Below, piece after piece: positions 1 through 64,000 of a DNA stretch of 64,000 nucleotides. The DNA lies in NCBI RefSeq assembly GCF_900105655.1, contig NZ_LT629787.1, forward strand, positions 2,728,001 to 2,792,000, read 5' to 3'. The notes below the pieces were generated by a model. That model was not told where the DNA came from. It saw nothing but the letters and a program-made list of their open reading frames with translations, and ran no database searches. Every line of letters starts with the position of its first letter. Within the stretch, counting starts at the first letter, position 1. The position numbers and the translations under genes were made by a program. The stretch is from Halopseudomonas salegens (lineage in GTDB: Bacteria > Pseudomonadota > Gammaproteobacteria > Pseudomonadales > Pseudomonadaceae).

Positions 1-46
1 AAGCTACCATCACAGCACTATCCCGATAGCAAGTCCGGAGTCAGGA

Positions 47-658
47 ATGACCACCCCCCTTGAGCAATCCAATGTCTATCGACAACTGCGCCACAAGGCT
101 GAAACCCAGTTGCAGACAGGAACTACGCTAGCAACCGGTGACTGGTCAGTCGGCGTTGACGCCCTGAGCCTGCTGCATCGGTTGTCCAGCGCCCCCGAAA
201 GCGCGGAAGACGCTCTCAAGCTGCTGCATGAACTCCAGGTACATCAGGTCGAACTCGACTTGCAGAACGAAGAACTGGCCGCCAATGAACAGGGGCTTGT
301 CGATGAAGTGCAGCTCTATCAGGACCTTTTCGAAGCTGCCCCCTTTGGCTATTTTCTCATCGACCTGGAAGGCAGGATTATTCAGGCCAGCAGCGTCGCC
401 GCCGAACTCCTCGACGTTGCCCATGAGGAGCTGGCTGGTCGTACTATCGACAGTTTTTTGCGCGCAAAAAGTCGGCCACAGCTATTGGACTTGCTGCAGC
501 AGGTTGGCCTGAGTGGCACCAGAGATAGCTGCCTGGCAGAAACCAGCAGAGGCCTTGAGGGGTCCCGGCGTCTGCATTGTCTGGCCTCTACCCGCCCAGG
601 ACACAGGCAGATTCTGTTAGCCTGTTGTGAATCCATCCAACTGGAGCAACCCCATTAA
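47..658 (+). CDS. PAS-domain sensor protein
   Basis: This 203-residue soluble protein has an N-terminal segment (about residues 45-85) rich in Leu, Gln and Glu, including the HELQVHQVELDLQNEEL stretch that commonly precedes PAS domains in signalling proteins. A PAS fold follows from about residue 90 (FEAAPFGYFLIDLEGRI). No kinase, cyclase or methyl-accepting domain follows. A GGAG at 37-40 lies 6 bases before the ATG and supports this start. The gene ends 12 bases before a CheB/CheR/PAS fusion and probably shares its transcript, so I infer that it is a small sensor or adaptor for that protein. The ligand is unknown. Confidence 0.75.
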   Translation: MTTPLEQSNVYRQLRHKAETQLQTGTTLATGDWSVGVDALSLLHRLSSAPESAEDALKLLHELQVHQVELDLQNEELAANEQGLVDEVQLYQDLFEAAPFGYFLIDLEGRIIQASSVAAELLDVAHEELAGRTIDSFLRAKSRPQLLDLLQQVGLSGTRDSCLAETSRGLEGSRRLHCLASTRPGHRQILLACCESIQLEQPH

Positions 659-670
659 CCGCTCATCACC

Positions 671-3256
671 ATGGCAGCCCTGACCAACCTGGATGCTCCG
701 GCTACCCCTCCTGCCAGTGCCCGTATTGTAGGCATTGGCGCCTCGGCCGGCGGCCTTGCACCGCTGGAAGCATTTCTCGCTCAGATCCCGCCGCATAGCC
801 ACATGGCCTATGTAGTCGTGCAACATCTCGACCCCAACCATAAAGCCATGCTCACTGAAATACTCCAGCGGGTTACCAGCATGCCGGTACGCGAAGCGAC
901 CCAGGGCATGCCGATTGAGGCTGACTGTGTCTACGTCATTGCACCCAATACCGAACTCAGTGTGGTTGCCGGCATGCTCAACCTCGCCAAGCCCTCGGAG
1001 CCGCGTGGTTTGCGACTGCCGATCAACGTCTTGTTTTCTTCCCTGGCCAGCCATCAGGGCGAACAAGCCATCGGCGTGATCCTCTCCGGCATGGGATCGG
1101 ACGGCACTCTGGGCCTGCAGGCGATCAAGGCCGTGGGCGGCCTCACCGCCGTGCAACAGCCCGATACGGCGCAATCTGACGCCATGCCCTGTAGCGCCAT
1201 CGAGGCCGGCTGTGCGGATATCATTGCGCCACCCGACGAATTGCCGGCCCGCATTTTCGCCTGCCTGAGTCAGGCACCTGACATGAATGATGCCGACGCG
1301 GGGGAACCTGAACCGGAATCCCCCCCCATGCAGCGCATCCTCCGCTTGCTGCAGGAACGCACGCAACACGATTTTTCACTGTACAAGCCAAGTACCCTGA
1401 ACCGCCGTATGGAACGTCGCATGGTGATTCACGATATCGCCAGCCTGTCACTCTATGCCGACTTCCTGCAGCATAATCCCCAGGAACTCGATCTGCTGTT
1501 CAAGGAAGTGCTCATCGGGGTGACCCGTTTTTTCCGCGACAGCAAAGTCTGGCAACAACTGGCGGAAACGACCCTCCCGGATCTATTGGCGCGGCCAGGC
1601 TGCGATCCGCACCTGCGTGCCTGGGTGGTGGGTTGTTCAACCGGTGAAGAGGCCTACTCCCTGGCCATGGTTTTTACCGAGGTCGTGGAAGAGCTGTCAT
1701 CCGCACACCACTTCAGCCTGCAGATTTTTGCCTCTGATCTGAGTCCGGATGCCATTGCCACGGCCCGCCGTGGCGAATACCCGGCGGGCATCAGCGACAG
1801 TGTCTCGCCAGGACGTCTGACGCGTTTTTTCAGCCGGCATAACAACGGCTACAAGATCAACAGCGCAATACGTGACATGGTGCTGTTCGCCCAACAGGAT
1901 GTAGTGCTTGACCCGCCCTTTACCCGACTCGACCTGATCTCCTGTCGCAACCTGCTGATCTATTTCGACCAGAGCCTGCAACGCCGGCTGATTCCCCTGT
2001 TTCACTACAGCCTGCGTTCCGAGGGGGTATTGTTGCTCGGCAATTCGGAGACAGTCGGGCGCTACACGCAACTGTTTAGCCCAAAGCAAGCGACATTGCG
2101 CCTGTACCAGCGTCAGGACAATGTACCGAACAGCGGCAATCGATTACCGGTAAAGTCTTTCCCTCCCCTGTCCCGGATCACCAAGGAGCCTGACGTGTCC
2201 ACCAGCAAGCCACCCCAGCAACCCTCCGACAACCTGCAGACGGCAGCCGACCAGGTCCTGTTGCAGGTCTACGCGCCCGCCGCGGTGGTGGTCAACGATG
2301 AGGGGGATATCATCTACATCAGCGGGCGTACCGGGAAATACCTGGAACCGGCTGCCGGCAAGGCCAACTGGAACCTTCATGCCATGGCGCGTGAAGGGCT
2401 GCGCGCCGCCATCGGCAATGCTCTGCGCCAGAGCACACGACAGAACGAGCCGGTGCAACTGTCAGGCCTGCAGGTGCAACTGCCAGGGGGTGGCATACAG
2501 AGCGTTGATGTGACCGTTCAGGCATTGCGTGAGCCAACCGCTCTGCGCGGCATGACAATGATCGTTTTCCGTGACATCACTCTGGCGCAGGCCAATGCCA
2601 GCGACTCGCGGGAAAAAGGCAGCTCGGCAACAATGACCCGGGAAGCCCATGCCGCAGAACTGCAGCAGTGTCAGGAAGAAATCCTGTCCCTGCGGGAAGA
2701 AAATCGTGTGTCCCGGGAGGAGCTGCAGTCAGCCAATGAAGAGTTGCAATCAACCAATGAAGAACTGCAATCAACCAATGAAGAGCTGACCACCTCGAAA
2801 GAGGAAATGCAGTCGATGAATGAAGAACTGCAAACCATCAACGCGGAAATGCAGACCAAGCTGGACGATCTGGCCCTCGCCCAGAGCGACATGAAGAACC
2901 TGCTCAACAGCATCGAGATCGCCATCCTGTTCCTTGATCAGAACCTGAATCTGCGGCGCTTCACTGACCGGGCATCAAAGATCATCAGCATCCGCGAGGG
3001 CGACATTGGCCGGCCACTCAGTGATCTCACCACCAGTCTGGAATATCCAGATCTGATCGACGATGCCCTGAATACTCTGAGTACTCTGGCCTTTTCCGAA
3101 AAGCAGGTCACTACCACTGACGGCCGCTGGTTTACCGTAAGGATCATGCCCTACTGCCGACTGGACAATATGATCGACGGGGTCGTCATCACCATGCTCG
3201 ACATCACCGACACCAAGGAACTGGAGCAGGATCTGCGCAACAACGTGCCAGGCTAG
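671..3256 (+). CDS. CheB/CheR/PAS fusion signalling protein
   Basis: This 861-residue fusion joins a CheB-type methylesterase, a CheR-type methyltransferase and PAS modules. The CheB domain (about 18-200) starts with GIGASAGG, placing the catalytic Ser at 25, and has SGMGSDGTLGL further on. The CheR domain (about 215-490) shows the N-terminal helical part (TLNRRMERRM), the SAM-binding VVGCSTGEEAYSLA and FASDLSPDA. A PAS-like segment follows, then a Glu/Gln-rich coiled coil (about 670-740) with repeated QSTNEEL units, then a final PAS domain. There is no CheB receiver domain and no C-terminal histidine kinase, which many relatives carry. No chemotaxis operon is nearby. I infer an orphan sensory adaptor that may act on receptors or use the domains only as a scaffold. 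Confidence 0.88.
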   Translation: MAALTNLDAPATPPASARIVGIGASAGGLAPLEAFLAQIPPHSHMAYVVVQHLDPNHKAMLTEILQRVTSMPVREATQGMPIEADCVYVIAPNTELSVVAGMLNLAKPSEPRGLRLPINVLFSSLASHQGEQAIGVILSGMGSDGTLGLQAIKAVGGLTAVQQPDTAQSDAMPCSAIEAGCADIIAPPDELPARIFACLSQAPDMNDADAGEPEPESPPMQRILRLLQERTQHDFSLYKPSTLNRRMERRMVIHDIASLSLYADFLQHNPQELDLLFKEVLIGVTRFFRDSKVWQQLAETTLPDLLARPGCDPHLRAWVVGCSTGEEAYSLAMVFTEVVEELSSAHHFSLQIFASDLSPDAIATARRGEYPAGISDSVSPGRLTRFFSRHNNGYKINSAIRDMVLFAQQDVVLDPPFTRLDLISCRNLLIYFDQSLQRRLIPLFHYSLRSEGVLLLGNSETVGRYTQLFSPKQATLRLYQRQDNVPNSGNRLPVKSFPPLSRITKEPDVSTSKPPQQPSDNLQTAADQVLLQVYAPAAVVVNDEGDIIYISGRTGKYLEPAAGKANWNLHAMAREGLRAAIGNALRQSTRQNEPVQLSGLQVQLPGGGIQSVDVTVQALREPTALRGMTMIVFRDITLAQANASDSREKGSSATMTREAHAAELQQCQEEILSLREENRVSREELQSANEELQSTNEELQSTNEELTTSKEEMQSMNEELQTINAEMQTKLDDLALAQSDMKNLLNSIEIAILFLDQNLNLRRFTDRASKIISIREGDIGRPLSDLTTSLEYPDLIDDALNTLSTLAFSEKQVTTTDGRWFTVRIMPYCRLDNMIDGVVITMLDITDTKELEQDLRNNVPG

Positions 3257-3545
3257 GCAGCCTCTGACCATTGCCTGACAGGCCTACCCGTTTCACCACA
3301 CACACCAGCCCCTGCCAACCCCGGCAGATCCCGGCTTTGCACCGGCCTTGGTGCGACAGCGAACCGACAGGGCAACACCCACAGCGTAACCTCGAATCTC
3401 ATCCTGAATCCCGCGTCTTATGGCGATTCAGTCAACTTCCCGGTTCTGTTGCCGAGGAAGAAAGAGCCGTGATGATCTGAGCTCTGCAGAGGCTTATACA
3501 GCACGGAATTGAAGTCCGGCGAGGCTCTCTCAGGCCAGCTTCCAG

Positions 3546-3779
3546 TCATCCCCGCGTCGTCAATCTGTCCGGATTCAAGCCCAGTTCGGCGAAGACCTTG
3601 AGCAAAACCTGCTCCTGGCTCCGCGTCTGCTCAAGATAGTTCTGCCATGAGTATCCAAGAGACTCATCCTGGGCATGTGACAGTGCTGCCGCATAGATTT
3701 TCAGGCCTCCAAGCTCCGTTTTCAGGCCCTGATACAGCAACTCATGCAGTTGCGTCTCCATATAGAGTTTCTTGTTCAT
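3546..3779 (-). CDS. Short ferritin-like helical protein, possibly truncated
   Basis: This 77-residue protein starts MNKKLYMETQLHELLYQGL. I chose the internal ATG at 3779 because AGGAGG sits just upstream of it. The helical pattern (LHELLYQGLKTELGGLKIY, then SWQNYLEQTRSQEQVLLKVF) resembles the first two helices of small ferritin-like proteins in stress loci, whose members are, as I recall, roughly twice this length. The coding frame stops after GLNPDRLTTRG, and the other frames downstream show no recognisable continuation. It may therefore be a genuine short form or a 3'-truncated gene. Its neighbour on the same strand is a large catalase, which suggests an oxidative-stress setting. The function is not established. 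Confidence 0.6.
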   Translation of the reverse strand: MNKKLYMETQLHELLYQGLKTELGGLKIYAAALSHAQDESLGYSWQNYLEQTRSQEQVLLKVFAELGLNPDRLTTRG

Positions 3780-4113
3780 TGTGTCCTCCTGAATGCTGTC
3801 AGTCAGCATGCCAACGGGCGCGACGCCAGATTGGACTTGCCTGGTCAGCCCCGCCGATGACCGGGCTGTGTCATATGGTAGCCAGCAACACGCCGCCCGG
3901 TCGGTACTCTAGCCCACATAAACAGGAGGTATCAGCAGCCGCGCCTGGCAACGCTTATTGCAGAGTGCGCTAACGCACAGTGGTCGCAAACTGTCGGCGG
4001 TATGCTTTATTTGCTGGCGCCAGGTGCGTCAAAATCATTGGAGGAATCATTATGGTGATTATCATTTGACCCATGCGTGGCTGGCATCCATTCTGAACAC
4101 CCGAAGCGCAGAT
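3780..4113. other. Intergenic stretch without recognisable genes
   Basis: These 334 bases lie between the catalase stop codon and the short ferritin-like gene, which are both on the minus strand. I see no convincing coding frame, no strong hairpin with a T-tract and no repeat. The promoter and leader of the ferritin-like gene should lie near 3780-3850. Confidence 0.4.
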
Positions 4114-6504
4114 TTATTTACCCGGCTGGTCGCACTCGCGTGATGGGTGTCGATGCGCAGCAATGGCCTCGATAAATACCGGCGCGATCTCGATCATATC
4201 AGTACCCGTTGCCAGCAAAATCCCCGGAACCTTGTCCCTGGCTGCTGCAATGCCGGCCATCTCCAGCAACGCCTGCCCTGCACCCAATGCCAGAATTGTT
4301 TTCCCGTGCCTGAACTGATCCTTGATGCAGTCCAGGGTATCTATATTGCTGCCGAGCGCCTTGACCGCTTCAGCGCCATCAGGCAAAACCAGGGCATCGA
4401 ACAGCACCCCCGGAGCATTTTCCAGCGACTTGTTCGCTTCAATTATCTCCTCGCCTGAGCCGGTAAACAGCCCTACCCGAGGTCCTACGAAGTGAACCAC
4501 TGCACCCGCATTGGTCAATGCCAGATGTAAATCGGCAAGTGCGGCATGATGCACCCCATCCTCAACCAATACGGCAATTTGTCGCGTACGTATTCCTCGC
4601 TCACCTGGCAAGGCTGTCAGCGACAAGGCTGGCGAAACACTGATCTCGGCTGGCTCTGCATCGGCTATGGCTTTTGGCATTGCCGCCGGCACCTGCATGC
4701 CCAGACCCGCCGCGACCTCGGCTGCCAGCTCTGTGGATACGTTCACCAGCGAAGACAGCATGCGCTCACGTATGGCGGGGACCTCGACCTTGCTCAGCTC
4801 AAAGCGAAAGGCAGCAGCAATATGCGCTTTTTCCACCGCCGTCTGACTGTTGAAAAACAGGGTAGCTTGCGCATAGTGCTCGGCAAACTTCGCCGGCTTG
4901 CCGCGAACCTTGTCTTCGGTGTTATTTTCAGGGAAGGAGACAAAACCGGCTGTCCCGGCCTGGAAGGGGCAGCCACCCGCCAGAGAATTCGGTTCATAGG
5001 CAACACGGCCACGGTTCAGGGACTGGCGGTGTATACCATCGCGTTGATTGTTCTGTACCGGTGCCAGTGGCGTATTGATTGGCAATTCATGGAAATTGGC
5101 GCCACCGAGCCGGGTAATCTGGGTATCCACATAGGAATGGATACGACCGGCAAGTAACGGATCATTGGAGAAGTCGATGCCCGGTATGATGTGCGCCGTG
5201 CAGAAGGCGACCTGCTCGGTCTCGGCAAAGAAATTATCCGGATTGCGATTCAGCACCATACGTCCGACGGGCGTCAATGGCACCATTTCTTCTGGTATCA
5301 GCTTGGTTGAATCAAGCACATCGAAACTGAAACTTTCAGCTTCTTCCTCGGTGAAGATCTGCAGCCCCAGTTCCCATTCCGGAAATTCGCCGGACTCGAT
5401 CGCTTCCCACAAATCCCGTCGATGAAAGTCAGGATCGGCGCCCGCGATTTTGACTGCCTCGTCCCAGACCAGTGAATGGGTGCCCAGCAGCGGTTTCCAG
5501 TGGAATTTGCAGAATACCGATTCCCCCTGCTCATTGACCAGGCGAAAGGTATGCACGCCGAAGCCTTGCATCATCCGGTAGCTGCGCGGTATGCCGCGAT
5601 CCGACATCACCCACATCAACATATGCGTGGATTCCGGCATCAAAGAGACAAAGTCCCAGAAGGTGTCATGTGCGGAGCCCGCTTGCGGCATACCGTGATG
5701 CGGCTCGGGCTTGATGGCATGAACCAGGTCGGGAAACTTCATGGCATCCTGAATGAAGAATACCGGTATATTGTTGCCGACCAGATCCCAGTTGCCTTCA
5801 TCGGTATATAGCTTCACCGCGAACCCACGGGCATCGCGGGCGGTATCTTTCGAGCCGCGCTCGCCGGCCACGGTAGAAAAGCGTGCGAATACCGGGGTTA
5901 TCTTGCCCTTCTCGGCGAACGGCGCAGCGCGCGTGTATTTTCTCAGCGCACCATAGGCCTCAAAGTAACCGTGCGCGGCGGAACCACGGGCATGAACAAC
6001 CCGCTCCGGGATGCGCTCGTGATCAAAGTGCGTGACCTTTTCGCGCAGAATGAAATCTTCCAGCAACGAGGGTCCGCGCAGCCCGGCCTTCAGGCTGTTC
6101 TGGTTATCGCTGACAGGTACACCTTGATTGGTGGTCAGCGGTTGTTCACTGGCATCGACCCTGACCCGGTCAAGCGACTCGACCGTCGCGTTGCTGCCAA
6201 GCCGTGCAGCACCACCTGTTTTTGCAGTCATGGCACTTTCCGTCAAGGTGCTCGCGGTCAAGGCACTGGAGTCAGGTTGTGCCGTAACTCCGGGCGGTGG
6301 CACCACGGCATTAGCATGACCGTGCTCACGCTTTTTCAGGCTGTTATAAGGGATCTTGCCGACCAGCTCATCACTGGCTCTGCCTTGCATCGCGACTATA
6401 TCGTTGGATCTGAGTACGCTGTCGACACCTTGCTCAGATGTAACGGACTTACTGCCCTTGCTCTTCGCCTGCCGCGATTTGGCAGATGCCTTCTTGATGC
6501 TCAT
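4114..6504 (-). CDS. katE: Large-subunit monofunctional catalase with C-terminal DJ-1-like domain
   Basis: This 796-residue heme catalase of the HPII/KatE class breaks down hydrogen peroxide in the cytoplasm. The core begins near residue 145; [17 protein letters not shown] gives the catalytic His171, and [20 protein letters not shown] carries the distal Asn. The proximal heme-ligand region reads [10 protein letters not shown], with the Tyr in place. The C-terminal domain (about 640-790, from [14 protein letters not shown]) is the DJ-1/glutamine-amidotransferase-like extension that marks large-subunit catalases. A Lys/Ser-rich N-terminal tail of about 140 residues is somewhat longer than in E. 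coli HPII (753 residues). GTGGAG precedes the ATG. Nearby CsbD, PRC-barrel and DUF883 genes suggest a stationary-phase or general stress regulon, but no promoter was proven. Confidence 0.95.
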
Positions 6505-6530
6505 GCATGTTCTCCACAGAACTGATACAA

Positions 6531-6557
6531 ATGCGGCGGCCGGATCGGCCGCCGCAT
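6531..6557 (-). terminator. GC-rich perfect hairpin between the barrel protein and katE
   Basis: A 12-base perfect inverted repeat (ATGCGGCGGCCG / CGGCCGCCGCAT) with a 3-base GAT loop lies downstream of the outer-membrane protein gene and upstream of katE. On the minus strand it is followed by TTTGTATC, a weak T-tract. It could terminate the barrel-protein transcript and so insulate katE, or form structure in the katE leader. Confidence 0.55.
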
Positions 6558-6639
6558 GATCAACGCCCTGGCTTAAAGGATCAGGGACCGGGCGCAGCAG
6601 ATGTCAGAACCTGTGGTAGTCGGTCCGTACGGGCTGGTT

Positions 6640-7188
6640 TCAGAAGTTGTAACCCAGGCCGACCGTGTAGGCCCAGACACCGTCGTCCTGGAAGGAGTCA
6701 GAGGCCTCACTGGTGCTGCTGAAGAGAAACTGGTATTCAACGCGGGTGAGCAGATACGTCTTATCACGCACGTAATACTTTACGCCTGCTTCCAGACCCG
6801 CAAAGGCACTGTCCTTGACGCCATCACCATAGATCCCGCCAAGGCTGGCACCGATAAACGGACGGGCACGCTCGGTCATGAATTGATAGTTGAAATAGCC
6901 ACGGGTCGAGCCGTTCCAGAAATCATCCTTGATGCTTTCACCTTCAATGCTGGCGTAGTTGATGCTTTGGCGGAAACCGGCAACCATGTGATCCTGCATA
7001 TACCAGCCGAGATCACCCGTCACGCCGAAGCTGCCACTATCCATATTGCGGTCACTGTTGCCGGTTCCGGAAATCGAGAACTCCCGGTCGCCCTTTTCGG
7101 GGCCGAAATTGCTGGATTGGGCGGATGCTGCCAAGGGAAATGCACCAAGAACACAGAGGGTGATTGCCGCAGTGTTTAGTCTGATCAT
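6640..7188 (-). CDS. Small outer-membrane beta-barrel protein
   Basis: This 182-residue protein has a clear Sec signal peptide (charged start MIRLN, hydrophobic core, likely cleavage after AASA at about residue 23). The mature part alternates polar and aromatic residues (GYFNYQFM, YYVRDKTYLLTRVEYQFLF) and ends in an aromatic residue (VGLGYNF), the usual signal for BAM-assembled outer-membrane proteins. The size suits an eight-stranded OmpX/OmpA-like barrel. AAGGAA lies upstream of the ATG. The gene stands alone on the minus strand between the katE-side hairpin and a long intergenic region. The specific role is unknown; envelope stress or integrity is a guess from the neighbours. Confidence 0.8.
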   Translation of the reverse strand: MIRLNTAAITLCVLGAFPLAASAQSSNFGPEKGDREFSISGTGNSDRNMDSGSFGVTGDLGWYMQDHMVAGFRQSINYASIEGESIKDDFWNGSTRGYFNYQFMTERARPFIGASLGGIYGDGVKDSAFAGLEAGVKYYVRDKTYLLTRVEYQFLFSSTSEASDSFQDDGVWAYTVGLGYNF

Positions 7189-7601
7189 GAGAAGTTCCTT
7201 GCTTGTGTGGTTCAGAATGCCTGTTCGGAGGGCGCCCTTACCTGTCTGACACCTACCGACTCGCAGCGAATAACAAGGCCGTCAGCCATTGCAGACGCAC
7301 CCCCGCATCATCAAGGTCTGCCCCATCGCTGTCTGTTCGTAAGCGCACCCAAACCAAATATCCTGCGCTGCACACAAGCCAACTGGCGGCGATCAATGAT
7401 CTGATATTCGTTTCAGCTCCGCAGCGCGGCAGAGTCACAAGGCCTGCCGGCAACCCGAAAAAAATGCTTCGCCTACGTTAGCCACCGCACCGACCAGACC
7501 TTGTGCTGCTATTAACGTGGGAGCCTCATCCTGCTTTTGCATGCATCTGTGCATGACGTGAGGCAGGCCTCGGCTTCAACAATCATCCGGATGAGCAACC
7601 C
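7189..7601. other. Divergent intergenic region
   Basis: These 413 bases separate the minus-strand barrel protein from the plus-strand csbD gene and must hold promoters for both. I see no convincing gene. The only short symmetry is a TGCATGCA...TGCATG cluster near 7540-7557. I could not assign a sigma-factor motif with confidence. Confidence 0.4.
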
Positions 7602-7781
7602 ATGAACAAGAACCAAATCAAAGGCAAAGCAAACGAAGTCAAAGGCAAAATCAAAGAAATTGTCGGCAAAGTCACCGGTGACAAAAGTACCGAGTACGAG
7701 GGTAAAGCCGAGAAAATTGGCGGCAAGGTTCAGGGAAAGGTTGGCGATATCACGAATGACGCCAACAAGGAGAAAAAATGA
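7602..7781 (+). CDS. CsbD-family stress protein (59 aa)
   Basis: A short gene encoding 59 residues, MNKNQIKGKANEVKGKIKE at the N-terminus. The repeated KGKxxEVKGKxKE pattern is the hallmark of the CsbD family: very small, highly charged, hydrophilic proteins induced in general stress responses in many bacteria, with no known biochemical function. The protein is almost half Lys, Glu and Gly. Its stop codon overlaps the ATG of the following PRC-barrel gene by four bases (ATGA), so the two are translationally coupled. The location near a KatE catalase and a DUF883 protein fits a stress regulon. Confidence 0.88.
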   Translation: MNKNQIKGKANEVKGKIKEIVGKVTGDKSTEYEGKAEKIGGKVQGKVGDITNDANKEKK

Positions 7782-8167
7782 ACAACCCAATCACGCCTAC
7801 CCGACATGGTTACCCCGGCGATGGCGTTCGGGCCACGGTGAACTTGCTCAGTGCCGAGAGCATTACCGGTGACGAGGTCTGCAATATGCAGAACGATAAA
7901 CTCGGCAAGATACAGAACATCATGCTCGATTTGACTGAAGGCAAGATCCGTTACGCCGTTCTGTCATCCGGTGGTTTCCTGGGTATGGGTGATCACCTGT
8001 ATGCCATTCCATGGAAGGCCCTGAAACTGGACAAGCAAAACAAGCGCTTCCTGCTCGATATCGACCAGGACCAGTTGAAAAATGCCCCCGGCTTCGACAA
8101 GGATGAATGGCCGAACATGGCTGATCCAGACTGGAATGCCAAAGTCGAGTCCTACTATATCCGCTGA
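7778..8167 (+). CDS. PRC-barrel domain protein
   Basis: This 129-residue protein has a PRC-barrel domain at about residues 22-100. The diagnostic segment reads ITGDEVCNMQNDKLGKIQ, then IMLDLTEGKIRYAVLSSGGFLG, then LYAIPWKALKLD. Free-standing PRC-barrel proteins of this kind are small beta-barrel proteins of unknown function, often found with CsbD, DUF883 and catalase genes in stress loci. The start overlaps the csbD stop codon (ATGA), so coupled translation is likely. A strong hairpin follows at 8195-8223. No membrane segment or signal peptide is visible. Confidence 0.88.
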   Translation: MNNPITPTRHGYPGDGVRATVNLLSAESITGDEVCNMQNDKLGKIQNIMLDLTEGKIRYAVLSSGGFLGMGDHLYAIPWKALKLDKQNKRFLLDIDQDQLKNAPGFDKDEWPNMADPDWNAKVESYYIR

Positions 8168-8194
8168 CCGGTTTGCATCCCACGCTGAACAAGA

Positions 8195-8223
8195 AAGGCC
8201 CGGATAGCGGTTATCCGGGCCTT
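8195..8223. terminator. Bidirectional hairpin between convergent genes
   Basis: A perfect 12-base inverted repeat (AAGGCCCGGATA / TATCCGGGCCTT) with the five-base loop GCGGT sits between the ends of the PRC-barrel gene (plus) and the DUF883 gene (minus). Its position between convergent genes suggests termination in both directions. T-tracts are short. Confidence 0.7.
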
Positions 8224-8247
8224 GCTCATTGTCGTGGTCAATAAAGG

Positions 8248-8523
8248 TTATGACCGGCGCCTGAACCAACACACCAGAGCACCTGCGGCAAATGCCAGGC
8301 CAACGGCTGCCAGGGGATTCTCACGCACCAGAGTGCTTACACTATCGGAGCGCTCCTTGACTTTCTCTCCGGCATCCCTGACCCGATCTTTCGCCCCCGC
8401 GGCTTCGTGGCGAAAGCGTTCCTCGGCCTTTCCCGCACTCTTGGCGAACTGATCCACCGACTCATGCGCCAGCTCGGAAAGACGATCTGTGGTTGCGTGA
8501 TCGCTATTGGACGATTTACTCAT
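8248..8523 (-). CDS. DUF883 (ElaB/YqjD-like) membrane-anchored protein
   Basis: This 91-residue protein starts MSKSSNSDHATTDRLSEL. I chose the ATG at 8523 because GGAG lies seven bases upstream; longer versions have no such signal. A long amphipathic, Ala/Glu/Lys-rich helix (about 15-65) is followed by RENPLAAVGLAFAAGAL, a single hydrophobic helix, and an Arg-rich end (RRRS). This is the ElaB/YqjD/DUF883 layout. Family members are tail-anchored inner-membrane proteins, and some bind ribosomes in stationary phase. The gene converges on the CsbD/PRC-barrel pair and shares their stress setting. Confidence 0.85.
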   Translation of the reverse strand: MSKSSNSDHATTDRLSELAHESVDQFAKSAGKAEERFRHEAAGAKDRVRDAGEKVKERSDSVSTLVRENPLAAVGLAFAAGALVCWFRRRS

Positions 8524-8671
8524 AAAATTCTCCATTACTGTGACAGGACATGAGTGGAGATCACTCGACTTCCACTGGTTAGCAATGGAAAGTCTCGCGC
8601 ACATGCCAACAGCTGTCTGCGCGGCAACGCACAAAGCGCCCATTTACTGCATCCGTTCTCGGGAGATTTTG

Positions 8672-8694
8672 CCGGCAGGAAGGTTTCCTGCCGG
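8672..8694 (-). terminator. Hairpin after the lipoprotein/toxin operon
   Basis: CCGGCAGGAA / TTCCTGCCGG, a perfect 10-base inverted repeat with a 3-base loop (GGT), lies about 90 bases beyond the stop codon of the last lipoprotein gene. On the minus strand it is followed by CAAAATCTCC, so the T-tract is weak. It is the likely end of the toxin/immunity transcript. Confidence 0.5.
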
Positions 8695-8781
8695 ATTGGA
8701 TGGCCCATAGCTTTTCCAGGCGCGATATGCCCCGACGGCCTGACCGCTTTCCGAACAGAATTCGCCCCCTCGCGCAGCTCC

Positions 8782-9186
8782 TCAGTCAGGCAACGAGCAT
8801 GGCTTTATGCAGTAGCTGGTTTCCACATGGCCGTCCGGATGTATGCCGATAAAAGCCCTATAGCTCACGTCATTGGGCAGCTCAGGGCCTGTCCACCCCA
8901 GAAACTCGTCCCTGGGCTTGCCATCAATAAAGTAGCGCATTCGAAGACGCCGCTGGTCAGTGTCCACCACGGCAGCACTGGGATATAGCCTGACCCGCCC
9001 GGACTGGCCAGGTTTAAGCCCGTACTTCCTGTAAGGGTCTGTGCCAGCAGTCATATACAGATACACAACAGTAGGCGTTCCTGCCTCGCCAAGGTGACGG
9101 TAACGAACATCTATATGGGGTTCGCGAACGCCACAAGCTGAGAGCGCAAGCGCACACGCTAGCAAAAGCACCGCTGCCCGGCTCAA
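8782..9186 (-). CDS. Putative immunity lipoprotein, second (orphan) copy
   Basis: This 134-residue lipoprotein has a signal peptide ending in the lipobox LSAC (Cys18). The mature part starts GVREPHIDVRYRHLGEAG and ends YCIKPCSLPD, with a Cys pair that could form a disulfide. It is a clear paralogue of the lipoprotein at 9385-9786; the two share their start, end and the HPDGxVExSYCIKPCS block. The start is TTG (9186), which overlaps the stop codon of a short toxin-tail relic by four bases (TTGA). This mirrors the GTGA overlap of the first copy. I infer an immunity protein left behind after loss of its toxin, possibly protecting against kin that still carry it. The family itself is not one I can name. 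Confidence 0.65.
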   Translation of the reverse strand: MSRAAVLLLACALALSACGVREPHIDVRYRHLGEAGTPTVVYLYMTAGTDPYRKYGLKPGQSGRVRLYPSAAVVDTDQRRLRMRYFIDGKPRDEFLGWTGPELPNDVSYRAFIGIHPDGHVETSYCIKPCSLPD

Positions 9187-9386
9187 TGCGGGAACTCATC
9201 AGTGATCAAATCGTCCTTTCGCAGCACTACCCTCGACATCCACTGCATCAATGAGAAATCAGGCGAGCCTGCTCCAACCAAACTCAATAGTGCAACGGTT
9301 GGACGAGAAAACCCCGTGTTCAGACCCAATTGATAAACGCTCCATGTACCAATACCAATCCTCTTGATAATTGTCTGCAGGCCCTC
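9183..9386 (-). pseudogene. Relic of a toxin C-terminus
   Basis: The space between the two lipoprotein genes holds an open frame without a proper start, ending SRVVLRKDDLITDEFPH. The intact toxin at 9783-10562 ends SRIVARRDDLITRPYPQ. I count 10 identities in 17 positions, and both tails end in an overlap with the start codon of a paralogous lipoprotein. Upstream of these last codons the frame stays open but no longer resembles the toxin in an obvious way. The simplest reading is that a toxin-immunity unit was duplicated or replaced and only the toxin's last codons survive. Confidence 0.55.
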
Positions 9387-9786
9387 AGTCCGACAGCGAA
9401 CATGGCTTTATGCAGTAGCTGGATTCGACGCGCCCGTCCGGATGAATGTTGATCGCGATCCGATAACTTACATTCAGAGGCACGTGAGGGCCAAACCAAC
9501 TTAGCGGCTTATCCCTAGGCTGCCCTTCGAAGTAGTAGAACATATGGAGATTACGCTCCTCAGGGATTACCACAGCAACACCGGGAATAAGCCTTGCGCG
9601 CCCAGACCGTCCCGGTTCAAGCCGGGGCATCCGATAGCGGTCCTTGCCTGCAGTCAACCGCAACTCCACGACCGGGTCACCCGCCTCGCCGAGGTATCGA
9701 TATCTAACATCTACATGGGGTTCGCGAACGCCACACGCTGAGAGCGCTAGGACACAAGTCAGCCAGAGTATCTTTATGCGGATCAC
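9385..9786 (-). CDS. Putative immunity lipoprotein paired with the type-44-like toxin
   Basis: This 133-residue lipoprotein has the signal sequence MIRIKILWLTCVLALSAC; the lipobox is LSAC. The mature part begins GVREPHVDVRYRYLGEAG and ends YCIKPCSLSD. The start is GTG and overlaps the toxin stop codon by four bases (GTGA), so toxin and lipoprotein are translationally coupled. This is the usual arrangement of effector-immunity pairs. A lipoprotein immunity factor would act in the periplasm, which implies a toxin acting there. The function is inferred from gene arrangement and duplication, not from a known family. Confidence 0.65.
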   Translation of the reverse strand: MIRIKILWLTCVLALSACGVREPHVDVRYRYLGEAGDPVVELRLTAGKDRYRMPRLEPGRSGRARLIPGVAVVIPEERNLHMFYYFEGQPRDKPLSWFGPHVPLNVSYRIAINIHPDGRVESSYCIKPCSLSD

Positions 9787-10562
9787 TGTGGATAAGGCCT
9801 TGTGATCAGATCATCTCTACGCGCTACTATTCTAGACACAAGTTGCGAAGCATTGACGCACTCAGACGGAAGATTGTAGAGCTCTATCCCCATTTCAACC
9901 GATACTCGGTCTTCTGGGTGATCGAGTGTGCGCATACCGCTAAACCAGCCATCATTAGGCCAAGGGACCCTGCGGTTCAGCATGTCCGAAGGGATCTGCT
10001 CCAACCCGGCGCCATCCAGCAGCTCGGATTCGCTGAAACCGCAGGCGCGGCCAACGTAGCCATAGTGAATATTGGACCAGACGTCATAGAAATACACGCG
10101 ATCATGGTAGCGATGAAAGTGCTGCGGCACCCCGGGATCCACGGCGGGAGTGAAGCGACGGGCGATGATCGGCTTGTGGTCCCAGGGGCCGTCCTGACGA
10201 ACCAGCATTGCCCAGGCAATATAGGCTGGAACCTTGGTCCTTGCTGCGCCGCTTAGGCATATATATTGTCGCCCGTTAATTTTCTTCCACAGTGGCCAGT
10301 CGCGCATTTCTCCCGCACAGGTATCATAAGTCCAATTGCTGTTGCGGTTGAGGATAGAAATCTTCTGAGCGTCTTCGCCACTGGCGTTACGCAGCATTTC
10401 CTGAGCCATCCACTGGGCGATCGGTGTCAGCTCGTCCAGGGCACGCGACGGTTGCTGCAGGCCTGCGGGTGCAGGGGCGTGGAAGAATGACAAGGGGGCC
10501 GAGGCACCAGGATCGTTGCACCACGGATCGGAGATACCTTGGGGACCAGGCAATCGGCTCAT
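9783..10562 (-). CDS. Polymorphic toxin with type-44-like domain
   Basis: This protein has 259 residues if translation begins at the ATG at 10562 (MSRLPGPQG); an upstream in-frame ATG at 10640 would add 26 residues but lacks a ribosome-binding site. There is no signal peptide. The N-terminal ~50 residues are Pro/Ala-rich. The C-terminal half contains HFHRYHDRVYFYDVWSNIHY followed by GYVGRACGFSESELLDGAGL, which I recognise as the conserved core of the polymorphic toxin type 44 domain (Ntox44). Absence of a signal peptide with a lipoprotein immunity partner fits delivery by a contact-dependent system such as type VI secretion. No Rhs, VgrG, PAAR or Hcp gene is in the window. The enzymatic activity is not deducible from sequence alone. 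Confidence 0.65.
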   Translation of the reverse strand: MSRLPGPQGISDPWCNDPGASAPLSFFHAPAPAGLQQPSRALDELTPIAQWMAQEMLRNASGEDAQKISILNRNSNWTYDTCAGEMRDWPLWKKINGRQYICLSGAARTKVPAYIAWAMLVRQDGPWDHKPIIARRFTPAVDPGVPQHFHRYHDRVYFYDVWSNIHYGYVGRACGFSESELLDGAGLEQIPSDMLNRRVPWPNDGWFSGMRTLDHPEDRVSVEMGIELYNLPSECVNASQLVSRIVARRDDLITRPYPQ

Positions 10563-10815
10563 GTTTGACTCGCAATGATGGACATTGCGGGGGAGTATAA
10601 ATACCCAATTCTCATGGAGCCACACGCTGAGCAAACTCAACGTTCAAACTGCGCAGCCCGTCACACTTTTTCATCATTTACACGACAACACGGGGCGAAA
10701 AACCTGTGCCCACAACCCAGATTGCACAACATCCACACCGGGGTTTGGTCACCCGCCCACTATCGGCATTGACAGTCAAAGCAGGTATAATTACAGCTTT
10801 TTGACAGCGAGTGCG

Positions 10816-11730
10816 ATGACGTTGCTGGACATTGATCAGCTGACATTTGGCTACCGTCAACAGCCTGCCCTGCTGGCTGACATAAGCCTGCGGCTTGCCG
10901 ACGGCGACATGCTGGGGCTGCTCGGTCCCAACGGCGCGGGCAAGACTACGCTGGTGTCACTGATTACCGGCCTGCTGAAGCCTGGTCACGGCAGCATCAC
11001 GCTCAATGGCAAACAGGTAGCGCTGGGTGACCGTCGTATTGCGCTGGTGCCTCAGGAATATGCTTTTTATCCACGTCTGAGCGGGCGGGAAAATCTGACC
11101 TTTTTTGCCGGTGTGCAAGGCTTGAAGGGCAACACGGCCAAACAGGCGGTCGACAGAGTACTGGCGCAATGTGCGCTGACTGACACACAACACCAACGTG
11201 CAGCCCGGTATTCGGGCGGGCTCAAACGCCGACTGAATTTTGCCATCGCCATATTGACCCATCCGCAGTTGCTGATTCTGGACGAACCGACGGCCAACGT
11301 GGACCCGCAAACCCGCAAGCTGTTATTGGACATTGTCCGCGAGCTGCACCAGGAGGGCGTCGGCATTATCTACACCTCACACCTACTGGGTGAGGTGGAA
11401 AACCTGTGCAACCAGGTTGCCCTCTTGCACGGGGGCAGACTGGTGCTGCACGGCAGCATGGATGAACTGCTCAGGGATGCGCAGCAGTCCGTATCCCTGA
11501 AACCGACACAAACACCTTCTGCCGAACTGGTCTCGCGCTTCAACGCCTGTCAGCAAGCCGACCACTGGTGGCGCTTTGAACTCCCCGCAGGCACGACCGT
11601 GGCTGGCTTGCTCAGCACGCTTGAACAGGCAGGCCTGCATTACACGCATATTCGCTACGGCACCCAGGCGCTGGAAGATATTTATCTGGCGCTGACCAGT
11701 GATACCCACCCTGCAAGCGCTGCTTCATGA
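10816..11730 (+). CDS. ABC transporter ATP-binding protein (lipid/polyketide exporter)
   Basis: This 304-residue ATPase starts at MTLLDIDQLTFGYRQ; I rejected the longer upstream frame because its extra 77 residues are unlike any ABC protein. It has Walker A GPNGAGKTT (about residues 38-46), the signature YSGGLKRRLNFA, Walker B LLILDEPTANVDP and a switch His in YTSHLLGEVE. The C-terminal ~80 residues form the extra domain seen in ABC-2-type drug and lipid exporters. The stop codon overlaps the permease ATG by four bases (ATGA). It opens an operon with an ACP and ketosynthases and is presumably the exporter for the product or its lipid intermediate. A TATAAT at 10786-10791 is upstream but its -35 partner is unclear. 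Confidence 0.9.
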   Translation: MTLLDIDQLTFGYRQQPALLADISLRLADGDMLGLLGPNGAGKTTLVSLITGLLKPGHGSITLNGKQVALGDRRIALVPQEYAFYPRLSGRENLTFFAGVQGLKGNTAKQAVDRVLAQCALTDTQHQRAARYSGGLKRRLNFAIAILTHPQLLILDEPTANVDPQTRKLLLDIVRELHQEGVGIIYTSHLLGEVENLCNQVALLHGGRLVLHGSMDELLRDAQQSVSLKPTQTPSAELVSRFNACQQADHWWRFELPAGTTVAGLLSTLEQAGLHYTHIRYGTQALEDIYLALTSDTHPASAAS

Positions 11731-12890
11731 CTGCCTTTATCGCCGCACTGCGCAAGGAACTGCGGCTGCTGCTGCGTGACTGGCATGCGCTGCTGTTGTT
11801 GTTTTTGATGCCCAGTGCTTTTGTGATCATCATGTCACTGGCATTGGCCGACAGTTTTGGCGATGGCCAGCAACTGCAACTCAAAGGCTACCTCGTCAGC
11901 CCTGACACGTCCTCTGCAGCCAGCGATGATTTTCTGGCAACCCTGCGCACTTCCGGCTTGTTCGACCTGGAATCCGCGACGCTGTCCGCGCCACTCAGGC
12001 TCAGCGGGCGTAGTTTTGTTCTGCGGGTACACGATGATTTTGCCACCAGCCTGGACACCCCTGGCGCCAGCGGCTTGAGCCTTGGTTTTGCCGCCGAGAT
12101 GGGCGCCCGCGAGCGCGAGCTGATCCGCGCCGCCGTGCAACAGGCATTTGCCAGGTATTACACGCACCTGATTGCCTACGAACTGGGCTACGATGATGAC
12201 TATGCCCGCGAAGAATTGCTGCGGGAAGGTTTTATCAGCGACCTGCCCGGCACGTCTGCCGACAGCCCGAATGCCGTGCAGCAGAACGTTTCCGGCTGGC
12301 TCATCTTTGCCATGTTCATTATTGCCATTCCGCTCTCAACCACGGTCATTCAGGAGCGCAGTGAACGCACACTGATGCGCCTGCAAACGCTCGGCGCTTC
12401 ATTGACCAGCATCTATCTGGCCAAGCTGCTGCCCTATGGCATCGTCAATGTGCTGCAATTGATGCTTATGCTGGCCCTGGGCGCATGGCTGCTGCCTCTG
12501 CTGGGCGCGCGCGGCCTGTCCCTGCAGGTCAACCTGCCCGCCCTGTTGCTGATGGGGCTGGCCACCAGCTTTGCCGCCCTGTGCATGGCCAGCCTGGTCG
12601 CCACCGCCGCCCGTACCGTGGAACAGGCTACGGTGTTCAGTGGTGGCCTGAACATTTTGCTCGCTGCCATCAGCGGTATTATGATTCCAACCTTTATCAT
12701 GCCGCCGGCTATGCAAACCATTGCCGCGCTGTCACCGATGAACTGGGCCCTCGAAGGTTTTCTCGAGGTGCTGGTCAGACAAGGCGCTCCGGGCGATATA
12801 GCACACACCTGTTTTCGTTTATTTCTGTTTGGCCTCCTGATCGGGACGCTGGCAGCATTTCTGCTGAAAAGGAACAATCATCATGGCTGA
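11727..12890 (+). CDS. ABC-2 type transporter permease
   Basis: This 387-residue inner-membrane permease has one N-terminal helix (about 20-42), a large extracytoplasmic domain (about 43-195), then five helices in the C-terminal half (from WLIFAMFIIAIPLSTTVI to the end, including LNILLAAISGIMIPTFIMPP). This is the ABC-2/DrrB-YhhJ topology. It forms the transporter with the preceding ATPase; only one permease gene is present, so a homodimer is expected. Its last eight bases overlap the ACP gene. Within this locus it most likely exports the polyketide or resorcinol lipid. Confidence 0.88.
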   Translation: MTAFIAALRKELRLLLRDWHALLLLFLMPSAFVIIMSLALADSFGDGQQLQLKGYLVSPDTSSAASDDFLATLRTSGLFDLESATLSAPLRLSGRSFVLRVHDDFATSLDTPGASGLSLGFAAEMGARERELIRAAVQQAFARYYTHLIAYELGYDDDYAREELLREGFISDLPGTSADSPNAVQQNVSGWLIFAMFIIAIPLSTTVIQERSERTLMRLQTLGASLTSIYLAKLLPYGIVNVLQLMLMLALGAWLLPLLGARGLSLQVNLPALLLMGLATSFAALCMASLVATAARTVEQATVFSGGLNILLAAISGIMIPTFIMPPAMQTIAALSPMNWALEGFLEVLVRQGAPGDIAHTCFRLFLFGLLIGTLAAFLLKRNNHHG

Positions 12891-13149
12891 GTCAGATGCC
12901 GAGCTGAAACACGCACTGAAAGTATTGGTCATTGAGGAATGTGACAAGGATGAACTGAGTCCGGAAGACATCAGCGATGATCAGGCTCTGCTGGGTGGCG
13001 ATCTGGACCTGGATTCACTCGATGTGCTGCAAATCTGCATGGCGATAAAAGCCCAGTACGGTGTGCGCATCGAGGGCTCTTCGGAGGCACGCAAGGCGCT
13101 GAGGTCAATCAATACCCTGGCGCAAACCATTGTTGATCGCCGCAACTGA
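12883..13149 (+). CDS. Acyl carrier protein
   Basis: This 88-residue carrier protein has GGDLDLDSLDVLQ, with Ser45 as the expected 4'-phosphopantetheine site in the D-S-L motif. It is acidic and helical over the rest of its length (IEECDKDELSPEDI). AAGGA precedes the start, which lies inside the end of the permease gene; its stop overlaps the ketosynthase start by one base. It should carry the growing chain for the following ketosynthase and may present the acyl group to the BtrH-like acyltransferase. It is distinct from the two ACPs of the aryl-polyene cluster. Confidence 0.9.
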   Translation: MAESDAELKHALKVLVIEECDKDELSPEDISDDQALLGGDLDLDSLDVLQICMAIKAQYGVRIEGSSEARKALRSINTLAQTIVDRRN

Positions 13150-14333
13150 TGCAAGTCTGCCTCTCAGCCTATGACGCGCATTGTGCGCTGGGTCGCGGCG
13201 TCGATGCCTGTGTCGATCAGTTGCTGGCTGGCGGTGTGGCCGTCGGCCAGCGCCAGTTTGACGATCTCAACGAACCCCTGACCCTGCCCTACTTTGGCAT
13301 CCCTGCAGCCGGTGACAATGACGCGGATAACGAGCCAGACCTGTACCGCTGCCTCAATCAGATTGCCGCCGGCGTTCTGGCCAAAGCCGGACTGGATGCA
13401 GCGGCCAGGCAGCGCACGGCGATACTGCTCGGCTCGTCTTCATTTGACGTGCAAGTCTCCGAACAGCGCTATCAGGCCGACCTGCAGGAACGTGGCGATG
13501 CAGCAGTACCCATGCCGATTGTCGGTTACGGCAAGCTGGCCGAGCGCCTGGCCAGTGAACTGGCGCTGAGTGAATACCGTTTTACCTACAGCACTGCCTG
13601 TACCTCCAGTGCCAACGCCCTGCTCTATGGCCAACGCCTGATCAGTGCAGGACTGGTTGACCATGCGCTGGTCATAGGTCTGGAGTGGAGAAACCTCACC
13701 AGCATCCTGGGCTTTGCCGGGTTGGGGCTGCTCAGCCCGACGGCCAGCATGCGCCCCTTTCAAAGTGGCCGGGACGGCTTGCTGCTCGGCGAAGCTATCG
13801 GCTGTGTACTACTCAGCCATCCGCAATACGCAGCCACAAACACGCCTCGCCTGGCCGGTGGCGCCATCGCCACCGACAATCACAGCCTGACTGCTGCCAA
13901 TATTGACGGTTCAGAGCTGGCCATGGTCATCCGGCTGGCATTGCAGGACAGCGGCATTGAAAGCGCGCAAATAAAAGGCATCAAAGCCCATGCAACCGCT
14001 TCCCTGAAAAATGACGAAGCCGAATCTGCCGCTATCCGGCAGGTGCTGGGTGACACACCGCCGCCCCTGTTTGCCCTGAAACCCTTTTGCGGGCACACAC
14101 TGGGGGCCTGCGGTGCTCTGGAGCTGGCACTGACGCTGGGCTGCATGTCCCGCGGGGTGTTGCCTGGAAACCGGAATATCCAGTGTGATGAATCGCTCGG
14201 CATCAGCCTGTTGGGAGAAACCATCCCGGCCGACAGCGGCTATTACCTGCTCAACTCGTTTGCCTTCGGCGGGAACAATAACGCCCTGGTGATCCATTAT
14301 TCGGGCAGCGAGGCACCTCCATGCGCATCGTAA
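13149..14333 (+). CDS. Beta-ketoacyl synthase (type II PKS/FAS-like)
   Basis: This 394-residue ketosynthase has the complete active site: Cys151 in TYSTACTSSANAL, His281 in IKAHATASLKND, Lys311 and His316 in KPFCGHTLGACGALE. The family condenses an acyl primer with malonyl-ACP. It closely resembles the aryl-polyene KS at 61609-62787 in motif context (STACTSSA, GHTLGACGALE), so the two systems share ancestry. It overlaps the next gene by 13 bases; that gene encodes a KS-like protein without the Cys, so a KS/chain-length-factor heterodimer is a sensible inference. Product chain length is not readable from sequence. Confidence 0.9.
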   Translation: MQVCLSAYDAHCALGRGVDACVDQLLAGGVAVGQRQFDDLNEPLTLPYFGIPAAGDNDADNEPDLYRCLNQIAAGVLAKAGLDAAARQRTAILLGSSSFDVQVSEQRYQADLQERGDAAVPMPIVGYGKLAERLASELALSEYRFTYSTACTSSANALLYGQRLISAGLVDHALVIGLEWRNLTSILGFAGLGLLSPTASMRPFQSGRDGLLLGEAIGCVLLSHPQYAATNTPRLAGGAIATDNHSLTAANIDGSELAMVIRLALQDSGIESAQIKGIKAHATASLKNDEAESAAIRQVLGDTPPPLFALKPFCGHTLGACGALELALTLGCMSRGVLPGNRNIQCDESLGISLLGETIPADSGYYLLNSFAFGGNNNALVIHYSGSEAPPCAS

Positions 14334-15217
14334 TCAGCAGCCACTACAGTTTGCTGCACAGCATCGATGCAACCGAGCAGCAATTGCCTGACATTCAGGC
14401 ATTGATCAAACGCTGGCACCCCGAGCGTATCCGCCGTATCGATCGTTATATTCAACTGTGCGTGGCCGGCGGGCTGAATTGTGTGGCTGGTCGTCAGTTG
14501 CCTGCCGACACCGGCGTGTATCTGAGCTCAAGCGCTGGCGCAGTGAGTACTTCAAGCGCCGCCATGCGGCATATCCAACGGCAGGGCGAACTGCCCAAGC
14601 CACTGCATTTCGTGAACACCCTGGGCAACTCTGCCGGCTATTACCTGACCCGGCTACTGCAGCTCAATGGCAATGCCTTGCTGGTTTCAGACGAGGAACT
14701 GTCTTTTGAAGCGGCCCTGCTGCATGCTGGCATGGACCTGCTGGCCGGCCGCATCAGCACGGCACTGGTGGGCGGTTTCGATGAGGTGGCGATGCCCATT
14801 GCGCAGCACCTGGAACGACTGCAGGCGCCAGCCGATACTGCCAGCCTCTATGAAGGCAGTCATTGGTTATTGCTGGAACGGCAGGACGACAATCACAGCC
14901 CCAACCAGCCACACGGCGAGCTGGAACTACCCTGCTATCTGCGCGGCACCGGGCAACTGAGTCAGTGGCTGGCCCAACACCCCGGGCTGCCGCTGCAACT
15001 GAGCTTCAGACCGGATGCAGACGAATGCGAGCTGTTGGCCGACAGAGAGTGGCAAGCCTTTGGTGGCCGGGCATTGCCGCACGGTGTCTTTTCCGGCGCG
15101 GCACTGAGTGCATTGGCTGGCGGGGGGCGGTCAGCGATTCACCTGAGCAAAAAAAGCGGTGGTAGCTACTGCGCAGTGATGGTCAGCGTTTTGCAGTCGC
15201 CTGAACCCAGCCTTTGA
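14321..15217 (+). CDS. Ketosynthase-like protein lacking the active-site Cys (possible chain-length factor)
   Basis: This 298-residue protein resembles the N-terminal two-thirds of a ketosynthase: VYLSSSAGAVSTSSAAM, HFVNTLGNSAGYYLTRLLQ, LLAGRISTALVGGFDE. Where ketosynthases have the catalytic Cys (normally in TACSS-like context), it reads LGNSAG, so condensation chemistry is not expected. The C-terminal His motifs are also absent or unrecognisable, and the protein is about 100 residues shorter than a full KS. In type II polyketide systems such inactive partners act as chain-length factors. The 13-base overlap with the active KS gene supports tight stoichiometry. It ends tail-to-tail with, and overlaps by 35 bases, the BtrH-like gene on the other strand. 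Confidence 0.72.
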   Translation: MRIVISSHYSLLHSIDATEQQLPDIQALIKRWHPERIRRIDRYIQLCVAGGLNCVAGRQLPADTGVYLSSSAGAVSTSSAAMRHIQRQGELPKPLHFVNTLGNSAGYYLTRLLQLNGNALLVSDEELSFEAALLHAGMDLLAGRISTALVGGFDEVAMPIAQHLERLQAPADTASLYEGSHWLLLERQDDNHSPNQPHGELELPCYLRGTGQLSQWLAQHPGLPLQLSFRPDADECELLADREWQAFGGRALPHGVFSGAALSALAGGGRSAIHLSKKSGGSYCAVMVSVLQSPEPSL

Positions 15218-16181
15218 GCCCCTGCCAGGCAGCATTTTCCTGTTCCGCACACGCTCGCAGCTTGTCGGCCAGCACCTGACGATTGATCGGCTGATCGCGC
15301 TTGCACTGCTTGGCCACCAGCAAAGCAAACTCGCGCCAACCATCACCCACTGCAGTCATGTTTTCCGAGGCATCGGCCAGCGCCTGATCACCCAGTATAT
15401 TGGCCGCTTCCTGCAGGAACGAGGCATAGATAAACCTGAAGCCGGCGCCACCGGTACCGATCTCTTCCTGCATGCGCACAATGTGGCCCAGAAACAGTCG
15501 CTGCTCCTGATCAGTACCTTTGAGCCGCTCGATCTTGCCCGCCAGGTACCGGATGCCGCGCACACCGATTATTGGCAAGGGCGCGCCGGTCATGACCTTG
15601 ACGTTCTTGCGGATGGCGTCATGAATCAAACGCGGATAGTCCAGCTGCTGCGGCACCGATTCAATGGTGTACATCAAGCCTTTGGGTGCCAGCGGACCGC
15701 GCACAAAACGCGCCTTGTTCAGATCACGCGGCGCGATCTGCACAGGTTCTTCAAAGATCGGGTCGCTGACCAGGTAATTTTTATCCTGTTTGCCATACAC
15801 CAGCAAATTATGCGCATTGAAATGAAAACGCATTTCCTCGGGAAAGTACGGCAGGTAGTACACGGACGTCTGCAAGCCTACCGGCGTGTTGGCTGCCAGC
15901 AAATCGTCCAGCGCATTGGCCGCACGCAGCGGATCCTTGAATGTGTGGAAGCCAACCTGCACGCCCAGGCGCTTGCACAGATTCTTGATGATAAAGCGCG
16001 GCGGCAGGCGATAGGCAATCAGCGGTTGACCGGCCAGCTTCACGATCGGTATGTAGGCAAATGCCAGCGCATTGGACAGGCCAAAAGCCATCGGCTCGGA
16101 GATCGGCAAACCATGATGGGTAAGCAAGGCAGAGATAGCGCCACTTTCACAGTGAGCTGACTGGGTGTGCTGAAATGTCAT
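15183..16181 (-). CDS. BtrH-like acyltransferase (papain-fold)
   Basis: This 332-residue protein is recognisable as a BtrH N-terminal domain protein with the companion C-terminal DUF4872-like region. The N-terminus has HCESGAISALL (Cys11), and later FNAHNLLVYGKQ (a conserved His) and YLVSDPIFE (an Asp), which together can form a Cys-His-Asp site. BtrH of butirosin biosynthesis transfers an acyl chain from an ACP onto an aminoglycoside amine. By analogy this protein could off-load the ACP-bound chain onto an amine or alcohol acceptor; the acceptor is unknown. Its start overlaps the stop of the upstream small gene (ATGA), so it belongs to the minus-strand arm of the locus with DarA/DarB-like genes. 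Confidence 0.8.
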   Translation of the reverse strand: MTFQHTQSAHCESGAISALLTHHGLPISEPMAFGLSNALAFAYIPIVKLAGQPLIAYRLPPRFIIKNLCKRLGVQVGFHTFKDPLRAANALDDLLAANTPVGLQTSVYYLPYFPEEMRFHFNAHNLLVYGKQDKNYLVSDPIFEEPVQIAPRDLNKARFVRGPLAPKGLMYTIESVPQQLDYPRLIHDAIRKNVKVMTGAPLPIIGVRGIRYLAGKIERLKGTDQEQRLFLGHIVRMQEEIGTGGAGFRFIYASFLQEAANILGDQALADASENMTAVGDGWREFALLVAKQCKRDQPINRQVLADKLRACAEQENAAWQGLKGWVQATAKR

Positions 16182-16585
16182 GGGCGTGGTTCCGGCAGGG
16201 TTTTCAGTTCACTGATCGATTTATCCATGGCCCGCGCATAACGCGACAGCACGCGGTCACTCAAACCGGCAAAGACTGCCGGTCTGAAATGGCGATTGAC
16301 CCGCCACCGCCAGAACCCGGTGAGCTGACAAAGCAGCGGCGGGTCGATTCGGCAATCGTACATGTGAAAATACAAGGGAGATTTTTCTCCGGCCTCAACT
16401 TGCGCACGCGCCTGATCGGCCCAGGCCTGGTATTGAGCCACAGCATCCAGCGTTGCATTGGCCTCGGCTTCCCAGCCGGAAGACTGCACACCGGTGTAAG
16501 CGCCGGATTCGTCCTTGGCATACAGCAGCTTTTTATGTCCGGCGTAGGTACTGGACTGATCTTGTGGCACTTCATCAACGCGCAT
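16178..16585 (-). CDS. Conserved small protein of the DAR-like locus
   Basis: This 135-residue soluble protein starts MRVDEVPQDQSSTYAGHKKL. I recall similar proteins (same start, a central GVQSSGWEAEA and a C-terminal WRWRVNRHFRPAVF with ALA-type helices) next to ketosynthases in other Pseudomonas-like genomes, but know of no assigned function. It has no membrane segment or catalytic motif I can name. The C-terminal basic part (RHFRPAVFAGLSDRVLSRYA) could be a helix-turn-helix-like region, which is only a guess. It overlaps the BtrH-like gene by four bases, so the two probably work together. Confidence 0.65.
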   Translation of the reverse strand: MRVDEVPQDQSSTYAGHKKLLYAKDESGAYTGVQSSGWEAEANATLDAVAQYQAWADQARAQVEAGEKSPLYFHMYDCRIDPPLLCQLTGFWRWRVNRHFRPAVFAGLSDRVLSRYARAMDKSISELKTLPEPRP

Positions 16586-16676
16586 GCAAGCCTCACTGGG
16601 CGGTAAATTCAGACGGCCATTTTTTTATCGGATTGCCAACTGGCGCCGAGCCGCCGGCAGTGGCGCTCGCACGGTC

Positions 16677-17828
16677 TCAAACCACGGTCAACAACATATA
16701 GGAGACGGTGAAACGCCCGCTTTCCGGGATATAACACAGGATTTTCTCGCCGCTTTGCAGGCGGCCACTTTTGAACAGCTCGTCAATCATGATGTAAATG
16801 GACGCAGCACCCGTATTGCCCTTTTCCGAGAGGTTACTGAACCAGCGCGACTGATCAATACCAAAGCCGACTATCTGCATGGCCTGATCAAGCTTGTCGC
16901 GGAAATAGTGCGAAGAAAAGTGCGGTACAAAATAATCAATCTGTTCGGCTGCAATAGCGTACTTTTCCTGCAGCACAGGGAGCGTGCGTGAAGCCGTGTA
17001 AGCAATGATATGCTCGTTGAGCTGTTTGACATCCTGCTTGATCGACAAGAAACTTTCGCCGTTGCAAACCGACCGGTCCACCGCCTGCCAGCCCGTAAGC
17101 GAACCATCCGCTTCCTTGCGACCACCGGCATACATGCACACCTTCATTTCATTGGCGTAGGACAGGTTGTCGATCCAGTCAATCCGCAACGCCTGCCCCT
17201 GCGCTGGCTTTTCGGATTGCAACAACACAGCACCGGCGCCATCAGAAAGCATCCAGCGCAAAAAATCCTTTTCAAAGGCAATTTCCGGATTGCTTTCCAG
17301 CGCGGCAATCTTGTGCGCCAGCTCCGGCTCGAAGTTCTCTGCCTTCAACGCGTAGGATGCGGCTTCCGAGGCTGCCGCTACCGCACTTGGATGCTGACCG
17401 GCAGCCACGTTCAACCAGGCATATTTCATTGCCGTCATGCCACTGACGCATACGCCGGAAGCACTGGCCACCTCGCAGGGCGGCGAGCCCAACTCACCGT
17501 GCACCATCGAAGCATGGCCGGGCATGATCTGATCGGGAAGGCTGCTGGCCGCGGCCAGGCAACTGATATCGTTCAAAGCAAAACCTTCGTCAGCCAGACG
17601 GCGAATTGCTTCAGCGCACAGTTGCGCATTGGTGTAGTTATGCTTGCCGGTGACCGGATCAATCGCGTAATAACGCGTCTTGATCTGATTGCTGCGCAAA
17701 ATCATCTTGCGCGAGCGCGAAGGACGCTCACCCACCTGGCCAAGAACGCGCTCCATGCTGTCGTTATCGACCGGGGCATTGGGCAAGAAACTGGCTGTAC
17801 GCGTGATATAAACAGATTGAGCTGACAT
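16677..17828 (-). CDS. darB: KAS III-like condensing enzyme of the DarB type
   Basis: This 383-residue protein starts at MSAQSVYITRTASFLPN; the ATG at 17828 fits family N-termini, whereas the upstream extension (22 residues) overlaps the previous gene and looks non-coding. The KAS III triad is intact: Cys127 in ASASGVCVSGM, His in YFVPHFSSHYF, Asn in LSEKGNTGAAS. DarB enzymes condense two acyl-thioester-derived chains to make the ring of dialkylresorcinols and related cyclohexanediones. It lies directly after the DarA-like gene, as in known DAR loci. The acyl partners may come from the adjacent ACP/KS genes or from fatty-acid metabolism. Confidence 0.82.
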   Translation of the reverse strand: MSAQSVYITRTASFLPNAPVDNDSMERVLGQVGERPSRSRKMILRSNQIKTRYYAIDPVTGKHNYTNAQLCAEAIRRLADEGFALNDISCLAAASSLPDQIMPGHASMVHGELGSPPCEVASASGVCVSGMTAMKYAWLNVAAGQHPSAVAAASEAASYALKAENFEPELAHKIAALESNPEIAFEKDFLRWMLSDGAGAVLLQSEKPAQGQALRIDWIDNLSYANEMKVCMYAGGRKEADGSLTGWQAVDRSVCNGESFLSIKQDVKQLNEHIIAYTASRTLPVLQEKYAIAAEQIDYFVPHFSSHYFRDKLDQAMQIVGFGIDQSRWFSNLSEKGNTGAASIYIMIDELFKSGRLQSGEKILCYIPESGRFTVSYMLLTVV

Positions 17829-17850
17829 TATTGCAACAAGTCCTGATGTA

Positions 17851-18789
17851 TTAATCGCCGGTGGGCCCGGCATAATAAGCCTTCTGCCGGGCAATACGTT
17901 TTTTCAACAACGGTGAAAACAGGAGTTTCAGAATCGCCGTTATCGGCACCACAGTTACAATCATCAGCAGCAGGAACACCGTGTAGAGTGCTGCGAGAGG
18001 CTTGCGGATCCAGCTGTCCGGTGTACCGCAGGCCAAAAACAATTTGCCCCACAGGTAGAAGCTGCGGGTAGCAATTTTTTCGCTGAGTATCAGCTTGTCA
18101 TTGACCGGGGCCGATCCCAGCCCCTGCAGCACGTCGACATCCAGCGCTTGCGTGCCCGTCAGCCGTTGGCGCAGTGCCTCGCCAAAGCGCTGGGCACCCT
18201 CGACGTCGCGGTCTGACACACCGGCCGGCGGCACCAGCCCAAACCAGTGGGGACCCTTGCGACCAGTGAGCACCCACAACGGGGTGGCAAAAAAACTGGC
18301 AATACTGCCAGCCGCATCCACCAGTACTATATTGCCGACCAGTTTGGCACCCAGTTTGTGTAGATGCGCCTTCACCTTTTCCTGTGCCTGCAGCCACATA
18401 TTGCGGCAGGCGATCACGGTAACCACCGGCGTATCGGCCAAGAGTGTCGCAGCCAGATCGGATTGCAAAAATGAAGACACCGGAATCGAAGGCGCCAGAT
18501 ACCAGACCTGATAGGCAAGAATCACCAGATCGTAATCTGCCTGCAAACCTTCAGTCTGCATATCCAGCGCACAGGGAACCTGATGCGCTGACTCGGGAAA
18601 GGTGTTGATAAATTGCAGAAACGGCCAGGGAAAAGGAAAAGCCTCTACCGGCTTGATGGGCAAAAAATCCACCTGCACGGCTTCATCATTCAGCAAGGGA
18701 GTCGCTACTGAACGTGCCACACGATCGATTTGACCGGTCTGTGAGTAGTGAATGACCAGCACGCGTTTTTTTGTATTCGAATCCTGCAA
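17851..18789 (-). CDS. darA: DarA-like dialkylresorcinol-forming enzyme, membrane-anchored
   Basis: This 312-residue protein begins with a flavodoxin-like strand-loop (VLVIHYSQTGQIDRVA), suggesting flavin binding, followed by a Rossmann-like region with VILAYQVWYLAPSIPV. The C-terminus (from about 270: LAALYTVFLLLMIVTVVPIT) is a membrane helix ending in a Lys/Arg-rich tail. It matches the family annotated as dialkylresorcinol condensing enzyme (DarA), which is thought to aromatise the ring made by DarB. The likely start is TTG at 18789, with AGAGG upstream; an internal GTG at Val10 is an alternative. It precedes the DarB-like gene by 22 bases, heading the minus-strand arm. Confidence 0.78.
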   Translation of the reverse strand: MQDSNTKKRVLVIHYSQTGQIDRVARSVATPLLNDEAVQVDFLPIKPVEAFPFPWPFLQFINTFPESAHQVPCALDMQTEGLQADYDLVILAYQVWYLAPSIPVSSFLQSDLAATLLADTPVVTVIACRNMWLQAQEKVKAHLHKLGAKLVGNIVLVDAAGSIASFFATPLWVLTGRKGPHWFGLVPPAGVSDRDVEGAQRFGEALRQRLTGTQALDVDVLQGLGSAPVNDKLILSEKIATRSFYLWGKLFLACGTPDSWIRKPLAALYTVFLLLMIVTVVPITAILKLLFSPLLKKRIARQKAYYAGPTGD

Positions 18790-18891
18790 ACCTTACCTCT
18801 CCACACATCGCGCCTGCCGATGAATATCGTGCGAGAGCCATGCTAAACTGCGCGAAAGTTTATCATAGCTTGGCAAACTGACGGTAACAGC

Positions 18892-19350
18892 ATGCAACAT
18901 TCAGGACAGTGGCGTAGCACTTTATTGGCGAGCCTGACGGGCATCGCTGCCATGCTGGCCTGCGTATCGGTCGCAGCCAGCCCCCTTTGCCTGCTGATCA
19001 CTGACAACCGCTCGCCGGCACTGCCCCTGTACCTGGCCGTCTATCCAGCCAGCGCTGAAGACTGGGGCAATGAGCCGCACCTGCTTCTGCAGGACATCCT
19101 GCCAGAGACGGACACCGTGGAGATCGCGCTGGAGATTCCGCCCGGCGATTACGCCATCCGCGCGTTTGTTGACCTCAATGGCGATGGAGAGCTGAACCTG
19201 AACCACAAGGATCGGCCGACAGAGCCCTTTGCCAGCAGCCTGAGCCACGATCGCAACCGCCGCAGCCAACGCTTTGAACATGCCATCATCAGCCTGTCCG
19301 CAGACGAACCCTGCGCAAGACTCAATCTGACTTATCCACGCGGCAGTTAA
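18892..19350 (+). CDS. DUF2141-like exported protein
   Basis: This 152-residue protein has a Sec signal peptide (hydrophobic LLASLTGIAAMLACVSVAAS, cleavage near residue 29). The mature part has the Ig-like DUF2141 pattern, with IPPGDYAIRAFVDLNGDGEL and LNHKDRPTEPF; the DLNGDGEL stretch may bind calcium. DUF2141 proteins are periplasmic, of unknown function, and occur with outer-membrane or carotenoid/polyene pigment genes. It is divergent from the DarA-like gene and overlaps the end of the hotdog gene on the other strand by four bases. It probably serves the periplasmic side of the product pathway. Confidence 0.75.
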   Translation: MQHSGQWRSTLLASLTGIAAMLACVSVAASPLCLLITDNRSPALPLYLAVYPASAEDWGNEPHLLLQDILPETDTVEIALEIPPGDYAIRAFVDLNGDGELNLNHKDRPTEPFASSLSHDRNRRSQRFEHAIISLSADEPCARLNLTYPRGS

Positions 19351-19655
19351 GCCGCAGACATCACAAAAGAGGCGTCCAGGATCTGCACGGTGTCCGCCGC
19401 CTCAATCGGGTGCTCAACACTCACGTGCACACGTGGCCAACGACGGTCATCAATGCTGATCCGGGCTGTTTGATCGGGCAACAGCGGGGCCAGAAACTTG
19501 ACTTTCTTCAACGCCTCAACGCGGCAGTCCGGATAACGGGCCAGTAACGCGGCGTGTACTTTGCCGAGTACCCAGGCACCCGGCACCACCGGCATCCCTG
19601 GGAAGTGACCCTGCACACAGGGTGCATCGGCTTCAACAATAAATGGTTCAGGCAT
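19347..19655 (-). CDS. FabZ/FabA-like hotdog dehydratase
   Basis: This 102-residue single-hotdog protein has the diagnostic VQGHFPGMPVVPGAWVLGKV, with the catalytic-type His in GHFPG. It is shorter than FabZ (about 150 residues) and resembles the ApeI-type dehydratase subunits of aryl-polyene systems, which work as heterodimers with ApeP-type partners. A divergent ApeP-like gene begins 48 bases away. I infer a 3-hydroxyacyl-ACP dehydratase pair for the DAR-like locus. Without a ketoreductase in the locus, its substrate would need to be made elsewhere. Confidence 0.75.
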   Translation of the reverse strand: MPEPFIVEADAPCVQGHFPGMPVVPGAWVLGKVHAALLARYPDCRVEALKKVKFLAPLLPDQTARISIDDRRWPRVHVSVEHPIEAADTVQILDASFVMSAA

Positions 19656-19703
19656 GGGTTATGATTAGCCCCTCAATTAACGACAGCGCTCCGATTGAAC
19701 ACT

Positions 19704-20168
19704 ATGGATACCAGCACATTGTCTGCACCCTTGCCACCGATTGCCGACCTGTTGCCACACAGCGCCCCTATGGTGCTGCTGGATTCTATCACCCAATGGG
19801 ATGAGCAGAATATTCGCTGCCAGGCGCACAGCCACCTGCAGCCCGACAACCCTCTGCGCGATGCCGGCGTGTTGTCGGTATTTGCCGGGGTCGAATATGC
19901 CGCTCAGGCGATGGCAGCGCATGCCCGCTTGCTCAGTCCGGCGGCCGCAGGCGGCCCACCACGCAAGGGCTTTCTCGCCGTCGCCTCAAAACTCAACGCC
20001 AGCGTCGATGTGCTCGACAGCCTCTCCGCGCCCATGCACATCGAGGCGAACATGCTGGCCCACAATGCCGACAGCTCACTCTATGCTTTCAGCCTGACGG
20101 CGGACGGTCAGACATTGCTCACCGGTCAGCTGACGGCCGTTACCGTCAGCGATAACAGCACGGATTGA
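19704..20168 (+). CDS. ApeP-like hotdog dehydratase subunit
   Basis: This 154-residue protein starts MDTSTLSAPLPPIADLLPH; an upstream TTG would add only three residues. The IADLLPHSAPMVLLDSIT segment and the central VFAGVEYAAQAMAAHARLL match the ApeP/FabZ-like hotdog family. The aryl-polyene ApeP in this window (62784-63272) has the corresponding YVPHRGDICLLERL and GIEWLAQAVSAWAG, so the two are distant paralogues. It probably pairs with the small FabZ-like protein encoded divergently at 19347-19655 as the heterodimeric dehydratase of the DAR-like pathway. Confidence 0.78.
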   Translation: MDTSTLSAPLPPIADLLPHSAPMVLLDSITQWDEQNIRCQAHSHLQPDNPLRDAGVLSVFAGVEYAAQAMAAHARLLSPAAAGGPPRKGFLAVASKLNASVDVLDSLSAPMHIEANMLAHNADSSLYAFSLTADGQTLLTGQLTAVTVSDNSTD

Positions 20169-20216
20169 CGCAAAGGCAGGTCGGAAAATCCCCGTTGCCA
20201 TGCCAGCCGGAAAGCG

Positions 20217-20741
20217 TCAGATCTCTTCACAGCTGGTCTCGGCCACCGCAGCCTCCACCTCCGGCAGCGCTACATCGGAAGAAATGAGCGCGCGGACCAG
20301 AGCGAGGCCGGTGGGGGTGGGAGAAATCACCGGGGAACCCCCTTGCGACAATGACTGCGCCTGATCTTCCGTCTGGAGGATGACCGAGGCTGTGTCGCCG
20401 TGCGTCTGCCGATCATTGAGGGTAAAGAAATTGTCGGTGTTTGATGCATACAGTGAAATCGACCAATAACTGTCCGGCACGGGTGAGGAAATTCTTACCG
20501 GCCCTTTTGCAAGGTCAAACGCACAGACCGAGTAGAGCAGGTCCGGGCTCGGTCGAACCACGCCGCGCGAGGAGGCATTCGGGCGCGGCGGATACAGCAT
20601 GGTATTGACGCCCCCCGCCTGATCCTCAACGCTGCGGTGTACGATCGCCATCAAAACATGCGGAAAGGCCTGCACGGCGGCAATATGAATCGTCAACGCA
20701 AGAGCCAGTGTGCCTGCGATCCAGAAGGGCCAGTATTTCAT
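20217..20741 (-). CDS. DUF1254-like membrane-anchored protein
   Basis: This 174-residue protein has an N-terminal hydrophobic helix (about 5-25, YWPFWIAGTLALALTIHIAA). SPDLLYSVCAFDLAKGPVRI, then SPVPDSYWSISLYASNTDNF, is the DUF1254 signature. DUF1254 proteins are exported and usually paired with, or fused to, DUF1214; no function is firmly known. Its start overlaps the stop of the DUF1214 gene (ATGA), so the two are cotranscribed and translationally coupled. It is shorter than typical DUF1254/1214 fusions because the two domains are split here. Confidence 0.8.
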   Translation of the reverse strand: MKYWPFWIAGTLALALTIHIAAVQAFPHVLMAIVHRSVEDQAGGVNTMLYPPRPNASSRGVVRPSPDLLYSVCAFDLAKGPVRISSPVPDSYWSISLYASNTDNFFTLNDRQTHGDTASVILQTEDQAQSLSQGGSPVISPTPTGLALVRALISSDVALPEVEAAVAETSCEEI

Positions 20742-21346
20742 CGGCAGCGCTCCTTCGTCAGGATCGGCAGATCAATGGCGCCCGGCGTCTCGATCACTTG
20801 AGGTTCGGGGTTGTAGAGCCGCAGCGTCAGCGAGAAGGGCGCTCCCTCCCCGGAGTCATGGCCAGTCGGAATGAAGTCACCCTCCTGCGCGTCGGGACCG
20901 AGGGCAAAACGAAACCGCCTGCCCTCCCCCACACCCTGCCAGGAAAGACTGTGCTTGTTTTCAGAGTATTTGTCGTGCCCGTTCGGGATCAGATAATGGT
21001 TGGCGCCATAAGCCGTAATACTCCACCAGCGCGCAGGCAGGGGCGTGCCGGAAACAGCATAGGTGCAATCAGTCTTCAGCGGGGCGCCGTCATCATCCGT
21101 AAAAGCCGTGAAATAAACAGTCTCGCTTTTGGCCAGCGCGAGCAACCCGGCCCGCGCGACGATGGCGCGCGTGTAAGGGGTCGCCGCACTGGAGCCGATG
21201 AGGAGACTGGTCGTCCAGGCCCCGTTCTGAATCATGCCGCCACGCCCGGCAATCGGCGACATAGCGTTGATCACCACCCAGGCGGAGCCAATCCCCAGTA
21301 CGAGCGCAACGAGAAAGGCGGCGGCTAGCTTGCCGATGAGTTTCAC
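20738..21346 (-). CDS. DUF1214 domain protein
   Basis: This 202-residue protein has an N-terminal membrane helix (about 6-28, AAAFLVALVLGIGSAWVVI) and a DUF1214-type domain with PARWWSITAYGANHYLIPN and SLTLRLYNPEPQVIE. The layout matches the small DUF1214 proteins that precede DUF1254 proteins. It is the first gene of the pair. The role is unknown, with an extracytoplasmic location expected from the membrane anchor. Confidence 0.8.
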   Translation of the reverse strand: MKLIGKLAAAFLVALVLGIGSAWVVINAMSPIAGRGGMIQNGAWTTSLLIGSSAATPYTRAIVARAGLLALAKSETVYFTAFTDDDGAPLKTDCTYAVSGTPLPARWWSITAYGANHYLIPNGHDKYSENKHSLSWQGVGEGRRFRFALGPDAQEGDFIPTGHDSGEGAPFSLTLRLYNPEPQVIETPGAIDLPILTKERCR

Positions 21347-21494
21347 CTGCGGGCCCTCCCGAGACAGTTAATTCATCCTGGTGTCAGCATTGACGGAGGC
21401 ACCCATAACGACCCACTGGCCAACTGACGCCATGATCACCAGCGCCTCCAGCGCGGACCTTTGGTACGGAAAGGCCTGCCCGTCTGAAAAAAAC

Positions 21495-22067
21495 CTACCA
21501 GAGATACGGCAAAAACATTTTGCTGTGCTGCAAGTAGTCGCGGTAACTGCTGCCAAAAAAGTCACAGTTCTCGCGTTCTTCCGTGCGGGCCGTCAAATAC
21601 AGCGCCAGTGTGACCAGGAGCGCAACTGCGATGGCGTCGAGCTCTGGTCGCTTGAGCACCAGCCCCCCATTCAACAAGAGCAATGAACTGTACATGGGAT
21701 GGCGGATATACGCATAGATACCCCGGGTCACCAGGGTGCTGGTATTTTCAAAGCGGAAATTCTCTTCTGCCTGCCGCCGAGCACTGGTACCGCCATAACA
21801 ACGCAACCCATACACGCCGCCGATCAACAGGCCCAGCGCGGACAACATCAACAACAATGACAGTATTTGCGAGATCGAGGTTATATCGTGATGCCACAAC
21901 TGCAGGGCGTTGAGGAACAGCCAGAGGATACCCGCAAAGGCAAAAAACCGGTAAAACCCGTGGCAACCTGGATTGACTAATTGCCGCCGGCACACCCAGG
22001 CCAGCACAGAGCCAAGGACGATAAAGAGCGGCAAAATGGCCGCCTGCAAATTAATCGCTACAGCCAT
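21495..22067 (-). CDS. ICMT/PEMT-family integral membrane methyltransferase
   Basis: This 190-residue membrane protein has about five hydrophobic helices. The motif RGIYAYIRHPMYSSLLLLNG is the SAM-binding RHPxY signature of isoprenylcysteine carboxyl methyltransferase-like and phospholipid-type methyltransferases. Bacterial members methylate lipids or other small molecules, mostly of unknown identity. It is a single gene on the minus strand between the DUF1214 pair and guaA. Association with the DAR-like product is possible but not shown. Confidence 0.82.
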   Translation of the reverse strand: MAVAINLQAAILPLFIVLGSVLAWVCRRQLVNPGCHGFYRFFAFAGILWLFLNALQLWHHDITSISQILSLLLMLSALGLLIGGVYGLRCYGGTSARRQAEENFRFENTSTLVTRGIYAYIRHPMYSSLLLLNGGLVLKRPELDAIAVALLVTLALYLTARTEERENCDFFGSSYRDYLQHSKMFLPYLW

Positions 22068-22158
22068 ATCAGCAACCCCAGGACCTGAGCGTCAATGGTG
22101 AACCAATACCACCAGCAGCCACGCTGCATTTTTTTATCATTCTGGCTTGGTCTCGATA

Positions 22159-22180
22159 AAGCCCGCAATGACGCGGGCTT
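22159..22180 (-). terminator. Hairpin after guaA
   Basis: AAGCCCGC / GCGGGCTT, an 8-base perfect inverted repeat with a 6-base loop, lies about 50 bases beyond the guaA stop codon. On the minus strand the hairpin is followed by TATCGAG, so the T-tract is weak. It is placed as expected for the end of the guaB-guaA transcript. Confidence 0.55.
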
Positions 22181-22226
22181 CGGTGCATCCCATGCAATCA
22201 ACTGCCTGACAGCACCAGGCGTGGGA

Positions 22227-23804
22227 TCACTCCCACTCAATAGTAGCCGGCGGTTTGGAGGAGATATCGTAGGTCACCCGTGACACACCGGTGATTTCAT
22301 TGATGATGCGGTTGGATACCGTTTCCAGGAAATCATAGGGCAGATGCGCCCAGCGTGCGGTCATGAAGTCGATGGTTTCCACCGCGCGCAGGGCAATCAC
22401 CCATTCATAGCGGCGGCCGTCACCCACTACACCGACCGACTTGACTGGCAGGAAGACCGCAAAGGCCTGGCTGACTTTCTGGTACAGATCAGCCTTGCGC
22501 AACTCTTCGATAAAAATGTAATCGGCGCGGCGCAGGATATCGGCGTAATCCTTGCGCACTTCGGCAAGGATGCGCACACCCAGGCCCGGACCCGGGAACG
22601 GGTGACGGTAGACCATGTCATAAGGCAAACCCAGTTCCAGACCGATCTTGCGCACCTCATCCTTGAACAACTCGCGCAGCGGCTCGACCAGTTCGAACTG
22701 CATATCATCCGGCAGGCCACCGACGTTATGGTGCGACTTGATCACATGCGCCTTGCCGGTCTTGGCACCGGCCGACTCGATCACATCGGGGTAAATAGTG
22801 CCCTGAGCCAGGTACTTGATGCCCTGCAGCTTGGTCGCTTCCTCATCGAAGACTTCGATAAAGGTGCGGCCGATGATTTTGCGTTTCTCTTCCGGATCGG
22901 TCACGCCCAACAGGCGTGAAAGGAACTTGTCTTCGACATTGACGCGAATCACCTTGACACCCATGTTCTCGGCAAACATGGCCATCACCTGCTCACCCTC
23001 ATGCAGGCGCAGCAGGCCATTATCGACAAACACACAGGTCAGCTGGTCGCCGATGGCCTGGTGCAACAGGGCCGCCACTACTGAAGAGTCGACACCGCCG
23101 GACAGGCCGAGCAAGACCTTGGCATCACCGACCTGGGCACGCACGTTGGCAATCGCATCCTCAACAATATTGGCGGGCGTCCAGAGCGCTTCACAACCAC
23201 AGAGTTCATGGATGAATCGCTTGAGAATCCGCAGACCCTGCTTGGTGTGGGTGACTTCCGGGTGGAATTGCACACCGTAGAAATGGCGCGTTTCATCACC
23301 CATGGCGGCAATCGGACAGCTCGGTGTGCTGGCCAGAATATGGAAGGCCGGCGGCAGCTCGATCACCTTGTCCCCATGGCTCATCCACACATCAAGGCTG
23401 AACACACCATCATCATCGATATGGTCTTCAATGCCGGCGAGGAAGTCGCTTTTGCCGACCACATCCACGCGGGCATAGCCGAACTCCTGCTTGTCCGAGC
23501 CCTGCACCTTGCCACCCAGTTGCTCAGCCATGGTCTGCATGCCGTAACAGATGCCCAGTACCGGAACGCCCAGTTCAAACACCAGTTGTGGCGCACGCGG
23601 GCTGTCAGCCAGGGTCACTGATTCCGGCCCACCGGCCAGAATGATGCCTTTGGCGGCAAAATCAGTGATCGCACGCGGCTCGACATCCCAGGGATAAATT
23701 TCGCAGTACACGCCAATCTCGCGTACGCGGCGGGCAATCAGCTGGGTGTACTGGGAGCCGAAATCGAGGATCAGGATGCGATGAGCGTGAATGTCATGGG
23801 ACAT
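22227..23804 (-). CDS. guaA: GMP synthase (glutamine-hydrolysing)
   Basis: This 525-residue enzyme converts XMP to GMP with glutamine and ATP, the last step of guanine nucleotide synthesis. The class I amidotransferase domain (1-200) has Cys86 in GICYGMQ and the His/Glu pair in GVQFHPEV. The ATP pyrophosphatase domain has the PP-loop [16 protein letters not shown], and the C-terminal dimerisation domain follows. The length equals that of typical GuaA. It follows guaB on the same strand, separated by 122 bases. Confidence 0.98.
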
Positions 23805-23926
23805 GGGGGTTCCTCAGAAAAGAAATAAGGCTGAACGCCGAAAGCTACAGGCTGGAAGGTTTGGCTCCGCGCATGCAGAGCGCTCAACCGTCCAGCTTTC
23901 AGTCTCAGGCATTCAGCGACCGAGCC

Positions 23927-25399
23927 TCAACCGACGCGGTAGTTGGGTGCTTCCTTGGTGATCTGCACATCATGCACGTGGGATTCGCTCATGCCGGCGC
24001 CGGTAATACGCACAAACTGTGGCTTGCTGCGCATCTCATCCATGTCGGCACTGCCGGTATAACCCATGGCTGCACGCAACCCGCCCATCAACTGATGAAT
24101 AATCGCGGACAGCGGCCCCTTGTAGGGGACCCGGCCTTCAATCCCTTCCGGCACCAGCTTTTCCGCACCGGCACTGGAATCCTGAAAATAACGGTCAGCC
24201 GAACCGCCACCGGCATTCGACATGGCACCCAGTGAACCCATCCCGCGATAGGCCTTGTAGGAGCGACCCTGAAACAGTTCGACCTCACCCGGCGCCTCTT
24301 CGGTACCGGCAAACATCGACCCCATCATCACCACGTATGCACCAGCGGCAATGGCTTTGGCCAGATCACCGGAAAAACGGATACCCCCATCCGCGATCAA
24401 GGGGACGCCCGTGCCTTCCAGCGCTGCCGCTACATTGGCAATCGCGGAAATCTGCGGCACACCAACACCGGCAACAACCCGTGTCGTACAGATAGAACCG
24501 GGGCCAATACCGACCTTGACGCCATCAGCGCCAGCAGCGACCAGGGCCATGGCTGCGTCACCGGTGGCAATATTGCCGCCAATGATCTGAATGTCAGGGA
24601 AATTCTCTTTCGCCCAGCGCACGCGATCGATCACACCCTTGGAATGGCCGTGAGCGGTATCGACGATAATCACGTCAACGCCGGCGGCGGCCAGTGCGGC
24701 AACCCGTGCTTCGGTTTCGGCACCCGTGCCCACGGCAGCACCGACGCGCAGGCGGCCCTGGTCGTCCTTGCTGGCATAGGGATAGGCGCGAGCTTTTTCA
24801 ATGTCGTTAACCGTCATCATCCCGCGCAAGCGGAAGGCCTCATCGATAATCAGTACGCGTTCGATGCGATGCTTGTGCAGCAACTTGCGCACTTCCTGCA
24901 TGTCGGCGCCTTCCTTGACCGTGACCAGGCGCTCTTTCGGCGTCATCACATCGCGCACACGGGCGTCCATGTTGGTTTCGAAGCGCACATCACGGGACGT
25001 TACTATGCCGACCAGGTGACCGTTGTACATCACCGGCACACCAGAGATATTGTTTTGACGGGTCACATCGAACAGCTCACCGACGGTGGCATCGGCTTCA
25101 ATGGTGATCGGATCACGCACCACGCCGGACTCGTAACGCTTGACCTTGCGCACTTCGGCCGCCTGCTGGTCAATGGTCATGTTCTTGTGAATAATGCCCA
25201 TGCCGCCTTCTTGCGCCATGGTGATGGCCAGACGGGCTTCGGTTACCGTGTCCATCGCTGCCGAGAGCAGGGGCATGCTCAGCTCGATGTTGCGGGTCAG
25301 GCGGGTTTTCAGGCTGACCTGATTCGGCAGCACCTCGGAATAACCGGGTACCAGCAGGACATCATCAAAGGTAAGGGCTTCTTGGCTAATACGCAGCAT
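23927..25399 (-). CDS. guaB: Inosine-5'-monophosphate dehydrogenase
   Basis: This 490-residue enzyme oxidises IMP to XMP with NAD. The TIM barrel carries Cys304 in [13 protein letters not shown], preceded by DTAHGHSKG, and the flap region has SLGAMSN. Two CBS domains are inserted at about 94-205 ([36 protein letters not shown]). The size is standard. It is the first gene of the guaB-guaA unit and has a good sigma-70 promoter at 25436-25464. Confidence 0.98.
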
Positions 25400-25435
25400 C
25401 GCAGGGGCTCCCGAGCGGGAAAATGGAAGCGCGTC

Positions 25436-25464
25436 ATTATACCTGCCAGCGGCTGCGCACTCAA
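25436..25464 (-). promoter_or_regulatory. Sigma-70 promoter of guaB
   Basis: On the minus strand, TTGAGT (25459-25464) is followed by a 17-base spacer and TATAAT (25436-25441), about 35 bases before the guaB ATG. Spacing and both hexamers fit a housekeeping promoter well. Confidence 0.65.
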
Positions 25465-25490
25465 TCGGATTCGGGTGTTAACATAGGCAA

Positions 25491-26873
25491 ATGACCGACG
25501 ATCTGCTATTTAAGCGCCTCAACCAGACAACCGAGACCCTCAGCGTCAGCCAGCTTAACGCCCGTGCGCGTGGATTGCTGGAAGATGTGTTTCCGCGTGT
25601 CTGGGTCGAGGGCGAACTATCCAACCTGGCACGCCCCTCGTCCGGGCATATGTATTTCAGCCTGAAGGACAGTAAAGCACAGATTCGCTGCGCCTTTTTC
25701 CGCCAGCATGCCAATCGGGTACGCCTGACCCTGCGCGATGGTTTGCAGGTGCGTGTGCGCGGCCGAGTCAGCCTGTATGAAGGTCGTGGCGACTATCAAC
25801 TGATTGTCGATGCGCTGGAAACCGCTGGCGATGGCGCCCTGCGCCAGGCCTTTGAAGCCCTGAAGGCCAAGCTGGAGCAGGAAGGCCTGTTTGCCCAGTC
25901 GCGCAAGCAAGCACTCCCGGGCTTTCCCCGCCGTATCGGGGTGGTTACCTCGGCCAGTGGCGCGGCGGTGCGCGATATCATCAGCGTGTTTCGTCGCCGG
26001 GCACCCTTTGTCGAGCTGACCATCATTCCCAGCGCCGTCCAGGGCAATGAAGCTGCCGGACAGCTGGTACAGGCCTTGCAGCTGGCCGATCAGGCCGGCT
26101 TTGACGCCCTGATCATCAGCCGCGGCGGCGGTTCACTGGAAGATCTCTGGCCGTTCAATGAAGAAAGCGTGGCGCGCGCCGTGGCGGCCTGTTCAACCCC
26201 CATTGTCAGCGCCGTCGGGCATGAAACGGATATTTCCATCTGTGATTTTGTGGCCGACCTGCGGGCACCAACGCCCTCGGCTGCCGCCGAACAACTCAGC
26301 CCGGACGGCGCTGGCCTGCTGCGCCAGTTCCGCCAACTGCAGCAGCAATTGCACAATCGTTTGCGTGAGCGGCTGGAGCGCGACAGGCTGCGTTTGCAGA
26401 CCCTGCGTCAGCGCCTGCGCCACCCCGGTGAACGCCTGGCCCAGCAGGCGCAACGACTGGATGAACTGGAACTGCGCCTGAAACGCGCCCTGCAGCAGAC
26501 GCACAACCTTCAGCACACCCGCCTGGAGCGCTTGCAGGCTCGCCTGCAACAGCAACACCCTGGCCGCCGGCTGGATTTGCTGCGCCAGCAATTGCTGCAC
26601 CTGCAGCAACGCTTGCCACGCAGCATCCAGCAGCGCCTGCAGCAGGAGCGTCAGCAGTTTGCGCAAGTCAGCCACAGCCTGAACCTGGTCAGCCCTCTGG
26701 CCACGCTCGGTCGTGGCTACAGTATTCTGCTGGACCGCCAGGGCCATGCGGTGCGCCAGGCTGACCAGGTACGCCCCGGCGATCAGCTGCAAGCACGCCT
26801 GGCCAACGGCCAGCTTGACCTGCAAGTGGTCGATCAGTGCCCGCCGCAGCAGCAATTACCGCTGGATGACTGA
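25491..26873 (+). CDS. xseA: Exodeoxyribonuclease VII large subunit
   Basis: This 460-residue subunit degrades single-stranded DNA in both directions together with XseB. An N-terminal OB-fold (about 15-110, VWVEGELSNLARPSSGHMYF) is followed by the catalytic domain with GFPRRIGVVTSASGAAVRDI, ISRGGGSLEDLWPF and VSAVGHETDISI. The C-terminal ~150 residues are a Gln/Arg/Leu-rich coiled coil typical of XseA. It is divergent from guaB and is a single gene, ending in a hairpin with a T-tract. Confidence 0.96.
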   Translation: MTDDLLFKRLNQTTETLSVSQLNARARGLLEDVFPRVWVEGELSNLARPSSGHMYFSLKDSKAQIRCAFFRQHANRVRLTLRDGLQVRVRGRVSLYEGRGDYQLIVDALETAGDGALRQAFEALKAKLEQEGLFAQSRKQALPGFPRRIGVVTSASGAAVRDIISVFRRRAPFVELTIIPSAVQGNEAAGQLVQALQLADQAGFDALIISRGGGSLEDLWPFNEESVARAVAACSTPIVSAVGHETDISICDFVADLRAPTPSAAAEQLSPDGAGLLRQFRQLQQQLHNRLRERLERDRLRLQTLRQRLRHPGERLAQQAQRLDELELRLKRALQQTHNLQHTRLERLQARLQQQHPGRRLDLLRQQLLHLQQRLPRSIQQRLQQERQQFAQVSHSLNLVSPLATLGRGYSILLDRQGHAVRQADQVRPGDQLQARLANGQLDLQVVDQCPPQQQLPLDD

Positions 26874-26893
26874 GAAGGCTCTGCAAAAACCAC

Positions 26894-26930
26894 CCGGGCT
26901 GCCGTAACTGGCCGCCTCGCCCGGTTTTTT
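26894..26930 (+). terminator. Intrinsic terminator of xseA
   Basis: CCGGGC (26894-26899) pairs with GCCCGG (26919-26924), followed immediately by TTTTTT. It lies 20 bases beyond the xseA stop codon. Confidence 0.7.
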
Positions 26931-27133
26931 CAACACCGGCATGAGCATCTTTCCGCAACAACACCCTGCCTGCTTTGTTTTTATTGCGCATAAAACGCCT
27001 ATACAGGCGATTAATTTCTTTTTACGAGAAATGATTGCAATGCAATAGATGCTTTTCGTAGATTTACTGCAACAGATACCACTTTTCATGACTGCCACTC
27101 ACAAGGTGGCGTCGTCGCAATGAGGAACCACCC

Positions 27134-28798
27134 ATGCTCCGCGATCCGTCTCAACGCTACCGCCCTTTCGCCCCGGTCAATCTGCCTGACCGCCAATGGC
27201 CGTCCCGCACCATCACCGACGTGCCGGTGTGGTGCAGTTCTGACCTGCGCGATGGCAACCAGTCACTGATCGAGCCCATGGACCCGGAAAAGAAACTGCG
27301 CTTTTTCCAGACCCTGGTAGCGGTCGGCGTCAAGCAGATCGAGGTAGCCTTCCCGTCGGCATCACAGAACGATTTCGATTTCGTGCGCCGGCTGATCGAA
27401 GACGGGCATATTCCCGATGACGTGACCATTCAGGTACTGACCCAGGCACGGGATGATCTGATTGCGCGCACCTTCGAGTCCCTGCGGGGTGCCAAGCGTG
27501 CCATTGTGCATGTCTACAATGCCACCGCCCCCAGTTTCCGCCGCATCGTGTTCAAGCAGGACAAGGCCGGCGTCAAGGCGATCGCAGTCAATGCCGCGCA
27601 GACCATCCAGCGTCTGGCTGCCGAACAGCCCGACACCGAGTGGACCTTCCAGTATTCGCCGGAGATTTTCACCTCCACCGAACTGGATTTTGCCGTGGAG
27701 GTCTGTGATGCCGTGCTGGATGTCTGGCAACCGACCCCCGAGCGCAAGGTGATTCTCAATCTGCCGGCCACGGTGGAAGTGGCTACGCCGAACATCTACG
27801 CCGACCAGATCGAATGGTTCTGCCGGCATATCAGCCGGCGTGACAGTGTGCTGGTCAGCCTGCATACGCATAACGACCGTGGCACCGGTGTTGCGGCCAC
27901 AGAGCTCGGTTTGCTGGCCGGCGCCGACCGGGTTGAAGGCTGCCTGTTCGGCAACGGTGAACGGACCGGTAATGTCGACCTGGTGACCCTGGCCTTGAAC
28001 ATGTACACCCAGGGCCTGCATCCGGGGCTGGATTTCTCCGACATTGATGCCGTTCGCAAGGTGGTCGAGGAATGCAACCAGTTGCCGGTACACCCCCGTC
28101 ACCCCTATGTCGGCGACCTGGTGCATACCGCGTTTTCCGGCTCGCACCAGGACGCGATTCGCAAGGGCTTTGCCGTGCAATCGGCCGAGGGTATCTGGGA
28201 AGTCCCCTATCTGCCGATTGATCCGGCGGACATCGGGCGCAGCTATGAAGCGGTCATCCGCGTCAATAGCCAGTCCGGCAAGGGCGGCATTGCCTACCTG
28301 CTGGAGCAGGAATACGGCATCAGCCTGCCCCGTCGCATGCAGATCGAATTCAGCCAGGTGGTGCAGGGCGAAACCGACCGCCTCGGGCTGGAAATGACCG
28401 CACGACAAATCCACGATCTGCTCGACCGTGAGTACCTGCAAAATACCAGCCCCTACCAACTGCTCGGGCACCGTTTGCAGGAAGAAAACGGCACCAGCGT
28501 CGTCGATCTGCGCGTCAGCTACCGGGGTGAAGAGCTGCATTGGCATGGTATGGGTAAAGGCCCGCTGGAGGCCGTGGTTGCCGCTCTGCCGATCAAGACC
28601 GAAATCATGGATTACCATGAACACGCCATCGGCTCCGGCACTAACGCCCAGGCCGCCGCCTATATCGAGCTGCGCCTCGAGGGCGAGCGCTCGCTGCACG
28701 GCATCGGCATCAATGAAAACATTACCACAGCGAGCTTTCGCGCCCTGTTCAGCGCCCTGAACCGGGCACTGCAGCAGGCCGACGCCCAAGCGGCCTGA
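27134..28798 (+). CDS. leuA: 2-isopropylmalate synthase
   Basis: This 554-residue enzyme condenses acetyl-CoA with 2-oxoisovalerate, the first committed step of leucine synthesis. The TIM barrel contains [17 protein letters not shown] with the metal-binding Asp, [19 protein letters not shown] and [16 protein letters not shown]. The C-terminal LeuA regulatory domain (about 430-554, with [14 protein letters not shown]) mediates leucine feedback. The 554-residue length is the long LeuA form found in Pseudomonas. AGGA precedes the ATG, and a 24-codon frame ends 10 bases upstream. Confidence 0.96.
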
Positions 28799-28831
28799 GT
28801 GGCGCTATGAAGCCCCTGGTTATTCCTGTTT

Positions 28832-28864
28832 CAGGCCCCGGCAGACATCGTCTCCCGGGGCCTG
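28832..28864 (+). terminator. Hairpin after leuA
   Basis: CAGGCCCCGG (28832-28841) and CCGGGGCCTG (28855-28864) form a perfect 10-base stem with a 13-base loop, 33 bases beyond the leuA stop codon. There is no T-tract, so the efficiency is uncertain. Confidence 0.5.
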
Positions 28865-28978
28865 ATAACAAGTGATACCGGATATTTATCGAGCCTTGCC
28901 AGCTTTCCGGAGCCGACGTATTGTCTGCGCACTGCCGCGCACTCGTCTGCGGTCCCGTCTGACTGCAAGGAGTTTCGC

Positions 28979-30091
28979 ATGTCTGCATTCACTTTACTGC
29001 AACCCGCCAAGGTGGGTTCTCTGGATTTGCCCAACCGCGTCATCATGGCGCCTCTGACCCGTCAACGCTCGCAACAACCCGGCAACATCCCCCATGCGCT
29101 GAATGCCACCTATTACAGCCAGCGCGCCAATGCCGGGTTGATCATCAGCGAAGCCACTCAGGTGTGTCCGGAAGGCCAGGGCTACGCCTGGACCCCGGGC
29201 ATCTACAGTGACGAGCAGATTGCCGGTTGGCAGCAAACCACGCAGGCGGTACATGATGCCGGTGGGCGTATATTCCTGCAGCTGTGGCATGTCGGGCGCA
29301 TTTCGCACAACCTGCTGCAACCCGCTGCGGCTGACCCTGTCGCCCCTTCGGCCATCCAGGCCAAGGCTGAGTGTTTTGTTCAGGAGGCCAGCGGCAAGGC
29401 TTACAAGACGGCTACCGCCAAGCCCCGCGCACTGACCAGCGAAGAACTGGCCGGCGTGAAACAGGCCTATGCCGACGCCACCCGCAACGCCTTGCAGGCC
29501 GGCTTTGATGGCGTGGAAGTGCACGCCGCCAACGGCTATCTGCTGGATCAGTTTCTCTGCCCGAACAGCAACCAGCGCGAAGACGGCTATGGTGGCTCGA
29601 TCGAGAACCGCGCCCGCTTTGTACTGGAAGTGCTGGATGAGGTCATTGCAGCCGCCGGCGACAGTGGCAAGGTGGGAATTCGCATTTCGCCGATGGGCAC
29701 GTTCAACGGTGTGGCGGATGACAACCCGCAGGCCACCTTTGCCTACCTGGTCGGTGAACTGAACCAGCGCAATCTGGGTTATCTGCACGTCAACCGCCCG
29801 GACTGGGTTGGCGGTGTCTATGAAGGCTTTGACGAGCTGCTGGCGGAGATCCGCCAGGCCTATCAGGGCACCCTGATTCTGGCCGGCGGCATGACCGCAG
29901 AGAGCGGCGCTGCCGCCATTGAATCCGGGCTGGCTGACCTGATTGCCTTTGGCCGCCCTTATATCGCCAACCCGGATCTGGTGCAGCGCATCGAAGCCGG
30001 TGCCGAGTGGAACCAGATCAACCCGAAAACCCTGTATGGCGGGGCTGCCGAAGGCTATACCGATTACCCAGCCATGAGCCAGCAGGCTTAA
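28979..30091 (+). CDS. Old Yellow Enzyme-family alkene reductase
   Basis: This 370-residue FMN-dependent TIM-barrel oxidoreductase is of the OYE/NemA/XenB type. It begins LLQPAKVGSLDLPNRVIMAP, and has LQLWHVGRISH and GFDGVEVHAANGYLLDQFL with the His/Asn substrate-anchoring residues. Members reduce activated alkenes, nitro compounds and nitrate esters with NAD(P)H; the natural substrate is usually unknown. AAGGAG lies just upstream of the ATG. It is a single gene, convergent with der. Confidence 0.92.
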   Translation: MSAFTLLQPAKVGSLDLPNRVIMAPLTRQRSQQPGNIPHALNATYYSQRANAGLIISEATQVCPEGQGYAWTPGIYSDEQIAGWQQTTQAVHDAGGRIFLQLWHVGRISHNLLQPAAADPVAPSAIQAKAECFVQEASGKAYKTATAKPRALTSEELAGVKQAYADATRNALQAGFDGVEVHAANGYLLDQFLCPNSNQREDGYGGSIENRARFVLEVLDEVIAAAGDSGKVGIRISPMGTFNGVADDNPQATFAYLVGELNQRNLGYLHVNRPDWVGGVYEGFDELLAEIRQAYQGTLILAGGMTAESGAAAIESGLADLIAFGRPYIANPDLVQRIEAGAEWNQINPKTLYGGAAEGYTDYPAMSQQA

Positions 30092-30133
30092 GGCCGGCAG
30101 TCGCTGGAGGCTGGAGGTCTCTTTCTTGGGTGA

Positions 30134-30163
30134 GTGGCTGATATCACGCTAACAGTCAGCCAC
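30134..30163. terminator. Hairpin between convergent OYE and der genes
   Basis: GTGGCTGA (30134-30141) and TCAGCCAC (30156-30163) form an 8-base stem with a 14-base loop. It lies between two converging genes, so it probably ends transcription in both directions. There is no strong T-tract. Confidence 0.45.
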
Positions 30164-30188
30164 CCATACCAACATCAGGCTTCCGCTT

Positions 30189-31613
30189 TCAGCGTTTTTT
30201 CTTCTTCTTGCTATCCGCCATCAAACGCCGTTTCTTGTTCACCTGGCGATCCGACAGTTTGACCTTCTTCTCGGCAAAGGGGTTGTCGCCGCCCTTGTAT
30301 TCGACCCGGATCGGCGTACCGGCCAGCTTGAGCACCTTGCGGAAGGTGTTTTCCAGGTAGCGGGTATAGGACTTGGGAATCGAGTCAACCTGGTTGCCAT
30401 GCACGATAATGATCGGCGGATTGGAGCCGCCCAGGTGGGCGTAACGCAGCTTGATCCGACGGCTGTTGACCATCGGCGGCTGATGCTCCTTGACCGCATC
30501 CTCGAGGATTTCAGTCATGCGTTTGGTGGGCACTTTGGTCATTGCGCTGGCAAAGGCCTTGTCGACGGACTTGTAGAGCAAGCCGACACCGCTACCATGC
30601 AGGGCAGAGATAAAATGAATCTCGGCAAACTGGGCAAAGTGCAGGCGGCGTTCCAGCTCGATCTTCACGTAGCGCTTTTCACTGTCATCCATCCCGTCCC
30701 ACTTGTTCACCGCCAGCACCAAGGCCCGGCCGGAGTCGATGACGAACCCAAGCAGGTTGAGGTCCTGCTCCACCACACCTTCACGGGCATCGATCACGAA
30801 GATCACCACATTGGCGTCCTTGATCGCTTGCAACGTCTTGATCACTGAAAACTTTTCCACCGTTTCGGCGATCCGTCCGCGCTTGCGCACCCCAGCGGTG
30901 TCGATCAACGTGTAGGGTTTTTCATGGCGCTCGAAGGGAATATAGATGCTGTCGCGCGTGGTACCGGCCTGATCAAACACCACCACACGGTCCTCACCCA
31001 GCATGCGGTTGACCAGCGTGGATTTACCCACGTTCGGCCGTCCGATCACGGCAATCCGCGTACCTATGGCTTCTACGCCCGGCAATACCCGACCCTCTTC
31101 GTCGGTACTGATCTCATCAGCCGCTTGAGGCTCGTTCAGCACAGCGTCCAGCAAGGGGTTGATATTGCGCCCGTGGGCAGCGGCAATACCGATGGGCGCT
31201 CCCAGGCCCAAGTGCGCAAATTCACCCAGAATGGAGTCCGGATCAGCCCCATCAATCTTGTTGGCAACCAGAAAGGTATGTTTGTTGCGTTTGCGCAGGT
31301 GGGTGGCAATGAGTTCGTCGCCCGGTGTACGCCCGGCGCGGGCATCGACCATAAAGAGCACGGCATCAGCTTCTTCAATCGCCTGCAGCGATTGCCCGGC
31401 CATCAACTCGTCAATGCCCTGCTCATCGCCGGTAATACCGCCGGTATCGATGACAATATAGTCCTGACCCTGCCAACTGGCCTCGCCATACTTGCGATCA
31501 CGGGTAAGGCCGGCAAAATCGGCCACCAGGGCGTCGCGACTCTTGGTCAGGCGGTTGAACAGGGTGGATTTGCCGACATTCGGCCGCCCCACCAGGGCAA
31601 TGACAGGAACCAT
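30189..31613 (-). CDS. der: Ribosome-assembly GTPase Der (EngA)
   Basis: This 474-residue protein has two tandem GTPase domains, each with a [10 protein letters not shown]-loop (near residues 8 and 192), and a C-terminal KH-like domain ending in a Lys-rich tail ([10 protein letters not shown]). Der is essential for 50S subunit maturation. The residues NKIDG and NKWDG provide the G4 motifs. The gene lies downstream of bamB, separated by a strong terminator at 31640-31677, so it must have its own promoter or depend on read-through. Confidence 0.97.
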
Positions 31614-31639
31614 GCTTTCTCCGTGCGCTGGGCACTATA

Positions 31640-31677
31640 AAAAATAAAACCGGCCGTGGCATCAGGCCACGGCCGGT
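31640..31677 (-). terminator. Strong intrinsic terminator after bamB
   Basis: A 12-base stem (ACCGGCCGTGGC / GCCACGGCCGGT) with a 5-base loop is followed on the minus strand by TTTATTTTTT. It is the strongest terminator in the core block and separates bamB from der. Confidence 0.85.
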
Positions 31678-31715
31678 AAAGTATAACCTGTTCCGTTGCG
31701 CGCGGGCGCTACGGC

Positions 31716-32858
31716 TTATTCGATGCGCAAGGCAACCAGATTGCCGCTGTTGCCATAGACAAACAAACGGTCGCCAACGGCAATCGGGGCGGCTCGCACA
31801 CCCTTGCGATCCACTCGGGTGCGAGCGACCAGACGACCATCGGTTTGCGCCAACAGGTGCACATAACCCTCAAAGTCCGCGACCGCCACATAACTGCTGA
31901 AAGTCGTCGGCGCGGTCAACTGACGCCGGGCCAGACTGTCGTTGCTCCAGGCCGAAGCCCCGCTATTCTGATCAAAAGCTTCAACCGTGCCATCGGCACG
32001 GCTCAGGTAGACCTGACCGAAACCCGCTGCCGGGCCGTTGTGACTGGACGCCGAGCGTTGCCAGCGAAGTTCACCTGAGTTGCCATCAATGGCTGCCAGG
32101 TTGCCCTGAAAACTGGCGGCGTACACATTCTGCCCGCTGAGCAGCAAGTCACCATCGATATCCACCATCCGTTCCAGTTCGGAACGACCCTGCGGCTGGG
32201 CAATGCGTTGGTCCCATTGCAGCAAGCCGGAGCTGGCTTCCAGGGCCACGACACGGCCACCGGACATACCTGCAAACACCTGACGCAGCGTGGCGACTGG
32301 AGCAGCATGGCCTCGCACCGACAGTACCGACTGACTGGCTTCATAAATCCAGCGCTGCTCGCCGGTGGTAATGTCCAGGGCGGTCACCTTGTCATCCTGG
32401 GTCTGCACGACTACCACATCACCATTGGTCTGCGGCGGCGCCAGGACTTCACTGGTCATTTGCGCGCGCCAGGCTTCACTACCGTCATTGCTATCGAGCA
32501 CAATGACCTCACCTTCACGCGTCCCCAACATGACGACGCCGGAACCGCTGCCCACCGCACCGGTGAGCGGCTCGTCCACGCGAGCTTGCCACTGTACCGA
32601 GCCGTCATCCCGGTCTACAGCCACAACCCGCCCGCTGGCGTCGGCGGCATACAGGGTAATACCGTCCAGTGAGGGCTGCAGGCGATTGAAGCCCCGCCCC
32701 TGTCCGCTGCCGACGTTGCGCCGCCAATCACGCTCCAGCTCGACTTCAGCAGTAAAATCTTCCAACTCAGCTGGCGGCAGAGTGTTGCCTGAGCTGCCAC
32801 AGCCGGCCAGGACCAGTGTCGAGAGTCCCATTACCAAGGCAGGGTACTTGAAATTCAC
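31716..32858 (-). CDS. bamB: Outer-membrane assembly lipoprotein BamB
   Basis: This 380-residue lipoprotein has a signal peptide ending in the LAGC lipobox (Cys20) and an eight-bladed beta-propeller made of PQQ-like repeats (GSVQWQARVDEPLTG, GEQRWIYEASQSVLS, GASAWSNDSLARRQ). BamB binds BamA and helps insert beta-barrel proteins in the outer membrane. Its first base overlaps the last base of yfgM, so both are translated from one operon with hisS and ispG upstream. Confidence 0.96.
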   Translation of the reverse strand: MNFKYPALVMGLSTLVLAGCGSSGNTLPPAELEDFTAEVELERDWRRNVGSGQGRGFNRLQPSLDGITLYAADASGRVVAVDRDDGSVQWQARVDEPLTGAVGSGSGVVMLGTREGEVIVLDSNDGSEAWRAQMTSEVLAPPQTNGDVVVVQTQDDKVTALDITTGEQRWIYEASQSVLSVRGHAAPVATLRQVFAGMSGGRVVALEASSGLLQWDQRIAQPQGRSELERMVDIDGDLLLSGQNVYAASFQGNLAAIDGNSGELRWQRSASSHNGPAAGFGQVYLSRADGTVEAFDQNSGASAWSNDSLARRQLTAPTTFSSYVAVADFEGYVHLLAQTDGRLVARTRVDRKGVRAAPIAVGDRLFVYGNSGNLVALRIE

Positions 32859-33499
32859 TAGGCTTCCTCCGCCAGATCGTCGAGTTTGAATTGCAGTTGC
32901 GGACGCGAGCGTGGATCGTTCAACGCCGCCAGGGCCGCCTTGTAGGCGGCGCGTGCATCAGCATCACGCCCCAAGGCCAGCAGCAAATCGCCGCGGACTT
33001 CTTCACGGCCGGCCAGCAGCTCGCCACTGACCGAGTCAGTGAACAGTGCAAGGGCTTCTTCATGCCGATCCTGCTCAGCCATCACGCGTGCCAGGCGTTG
33101 GCGGGCGACCTCTTTCAGTGCCGGATCCTTGATATCCCCAAGCACTTCCTGCAGCAGTGTTTCCGCCGCTGCAAAGTCACCGTTGTCGACAGCCAGACGC
33201 GCCTCCATCAAGGCGGCAAAGTTGGCATAGCGAGTGCCTGGATACTCTTCACGCAGCTGCTCAGCCAGTGCCTTGCCCTGGGTGCGCGCGGCTTCCGAAT
33301 CCTGGCGCAAAACCACTTCCAGCATATTCTGATACAGGGTCGAGGCATTGGCTGCCTGGTTTTCCTGATAATTATTCCAGCCCTGCCAGCCAAACACGCC
33401 AGCCAGAGCCAGCACCACCCCGGTCAGCAGCGGCATGCCGTGCTGCTGCCAAAGCTCCTTGATCTTGGCTACCTGTTCTTCTTCTGTTTGGTAAGTCAC
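32858..33499 (-). CDS. yfgM: YfgM-like TPR protein, SecYEG accessory
   Basis: This 213-residue protein has a short cytoplasmic N-terminus (TEEEQVAKIKELWQQHG), one membrane helix (about 20-40, MPLLTGVVLALAGVFGWQGW) and a periplasmic tetratricopeptide-like domain (about 45-210). This is the layout of YfgM (DUF2133), a partner of PpiD at the Sec translocon. It sits between hisS and bamB, as is usual in gamma-proteobacteria. The start GTG/ATG region lies 41 bases after hisS. Confidence 0.9.
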   Translation of the reverse strand: MTYQTEEEQVAKIKELWQQHGMPLLTGVVLALAGVFGWQGWNNYQENQAANASTLYQNMLEVVLRQDSEAARTQGKALAEQLREEYPGTRYANFAALMEARLAVDNGDFAAAETLLQEVLGDIKDPALKEVARQRLARVMAEQDRHEEALALFTDSVSGELLAGREEVRGDLLLALGRDADARAAYKAALAALNDPRSRPQLQFKLDDLAEEA

Positions 33500-33540
33500 C
33501 CGTCACTCCTTGCGCCCGGCGTTTGGCCCGAGCTTGTCTG

Positions 33541-34818
33541 TCATAGTAATTGTTGCAGCCGCGCGGCGATATCGGCCCAGGCCAGTTGTTCCTGCTCGCC
33601 GCCATCACGCAACGGCTTGAGACCGATGGTCTGCTCCAATGTCTCTTGCTCACCCAGAATCAGGGCATAAGGTGCGCCCGATTTATCCGCCTTCTTGAAC
33701 TGGCTCTTGAAACTGCCGCCGCCACAATGCACCAGCATGCGTAGCTGCGGCAAGTCATCACGCAGCTGTTCGGCCAACTGCAGACCAGAGCGCTGGGCAG
33801 CCTCACCCACAGTGACCAGATAGACATCAAGCTGATTGGCCAGTTCAGCCGGCACCTGCTCCAACGTCTGGATCAACAGCAGCAAGCGCTCCAGCCCCAT
33901 GGCAAAGCCAACCGCTGGAGCTGGCTTGCCACCCAGTTGCTGAACCAGCCCATCATAACGACCACCAGCACACACGGTACCCTGCGCACCCAGACGATCA
34001 GTCACCCATTCAAACACTGTCAGGCCATAGTAATCCAGACCACGCACCAGACGCGGATTGATACGGTACTCGACGCCAGCGGCATCCAGCAAAGCGCACA
34101 GTTGGGAAAAGTGTGCACGGGCCTCGTCATTCAGATAGTCGGCGAGCTTCGGGGCATCCACCAACAAGGCCTGGGTATCCGGATTCTTGCTGTCGAGTAC
34201 ACGCAACGGGTTGCTGTCCAGACGACGCTGGCTGTCAGCATCCAGTTGCTCGAAGCGTTCACGCAGGTAGGTTACCAGCGCATCGCGGTAACGGGCCCGA
34301 TCTTCACTGCTGCCCAGGCTGTTGAGCTCCAGGGTAACCGCGTCCTGCAGCCCCAATTGACGCCACAGACGCGCGGTAAGCACGATCAACTCAGCGTCAA
34401 TATCCGGGCCAGTCAGATTGAAGGTTTCCACGCCGATCTGGTGGAACTGACGATAGCGCCCTTTCTGGGGACGTTCATGACGAAACATCGGGCCGGTGTA
34501 CCAGACCTTCTGTGCGACACCGCTGCCCAACAGACCATGCTCAAGCATGGCGCGCACACAGCCCGCCGTCCCTTCCGGACGCAACGTGAGCGAATCGCCA
34601 TTGCGATCATCGAAGGTATACATTTCCTTTTCTACGATATCGGTCACTTCACCGATCGAGCGCTTGAACAGCTCGGTCGGCTCGACAATCGGCATACGGA
34701 TCTGCTGATAACCGTAACCAGCCAGCAGTGTGGCCACCTTGGTTTCCAGATACTGCCAAAGAGCGCTGTCAGCAGGCAATATGTCATTCATGCCGCGCAC
34801 GGCTTGCAGGGTTTTCAC
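33541..34818 (-). CDS. hisS: Histidyl-tRNA synthetase
   Basis: This 425-residue class II synthetase charges tRNA-His. Motif 2 lies in [14 protein letters not shown], the HisA-type signature in [17 protein letters not shown], and motif 3 in [12 protein letters not shown]. The C-terminal anticodon-binding domain (about 330-425) follows. The length matches E. coli HisS (424 residues). It follows ispG by 15 bases. Confidence 0.97.
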
Positions 34819-34833
34819 GTGGATATTCCTTTC

Positions 34834-35946
34834 TCAGCCGCGGACGATGGTATTGGCGTCCAGCGCCTGTTTGGCAGCGATCTTGTCGCGGATAATCTGT
34901 TCCAGATGATCAACCAGGTTGGCATTGTCGACCTTGCCGGCCGGGCTGCCATCCAGATAAACCAGGTTATTCGGGCTGCCGCCGGTCAGGCCGATGTCAG
35001 CCTCACGGGCTTCACCCGGGCCATTGACCACGCAACCAATCACAGCGACATCCAGAGGTACCAGGACATCGTCGAGCCGTGATTCCAGCTCGTTCATGGT
35101 CTTGACCACATCAAAGTTCTGTCGGGAACAACTCGGACAGGCAATGAAATTGATCCCGCGCGAACGCAATTGCAGGGATTTGAGAATATCAAAGCCAACT
35201 TTGATTTCTTCAACCGGGTCGGCGGCCAGGGAGACGCGGATGGTATCACCTATCCCTTCGGCCAGCAGCATACCCAGGCCAACGGCAGACTTCACCGTGC
35301 CCGAGCGCAGGCCGCCTGCCTCGGTAATCCCGAGGTGCAGCGGCTGCTCGATCTGCTGGGCCAACAGCCGGTAGGCCCCCACGGCCATGAACACATCAGA
35401 CGCTTTGACGCTGACCTTGAACTCCTGAAAGTCCAACCGATCCAGGTGTTCGACATGCCGCAGTGCTGACTCCACCAGTGCTTCCGGCGTCGGCTCACCG
35501 TATTTCTTCTGCAAATCCTTTTCCAGCGAGCCGGCATTCACTCCGATTCGGATCGGAATTCCATGGTGCCGGGCCGCATCCACAACGGCCCGGACACGAT
35601 CTTCGCGGCCGATATTGCCGGGGTTGATGCGCAGGCAATCAACCCCGAGCTCGGCAACCCGCAGGGCAATCTTGTAGTCAAAGTGAATATCCGCCACCAG
35701 CGGCAGATTGACCTGCTGGCGGATTTTGCCAAAAGCGTCAGCGGCTTCCATGCTCGGGACGGATACCCGCACGATGTCGGCGCCTGCAGCTTCCAGACGC
35801 TGAATCTGGGCCACGGTGGCTGCCACATCACAGGTTTCGGTGTTGGTCATGCTTTGCACCGAAATCGGAGCATCGCCGCCAACGGCAACCGAACCTACCT
35901 GTATCTGTCGTGATTGCCGACGCTTGATCGGGGAATGCTGATGCAT
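34834..35946 (-). CDS. ispG: (E)-4-hydroxy-3-methylbut-2-enyl-diphosphate synthase
   Basis: This 370-residue iron-sulphur enzyme catalyses the sixth step of the MEP isoprenoid pathway. An N-terminal TIM barrel ([19 protein letters not shown]) is followed by a C-terminal 4Fe-4S domain with [11 protein letters not shown] and the Cys in [12 protein letters not shown]. It needs Fe-S assembly factors, which are missing from their usual place in this window. The gene lies between rodZ and hisS. Confidence 0.97.
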
Positions 35947-35955
35947 GAATGCCTC

Positions 35956-36909
35956 TTACTCGCCCAGTCGAACTCTGACCACGCCTGATGCCTGGCCATT
36001 CCGGGTCAATTGAATGTCTTCATCATTGAAGCGCGCACTGGCAACTGCCTCAGCCGCGCCAAGTACCAATGCCATGCCACTGTCGTGCTGAAGATCCAGT
36101 GTCTGTCCGGCACGCATCAACTCGCTGTGCAATACCTGACCACCCAGACTGCTGACCTGGACCCAGCAATCGGCACTGAAGCTGAGCTGCAAGCGATTGT
36201 TCGCCCCCGCGACTACCAGCTCAGCGGTGGCGGGCGGCTCAACAATGTCAGCCGTTTCCGCTGTCTCTGCATTTGCCGAACCAGTCAGCTCGCCAGACTC
36301 GGTGACATCGGCAGATTCGCTTGTTTCTGCCTGCTCAATGTCAGGTGCAACCGCTACCGGGCTATCAGCTCCCTCGCTGGCAGTCATGCCATTTTGCAGC
36401 GGCTGCGGCAAGTCAAGCGAGTCAACGGCAATATCCCGGGTATCCGTCAGGGGGGTATCTTGCGGATACGACGAACGCTCACTGAGACTGGTCGGCTGAT
36501 GCTCACGCCACCAGAAAAACAGCGACAGCAAGATTGCCAGCATGATCGCCAGGGTGCTCAGTTTGAACAGGGTATGGCTGCTGTTGGCCGGCGTCACCTT
36601 GCTGATGCCACTGACCTGGCGTTCACGGCTTTCAATCCCGCGCAGACGGTCGTAATCCAGCGCCAGACGGTTGGCATCCAACCCGAGCAAGCGGGCATAA
36701 CTGCGGATGTAGCCGCGAGTAAAGGTGTCCCCCGGCAAACGATCGAAATCGCCACTCTCCAATAATTGCAGCGTGCGCGGCGACAGCTTCAGGCTGCTGG
36801 CCACGGCCTCCAGACTCAGTTGTTTTTCCTCCCGGCAAGCCGCCAGGACACTGGCAGGGTTATCCGGTAACGGCTGCTGCACATTGGGCTCGGCAACGGT
36901 ATCGGTCAT
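35956..36909 (-). CDS. rodZ: Cytoskeletal protein RodZ
   Basis: This 317-residue single-pass membrane protein links MreB to the cell-wall machinery. An N-terminal helix-turn-helix domain (about 22-90, LAACREEKQLSLEAVASSLK) precedes a membrane helix at about 113-132 (LFKLSTLAIMLAILLSLFFW). A Thr/Ser/Glu-rich periplasmic linker (about 140-225) and a beta-rich DUF4115 domain (about 230-317, FSADCWVQVSSLGGQVLHS) follow. Its start overlaps the pilF stop (ATGA). Confidence 0.93.
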   Translation of the reverse strand: MTDTVAEPNVQQPLPDNPASVLAACREEKQLSLEAVASSLKLSPRTLQLLESGDFDRLPGDTFTRGYIRSYARLLGLDANRLALDYDRLRGIESRERQVSGISKVTPANSSHTLFKLSTLAIMLAILLSLFFWWREHQPTSLSERSSYPQDTPLTDTRDIAVDSLDLPQPLQNGMTASEGADSPVAVAPDIEQAETSESADVTESGELTGSANAETAETADIVEPPATAELVVAGANNRLQLSFSADCWVQVSSLGGQVLHSELMRAGQTLDLQHDSGMALVLGAAEAVASARFNDEDIQLTRNGQASGVVRVRLGE

Positions 36910-37670
36910 GGTTTGTCAGCTCCACCCAGGGCCTGGGCTTCAATACTTGCCGGATACAGTCTGCGCAACTGCAGGGCATAGCTGGCCGCCCGGTTGTGGT
37001 CTTCGAAACGTCGCGCCAATTGATAGCCAAGCCACAGGCTTGAGGCGTTCTGGCCGGACAACTGGGTAAAACGCAGATAGTTATCCCAGGCCCCGACATA
37101 ATCCTGTTCGGCGAACTGGAGTTTCGCCAGTTCCAGCAAAGCCAGCGGCTGCCGGCTGTTCAGGCGCAATGATCGCTCAAAACTGGCCTTTGCAGCCGCT
37201 TGCTCGTCCAGAGCCAACTCGGTAAGGCCCAGATTGGCAAATACCCGTGAGCGCTCACCGTACAGTGGGTTGTCTGCTGCCTTGGTAAACAGCTCCCTGG
37301 CTTCCTCATAGCGCTCGCGCTCGAGCATGAAGGCACCAAAATTGTTCAGGATGCGCGGATTTTCCGGCTCGCTGGCCAGCGCCGCACGGAAGTGCTTCTC
37401 GGCATCGGCATATTCACCTTCCTGCTGGAACACCAGGGCCAGGGCAACATGCGCCGAGGCTGACTTGCTGTCCAGCTTCAATGCCTCAGTCAGCGGTGAC
37501 TTGGCGCGCTCGGTTTCGCCTTGCTGCATATAGCCCAGACCCAGTTGAATATAGGCATCTGCGGCTGCCGCCGGGTCACTTTTTCGGGTCGGCTGCTCCA
37601 TGGTCGTGGTGCAGGCCGTTATCATCAGGGCCAGACTCAGACTTGCAATCTTCAACATCGTCGTGCTCAT
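36906..37670 (-). CDS. pilF: Type IV pilus biogenesis lipoprotein PilF/PilW
   Basis: This 254-residue lipoprotein has a signal peptide ending in ITAC (Cys20) and six tetratricopeptide repeats (AADAYIQLGLGYMQQGETE, and so on). PilF (PilW) is the outer-membrane pilotin for the PilQ secretin. In Pseudomonas it lies between rlmN and rodZ, as here. There is no other pilus gene in the window. Confidence 0.93.
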   Translation of the reverse strand: MSTTMLKIASLSLALMITACTTTMEQPTRKSDPAAAADAYIQLGLGYMQQGETERAKSPLTEALKLDSKSASAHVALALVFQQEGEYADAEKHFRAALASEPENPRILNNFGAFMLERERYEEARELFTKAADNPLYGERSRVFANLGLTELALDEQAAAKASFERSLRLNSRQPLALLELAKLQFAEQDYVGAWDNYLRFTQLSGQNASSLWLGYQLARRFEDHNRAASYALQLRRLYPASIEAQALGGADKP

Positions 37671-37693
37671 CAGGCTTGCTCCTTGGCTTGATG

Positions 37694-38845
37694 CTATCGC
37701 CGGGACGGTGTGGTTGCAGCCGCATCCTCGACCTGTTCGGCCAACTGGCGAACTGCGATGTAACGCTCGCTACGGCGCGTCTTGTCCATTACCTGGCCAA
37801 CCAGCTGGCCACAGGCAGCGTCGATATCCTCTCCACGCGTGGTGCGCACGGTAACATTGTATCCAGCCTGATACAGACAATCCTGAAAACGGCGAATGGC
37901 ATTGTTGCTTGGCCGCTCGTAGCCGGAATGCGGGAAGGGATTGAAAGGAATCAGATTGATCTTGCACGGCGTCTCGCGCAGCAGGGCAACCAGTTCTTCG
38001 GCATGCTCGGGCTGGTCGTTGACGTCCTTGATCAGGGTGTATTCGATGGTCAGAAAACGCTTTTCGCCGAGACCCGCGATATACCGGTTGCAGGCCGGCA
38101 GCAGCACTTCCAGCGGGTACTTCTTGTTCAATGGCACCAGCTGATTGCGCAATGCGTTGTTCGGCGCGTGCAGCGACAGGGCCAGGGCCACATCGGTGTC
38201 CTTACCCAACTGTTCGATCATCGGCACGACACCCGAGGTCGACAGCGTCACCTTGCGCTTGGATATGCCATAGCCCAGATCATCCATCATCAGACGCATG
38301 GCATCCAGGACGTTGGCATAATTGAGCATGGGTTCACCCATACCCATCATCACCACATTGGTGATCGCGCGGTCAATTCTCGCCGGCACACTGCCAAAGG
38401 ATTTATTGGCAACCCAGACCTGACCGATAATTTCTGCTGCGGTCAGGTCGCTGTTGAAGCCTTGCTTGCCGGTAGAACAAAAACTGCAGTCCAGGGCACA
38501 ACCGGCCTGGGAGGAGACACACAGGGTGCCGCGCCCGTTCTGCGGAATATAGACAGTTTCCACGCAGCTGCCAGAGGCAACGCGCACCACCCATTTACGG
38601 GTACCGTCGGTGGAAATATCCTCGCTGACCACTTCCGGGCCGCGAATGTCAGCACAGGCGCGCAACTTCTCGCGCAGCGCCTTGCCCAGATTGGTCATCT
38701 GGTCGAAATCATCCACCCCGAAGTGATGGATCCATTTCATTACCTGACCGGCACGGAAACGCTTCTCCCCGATCTGCTCGAAAAATGCTTCGAGCTTGGG
38801 CAAGGTAAGGCCCAGCAGATTGGTTCTGGCGGTTGGCTCGGTCAT
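37694..38845 (-). CDS. rlmN: Dual-specificity 23S rRNA/tRNA m2A methyltransferase
   Basis: This 383-residue radical-SAM enzyme methylates A2503 of 23S rRNA and A37 of some tRNAs. The radical-SAM Cys cluster is [11 protein letters not shown], and the methylated Cys lies in [13 protein letters not shown] prefer the start at [13 protein letters not shown] (38845), which aligns with the family; longer forms overlap the ndk end. It lies between ndk and pilF in the usual order. Like IspG, it needs an Fe-S cluster. Confidence 0.95.
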
Positions 38846-38880
38846 GGTCATCACATCACTCGGGGTTGATGGTGCGTCCC

Positions 38881-39312
38881 TTATCGGGTACGCGGGCACA
38901 GCTCGGTTTCAGCGAAGAAGTAAGCGACTTCACGCGCCGCCGAGGTCGTGGAATCGGAACCGTGTACCGCATTGGCGTCGATCGACTCGGCGAAATCAGC
39001 ACGAATGGTGCCGGCATCCGCTTCTTTCGGGTTGGTAGCCCCCATCAGCTCGCGGTTTTTCAATACTGCATTTTCGCCTTCCAGCACCTGCACAACAACC
39101 GGGCCAGAGGTCATGAAGCCAACCAGATCCTTGAAGAAGGGGCGCTCTTTGTGCTCGGCATAGAAGCCTTCAGCATCAGCTTGCGACAGCTGAACCATTT
39201 TCGCCGCAACGACGCTCAGACCAGCGTTTTCAAAACGGCTCAGAATCTGGCCAATCACGTTTTTGGCAACAGCATCGGGCTTGATAATCGACAGGGTGCG
39301 TTCTACAGCCAT
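38881..39312 (-). CDS. ndk: Nucleoside diphosphate kinase
   Basis: This 143-residue enzyme transfers phosphate from ATP to nucleoside diphosphates. Typical segments are [18 protein letters not shown] and [18 protein letters not shown]; the phosphorylated His lies in the NAVHGSDS motif. The length is standard. Normally the isc operon precedes ndk in Pseudomonas, but here the preceding gene is iscS alone. Confidence 0.97.
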
Positions 39313-39366
39313 GGGTTTCTCCGGTTAAAGTGGATCAATGGGTTATATAAACTTGTTAACCTACGG

Positions 39367-39396
39367 ATTATACGCAGGTTCAGTGCAAATGCGTAA
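39367..39396 (-). promoter_or_regulatory. Possible sigma-70 promoter of ndk
   Basis: On the minus strand, TTACGC (39391-39396) and TATAAT (39367-39372) are separated by 18 bases, about 55 bases before the ndk ATG. The -35 hexamer is a weak match. Confidence 0.4.
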
Positions 39397-39442
39397 CAGG
39401 CTGCACCGGGTGTGCGCAAGTTTTATTCAGGCCTGATGCCGG

Positions 39443-40591
39443 TCAGCGACGCAAAGCGGCCAATGCCCGAGACAGACTATCGACTGCTGCGTCCACATCC
39501 GACTCACTGGTGAACCGACCCAGGGATAACCGCAGCGAACTCTGGGCCAATGCATCCGGCACACCTATGCCGCGCAGCACGTAGGAAGGCTCTACCGCCG
39601 CCGAGGTGCACGCCGAACCGGTAGACAGCGCCAGGTCTTTCAAGGCCAGCAGCAACAACTCGCCATCGACATCAGCAAAAGCCAGATTGAGGTTATGCGG
39701 GACCCGCTGCTCGGCGCTCCCGTTCAGGGTGACGCCCGGTACCTCAGCGATACCGGACAACAAGCGATCGCGCAGCCCCGCAATGCGCACCGTTTCGGTG
39801 GACATTTCAGCATCGGCGAGAGCGAAAGCAGCCCCCATGCCGACAATCTGATGGGTCGGCAAGGTGCCGGAACGCAGCCCCCGCTCGTGTCCGCCGCCAT
39901 GGATCTGTGCCTGCAGCTGCAAGCCTGCCGAGCGCCGCACATAAAGCGCACCAACACCCTTTGGCCCGTAGCTTTTGTGTGCACTGAAGGACATCAGATC
40001 CACCGGCAAGCTGCGCAAATCAATCGCCAGCTTGCCGGTGGACTGTGCCGCATCCACATGCAGGGGGACGCCATGATCTCGCGCTACCTGACCCAGGGCA
40101 GCAATATCATTGATGGTGCCGATTTCGTTGTTGACGTGCATCAGTGATACCAGCAGGGTATCGTCGCGCAAGGCTGCAGCCAACTGCTGCGGCCGGATAA
40201 CGCCACTGGCATCGGGACGCAAGTAGGTCACTTCGAACCCCTCGCGCTCCAACTGCTGACAACTGTCCAGCACCGCCTTGTGTTCAATGGCCGAGGTAAT
40301 CAGGTGCCGACCACGCTCGCGCCCGGCCTGGGCAATGCCCTTGATCGCCAGGTTATTGGACTCGGTAGCGCCTGAGGTCCAGACGATTTCGCGCGGATCC
40401 GCCTTCACCAGATCGGCGATTTGTCGCCGCGCCAGCTCGACCGCCTCCTCCGCCTGCCAGCCATACAGGTGCGAGCGTGAGGCCGGGTTGGCAAAATTGC
40501 CATCCATGGTCAGGCAGGCCGTCATCTGCTCGGCAACTCTGGGGTCGACCGGCGTGGTTGCAGCGTAGTCAAGATAAATCGGTTTTTTCAT
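39443..40591 (-). CDS. iscS: Cysteine desulfurase IscS, C-terminally shortened
   Basis: This 382-residue PLP enzyme supplies sulphur from cysteine. It has the IscS-type start ([20 protein letters not shown]), the PLP-lysine motif [12 protein letters not shown] and the active-site Cys loop [17 protein letters not shown]. Typical IscS proteins are about 404 residues and end with a tail that contacts IscU (as in LRELSPLWD...). This protein stops at [10 protein letters not shown] and lacks that tail. It starts 5 bases after cysE and is followed by ndk; iscR, iscU, iscA, hscB, hscA, fdx and iscX are not here. It may therefore supply sulphur to other acceptors (such as tRNA thiolation) or to a SUF-type system elsewhere. 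Confidence 0.9.
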
Positions 40592-40596
40592 GCCAC

Positions 40597-41400
40597 TCAG
40601 CCCTGTTTGCCGGACGCGGGCGCGGAACCGACAGGCGCATCATCCTTGAGCGCTTCGAAATCGTGATCATCCAGCGATGGCAGATCCTTGGCGCAGTAAT
40701 CACTGCCCAGCTCCTTCAACGCGCCGCACATGCCTTCGATACGGCTGTCCACCGCATGCATGTGGTCGAGCATCTGGCCAATCGCCTTGGCCACCGGATC
40801 CGGCGTGTCCTGGCTGACACCATAGGCGTCGAAACCCAGCTTTTCCGCCATGGCCTGTCGCTTGCGGTCCTGCTCATCGCCCTGCGGCTCACGCATGATC
40901 ACCCGTCCCGGAATACCCACGACCGTCGCTTCCGCCGGTACTGCCTTGGTGACCACGGCATTGGAGCCTATCTTGGCATTCTTGCCGACAGTGAACGGCC
41001 CCAGCACCTTGGCCCCGGCACCCACGACCACGCCATCTTCCAGCGTCGGATGCCGCTTGCCCTTGTTCCAGCTGGTACCGCCCAGGGTAACTCCCTGATA
41101 CAGGGTGACATCGTCACCAATCTCGGCAGTCTCGCCAATCACCACACCCATGCCATGGTCGATAAAGAAGCGGTGCCCGATTTTCGCCCCGGGATGAATC
41201 TCGATACCCGTAGTCCAGCGCGCAAAATTGGATACCGTTCGCGCCAGCCAGAAAGCCTTGCGGGTCCATAACGCATGTGCCAGATGATGCCACCACACCG
41301 CATGCAGCCCCGGGTAGCAGGTCATCACCTCGAAAGTGTTGCGCGCTGCCGGGTCACGATGGAAAACGCTGGCAATATCTTCTTTCATGCGTTTGAACAT
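40597..41400 (-). CDS. cysE: Serine O-acetyltransferase
   Basis: This 267-residue enzyme makes O-acetylserine, the first step of cysteine synthesis. An N-terminal helical part ([19 protein letters not shown]) precedes the left-handed beta-helix with hexapeptide repeats ([20 protein letters not shown], then LYQGVTLGG). It continues the trmJ-cysE-iscS order; pairing with the desulfurase links cysteine supply and use. The C-terminal tail (about 200-267) is longer than the core fold. Confidence 0.95.
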
Positions 41401-41402
41401 GT

Positions 41403-42182
41403 TCAGTCTCTCCGCGCACCGGCCGGTTTGACGCCGATGGCTTTCTGGGTTTCGGTCAGTATCCCCCGCAGGATATTCATTTCCATGCGGTTCAGCCCGC
41501 TGCGGCTGTACAGACGGCGCAAACGCGGCATCAGTTGTCGTGGTTTCTGCGGGTTGTGGAAGCCGATTTCAACCAGCACCTGCTCCAGGTGCTGAAAATA
41601 GTTCTCCATATCCGCCACACTGACCGGCAAATCATGTTCCCGTGCAGTGACCGTGGCTTTTTCCAGTTTGGTCGGCTGCTGCGCCCACTGCAACCAGAGC
41701 ATGCGCAACTCATAGCTGACCACCTGCACCGCTGCCGCGAGATTCAGCGAGCTGAACGCCGGGTCCGAGGGGATATGAATGTGATACTGGCAACGCTGCA
41801 GCTCTTCACTCGTCAGGCCGGAATCTTCACGCCCAAAGACCAGCGCAACATCGCCCTGCGGCATATCACGCAGATGTTCCAGACTGGTTTGCGCCGCCTC
41901 GCGCGGATCGAGTACCGGCCAGGGAATGCGTCGATCACGGGCACTGGTACCCAACACCAGCTGGCAATCGGCAATCGCTTCTTGCAGGCTGCCGACGACT
42001 TGCGCGTGTTGAAGGACATCATCGGCACCCGACGCACGGGCACTGGCGTCGGCATCCGGGAAACGCCGTGGCTCAACCAGCACCAGACGCTGCAGACCCA
42101 TATTCTTCATCGCCCGGGCAGCAGCACCGATATTACCGGGATGGCTGGTATTGACCAGAACCACTCGAATTCTTTCCAGCAC
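41403..42182 (-). CDS. trmJ: tRNA (cytidine/uridine-2'-O) methyltransferase TrmJ
   Basis: This 259-residue SPOUT-fold enzyme methylates the 2'-OH of residue 32 in tRNA. It starts with GTG at 42182 ([20 protein letters not shown]), because GGAGG lies six bases upstream; the longer ATG-initiated frame adds 21 residues unlike the family. Characteristic segments are GRPDS-type [11 protein letters not shown] and [20 protein letters not shown]. It is divergent from suhB and is the first gene of the trmJ-cysE-iscS unit. Confidence 0.94.
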
Positions 42183-42307
42183 AGACACCTCCGGGGGAAA
42201 ACGGACCCGACATCTTACAAAAGCCAGGACATAAAGACCATTCATGTATTGTTCAGTGTCTGCTACAATTTCCGGCTTTTCACCATTCCTCAGTTGAGAT
42301 ACACCCT

Positions 42308-43123
42308 ATGCAGCCCATGTTGAACATCGCCCTGCGCGCCGCCCGCAGCGCGGGAGAATTGATTTACCGCTCCATGGAACGCCTGGATGTGCTCAGCGTC
42401 AGTGAAAAAGACGCTCATGATTACGTGTCCGAAATCGACCACTCGGCGGAGCGCACCATCATCCAGCACCTGCAGAAAGCCTACCCCGATCACGGCATCC
42501 ATGCCGAAGAATCCGGTTTTATGCCCGGCCGCGGCGAAGGCGCAGATACGGTCTGGATCATCGACCCGCTGGATGGCACCACCAACTTCCTGCGCGGTGT
42601 GCCGCATTTTGCCGTCAGCATTGCCTGTCGGGTCAAAGGCCGCCTCGAGCACGCGGTAGTACTTGATCCGGTGCGCCAGGAAGAGTTTACTGCCAGCCGT
42701 GGCCGCGGTGCCGGATTGAATGGCCGTCGCCTGCGGGTGACCAACCGCAAAAGTCTGGATGGTGCTCTGCTGGGTACCGGCTTTCCGTTCCGCGACAACC
42801 AGATGGACGGCCTGGACAACTATCTGGCCATGTTCCGTGACCTGGTCGGCCAGACCGCCGGCATACGTCGCTGCGGTGCAGCGAGCCTGGATCTGGCCTA
42901 TGTAGCCGCCGGGCGCTATGACGCCTTCTGGGAATCCGGGCTGGCCGAGTGGGATATGGCTGCAGGCAGCCTGCTGATTCAGGAAGCCGGCGGGCTGGTC
43001 AGTGATTTCAGTGGTGGCCATGGTCACCTAGAGAAAGGGCACATTGTTGCCGGCAACCCGAAGTGTTTCAAAGCGGTATTGACGGCCATCCAGCCGCATC
43101 TTACGCCGGCCATGAAACGCTAG
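42308..43123 (+). CDS. suhB: Inositol-1-monophosphatase family protein SuhB
   Basis: This 271-residue phosphatase has the metal-binding motifs WIIDPLDGTTNFLRGVPHFA and AEWDMAAGSLLIQEAGG. SuhB also works with Nus factors in rRNA transcription antitermination in E. coli. The start MQPMLNIALRAAR matches the family. A candidate promoter (TTCATG, 17 bases, TACAAT at 42241-42269) lies upstream. It ends before a good terminator at 43183. Confidence 0.95.
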   Translation: MQPMLNIALRAARSAGELIYRSMERLDVLSVSEKDAHDYVSEIDHSAERTIIQHLQKAYPDHGIHAEESGFMPGRGEGADTVWIIDPLDGTTNFLRGVPHFAVSIACRVKGRLEHAVVLDPVRQEEFTASRGRGAGLNGRRLRVTNRKSLDGALLGTGFPFRDNQMDGLDNYLAMFRDLVGQTAGIRRCGAASLDLAYVAAGRYDAFWESGLAEWDMAAGSLLIQEAGGLVSDFSGGHGHLEKGHIVAGNPKCFKAVLTAIQPHLTPAMKR

Positions 43124-43182
43124 GAAACCGCTTAAAACCACCTGCGCTCCAAGCGGCTTCTCGCTATATCCACTGCAAAAAA

Positions 43183-43206
43183 ACCACAGCTGGCTGTGGT
43201 TTTTTT
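43183..43206 (+). terminator. Intrinsic terminator of suhB
   Basis: ACCACAGC / GCTGTGGT with a 2-base loop is flanked by A7 on the left and T6 or more on the right. It therefore looks like a bidirectional terminator, 60 bases beyond the suhB stop codon. Confidence 0.88.
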
Positions 43207-43222
43207 ATGCCTGCGCAAACGA

Positions 43223-43325
43223 TCAGAGCCGGAAGCGACCGACCAGATCGCTCAACCCCACCGGCAGGCGCGACAACTCACGACTGGAGCTGCTGGTCTG
43301 CTCGGCACCCGCTGCCGGCTGGGTC
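43223..43325 (-). pseudogene. Relic of a methyl-accepting chemotaxis protein C-terminus
   Basis: The minus strand reads AEQTSSSSRELSRLPVGL followed by SDLVGRFRL and a stop codon (43223-43225). This is the usual C-terminal end of Pseudomonas methyl-accepting chemotaxis proteins (ELSRLAxxLxxLVGRFRL). Upstream the frame has no matching signalling domain. The rest of the receptor gene has been deleted, leaving the last ~30 codons between the suhB and secF terminators. Confidence 0.6.
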
Positions 43326-43365
43326 GGCCGACATTGGTGCCGGCTTGAAGATTTTTCTCCTTTGA

Positions 43366-43395
43366 AAACAAAACAAGCAGCCCATGGGCTGCTTG
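43366..43395 (-). terminator. Intrinsic terminator of the secDF operon
   Basis: CAAGCAGCCC / GGGCTGCTTG, a 10-base stem with a 2-base loop, is followed on the minus strand by TTTTGTTTTC. It lies 27 bases beyond the secF stop codon. Confidence 0.85.
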
Positions 43396-43421
43396 TCAGT
43401 GTAGAACATACGGGCTCATGT

Positions 43422-44336
43422 TCAGGGCCGTGCGTCTTCCTCTTCTTCCAGCTGTGGCGGAATCAGATCTTCCCGTGTCAGTCGCATGGTCATCAGCAAA
43501 CCATTGGAAACGTAAATGGACGAGTAGGTACCGATAATCACACCGATCAGCAGCGCAAGGGCAAAGCCGTAGATGTTTTCGCCACCAAAGATCAACAGGG
43601 CCAACAACACCAGAATGGTGGATGCCGACGTCGCCAGGGTTCGTGCCAAGGTCTGGGTTGTCGAGACGTTGATCACTTCTTCCAGGTCGGCCTTGTGCAT
43701 CAAGCGCAGGTTTTCCCGTACCCGGTCAAACACCACGATAGTGTCATTCAACGAGTAGCCGATCACCGCCAGCAACGCAGCCAGAACAGTCAGATCAAAA
43801 GACAGACCGAAGATGGAAAAAACACCCAGGGTAAAGATGACGTCGTGCACCAATGCAACAATGGCGCCTACGGCAAACTTCATCTGGAAGCGCAGAGTCA
43901 CGTACAGAAGCACGCCAGCCATGGCCAGCAGCAACCCCATACCCCCTTTATCACGCAGTTCTTCCCCTACTTGCGGGCCGATAAACTCGACCCGACTGAC
44001 CGTCAAGTCACCACCCTCTTCTCGCTGCATCAGATCGGCGATCTCGCTACCCAGGTTGGGGTTATCGCTGGCGAGGCGAATGATCACATCCTGCGACGAG
44101 CCAAAGTTCTGCACGATGGCATCTTCCCAGCCGGCGCCCTGCAGCGTCTGGCGAATATTCTGCAGGTCTGCAGCCTGGCTGTAATTCAGTTCAACCAGAG
44201 CCCCACCGGTAAAATCGAGACCCAGATTGAGCTGTTTGTAAGCCAGGCTGGCAATGGATCCCACCATAAGCACAATAGCTATCGCGAAGAACAGCTTGCG
44301 CAGCGCCATGAACTTGATCGTTTTCTTGGTAATCAT
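43422..44336 (-). CDS. secF: Protein translocase subunit SecF
   Basis: This 304-residue inner-membrane protein works with SecD to drive late steps of Sec export with the proton gradient. It has six helices and the motifs LDFTGGALVELNYSQ and GYSLNDTIVVFDRVRENLR. I start at the ATG at 44336 (MITKKTIKFMALRK), which has AAGGAG upstream; a longer frame adds 16 residues and overlaps secD. The C-terminal Glu-rich tail is usual. Confidence 0.96.
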   Translation of the reverse strand: MITKKTIKFMALRKLFFAIAIVLMVGSIASLAYKQLNLGLDFTGGALVELNYSQAADLQNIRQTLQGAGWEDAIVQNFGSSQDVIIRLASDNPNLGSEIADLMQREEGGDLTVSRVEFIGPQVGEELRDKGGMGLLLAMAGVLLYVTLRFQMKFAVGAIVALVHDVIFTLGVFSIFGLSFDLTVLAALLAVIGYSLNDTIVVFDRVRENLRLMHKADLEEVINVSTTQTLARTLATSASTILVLLALLIFGGENIYGFALALLIGVIIGTYSSIYVSNGLLMTMRLTREDLIPPQLEEEEDARP

Positions 44337-44346
44337 AGGGCGCTCC

Positions 44347-46215
44347 TTATAGCCAGAGTTTCTTGAGGTCGCGACCGCCGACACTCAAGTTAACCATGGC
44401 CCGGGTAACAATAATGGCACTGAACATGGAAGTCAGAATGCCTAGCGACAGCGTTACCGCAAAGCCCTTGATCGGCCCGGTACCCATGGCGAACAGAATC
44501 ACGCCGACCAGCAAGGTGGTCAGGTTGCCGTCGATAATCGCCGAGAACGCCTTGTCGTAGCCCTCATGAATGGCACGCTGAATCGCCACACCCGAGGCCA
44601 CTTCTTCCTTGATCCGCGAAAAGATCAACACATTGGCATCCACCGCCATACCCAGGGTCAAAACGATCCCGGCAATGCCTGGCAGGGTCAGAGTAGCGCC
44701 CAGCATGGACATCAGTGCCAGCAACAACACCAGGTTGAAGCTCAGGGCGATCCCGGACAACACACCAAAGGCCTTGTAGACCACGACCATGAAGGCCAGC
44801 ACCAGCAAAAAGCCGATTTGCGTAGCAGTGATGCCGCGGGCAATGTTTTCTGCGCCCAGGCTCGGACCGATAGTGCGCTCTTCAACAAAGTACATGGGCG
44901 CTGCCAGACCACCGGCTCGCAACAACAGCGCCAATTCGGACGCTTCCGCCGGCGAACTCAGACCGGTAATACGGAACTGGTTACCCAGAGTGCTCTGAAT
45001 GGTTGCCAGGCTGATGATCGACTTTTCTTCAACGAAGGCCGGTACCTCGACCTCCTGCATCACGCCATCCACTTCCTGCTGCACGGTACGACTGATCTGC
45101 CGCTGCTCAATAAAGAGTACCGCCATGCCACGACCGACATTGGTGCGGGTAGCGCGGGTCATCAATTCGCCGCCGTGACCATCCAGGCGAATGTTTACCT
45201 GCGGACGGCCATTTTCATCAAAGTTGGACTGGGCATCAGTCACCTGATCACCGGTCAGGATGATACTGCGCTCGACGTCCGCCGGGGGACGGCTGCCATC
45301 ACGGAACTCAAAGGTTTCTACCGTAGCCCTGGCCGCACCGCGGTCTGCCGCCAGACGGAACTCGAGATTGGCGGTTTGCCCAAGAATACGCTTGGCTTCG
45401 GCGGTATCCTGTACCCCCGGCAGCTCCACCACGATACGGTTGGCGCCCTGACGCTGAACCAGTGGTTCAGCCACACCCAGTTCATTGACCCGGTTGCGCA
45501 CGGTGGTCAGGTTCTGGCGCACGGCGTATTCGCGGATCTCCTGCATTTCGGCATCGCTCAGGGTCAGCCGCAGTACCTCCAGCTCCTCACGCTCAACCGT
45601 TTCGAACTGGAATTGGGTGTAGTTGCGGTTGATTTCACGTTGCGCCTCGCTCAACTGCTCGCTGTCAGTAAAGCCGAATTGCAGCACGTTTCCCTGGCTG
45701 GGCAGGCTGCGATAACGCACACGAGCCTCGCGCAGGGTTGTGCGCAGCTCGCTTTCATAAACGTTAACGCGATTCTCGATCGCCCGCTCCATGTCGACTT
45801 CCAGCAGGAAGTGCACACCGCCGGAGAGGTCCAGACCCAGGTTCATCGGGCCAGCACCGATATTGACCAGCCAGTCTGGCGTGGTTGGTGCCAGATTCTG
45901 CGCCACCACATAGCGCTGACCCAGGGCATCACGCACCACATCCTGAGCCGGCAACTGATCGGCACGATTGACCAGACGAATCAGGCCGGAACGGTCATTG
46001 GCGCCCAACTCGGTGCCCTTGCTCTCGATACCCGCTTCGCGCAGGGCTTCTTCCATGAGGATCAGGTCAGAGGTTTCGATGGTCTGTGCCGAGCTGGCAC
46101 CAGAAATCTGGATCGCCGGATCATCCGGATACAGGTTCGGCAGGGCGTAAACAACGCCCAGGGCAAGTACCAGCACGACCAGCAGGTATTTCCATACAGG
46201 GTAACGATTGAGCAT
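44347..46215 (-). CDS. secD: Protein translocase subunit SecD
   Basis: This 622-residue partner of SecF has an N-terminal helix (about 8-27), a large periplasmic P1 domain (LDLSGGVHFLLEVDM onward) and five further helices (from about 455). The motif GMAVDANVLIFSRIKEE matches the conserved core of SecD. Gene order yajC-secD-secF is standard. Confidence 0.97.
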   Translation of the reverse strand: MLNRYPVWKYLLVVLVLALGVVYALPNLYPDDPAIQISGASSAQTIETSDLILMEEALREAGIESKGTELGANDRSGLIRLVNRADQLPAQDVVRDALGQRYVVAQNLAPTTPDWLVNIGAGPMNLGLDLSGGVHFLLEVDMERAIENRVNVYESELRTTLREARVRYRSLPSQGNVLQFGFTDSEQLSEAQREINRNYTQFQFETVEREELEVLRLTLSDAEMQEIREYAVRQNLTTVRNRVNELGVAEPLVQRQGANRIVVELPGVQDTAEAKRILGQTANLEFRLAADRGAARATVETFEFRDGSRPPADVERSIILTGDQVTDAQSNFDENGRPQVNIRLDGHGGELMTRATRTNVGRGMAVLFIEQRQISRTVQQEVDGVMQEVEVPAFVEEKSIISLATIQSTLGNQFRITGLSSPAEASELALLLRAGGLAAPMYFVEERTIGPSLGAENIARGITATQIGFLLVLAFMVVVYKAFGVLSGIALSFNLVLLLALMSMLGATLTLPGIAGIVLTLGMAVDANVLIFSRIKEEVASGVAIQRAIHEGYDKAFSAIIDGNLTTLLVGVILFAMGTGPIKGFAVTLSLGILTSMFSAIIVTRAMVNLSVGGRDLKKLWL

Positions 46216-46277
46216 AACAGGGCCCGATAACGATCAGGGCGCCCTGAAGGCGCCCGAATACGATGAAAACAGGAGAA

Positions 46278-46607
46278 TCAGATGGCTTTCAGCGTGCCTT
46301 TGGGCAATGCTGCGACCACTGAGCCTTTCTGGAATTTGAGTTCCTGGCCATCAGCCACTTCCAGCACGATAAACTCGTCAGTGACTTTCTTGATCTTGCC
46401 AAGAATGCCACCACCGGTGACCACTTCATCACCGACACTGAGGCCGCCAATCAGATTTTTATGCTCTTTGGCCCGCTTCGCCTGTGGGCGCCAGATCATC
46501 AGATAGAAGATGACCAGAAAACCGACCAGAAAAATCCACTCGAAACCAGCGCCACCGGCCGGTGCAGTCGCAGACTGCGCCATGGCGTCAGAAATGAAAA
46601 AACTCAT
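46278..46607 (-). CDS. yajC: Sec accessory protein YajC
   Basis: This 109-residue protein has one membrane helix (about 21-42, AGFEWIFLVGFLVIFYLMIW) followed by the conserved RPQAKRAKEHKNLI and GDEVVTGGGILGKIKKV. YajC associates with SecDF. A GC-rich hairpin at 46237-46255 (GGGCGCC/GGCGCCC) lies between yajC and secD and may reduce read-through. Confidence 0.95.
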   Translation of the reverse strand: MSFFISDAMAQSATAPAGGAGFEWIFLVGFLVIFYLMIWRPQAKRAKEHKNLIGGLSVGDEVVTGGGILGKIKKVTDEFIVLEVADGQELKFQKGSVVAALPKGTLKAI

Positions 46608-46666
46608 GTGATACTCCCGTCAAACGTCAATAATAGAAAAGGTTAATGGGGCAATCCGGGCGCAAT

Positions 46667-48840
<2,174 letters not shown>

Positions 48841-48963
48841 GGCAGGCGCTTCATCCAGCTGAAAAAAGGGCGAGTATCTTAACGGAAAAGCGTTCCACTC
48901 ACCACGCAAAGGATTGACCACCCGAATCAGGGTTCGTATACTCCGCGCCAGCCTTCAGTACAG

Positions 48964-49050
48964 GCCTCGGTGGCGGAATTGGTAGACGCGGCGGATTCAA
49001 AATCCGTTTCTGGTGACAGAGTGGGAGTTCGATTCTCCCCCGAGGCACCA
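48964..49050 (+). tRNA. tRNA-Leu (anticodon CAA)
   Basis: An 87-base class II tRNA. The acceptor stem GCCTCGG pairs with CCGAGGC, followed by ACCA; the CCA is encoded. The anticodon loop TTCAAAA gives CAA, which reads UUG leucine codons. There is a long variable arm (GTTTCTGGTGACAGAGTGGG region) and a GTTCGATTC T-loop. It lies directly upstream of the aryl-polyene cluster and could have served as an integration point. Confidence 0.97.
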
Positions 49051-49162
49051 TCTGATCTTCTCGGATGGTTCCAGCTTTATCCCCTCATTGCTGTAGCTGC
49101 TGAAAACCAACCGGAAACCGGCTTTAATTCTCACGAAAAGCCCGTCACCTGTTGAACTCAGG

Positions 49163-49190
49163 TTGACCCCCCTTCCCGGTAAGTTACAAT
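49163..49190 (+). promoter_or_regulatory. Sigma-70 promoter of the aryl-polyene cluster
   Basis: TTGACC (49163-49168) and TACAAT (49185-49190) are separated by 16 bases, 32 bases before the first gene of the cluster. It is the only strong promoter-like element between the tRNA and the cluster, which suggests a single long transcript. Confidence 0.6.
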
Positions 49191-49221
49191 TTGCAACCTC
49201 TTGCCCGAAAATAGTTTGAGT

Positions 49222-49890
49222 ATGGAAAAGCTTGCCCACATAGAAGACTGGGTTGCATGGAGTAATGCGCCTTCGGCAGCCTTCCGCTCGGCAAATGGCC
49301 AGACTACCGCGCTGTCAGGCCAATCCTTGCCGCCCATGCTCAAGCGTCGCTTGAACGCGCAGGGCCGTGCCTGCTGCGAAATCCTCAACCAGCTGATCCC
49401 GAATGCTGACTTGCCGGTTATTCATGCGTCACGCCATGGTGACTTGCAGACATCCCTGACGCTGCTGAGTGACATCGTCAGTGATGGCCATGCATCGCCT
49501 GCCCGGTTTTCCCTCTCGGTGCATAACGCGGTGCTGGGCGTCTATTCCATTGCCAGCGGCAATCAAAACAGCATGCAGGCTCTCGCTGCTCGCGGCGGCG
49601 AGTTCGATGCGGCCATGGAAGAAGCGGCAGGTTACCTGCATGACGGCCATCCCGCAGTCGTTGTGCTGTTGAGTGACGATGCAGCGCCTGTGCTGTTGTC
49701 CGGGCATCTTTCACAACCCCGGCACGCCTGTGCGGTTGGTTTGCGACTGACCTTGAGTAGCGGGCAACCCCTGTGTCGGACAGCTGCCCCCGATGTCGGC
49801 AATCCCGGCCCGATCGATGTGCTTGAATGGCTTGAAACACCTTCAGCCGAGTTGCCGGCACGCGCCCTCTGGACTCTGGGCTCGTTATGA
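49222..49890 (+). CDS. apeC: Ketosynthase chain-length factor of aryl-polyene synthesis
   Basis: This 222-residue protein belongs to the short ketosynthase-like family (Ketoacyl-synt_2) found at the head of aryl-polyene clusters. It starts MEKLAHIEDWVAWSNAPSAA and has ASRHGDLQTSLTLLSDIV and SVHNAVLGVYSIASGNQNSM. Where ketosynthases have the catalytic Cys, this region has no Cys. In studied APE systems the equivalent protein (ApeC) pairs with the ApeO ketosynthase, here at 61609-62787. It overlaps the next gene by four bases (ATGA). Confidence 0.85.
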   Translation: MEKLAHIEDWVAWSNAPSAAFRSANGQTTALSGQSLPPMLKRRLNAQGRACCEILNQLIPNADLPVIHASRHGDLQTSLTLLSDIVSDGHASPARFSLSVHNAVLGVYSIASGNQNSMQALAARGGEFDAAMEEAAGYLHDGHPAVVVLLSDDAAPVLLSGHLSQPRHACAVGLRLTLSSGQPLCRTAAPDVGNPGPIDVLEWLETPSAELPARALWTLGSL

Positions 49891-50723
49891 CAGTTGACCA
49901 GCTCAAGCGCGGTGTCGGCACGGCATTGTCATTCAGTGTTTTTGGCCTTGGCGGGTTGCTGATCACCCTGCTCAGCTACCCGATGCTGCTGATACCCGGC
50001 ATCGAGCGTCGGCACCATTACGGGCGCAAGCTGATCCAGCTGGCTTTTCGCGGCTTTATTGGAGTGATGCGCTGTTGCGGGGTACTGGACTACCGGATTG
50101 ACAATCAAGAGCTACTCAACCAGCGCGGCCACCTGATCATCGCCAATCACCCATCATTGATTGATGTGATATTTCTGGTCGCCAATGTGCCCAATGCCGA
50201 TTGCGTGGTCAACGGCCACCTGGCGCGGAATATTTTTACCCGGGGACCCATTCGGGTCGCCGGATTCATTACCAACACCGACCCCCAGCAAGTCCTGGAA
50301 GCCGCACGCAGCAGCCTGGCCCGGGGCAACTCACTGGTCGTGTTCCCGGAAGGCACGCGCACGGTACCCGGAAGGCCGCTGCGCTTTCGCCGCGGCGCAG
50401 CGAATATCGCCCTGCATACCCGGCCACCTGTTACACCTGTACTGATCAGCTGCAGCCCGACCACGCTGACCAAGGGGGAACCCTGGTATCACATCCCCCG
50501 CAAGCAGGTTTTCATGCACTTCAAGGTTCTACCGACCCTGCATGATCATCTGACCGACGAATGGCCCTGTAACCGGCATGGCGCAAAGGGCCTGACGCAC
50601 TGGCTGAATGATTATTTTATTCGAGAAATGGAGCAGTTCAATCATGAGCGACACCCCGAAGCGTACCCAGGAAATCAAGCAGATGATCATCGACGTGCTG
50701 GAACTGGAAGATATTCAGCCTGA
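49887..50723 (+). CDS. PlsC-like 1-acyl-glycerol-phosphate-type acyltransferase
   Basis: This 278-residue membrane acyltransferase has an N-terminal hydrophobic segment (about 15-40) and the PlsC motifs: NHPSLID (H-X4-D) and VVFPEGTRT. It corresponds by position to ApeD of known aryl-polyene clusters, thought to help attach the polyene to a lipid. The C-terminal ~27 residues extend past the ACP start, giving an 80-base overlap with the next gene, which is unusually long. Confidence 0.85.
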   Translation: MTVDQLKRGVGTALSFSVFGLGGLLITLLSYPMLLIPGIERRHHYGRKLIQLAFRGFIGVMRCCGVLDYRIDNQELLNQRGHLIIANHPSLIDVIFLVANVPNADCVVNGHLARNIFTRGPIRVAGFITNTDPQQVLEAARSSLARGNSLVVFPEGTRTVPGRPLRFRRGAANIALHTRPPVTPVLISCSPTTLTKGEPWYHIPRKQVFMHFKVLPTLHDHLTDEWPCNRHGAKGLTHWLNDYFIREMEQFNHERHPEAYPGNQADDHRRAGTGRYSA

Positions 50724-50913
50724 CGATATCGAAGCTGACGCCCCCCTGTTCGGTGAAGGCTTGGGGCTGGACTCGATTGACGCGCTGGAAATAGGCCTGG
50801 CGCTGCAAAAGCGTTATGGCATTAAACTGGACGCTGAAGATGAAAGCACTCGCACCCATTTTGCCAGCATCAACAGTCTGGTAGCACTTGTGGAGGCGCA
50901 TGATGGCAACTGA
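50644..50913 (+). CDS. apeE: Acyl carrier protein 1 (APE)
   Basis: This 89-residue carrier protein has GEGLGLDSIDALEIG, with Ser44 as the phosphopantetheine site. It starts at ATG 50644, preceded by GGAG in the acyltransferase gene. It is one of two tandem ACPs, as in studied APE clusters (ApeE and ApeF). The chain is built on one or both of these. Confidence 0.88.
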   Translation: MSDTPKRTQEIKQMIIDVLELEDIQPDDIEADAPLFGEGLGLDSIDALEIGLALQKRYGIKLDAEDESTRTHFASINSLVALVEAHDGN

Positions 50914-51166
50914 CGCACTGCAAAGTCGTGAGCAGATCCTGGACGAATTGCGTCGCATACTGGTCGACCTGTTTGAACTGGATGCCGACGACATCACCCC
51001 GCAAGCGAAACTGTACGAAGACCTTGATATCGACAGTATCGACGCCGTCGATCTGGTGGTCGAACTCAAGCGCGTCACCGGCAAGCGGGTCAACCCGGAA
51101 AACTTCAAGGCCGTGCGTACAGTTGATGATGTTATAGACGCGGTAGCCGGCCTGATGGCCAACTGA
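50903..51166 (+). CDS. apeF: Acyl carrier protein 2 (APE)
   Basis: This 87-residue carrier protein has DLDIDSIDAVDLVVELK, with Ser45 as the attachment site. I chose the ATG at 50903 because GGAGG lies six bases upstream; an ATG three bases earlier is too close to it. Its start overlaps the first ACP gene by 11 bases. Two ACPs with different helix 2-3 regions suggest distinct partners, for example one for the aryl starter and one for elongation. Confidence 0.88.
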   Translation: MATDALQSREQILDELRRILVDLFELDADDITPQAKLYEDLDIDSIDAVDLVVELKRVTGKRVNPENFKAVRTVDDVIDAVAGLMAN

Positions 51167-51171
51167 ACTGC

Positions 51172-51705
51172 ATGCCCGTGACACTGCGCATTCTGCTTGG
51201 CATCTTGCTGGCGTGCTGGCCATTGGTCGTCTATTTCGGACACGCCTGGCTGGGGCCCTGGCCGCTTTTGATCGCCGGTGCCCTGCTACTTGCCTGGCGC
51301 CTGCCACAGGCGCGCGGCATTGCCGTTTTCTGCGCTGTCGGACTGGTTGGCCTGGGGCTGCTCGGCCATGCCGAACTGGGAGTGCGCGCCTACCCGGTAG
51401 CCGTCAACCTGATCATGCTGGGAGTGTTCGGCAGCAGCCTGCTGCACGGCCAGCCGCTGGTCGAACAGTTCGCCCGGCTGCAGGAGCCTGACCTCCCGGC
51501 AGCCGCCGTGGCCTATACCCGCAGAGTCACCCAGGCCTGGTGTCTGTTCTTTATAGTCAACGGTAGCCTCGCGGCCTGGACTGCCCTGTACGCCGAGCTC
51601 AGCACCTGGGCGCTGTATAACGGTGTCATCAGCTACATCCTGATCGGTATCATGTTTGCCGGTGAATGGATGCTTCGGCACCGGCTGCGCCAGGAGGCGA
51701 AATGA
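51172..51705 (+). CDS. COG4648-like membrane protein (APE)
   Basis: This 177-residue protein is largely hydrophobic with about five membrane helices (from TLRILLGILLACWPLVVYFG to GVISYILIGIMFAGEWM). It corresponds in position to the conserved membrane protein of APE clusters (ApeG in the letter order). Function is unknown. It overlaps the following AMP-ligase gene by four bases (ATGA). Confidence 0.8.
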   Translation: MPVTLRILLGILLACWPLVVYFGHAWLGPWPLLIAGALLLAWRLPQARGIAVFCAVGLVGLGLLGHAELGVRAYPVAVNLIMLGVFGSSLLHGQPLVEQFARLQEPDLPAAAVAYTRRVTQAWCLFFIVNGSLAAWTALYAELSTWALYNGVISYILIGIMFAGEWMLRHRLRQEAK

Positions 51706-53381
51706 GTTTTACCCCACTGCATGAAATGCCCTGGCGCCGGTGTGCGGCCAACTCCCCTTCCCCGGGGCCTGCCTGGGTCAATCTGGCCGAACTGAACCGC
51801 TTGATTGATCGATGGCACGCCTGGCTGCACGGGCAGCCGGACGGCAACTGGTTGTTGATCAATCGTGACCCGCTGCACTTCACCGCGGCCCTGCTGGCAC
51901 TGTGGGAAAGCGGGCGCAGCGCGGTGCTGCCCGCCGACGACCGGCCCGACACCCTGCAGCGCATCGAAGAACTGGTCTCCGGCAACCTGCCGGCCTTGCC
52001 GCCGGAATATCCGGCAGACGGCGCCGTCGACATTCCCCGGCAACTGTCGCCGTCCCATCCAGCCGTTATTCTGTTCACCTCCGGCAGTAGCGGTCTGCCG
52101 GTTGCCTTGCCGAAACGGCTCGAGCAGCTGGATGCCGAACTCCAGGTGCAATCGCGGCTGTGGCCGCTGGGTACTGGCGCCGCCGTCATTTCACAGGTCA
52201 GCCATCAGCATATTTATGGTCTGCTGACCGGACTGCTGCACCCGTTGTGCAGTGGCACGCCTTTCTGTGGCAATACCAGCCACTACCCCGAAGTGCTGCT
52301 CAAACGCCTGCAGGAAGCCAGCGCTGCCACACTGCAGGCCACGGTGATCAGCTCACCCTCGGTACTGTCGCGGCTCCCCGAGAACCTGGACTGGAACGCA
52401 CCGCCAGACCGACTCTTTTCCTCTGGTGCCCCCCTGGCATCAACCGATGCACAGCGCTGTGAAAGCCTGTTGCAGGCGCCGGTCATTGAAATCTACGGCA
52501 GTACCGAGACCGGTGGCATTGCCTGGCGACAACAATCCCGCCGGGCCGACTGGCGACCACTGCCCGGAGTCGAGCTCGACTTTACTCAGCCTTGCCTTGC
52601 CATTCGCTCGCCCTTTCTCGCCGAGCCTGAACAATGGTGGCGGCACAGCGATCATGCCCAGCCGACAGAGCAGGGCTTTCAGCTCCTGGGGCGCGCCGAC
52701 CGCATTGCCAAGGTTGGCGGCAAACGCATCTCACTGACCCGGATCGAACACGACCTGCAGCAGGCAACCGGCGTACTGACCGCCTGCTGCTCCAGCCTGG
52801 ATGAACGTGATGGCCGCCTGGTTGCCGTGGTGGCAATGGAGGACAGCTGCCTGCCTCATTACCGCGAGCAGCGCCTGCAACTGACCCGGCAGCTGCGGCA
52901 CCAGCTTGCTCAGTCGCTGGAGCCGATCGCCATTCCGCGGCTATGGCGGTTTGTCCGCCAGCTGCCCAGCAATGCTCAGGGCAAGCTTGACCGCAGCCTG
53001 CTGGAAAAACTCTTTGCCGACCGGCATGACAGAACGCGCCCCCGCTGGCTTGGACTGACAACCCTGTCTCCGCACCACGCCAGGCTGGAACTGGAAGTCC
53101 CCGAACACCTGGTATATCTGGAAGGCCACTTCGACAGTTACTCACTGGTTCCCGGCGTGGTGCAGATTCAATGGGCCATCGACCTGGCGGAAGAGCAATT
53201 TGCCTGCTGCTGTCAGGTCGCCGACATGGACCGTCTCAAATTCCAGCAGCCGCTGCGCCCGGGCATGCGATTCACCCTGGAACTGGAGCTCAGCGCCAGC
53301 GCCCTGCGTTTCAGCTTCGACTCCTGCGAGGGGCGCCATAGCAGTGGAACACTCAAGCGCCGGGCGGAAACGAGCGCATGA
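51702..53381 (+). CDS. AMP-dependent acyl/aryl ligase fused to a hotdog dehydratase
   Basis: This 559-residue fusion has an adenylation domain (about 1-450) and a C-terminal dehydratase-like domain (about 455-559). The first has the P-loop ILFTSGSSGLPVALPK, EIYGSTETGGIAWR, GRADRIAKVGGKRIS and the catalytic Lys in NAQGKLDRSLL; it should activate the aryl starter (such as coumarate) and load an ACP. The hotdog part has GHFDSYSLVPGVVQIQWA, with His476 in place and Asp where FabZ-type proteins have Pro. AGGAGG precedes the ATG at 51702. In studied APE clusters these are two genes (ApeH and ApeI); the ApeI part should pair with the ApeP-like protein at 62784-63272. Confidence 0.85.
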   Translation: MSFTPLHEMPWRRCAANSPSPGPAWVNLAELNRLIDRWHAWLHGQPDGNWLLINRDPLHFTAALLALWESGRSAVLPADDRPDTLQRIEELVSGNLPALPPEYPADGAVDIPRQLSPSHPAVILFTSGSSGLPVALPKRLEQLDAELQVQSRLWPLGTGAAVISQVSHQHIYGLLTGLLHPLCSGTPFCGNTSHYPEVLLKRLQEASAATLQATVISSPSVLSRLPENLDWNAPPDRLFSSGAPLASTDAQRCESLLQAPVIEIYGSTETGGIAWRQQSRRADWRPLPGVELDFTQPCLAIRSPFLAEPEQWWRHSDHAQPTEQGFQLLGRADRIAKVGGKRISLTRIEHDLQQATGVLTACCSSLDERDGRLVAVVAMEDSCLPHYREQRLQLTRQLRHQLAQSLEPIAIPRLWRFVRQLPSNAQGKLDRSLLEKLFADRHDRTRPRWLGLTTLSPHHARLELEVPEHLVYLEGHFDSYSLVPGVVQIQWAIDLAEEQFACCCQVADMDRLKFQQPLRPGMRFTLELELSASALRFSFDSCEGRHSSGTLKRRAETSA

Positions 53382-54127
53382 GTACTCTGCAACCCTGCTT
53401 TCTGATTCCGGTATACAACCATCCGCAAACGATCGCTGCCGTGTGTCAGGAGCTCGCCGTCTATGATCTGCCGATTCTCCTGGTAGATGACGGTTCCGAT
53501 CCTGCCTGTGCGGCAGTACTCGATGAGTTGCAGGCCAACCAGGGTCACAGCTTGTTGCGTCTGCCACACAATGCCGGCAAGGGGGCGGCTGTTCGGACCG
53601 GCCTGTTTGCTGCCCAACGCCAGGGTTTCACCCACGCCCTGCAGGTGGATGCCGACGGCCAGCATGACATAGCCGACCTGCAGGCCTTTCTCGAGGGTAT
53701 GCAGCAGCAACCGAATGCGCTGATTGCCGGTTATCCGCAGTATGATGACAGTGTCTCGCGGCTGCGCTTCTACGGCCGCTACGCCACCCATATCTGGGTC
53801 TGGATCAATACCCTGTCGCTGGACATCAAGGACACCATGTGCGGCGCCCGCCTGTACCCCCTTGATGCATTGATACCCATGCTTGAACGGCATAGCTGTG
53901 GCAATCGGATGGACTTCGATACCGAGGTACTGGTGCGCTGGCACTGGGCCGGGCATGCCGTCTGCAACCTGCCGGTCCATGTACGTTACCCCGCTGACGG
54001 CATCAGCCATTTCCGCCTCTGGCGTGACAACCTGCTGCTTACCCGCATGCATACCCGGCTGTTTTTCGGCATGCTCCTGCGCCTGCCCCGACTATTGGCG
54101 CGCAAGCTGCGACGGAGCCGGGCATGA
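53378..54127 (+). CDS. Family 2 glycosyltransferase (APE)
   Basis: This 249-residue enzyme has a GT-A fold: FLIPVYNHPQTIAAV at the N-terminus, VDDGSDPACA, and the DXD-like QVDADGQHDIAD (about 90). It resembles dolichyl-phosphate mannose synthase-type transferases. The last ~60 residues are basic (RLLARKLRRSRA). In APE clusters it comes before an acyltransferase; in some relatives these are one fused protein. It probably adds a sugar to the polyene or its lipid anchor. It overlaps both neighbours by four bases. Confidence 0.85.
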   Translation: MSTLQPCFLIPVYNHPQTIAAVCQELAVYDLPILLVDDGSDPACAAVLDELQANQGHSLLRLPHNAGKGAAVRTGLFAAQRQGFTHALQVDADGQHDIADLQAFLEGMQQQPNALIAGYPQYDDSVSRLRFYGRYATHIWVWINTLSLDIKDTMCGARLYPLDALIPMLERHSCGNRMDFDTEVLVRWHWAGHAVCNLPVHVRYPADGISHFRLWRDNLLLTRMHTRLFFGMLLRLPRLLARKLRRSRA

Positions 54128-55068
54128 ATCAGCATTGGGCACAGATCGGCGAACGCGGCTCACTCCTGGGCATGCGGATCATGATCACCATTGATCGCTG
54201 GTTCGGTCGCTGGCCCTTTCAACTGGTGCTGATGCCGGTGATTCTCTGGTATTTCATCAGCCACCCGCTGGCCAGAAAAGCCTCGCGCGAATATCTGCAG
54301 CGCCAGAACCCGGCCCTGCGCAGCAGGCGCCTGTATTGCCATTGGTTGAGTTACCGTCATTTTCTCGCCTTTGGCGCCAGCCTGATGGACAAGATTCGTG
54401 CCTGGAGTCGCGGCGTCAACGATGATCTGATCTGCGGCACAGGGCTCAGCGACTTTTCCCGCGCGGTGGCCGGAGGCCAGGGTGGCCTGGTGCTGGTTGC
54501 CCATCACGGCAACCTCGACATTGCCAGTGCGCTGACCGAACGGCATCCGGACCTGGAAATCACCATCCTGATGCACACCGCCAATGCCGGGAAATTCAAT
54601 CAACTGATCGAACAGGTCTCCGGGCGACGCCGGCCAGACATTCTCGAGGTCAGCCAGATCACACCGGCAACGGCACAGAAGCTGGATGCGCTGATTTCCC
54701 GCGGTGGTTTTGTCATTATTGCCGCAGACCGGACTCCACATAGCAGCGGCCGAAGCAGAACACACAATTTTCTTGGCGCTCCAGCACTGTTTCCCGAAGG
54801 CCCGTTCCTGCTCGCCAGCCTGCTGCGCTGCCCGATCTACACCCTCAGCTGTGTCCGATATGGCGAGCGTTTCCGGATTGATTTCGAGCCTTTCGACGAC
54901 ACCCGGCAACTGAAACGCCAAGAACGGGCGCAATGGCTGCATACTGCCGGCGAACAGTTCGCCCAGCGACTGGAACAACAGGTCAATCAAGCGCCACTGC
55001 AATGGTTCAATTTTTATCCTTTCTGGCACATACACGATGACGAGCACGACAATGCAACATCCCGATAA
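54124..55068 (+). CDS. LpxL/HtrB-like lipid acyltransferase (APE)
   Basis: This 314-residue membrane-associated acyltransferase resembles lipid A late acyltransferases. It has an N-terminal helix (about 30-48, WPFQLVLMPVILWYFIS), the H-X4-D motif in VAHHGNLDIASAL, and AADRTPHSSGRSRTHNFLGA. It likely transfers an acyl chain, perhaps the polyene, to a lipid head group. It overlaps the ammonia-lyase gene by 32 bases, depending on the start chosen for the latter. Confidence 0.85.
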   Translation: MNQHWAQIGERGSLLGMRIMITIDRWFGRWPFQLVLMPVILWYFISHPLARKASREYLQRQNPALRSRRLYCHWLSYRHFLAFGASLMDKIRAWSRGVNDDLICGTGLSDFSRAVAGGQGGLVLVAHHGNLDIASALTERHPDLEITILMHTANAGKFNQLIEQVSGRRRPDILEVSQITPATAQKLDALISRGGFVIIAADRTPHSSGRSRTHNFLGAPALFPEGPFLLASLLRCPIYTLSCVRYGERFRIDFEPFDDTRQLKRQERAQWLHTAGEQFAQRLEQQVNQAPLQWFNFYPFWHIHDDEHDNATSR

Positions 55069-56596
55069 ACCGCTGATTCTCGACGGCAGCGACCTGCGCA
55101 TCGAAGATATTCTCGCCATAGCCCAGGGGCAAAGCGTCCGTCTCGACAGCAACCCGCAATTCCGCCAGCGCATTGAAGCCGGCAACCAGTTTCTTGAACA
55201 ACTGCTTGCCGAGGACGGCGTTATCTACGGGGTGACCACCGGCTACGGTGACTCCTGTACGCGGGCGGTACCCAGTGAAGATCTCGCGCTGCTGCCGCAG
55301 CAGCTGTATACCTTTCACGGCTGTGGGCTGGGGCAGGTACTGTCACCGAGCATGGCCCGTGCGGTGGTCGCGGTTCGACTGGTATCGCTCTGCCGGGGTT
55401 ACTCAGGCGTCAGCATGGAATTGCTTGAACGGCTGGTCTGGCTGCTCAATGAAGATCTGATGCCGGTCATTCCCGAGGAAGGTTCAGTCGGAGCCAGTGG
55501 AGACCTGACTCCCCTGTCCTATCTGGCGGCGGTGCTCTGTGGCGAACGGGACATCTACGTTGCCGGAGAACGCCGACCCACCGCCGAGGTCTATGCCGAA
55601 CGCGGTATCCAGCCCTACCAGCTGAAACCCAAGGAAGGCCTGGCGCTGATGAACGGCACGGCGGTGATGACCGCCTTGGCGACCTTTGCCTGGCAGCGCG
55701 CAGACTATCTCAGCCGCCTGGCGGCACGGATCACGGCACTGACCGTCTATGCCATTGATGGCAATCCCTACCATTTCGACCCGCAGCTGTTTGCGGCCAA
55801 ACCCCACCCGGGCCAGAACCTTTGTGCTGCGCGTATTCGTGCTGATCTGCATGCGCCGGTAGCGCCGCGCAACTCCCCGCGCTTGCAGGACCGCTACTCG
55901 ACCCGCTGCGCACCGCATGTCATCGGCGTGGTTGAAGACGCCCTGCCCTGGTGGCGGCAATTTCTCGAAAACGAGATCAACAGTGCCAACGACAATCCAT
56001 TGATTGATATCGAGGCCGGCCGGGTCATGCATGGCGGACACTTTTACGGTGGGCATGTCGCCTTCACCATGGACAGCATGAAGCAAGCCTGTGCCAATAT
56101 TGCCGACCTGCTCGATCGGCAACTGGCGCAACTGGTCGACACCCGTTTCAATCACGGCCTGCCCAGCAACCTGAGCGGTGCCGAACCCGCCCGCGCGGCA
56201 CTCAACCATGGCTACAAGGCGGTTCAGATCGGTGCCTCGGCCTGGACCGCAGAAGCGCTCAAGCTGACCATGCCGGCCAGCGTTTTCTCGCGCTCGACCG
56301 AGTGCCATAATCAGGACAAGGTCAGCATGGGCACTATCGCCGCCAGGGATGCGTTGCGCGTACTGACCTTGTGCGAGCAGGTTACCGCAGCAACACTGCA
56401 TGCTGCCTGCCAGGGCGTGGAGTTGCGCAGCCAGCTGCCCGACAGCCCCGAGGTGCCCGAACAACTGGCGGCTTTTGTTGCCGAGTTCCGCCAGCAATTT
56501 CCCAGGCTGGGTGAGGATCGAGCGCTGGAAGCCGAACTGCGCCAGCTTTGCCAACAGATCCTCGATCGCCACTGGAGACTCTATGACGCCGAATGA
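55037..56596 (+). CDS. Aromatic amino-acid ammonia-lyase (HAL/PAL/TAL family)
   Basis: This 519-residue enzyme removes ammonia from an aromatic amino acid to make an aryl acrylic acid starter unit. The MIO prosthetic group forms from Ala153-Ser154-Gly155 in GSVGASGDLTPLSYLAA. The loop that decides substrate reads YTFHGCGLGQ, i.e. Phe-His where histidine lyases have Ser-His, tyrosine lyases His-Leu and plant phenylalanine lyases Phe-Leu. This form is common in aryl-polyene and flexirubin clusters, where tyrosine is the usual substrate, but the pair itself does not settle it. Two ATGs (55037, 55052) are possible starts; I used the first. Confidence 0.9.
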   Translation: MTSTTMQHPDKPLILDGSDLRIEDILAIAQGQSVRLDSNPQFRQRIEAGNQFLEQLLAEDGVIYGVTTGYGDSCTRAVPSEDLALLPQQLYTFHGCGLGQVLSPSMARAVVAVRLVSLCRGYSGVSMELLERLVWLLNEDLMPVIPEEGSVGASGDLTPLSYLAAVLCGERDIYVAGERRPTAEVYAERGIQPYQLKPKEGLALMNGTAVMTALATFAWQRADYLSRLAARITALTVYAIDGNPYHFDPQLFAAKPHPGQNLCAARIRADLHAPVAPRNSPRLQDRYSTRCAPHVIGVVEDALPWWRQFLENEINSANDNPLIDIEAGRVMHGGHFYGGHVAFTMDSMKQACANIADLLDRQLAQLVDTRFNHGLPSNLSGAEPARAALNHGYKAVQIGASAWTAEALKLTMPASVFSRSTECHNQDKVSMGTIAARDALRVLTLCEQVTAATLHAACQGVELRSQLPDSPEVPEQLAAFVAEFRQQFPRLGEDRALEAELRQLCQQILDRHWRLYDAE

Positions 56597-57023
56597 TCGC
56601 CCGTTACCGCGCTGTGAAATCGAGCTGGAAATCCCCTTCCATGACGTCGACATGATGCGCGTTGTCTGGCATGGCCATTACGTTCGCTATCTTGAAATCG
56701 CCCGTTGCGCGTTGCTCGATATGCTCGACTTCAACTATCTGCAGATGTGCGAGGCTGGCCACGCCTGGCCCGTCATTGATATGCGCCTGCGTTATGCCGC
56801 ACCGGCAACCTTTACCCAGACAATTGCCATAGAGGCCCGGCTGACCGAATGGGAGCACCGGCTCAAAATCGATTACACCATTCGTGATGCACAAACGCGG
56901 CAGCGCCTGAACCGGGCCTGGACCGTTCAGGTCGCGGTTGGTATCGAAGATCAGGAAATGCGCCTGGTCTCACCCCCGGTGCTGGAACAGCGACTGCTGG
57001 CCTGGCAGGAGCAGCAAACCTGA
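56583..57023 (+). CDS. Hotdog acyl-thioesterase (YbgC/4HBT-type, APE)
   Basis: This 146-residue hotdog thioesterase starts MTPNDRPLPRCEIELEIPFH. The motif FHDVDMMRVVWHGHYVRYLE contains the D-x-D and the conserved H-x-x-Y of YbgC-type thioesterases. In studied APE clusters the equivalent (ApeK) may release stalled or finished chains from the ACP. It overlaps the lyase stop codon by 14 bases and its last base overlaps the next gene. Confidence 0.85.
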   Translation: MTPNDRPLPRCEIELEIPFHDVDMMRVVWHGHYVRYLEIARCALLDMLDFNYLQMCEAGHAWPVIDMRLRYAAPATFTQTIAIEARLTEWEHRLKIDYTIRDAQTRQRLNRAWTVQVAVGIEDQEMRLVSPPVLEQRLLAWQEQQT

Positions 57024-57514
57024 TGCGCTTCACCGCCATGCTGTTGCTGGGCTTGCTGTCGCTGGCGGTCAGCGCCAGTGAACTGCCTGCCTTGCCTGAC
57101 TGTGGTCGCTTCGAGCAGGAGCGCTGGCTGGCCGACCTGGAAATGAGCATTGCGGCACGCGGCACGTTCAGACGCGAGAATGATGGCCTGATCTGGCATT
57201 TGCGCGAACCCATCGAGCGGCAACTGCAGTTGCACCCGGAGAATAATGAACTGGCCATCGACCAACGCCTGATTGCCGATTTCATGCATGCATTGCACAG
57301 CGGTGATACCCACGCAGTCAGTGACCATTTCGCGCTTGATGACAGCCAGAATGATGGCCTGCTGCTGACGCCACACAGCGATGAGTTGCGCAGCATGCTG
57401 GAGCATATCCGGGTCAGCGGCCAGCCGCTGGTAGAGCAGATCGAATTGCAGTTTGCCGATGGCGACCGCTTGCACCTGCAGCTTTCACCGTCCGCCTGCG
57501 CGGAGACTGACTGA
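57023..57514 (+). CDS. LolA-like periplasmic lipid carrier (APE)
   Basis: This 163-residue exported protein has a short signal peptide (RFTAMLLLGLLSLAVSASE, cleavage near residue 19) and a mature part with the alternating beta pattern of LolA-like carriers (GTFRRENDGLIWHLREPIE). By position it matches ApeL. It should ferry the APE lipid across the periplasm from the MMPL exporter to the outer membrane. It shares its first base with the previous stop codon. Confidence 0.75.
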   Translation: MRFTAMLLLGLLSLAVSASELPALPDCGRFEQERWLADLEMSIAARGTFRRENDGLIWHLREPIERQLQLHPENNELAIDQRLIADFMHALHSGDTHAVSDHFALDDSQNDGLLLTPHSDELRSMLEHIRVSGQPLVEQIELQFADGDRLHLQLSPSACAETD

Positions 57515-57516
57515 GC

Positions 57517-59769
57517 ATGTTGCCGGCCCCTGAGTCGAACCGGCGGTGGGCAATTCTGTGGCTAATCATATTGCTGCTGAGCACCTTGCTCCTGGTGTTT
57601 CAACTCTGGCGCGGTGCGGCATGGGATACCCGCATAACCGCCTTGCTGCCAAGCGAGACCCGTAACACCCTTCTGGAACAGTATGCGCAGCAACAGGATG
57701 AACTCGGCAGCAACCGCTTCCTGCTGTTGATCAGCGGTGAACAGGCCAGCGCCGCTGTCGCCGACCTGGAAAACCGGCTGCAACAAGCGCAGTTGATTCA
57801 CGACCAGAGCCAGGCCCGCAACGATTGGCTGCCGGCCATTCAACCCCACATGGCTTATCTGCTGGCTGATACCCTGCGCGACCTGCCCGCCAGAGAATGG
57901 GCCGACCATGCGCTCGAATCCCTGTTTGCACCAGGCCGCGGCCGCAATCTCAGGCAAGACCCCTTTGCTCTGCAGACGGCCTGGATCGAGCAACTGCGTC
58001 CTGCCGGCATAGAGTGGCAAGATGGCTACCCGTTGCTGCATGCCAATGCGCAAAACTGGCTGGTCTTCAACGCTGAACTCCGTGGCAGTGCCTATGATAT
58101 GGACACCCAGCAGCGGCTGAGCCACGCCCTGGCAGAGTTCGGGCAGCAGCACCCCGACTTGCAGACCATGCGCGCCGGCCTGGTATTTCATGCCGCCCAT
58201 GCAGCACAACAGGCTCAGTGGGAGGTCAGTATTATTGGTGGCAGCTCATTGCTGCTGATCACCCTGTTGCTATGGAGTGTATTTCGCCGACCGACCAGCC
58301 TGCTTAGCCTGCTGTTGCCGGTTGTGTGCGGCGTGCTGTTTGCCCTGCCATTGACCTGGCTGATCTTCACGCGACTCAATCTGCTGACCCTGGCTTTCGG
58401 CATCAGCCTGATCGGCATCGGCATTGACTATGCCCTTCACGTGCAATGCTACCGGCTGACGCATCCTGACAGCGCCCTGCATAAACTCTGGCCGGCACTG
58501 CGACTGGGGCTTTTATCCAGCCTGCTGGCCTATCTGGCACAGTTGCTGACTCCTCTACCGGGCCTGCGGCAGATGGCCTGTTTTCTGATGCTGGGACTGA
58601 TCGGAGCCTGGTTGACTGCTCGCCTGTGGCTGCCCCGCTGGCCGTTGCAGGGGCATAGCGGCAACCAGCGCATGGTCGCGCACTGCAACCGGTTGCGCCT
58701 GCCTGCCCGCTGGCAGGCGCCCCTGGCATTTGGCTTGATGCTCGGTTTGCCGCTCCTGCTGATCACTGCGGACGTGCGACCCAACAACGACCTGCGCCAA
58801 CTGAATCCTTCTCCGGACAGCCTTGTTGCCGAGCAGAAAACGGTCATGCACTGGTTGCAGCAAGCATCCGGTCAGCGCTTTGTGCTGCTGACAGCGCAGC
58901 AGCCGCAAGCCTTGCTGGAGCGCCTGGAAGCACTGCATCCCCTGCTCAGCGAACTGCAGGCCAGCGACGAGCTGAGTGCCTTCAGTCATATTGCGCAACG
59001 GGTGCCATCCTTGCAGCAACAGCAGGCGGATCATGCCCTGATCAATCACGCCTATGCTGAAGCACTGCCCTTGCTGCTTGAGCAGGCCGGCTTGCCCAGC
59101 GAACTGATGCAACCGATCAATGCCGAGCTGGAACGGTCACAGCCCCTGTTCCCCGAACAATGGCTGGCACGTGCAGCCGGCGAGCCGGATCAGAATCTGT
59201 GGTGGCAGTCATCGGCGGGCACGCATGCAGTGATCCTGTTGGGCGATCTGAGCAACTCGGGCGAACAGCGGTTGCTTGACGCCCTGCATCAGCGCGAGAT
59301 CTATCACGACCGGGTTGCCGCACTGGGGCAGAAACTGGGGCAATTGCGCGACACCGTCAGTTATTGGCTGCTGGCCGCCTGTCTGTTGCTGCTGCCACTG
59401 CTGCTCTGGCGCTACCGCCGACAAGCCTGGCGTGCGCTCTTGCCACCGTTTGGCGCCTTGCTGCTGACGCTGACCATACTGAGCTGGTCTGGGCAGGGCA
59501 TCACCCTGTTTCACCTGCTGGGTCTGCTGTTGGTACTTGGCATCGGCCTGGATAGCGGCATCTTCAATACCGAACACGGGGAGCAAGGGGCCAGTTGGCT
59601 GGCCATTACCCTGTCTTGTGCTTCCAGTCTGATCGCTTTCGGGCTACTTTCTTTCAGTAGTACCCCGGCGCTTCAGCAGCTCGGCCTGACCTGCCTGATC
59701 GGCCTGTCCTCAGCCTGGATTCTGACGCTGATCAGCCGTCCTCCACTCGCCACCACACATGGAATCTGA
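57517..59769 (+). CDS. MMPL/RND-type exporter (APE)
   Basis: This 750-residue inner-membrane transporter has twelve predicted helices in two halves. The first half has a helix at about 13-32, a periplasmic domain, and five helices from about 235 (including LAFGISLIGIGIDYALHV). The second half repeats this after about residue 400 (LLGLLLVLGIGLDSGIFNTE). The conserved GIGIDY and GIGLDS helices carry the Asp residues used by MMPL and RND transporters for proton coupling. By position it equals ApeM and should extract or export the aryl-polyene lipid. Confidence 0.9.
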   Translation: MLPAPESNRRWAILWLIILLLSTLLLVFQLWRGAAWDTRITALLPSETRNTLLEQYAQQQDELGSNRFLLLISGEQASAAVADLENRLQQAQLIHDQSQARNDWLPAIQPHMAYLLADTLRDLPAREWADHALESLFAPGRGRNLRQDPFALQTAWIEQLRPAGIEWQDGYPLLHANAQNWLVFNAELRGSAYDMDTQQRLSHALAEFGQQHPDLQTMRAGLVFHAAHAAQQAQWEVSIIGGSSLLLITLLLWSVFRRPTSLLSLLLPVVCGVLFALPLTWLIFTRLNLLTLAFGISLIGIGIDYALHVQCYRLTHPDSALHKLWPALRLGLLSSLLAYLAQLLTPLPGLRQMACFLMLGLIGAWLTARLWLPRWPLQGHSGNQRMVAHCNRLRLPARWQAPLAFGLMLGLPLLLITADVRPNNDLRQLNPSPDSLVAEQKTVMHWLQQASGQRFVLLTAQQPQALLERLEALHPLLSELQASDELSAFSHIAQRVPSLQQQQADHALINHAYAEALPLLLEQAGLPSELMQPINAELERSQPLFPEQWLARAAGEPDQNLWWQSSAGTHAVILLGDLSNSGEQRLLDALHQREIYHDRVAALGQKLGQLRDTVSYWLLAACLLLLPLLLWRYRRQAWRALLPPFGALLLTLTILSWSGQGITLFHLLGLLLVLGIGLDSGIFNTEHGEQGASWLAITLSCASSLIAFGLLSFSSTPALQQLGLTCLIGLSSAWILTLISRPPLATTHGI

Positions 59770-59773
59770 CCAG

Positions 59774-61063
59774 ATGGAACTCAAACCCGACACCCAAGCA
59801 TCCACCACCGAACATGTTGATGTCGCCATCATCGGAGCCGGCCCCTCTGGCGCCGGCGCTGCTGCCTGGCTGGCCAATCAGGGCATCACCGTCAAGGTCA
59901 TCGAGCGGCAACACTTCCCCCGCTTTTCGATCGGTGAAAGCCTGTTGCCCCAGTGCATGGAGCATCTGGCCACCTGCGGTTTGCTGGAAGCAGCCACAGC
60001 CGGTGGCTATCAGAGCAAAAACGGGGCCGCTTTCACCTGGCGCGGAACCGAAACCTGCATTGATTTTCGCAACAAGTTCAGCCCAGGGCCCGGCACCACC
60101 TGGCAGGTACCACGGGCCGATTTTGATCAGCGCCTGATTCAGGCGGCTCAGGACAAAGGTGCCATGGTCGAGTTCGGCTCTCTGGTCGAGCATTTCGTTG
60201 CCGACGAGAAACAGCCCCAATTGCGAATACGTCGTGAAGATGACTCCTGCTACCAGCTGGTCAGCCGCTTCGTCCTGGACGCCAGTGGCTACGGCCGCAT
60301 TCTGGCACGGCAGACAGGCCTTGCGTGTCCCTCGGTACTTGATCCGCGCTGCGCCCTGTTCACCCATGTCGCCGATCACATCGACTGCCCCAAGCATGAC
60401 CGCAACAAAATCCTCATCAGTCTGCATCCGGAACTGTCCGGAGTCTGGTACTGGCTGATTCCGTTCAGCGATGGCACCGCCTCGGTCGGCGTGGTCGCCA
60501 GCCGCGAGACCCTGGAAGCCGCCGGCAGCGAAGATCGCGAGCGCTTGTGGCATCTGATCAAGGCCGAGCCGCGTCTGGGCAGCCTGCTGACCCGGGCGGA
60601 ACAGATCCGCGATACCGGCCGACTCGAGGGCTATTCGGCGGATGTCGAACGCCTGCATGGCCCCGGGTTCGCCATGCTCGGCAATGCCGGCGAGTTTCTG
60701 GATCCGGTCTTTTCTTCCGGCGTGACCATCGCTCTCGATTCCGCCGTCAGGGCTGCACCACTGGTTCAACGTCAGCTGCAGGGAGAAACCATCGACTGGG
60801 ATCTGGCCTTCGAACAGCCCCTGCGCCGCGGGGTCGCAACCTTCCGGGAATTTGTTCTGGCCTGGTACGACGGCCGCTTGCCAGACATTATTTTCCATCA
60901 GCAGCAGTCACCGCGTATCCGGGAGATGATCAGCTCGGTATTGGCCGGGTATGCCTGGGACCAGGAAAACCCTTTCGTAGCGGCCAGTGCGCGGCGGCTG
61001 ACCAGCCTGGCTGAAGCCTGCCGTCAAAGCCCGGAGCAAACCATCAGTGAGCAGGTACTCTGA
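59774..61063 (+). CDS. FAD-dependent oxidoreductase, halogenase/hydroxylase-like
   Basis: This 429-residue flavoprotein has the FAD-binding VDVAIIGAGPSGAGAAAWL (GAGPSG at 21-26), FPRFSIGESLLPQCMEHL and GNAGEFLDPVFSSGVTIAL. It also has WYWLIP (225-230), which matches the WxWxIP motif of flavin-dependent halogenases, and Lys82 in YQSKNGAAF near the place of the halogenase catalytic Lys. The same motif also occurs in non-halogenating relatives, so the activity may be aryl hydroxylation. I start at ATG 59774 (MELKPDTQAS); ATG 59759 is an alternative. It is an extra gene in the APE cluster, perhaps decorating the aryl head. Confidence 0.78.
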   Translation: MELKPDTQASTTEHVDVAIIGAGPSGAGAAAWLANQGITVKVIERQHFPRFSIGESLLPQCMEHLATCGLLEAATAGGYQSKNGAAFTWRGTETCIDFRNKFSPGPGTTWQVPRADFDQRLIQAAQDKGAMVEFGSLVEHFVADEKQPQLRIRREDDSCYQLVSRFVLDASGYGRILARQTGLACPSVLDPRCALFTHVADHIDCPKHDRNKILISLHPELSGVWYWLIPFSDGTASVGVVASRETLEAAGSEDRERLWHLIKAEPRLGSLLTRAEQIRDTGRLEGYSADVERLHGPGFAMLGNAGEFLDPVFSSGVTIALDSAVRAAPLVQRQLQGETIDWDLAFEQPLRRGVATFREFVLAWYDGRLPDIIFHQQQSPRIREMISSVLAGYAWDQENPFVAASARRLTSLAEACRQSPEQTISEQVL

Positions 61064-61612
61064 GTGACCGGCAATCGTCTACTGGTCGGCATGTTGCTGA
61101 CAGTGCTGAGCCTGAGCGGATGCGCGCTGGTTCAGCAGGCGCCGGGCATACCCGCCTTGAGCACTCTGCCCGGCGAACTACCGCCAACCCAGCGGCTGAC
61201 GATCAAGCACCAGCAGCAACACGAGTTGTTGGTGGCTATCGGTCAAGGGGAAGACAGTTTGCGGGTGGTACTGCTCACCGCGGAAGGTCAGCGCTTGCTG
61301 ACCCTGGTGCATGATGCCGAGGGCAGCCGGTTTATCACTCAGCAAGCGTGGCAGCCGCCATTTTCCGCCGACTGGCTGATGAGCCGGCTGGCCTGGGATA
61401 TATGGCCAGCAGCCACGCTCAATCAACACTGGCAGAGAAGCCGCTGGCATGCCGATGAACAGGGCGCAACAAAACGCATCTGGCGCGGCCGTACGCTGGT
61501 TTCCCGCCACCGGTCGGTGGCACAATGCCGAATAATTGAAGACTTCGAGGCAGGATACACCTTGTATCTGCAGCCGCTTGATCGCTCGGAAACAGAATGC
61601 CAACTGCCATGA
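61064..61612 (+). CDS. DUF3261-like lipoprotein (APE)
   Basis: This 182-residue lipoprotein starts with GTG directly after the stop codon of the flavoprotein gene. The signal ends in the lipobox SLSGC (Cys19-20). The mature part has QQHELLVAIGQGEDSL and LAWDIWPAATLNQHW of the DUF3261 family, which is regularly present in APE clusters (ApeN by order). It is probably an outer-membrane or periplasmic component of APE placement, analogous to LolB. Its stop codon overlaps the KS start. Confidence 0.8.
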   Translation: MTGNRLLVGMLLTVLSLSGCALVQQAPGIPALSTLPGELPPTQRLTIKHQQQHELLVAIGQGEDSLRVVLLTAEGQRLLTLVHDAEGSRFITQQAWQPPFSADWLMSRLAWDIWPAATLNQHWQRSRWHADEQGATKRIWRGRTLVSRHRSVAQCRIIEDFEAGYTLYLQPLDRSETECQLP

Positions 61613-62787
61613 CCCATCACCCCGTTAAGGGCTGTCGTTTATCCGCTCCGGCCATCGTCTGCTCACTGGGGCACCGCAATGAACAGATCACTGCGGCCTT
61701 GCTGTCAGGCCAGCGGGGCCTGACCAGAAACAGTCACTGGCTGGCCGGAAAAACCCTGTCACTGGGCGAAGTTGACTACCCCTTGCCTGACCTGAGCGAC
61801 ATGCCCGAGAGTTTTCGTTCGCGCAACAACCAGTTGCTGGAAATGGCCTTGCAACAACTGCAGCCGGCCGTTGATGCCTTCAAGCGTCAGCAACCGCAGG
61901 CTCGCATCGGTGTGGTTCTGGGCACCAGCACATCGGGTATCGCGGAAACCGAACAAGTAATCGGCGAGCGTGTTCAGACCGGGCAGTGGCCTGCCGGCTT
62001 CCAGTACGCCCGTCAGGAAATCGGTGCCCCCGCTGAGTATGCTGCGCTTCGCCTTGGCGCCAAAGGCCCGGTCTACACCTTGTCGACGGCCTGTACGTCA
62101 AGTGCCCGCGCGCTCGCCAGCGCGCGAAGGTTGTTGCGCGCTGGCCTCTGCGATGCCGTTATAGCGGGTGGGGTCGACAGCCTCTGTTCGCTCACCGTGC
62201 ACGGTTTTGCTGCCCTCGAGGCACTCAGCCCGGCCCCCTGTCAGCCATTTGCCGCCACTCGCAAAGGCATCAACCTTGGTGAGGCCGCAGCACTCTTCCT
62301 GGTGACCCCGGAATCCGGCGGCATCCAGCTCAGCGGCGTGGGTGAAAGCAGCGATGCCCATCACATTTCTGCCCCGCATCCCGAGGGGCGCGGCGCACTG
62401 AGCGCCATGCAAGCGGCCCTGAAAATGGCCAACAGAGCAGCGAACGAGGTGGGTTACGTCAACCTGCACGGAACCGCCACGCTGCAAAATGACCGCATGG
62501 AAGCCCGTGTCGTCAACCAGCTGTTCGGCGCAGACATCCCCTGCAGCTCAACCAAGGCACTGACCGGCCATACCCTCGGCGCCTGCGGCGCCCTGGAAGC
62601 CGCATTCTGCTGGCTGGGCCTGGCGGCCGGCGAACGGCTGCCACATACCCTGGATGTACCGGTTGACCCCGACCTCGCGCCGATTCACCTGGCCCGCTCG
62701 GGACGTTTGGAGACGCCTGTCATCCTGAGCAATGCCTTTGCCTTTGGCGGTAACAACGTAGCACTTTTGCTGGAGGGTGAAGCATGA
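61609..62787 (+). CDS. apeO: Aryl-polyene beta-ketoacyl synthase
   Basis: This 392-residue ketosynthase starts MTHHPVKGCRLSAPAIVC, where the ATG overlaps the previous stop (ATGA). The active site is complete: Cys162 in TLSTACTSSARALA, His287 in VNLHGTATLQND, Lys316 and His321 in TKALTGHTLGACGALE. Studied ApeO enzymes form a heterodimer with ApeC and elongate the aryl chain. Its closest in-window relative is the KS of the DAR-like locus at 13149-14333. Confidence 0.9.
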   Translation: MTHHPVKGCRLSAPAIVCSLGHRNEQITAALLSGQRGLTRNSHWLAGKTLSLGEVDYPLPDLSDMPESFRSRNNQLLEMALQQLQPAVDAFKRQQPQARIGVVLGTSTSGIAETEQVIGERVQTGQWPAGFQYARQEIGAPAEYAALRLGAKGPVYTLSTACTSSARALASARRLLRAGLCDAVIAGGVDSLCSLTVHGFAALEALSPAPCQPFAATRKGINLGEAAALFLVTPESGGIQLSGVGESSDAHHISAPHPEGRGALSAMQAALKMANRAANEVGYVNLHGTATLQNDRMEARVVNQLFGADIPCSSTKALTGHTLGACGALEAAFCWLGLAAGERLPHTLDVPVDPDLAPIHLARSGRLETPVILSNAFAFGGNNVALLLEGEA

Positions 62788-63272
62788 GTTTAACCGCAGC
62801 CTACCCTTCCACGCCCTGCCCTGTTGCCCCCTATGTTCCGCACAGGGGTGACATCTGTCTGCTCGAACGCCTGCTGGAAGTCAACGATGATTATTTGCTG
62901 GCCGAAGTGATACCGACGGAAAACAACCTGTTTGCCCGTCCGCAAGGCATCCCTGCCTGGGTCGGAATCGAATGGCTGGCTCAGGCGGTTTCTGCCTGGG
63001 CCGGCGTACAATCCGCGCTGCACAACCAGGCACCGCAGATCGGTTTTCTGCTGGGGACGCGGCGCTATCGCTGTGACCCCCTGCACTTTGCTTTCAACCA
63101 GCCGGTCCGGGCGCAGATCATTCCCGACTTTCGCGCCGACAACGGGTTGGGTGCATTCAATGGCTGCCTGCTGGATGCCGAGGGCAATCAACTGGCCGTC
63201 GCCACCCTCAGCGTATACGAACCGCCCAACGCCGATGCCCTGCAGGCTCTGCAAAAAGGAGAAAAACCATGA
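62784..63272 (+). CDS. apeP: Aryl-polyene dehydratase subunit
   Basis: This 162-residue hotdog-fold protein starts MSLTAAYPSTPCPVAPYVP and carries YVPHRGDICLLERLLEVND and GIEWLAQAVSAWAGVQ. In studied clusters it pairs with an ApeI-type protein; here that partner is the C-terminal domain of the ligase at 51702-53381. It introduces the double bonds of the polyene. Its ATG overlaps the KS stop codon by four bases. Confidence 0.87.
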   Translation: MSLTAAYPSTPCPVAPYVPHRGDICLLERLLEVNDDYLLAEVIPTENNLFARPQGIPAWVGIEWLAQAVSAWAGVQSALHNQAPQIGFLLGTRRYRCDPLHFAFNQPVRAQIIPDFRADNGLGAFNGCLLDAEGNQLAVATLSVYEPPNADALQALQKGEKP

Positions 63273-63994
63273 CCGATACCATTCTGGTAACCGGTTCCAG
63301 CCGTGGCATCGGTCGCGGCATCGCTTTGCGTCTGGCGCAAGACGGCTTTGATGTCGTGCTGCATTGCCGGCAGCAACGCAGTGCGGCCGAAGCCGTGGCC
63401 GAAGAGATTCGCGCCCTTGGCCGCCAGGCACGCATTCTTTGTTTCGATATTGCCGATCGCGAAGCTGCCAACCGCGCACTACTGGACGATATCGAGCAGC
63501 ACGGCCCTTACTACGGCATTATCTGCAATGCCGGCATTACCGCAGACGCTGCCTTCCCGGCCCTCAGCGACGATGACTGGGATTCAGTCATCCACACCAA
63601 CCTCGATGGCTTCTACAATATTGTCAAACCCTTGGTGATGCCGATGATCCAGCGTCGCAAGGCCGGACGCATCGTTATCATGTCATCGGTCTCCGGTATC
63701 ATGGGCAATCGCGGTCAGGTCAATTACAGTGCTTCCAAGGCGGGGCTGATTGGCGCCGCCAAGGCGCTGGCGATTGAACTGGCCAAGCGCAAGATTACCG
63801 TCAACTGTGTCGCTCCCGGCCTGATCGAAACGGATATGGTTGACGAGCATGTGATCGGTGAAGCCATGAAGGCCATTCCCATGCGGCGAACCGGGACTGT
63901 CGAGGAAGTAGCCGCAACCGTCAGCTTCCTCTGCTCGCCCGATGCCGGTTACATTACCCGCCAGGTAATTGCGGTCAATGGAGGCTTGTGCTGA
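63269..63994 (+). CDS. apeQ: FabG-like 3-ketoacyl-ACP reductase (APE)
   Basis: This 241-residue short-chain dehydrogenase has the Rossmann motif VTGSSRGIGRGIAL, ICNAGITADAAFPALSDDD and the catalytic Tyr-Lys pair in NYSASKAGLIGAAKAL. It corresponds to ApeQ and reduces the 3-keto group with NADPH. It is the only ketoreductase in the window and could also serve the DAR-like locus, which has none. The start overlaps the previous stop (ATGA). Confidence 0.92.
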   Translation: MTDTILVTGSSRGIGRGIALRLAQDGFDVVLHCRQQRSAAEAVAEEIRALGRQARILCFDIADREAANRALLDDIEQHGPYYGIICNAGITADAAFPALSDDDWDSVIHTNLDGFYNIVKPLVMPMIQRRKAGRIVIMSSVSGIMGNRGQVNYSASKAGLIGAAKALAIELAKRKITVNCVAPGLIETDMVDEHVIGEAMKAIPMRRTGTVEEVAATVSFLCSPDAGYITRQVIAVNGGLC

Positions 63995-64000
63995 TGTCAG
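63994..64000 (+). CDS. Start of the next gene, cut by the window end
   Basis: An ATG at 63994 overlaps the ketoreductase stop codon (TGATG), with only two codons (Met-Ser) and one base before the window ends. In known aryl-polyene clusters the next gene is a second ketosynthase (ApeR). This is inferred from gene order only. Confidence 0.4.

Follow-up and report, generated by a model that had tools for sequence, protein, structure and literature searches.

A dialkylresorcinol locus of Halopseudomonas salegens, probable partner of an aryl-polyene cluster in hybrid pigment synthesis

What does the dialkylresorcinol (DAR)-like type II polyketide locus of Halopseudomonas salegens make, and does it follow a pathway of its own? 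A first-pass annotation of this DNA had described the gene set, with its own exporter, as matching no described pathway. We conclude that the locus probably supplies the DAR half of an ester pigment of the arcuflavin/flexirubin kind, in which an aryl polyene is joined to a DAR. The polyene half would come from a second gene cluster, for aryl-polyene (APE) synthesis, that begins at 49201 of the window, the window being the whole stretch of 64,000 nt that was analysed.

Gene content and layout

An open reading frame check of the window found twelve open, uninterrupted genes at 10816-20168. The genes claimed in the first-pass annotation are all present where it had placed them, in open frames, with these family-scan results:

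10816..11730, plus strand: ABC transporter ATPase (darF in Azoarcus naming); PF00005, 4e-31
11727..12890, plus strand: ABC-2 permease (darI); PF12698, 1.7e-25, and PF01061, 3.1e-19
12883..13149, plus strand: acyl carrier protein, ACP (darC); PF00550, 6.9e-6
13149..14333, plus strand: ketosynthase, KS (darJ); PF00109, 56.6 bits, and PF02801, 73.8 bits (cut-offs 20.8)
14321..15217, plus strand: KS-like partner, chain-length-factor (CLF)-like (darK); PF00109, 17.4 bits, below cut-off 20.8
15183..16181, minus strand: DarH, BtrH-related acyltransferase (darE in Azoarcus naming); NF053550 'DarH', 479.5 bits, cut-off 300
16178..16585, minus strand: DarG (darD in Azoarcus naming); NF053536 'DarG family', 168.6 bits, cut-off 70
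16677..17828, minus strand: DarB, StlD/DarB family ketosynthase (DAR cyclase); NF005293, 589.8 bits, cut-off 450
17851..18789, minus strand: DarA, DAR aromatase type; names of relatives and a weak flavodoxin match
18840..18866, no strand: perfect palindrome ATGnTAAACT-N7-AGTTTAnCAT, candidate operator, between darA and the DUF2141 gene
18892..19350, plus strand: DUF2141 protein; PF09912, 5.2e-11
19347..19655, minus strand: short hotdog protein, ApeI-like; PF22818, 25.1 bits, below cut-off 28.5
19695..20168, plus strand: hotdog protein, ApeP-like; PF22817, 18.2 bits, below cut-off 27

The two arms are not divergent, as had been proposed: 10816-15217 (plus strand) and 15183-18789 (minus strand) converge with a tail-to-tail overlap of 35 bp, and the divergent pairs at the locus are darA/DUF2141 and the two hotdog genes. 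The ATPase frame is open from 10585 upstream, with an ATG at 10816, and the DarB start was placed at an internal ATG of a frame that begins at 17894. G+C content is not distinctive (58.0% in the DAR block vs 58.8% in the window). The exporter is borne out by matches to both the ABC ATPase and the ABC-2 permease profiles (PF00005, PF12698).

The type II, DAR-like character of the locus and its inactive second KS were likewise upheld by profiles, alignments and predicted fold. The ACP carries the motif D44-S45-L46-D47, with S45 kept in 19 of 19 aligned sequences, and the KS retains its catalytic Cys-His-His (C151, H281, H316) in 21 of 21. The KS-like partner lacks the active-site Cys in all 17 sequences aligned, and the best structural matches of its predicted model are CLFs (6kxe_B, E 8.9e-12). 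Comparison of its profile with that of the KS (hhalign) was not significant (probability 1.5%, E 0.034), and a search of PDB sequences gave chance matches only; its kinship to KS is thus argued from the predicted fold and the sub-threshold PF00109 match. As modelled, the pair has the composition of a KS/CLF heterodimer, an active KS beside a same-fold partner without the Cys.

DarB matches the solved StlD structure 5gk0 over its full length (3.7e-136) and passes the DAR profile NF005293, so that the homology to DAR enzymes on which the earlier assignment depended is present; it falls below the narrower exception model NF053539 (491.3 of 550 bits). DarA has no Pfam match and matches the flavodoxin model NF005501 weakly (16.5 bits vs cut-off 198). 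Names were available for 26 of the 120 DarA relatives listed: 15 are called 'dialkylresorcinol (dialkylrecorsinol) condensing enzyme' and 11 'hypothetical protein'. DarA adjoins DarB in the window and in 20/20 loci compared. The DUF2141 protein, whose start resembles a signal peptide by eye, is encoded beside DarA in all 20 DarH genomes tested in the family. Together with the two hotdog proteins it is a local addition to the locus, reported here for the first time.

DarH and the aryl-polyene genes

The nine core genes, ABC-ABC-ACP-KS-KSlike / BtrH-DarG-DarB-DarA, are arranged identically in all 20 relatives compared, which is more than chance. These relatives, each read over 16-20 kb, were chosen by a full DarH or DarG match (3 Gilvimarinus, 16 Pseudomonadaceae and G249), and the neighbourhood co-occurrence of DarA, BtrH, ACP and KS that the first-pass annotation suggested as a check is found in all of them. 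The set was not seen in L073 and L074, whose DarH matches lie below the cut-off, nor in L013, a contig of 5 kb.

DarH itself has BtrH_N (3.4e-49) and DUF4872 (3.3e-53) domains and conserves C11, H120, H124 and D140 in 47/47 aligned sequences. DarH is a candidate polyene-DAR ester synthase that would join the two pigment halves. The earlier idea that an acyltransferase may join a resorcinol to a further acceptor is supported. The likely partner cluster lies 29 kb from the DAR locus:

49201..63994, plus strand: APE cluster; PF13723, AMP ligase + ApeI-like, GT2, LpxL-like, aromatic lyase, MMPL, FAD enzyme, DUF3261 and ApeP over cut-off, with KS matches

The cluster extends beyond the window, as far as roughly position 2793247 of the genome, and went unmentioned in the earlier reading of the DAR locus. 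Its aromatic lyase, which alone among the genome's proteins matched PF00221, reaches none of the curated cut-offs for BagA/FevW (421 of 1000 bits), hutH (408.5 of 539) or FlxA (NF053541; 324.2 of 700).

We found that DarH goes with APE genes well beyond this strain. In a sample of 248 genomes of the family, ApeP was present in 26/26 genomes with DarH vs 101/222 without it (Fisher 7e-9, a value that overstates independence because the genomes are related). Outside the family, PF13723 occurred in 25/25 DarH genomes vs 6/35 genomes without DarB over cut-off, so that APE markers accompany DarH in all 51 genomes tested (26 + 25); ApeP is missing from 7 of these 25. APE genes directly flank the DAR block in 8/20 loci. 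DarH and ApeP lie at most 65 kb apart on one contig in 13 of the 26 family genomes, on different contigs in 10, and more than 1 Mb apart in 3 more. Against the hybrid reading stand these gaps in ApeP, the split or distant marker pairs, and the fact that APE genes with DarA and DarB do not always bring DarH: it is absent from G504, G838, G815 and G722, which carry DarA, DarB and PF13723.

The locus could instead make a free, exported DAR, an antimicrobial or signal like 2-hexyl-5-propylresorcinol, with the nearby APE cluster independent. Its own ABC pump would suit such a product, a DAR requires no more than homologues of DarA and DarB according to PMC3992019, and DAR and APE clusters are often far apart. 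However, DarA and DarB stand alone in the four genomes just named, which argues that DarH, DarG and the pump are unneeded for a DAR; these three go with APE markers in every DarH genome tested; and the Azoarcus extracts described in PMC3949708 held the hybrid but no free DAR. We judge a free DAR to be an improbable product.

Highly improbable is a third possibility, close to the first-pass idea, in which DarH acylates the resorcinol with a chain built by the KS, CLF-like partner and ACP of this locus to give an acyl-resorcinol lipid with no polyene: these three proteins are at hand, and a dedicated ACP supplies BtrH-type enzymes with their acyl groups, but the tie between DarH and APE genes is left unexplained. 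Azoarcus, moreover, has the same gene set together with a polyene-DAR pigment (PMC3949708).

We favour the hybrid pigment because the gene set is that of the DAR part of arcuflavin, the curated DarB, DarG and DarH profiles are passed, a full APE cluster lies in the window, DarH goes with APE markers and APE genes are near the DAR block in a share of the genomes. The ACP, KS and CLF-like partner would build a beta-keto or unsaturated acyl chain, perhaps helped by the hotdog proteins and by a ketoreductase shared with the APE cluster or with fatty-acid synthesis. Judging by published homologues, DarB would condense two acyl chains into a cyclohexanedione-type ring that DarA would aromatise. DarH might then load the polyene acyl group on its conserved cysteine and transfer it to a resorcinol hydroxyl, and the ABC-2 pump, with MMPL and LolA-like proteins of the APE cluster, could carry the pigment to the envelope. 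DarG, the weakest step, may be an accessory protein of HTH-like fold, possibly a regulator.

DarG and a candidate operator

The C-terminal half of DarG was modelled as a lambda-repressor-like HTH, possibly of the five-helix Cro/C1 type, in one Foldseek and one VIA-align search of the predicted structure, which has low-confidence stretches near the N-terminus and omits the first Met (model numbering = protein numbering - 1). This predicted fold is new here and has moderate support; it is no proof of DNA binding by itself, because the enzymes HppE and HEPD give the same fold match. Existing names for DarG are 'conserved hypothetical' and 'biosynthesis protein'. A literature search for DarG and flexirubin returned only the peptide residue 'DArg' (PMC11187115) and the Azoarcus gene called darG, which is a different, Phd-like gene (PMC3949708).

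The palindrome at 18840..18866 is the sole match in the 3.8 Mb genome with up to 3 mismatches allowed. It is kept in 5/5 relatives of the clade, Gilvimarinus included, and, in a scan of 21 loci that allowed up to 4 mismatches, it did not occur in the remaining 16. This single-copy palindrome of the darA/DUF2141 promoter is reported here as a candidate operator. An operator common to all DAR loci was considered and rejected: upstream of DarA and of the ABC gene in 21 loci, the best exact inverted repeats were TGCAG (no gap) in 5 and TAAAC (gap 9) in 4, with a shuffled maximum of 2, and the carriers are related genomes. Counts of promoter-like (6 vs 3.6 +/- 1.6) and terminator-like (10 vs 9.2 +/- 3.6) sequences were unremarkable.

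DarB and DarH are 72-76% identical to their Gilvimarinus counterparts vs 53-57% to those of the other Pseudomonadaceae genera compared, and the APE genes of the window are 33-40% identical to Gilvimarinus APE genes within reach. These identities are suggestive of movement of the DAR block between families. A bolder proposal, which we consider rather unlikely as a whole, is that DarH is the missing esterifying enzyme, that the block (DarH, DarG, ABC pump, KS and CLF-like partner, ACP, DarB and DarA) is a transferable add-on making APE producers hybrid-pigment producers wherever it lands, and that DarG is its HTH regulator, acting in this clade at the single palindrome before darA.

Widely differing bacteria make aryl-polyene-DAR pigments, and where PMC3949708 and PMC3992019 treat the joining step they only propose it; the latter suggests another enzyme for it in flexirubin, the ligase-like FlxW, which counts against our reading. 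Our literature search on BtrH and resorcinol surfaced only PMC3949708. With both halves, the DarH-polyene tie and a single candidate operator in one complete genome, the joining step and the regulation become directly testable genetically. Most likely the product is a membrane-located pigment of an already known kind, and the locus a useful test case, not a new pathway.

Comparison with known systems

Pseudomonas chlororaphis darABC, which is not known to include BtrH-like, ABC or CLF-like genes, reportedly makes a free resorcinol, 2-hexyl-5-propylresorcinol, by DarA/DarB-type chemistry. The closest precedent is the arcuflavin DAR locus azo0283-0293 of Azoarcus sp. BH72, which has the same nine gene kinds: Table 1 of PMC3949708 gives darK as hypothetical, darJ as ketosynthase, darC as ACP, darI/darF as ABC transporter, darE as BtrH-like and darD as conserved hypothetical, plus darB and darA. 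Genes were matched by annotation and order, not by protein alignment. The gene set was therefore already characterised, which rules out an undescribed pathway. In both organisms the polyene genes lie apart from the DAR locus on the chromosome, and the Azoarcus pigment was assigned by MS as a polyene joined to a DAR (PMC3949708). Our genome likewise combines the DAR gene set with a polyene cluster, as expected of an arcuflavin-kind hybrid, the product being predicted.

The Azoarcus locus differs in having PilT- and Phd-like genes inside and, by locus numbers, another arm order; because its table lists neither DUF2141 nor the hotdog proteins, the present locus is a variant of that set. The Azoarcus polyene is chorismatase-started and xanthomonadin-like (PMC3949708), whereas the APE cluster here has an aromatic amino acid lyase. 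Flexirubin is a DAR ester of a polyene, and its clusters in Chitinophaga pinensis and Flavobacterium johnsoniae likewise combine DarA and DarB with polyene genes that include an ammonia-lyase (PMC3992019); unlike strict flexirubin clusters, the genes here reach neither NF053545 (DarG, 128.8 of 170 bits) nor NF053541 (FlxA, 324.2 of 700). Finally, PMC10165715 describes hybrid APE-DAR clusters of types V1-V3, chemically uncharacterised there, in marine Pseudomonadaceae. In these, DAR genes accompany APE genes of the E. coli/V. fischeri-like sort, a pairing shared by our strain of the same bacterial family; type V1 is described as connected, whereas here 29 kb separate the halves.

Composition of the DAR locus

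The dialkylresorcinol (DAR) locus comprises twelve uninterrupted genes, most of which were confirmed by Pfam and NCBIfam profile matches; DarG and DarH follow NCBIfam naming throughout.

10816-20168, + strand arm: ABC ATPase, ABC-2 permease, ACP, KS, KS-like partner
10816-20168, - strand arm: DarH (BtrH-like), DarG, DarB, DarA
Past DarA, to 20168: DUF2141 (+), short ApeI-like hotdog (-), ApeP-like hotdog (+)

The first-pass annotation had placed this gene set on two divergent arms. We found that the set stands but the orientation does not: the main arms run towards each other and share 35 bp where their last genes meet. Three of the enzymes exceeded the cut-offs of their curated models, namely DarH ('BtrH-related acyltransferase DarH', 479.5 bits; cut-off 300), DarG (168.6 bits; cut-off 70) and DarB (StlD/DarB, 589.8 bits; cut-off 450), and solved StlD can be aligned with DarB from end to end. 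Against two further models the scores fell short: DarB reached 491.3 of 550 bits with the exception model NF053539, which is narrower, and DarG 128.8 of 170 bits with the flexirubin model NF053545. In the Pfam/NCBIfam scan, the KS-like partner and both hotdogs scored under curated cut-offs; DarA had no Pfam match, and 26 named proteins among its 120 listed relatives comprise 15 dialkylresorcinol condensing enzymes and 11 entries termed 'hypothetical protein'.

The KS retains Cys151, His281 and His316 in 21/21 aligned rows. Its KS-like partner, previously called inactive, indeed carries no Cys at the KS active-site position in any of 17 rows. The best structural matches of its predicted model (mean pLDDT 81.3) are chain-length factors, including the ishigamide KS/CLF chain 6kxe_B (E 8.9e-12), and in many relatives the protein has just 184-193 residues, corresponding to the N-terminal half. 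In DarH, Cys11, His120, His124 and Asp140 are kept in 47/47 rows (the window's own copy possibly counted twice), which fits the expectation for a cysteine acyltransferase; from the alignment, these residues may form a triad.

The darA/DUF2141 promoter contains a perfect palindrome (18840-18866), the sole copy in the genome; it is kept in this position in two families (the window; L057 and L058; Gilvimarinus L010-L012). Immediately before the locus, the opposite strand encodes an Ntox44 (bacterial toxin 44) domain protein (9783-10640; PF15607, 4.9e-26). The neighbouring ORFs 8782-9186 and 9385-9786 are similar and lipoprotein-like, and in both a signal-like stretch is followed by a CGVREPH motif; neither has a Pfam match, and they look like a duplication. 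After the locus, 20217-22067 holds an overlapping DUF1254/DUF1214 pair and a PEMT/ICMT-like methyltransferase, whose homologue, by eye, also adjoins the DAR block in genome G541 (L058, 5485-6054).

Conservation in relatives

Of the 25 loci drawn, one (L056) comes from the window's genome itself, and a single relative is represented twice, as L009 and L057. The 20 relatives retrieved through a full match to DarH or DarG (Gilvimarinus L010-L012, Pseudomonadaceae L057-L072 and G249, L075) all carry the nine core genes, ABC-ABC-ACP-KS-KS-like and DarH-DarG-DarB-DarA, in identical arrangement. The nine-gene set was not seen in L073 or L074, fetched for below-cut-off DarH matches, and on L013, a Bacteroidetes contig 5 kb long, the only members seen were DarG and BtrH. 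By eye, two Gilvimarinus loci have extra ORFs between the arms (L010, 11369-13027; L012, 12245-14185), one of those in L012 looking LysR-like.

The DUF2141 gene adjoins DarA in 19/20 loci by tblastn, the exception being G249. By profile, it lies beside DarA in all 20 DarH-positive family genomes tested (of 26), versus 0/20 DarH genomes tested outside the family, four of which have one elsewhere; it is present in 8/37 DarH-negative family genomes. Both hotdogs adjoin DAR genes in G580, G541 and three Gilvimarinus loci, and hotdog matches are single or fused in G249 and G773.

Association with aryl polyene genes

An aryl polyene (APE) cluster, the probable partner of the DAR locus, begins 29 kb past the interval first annotated, runs on beyond the window and ends near genome base 2793247.

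49201 onward, by Pfam: PF13723 KS-like protein, AMP ligase with ApeI-like domain, glycosyltransferase, LpxL-like acyltransferase, aromatic lyase, MMPL exporter, FAD enzyme, DUF3261, ApeP, two full KS (PF00109)
Same cluster, by eye only: acyltransferase, two ACP-like ORFs, membrane protein, thioesterase-like, LolA-like, ketoreductase and phosphopantetheinyl-transferase-like ORFs

Among 248 family genomes (ApeP scored at 1e-8), 26 had DarH over cut-off, 27 had DarB (the same 26 and G504) and 127 were ApeP-positive; for the window's genome, the ApeP match falls on the APE gene rather than on the hotdog of the DAR locus. We re-examined 33 genomes, nine reached via DarG (order sample), 23 via DarB (class sample) and G504 from the family, and found DarH in 25 (9 order, 16 class). 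ApeP was found in 26/26 DarH-positive versus 101/222 other family genomes (Fisher 6.9e-9), and PF13723 in 25/25 DarH genomes outside the family versus 6/35 class genomes without DarB over cut-off, picked in handle order (Fisher 1.4e-11), both p-values being inflated by kinship of the sampled genomes. ApeP itself was present in 18 of those 25. Four genomes, G504, G838, G815 and G722 (L145-L148), have DarA, DarB and PF13723 yet no DarH, which counts against a simple co-occurrence rule; no other DAR-block genes lay within the sequence read. Genomes G695, G918, G637 and G841, with DarB below cut-off, had none of DarH, PF13723 or ApeP.

APE genes directly adjoin the DAR block in 8/20 loci (L010-L012, L062, L064, L067, L070, L071). 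DarH and ApeP share a contig in 16/26 family genomes: 6 have them no more than 20 kb apart, 13 no more than 65 kb, and in three the distance exceeds 1 Mb. In the window's genus, DarH passed its cut-off in 3/37 sampled genomes (the window's included) and ApeP was found in 9/37.

The window's APE cluster (49201-63994, compared with L131-L138) is a divergent version within the genus. Against the eight other ApeP-positive genomes of the genus, its MMPL exporter is 46-48% and its KS 61-63% identical; in contrast, DarB and guaA are 90% and 91% identical to those of G580. DarH-ApeP spacing is almost equal in the window's genome and G580 (47.6 and 48.4 kb), and the APE cluster was possibly exchanged in place.

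Comparison with the arcuflavin cluster

The first-pass annotation matched the locus to no described pathway. That claim fails against the DAR part of the arcuflavin cluster of Azoarcus sp. BH72, which by annotation carries all nine core gene types. Table 1 of its description lists darK (hypothetical), darJ (ketosynthase), darC (ACP), darI (ABC permease), darH (PilT), darG (prevent-host-death), darF (ABC ATPase), darE (BtrH-like), darD (conserved hypothetical), darB (cyclase) and darA (aromatase), and MS and labelling data led to the assignment of the pigment as a polyene-DAR conjugate (PMC3949708). By annotation, NCBI DarG corresponds to Azoarcus DarD and NCBI DarH to Azoarcus DarE (PMC3949708). 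We conclude that the locus, ordinary as a class, is a conserved member of the arcuflavin, or hybrid APE-DAR, kind with a few local additions, and a useful test case for the polyene-DAR joining step and for DarG.
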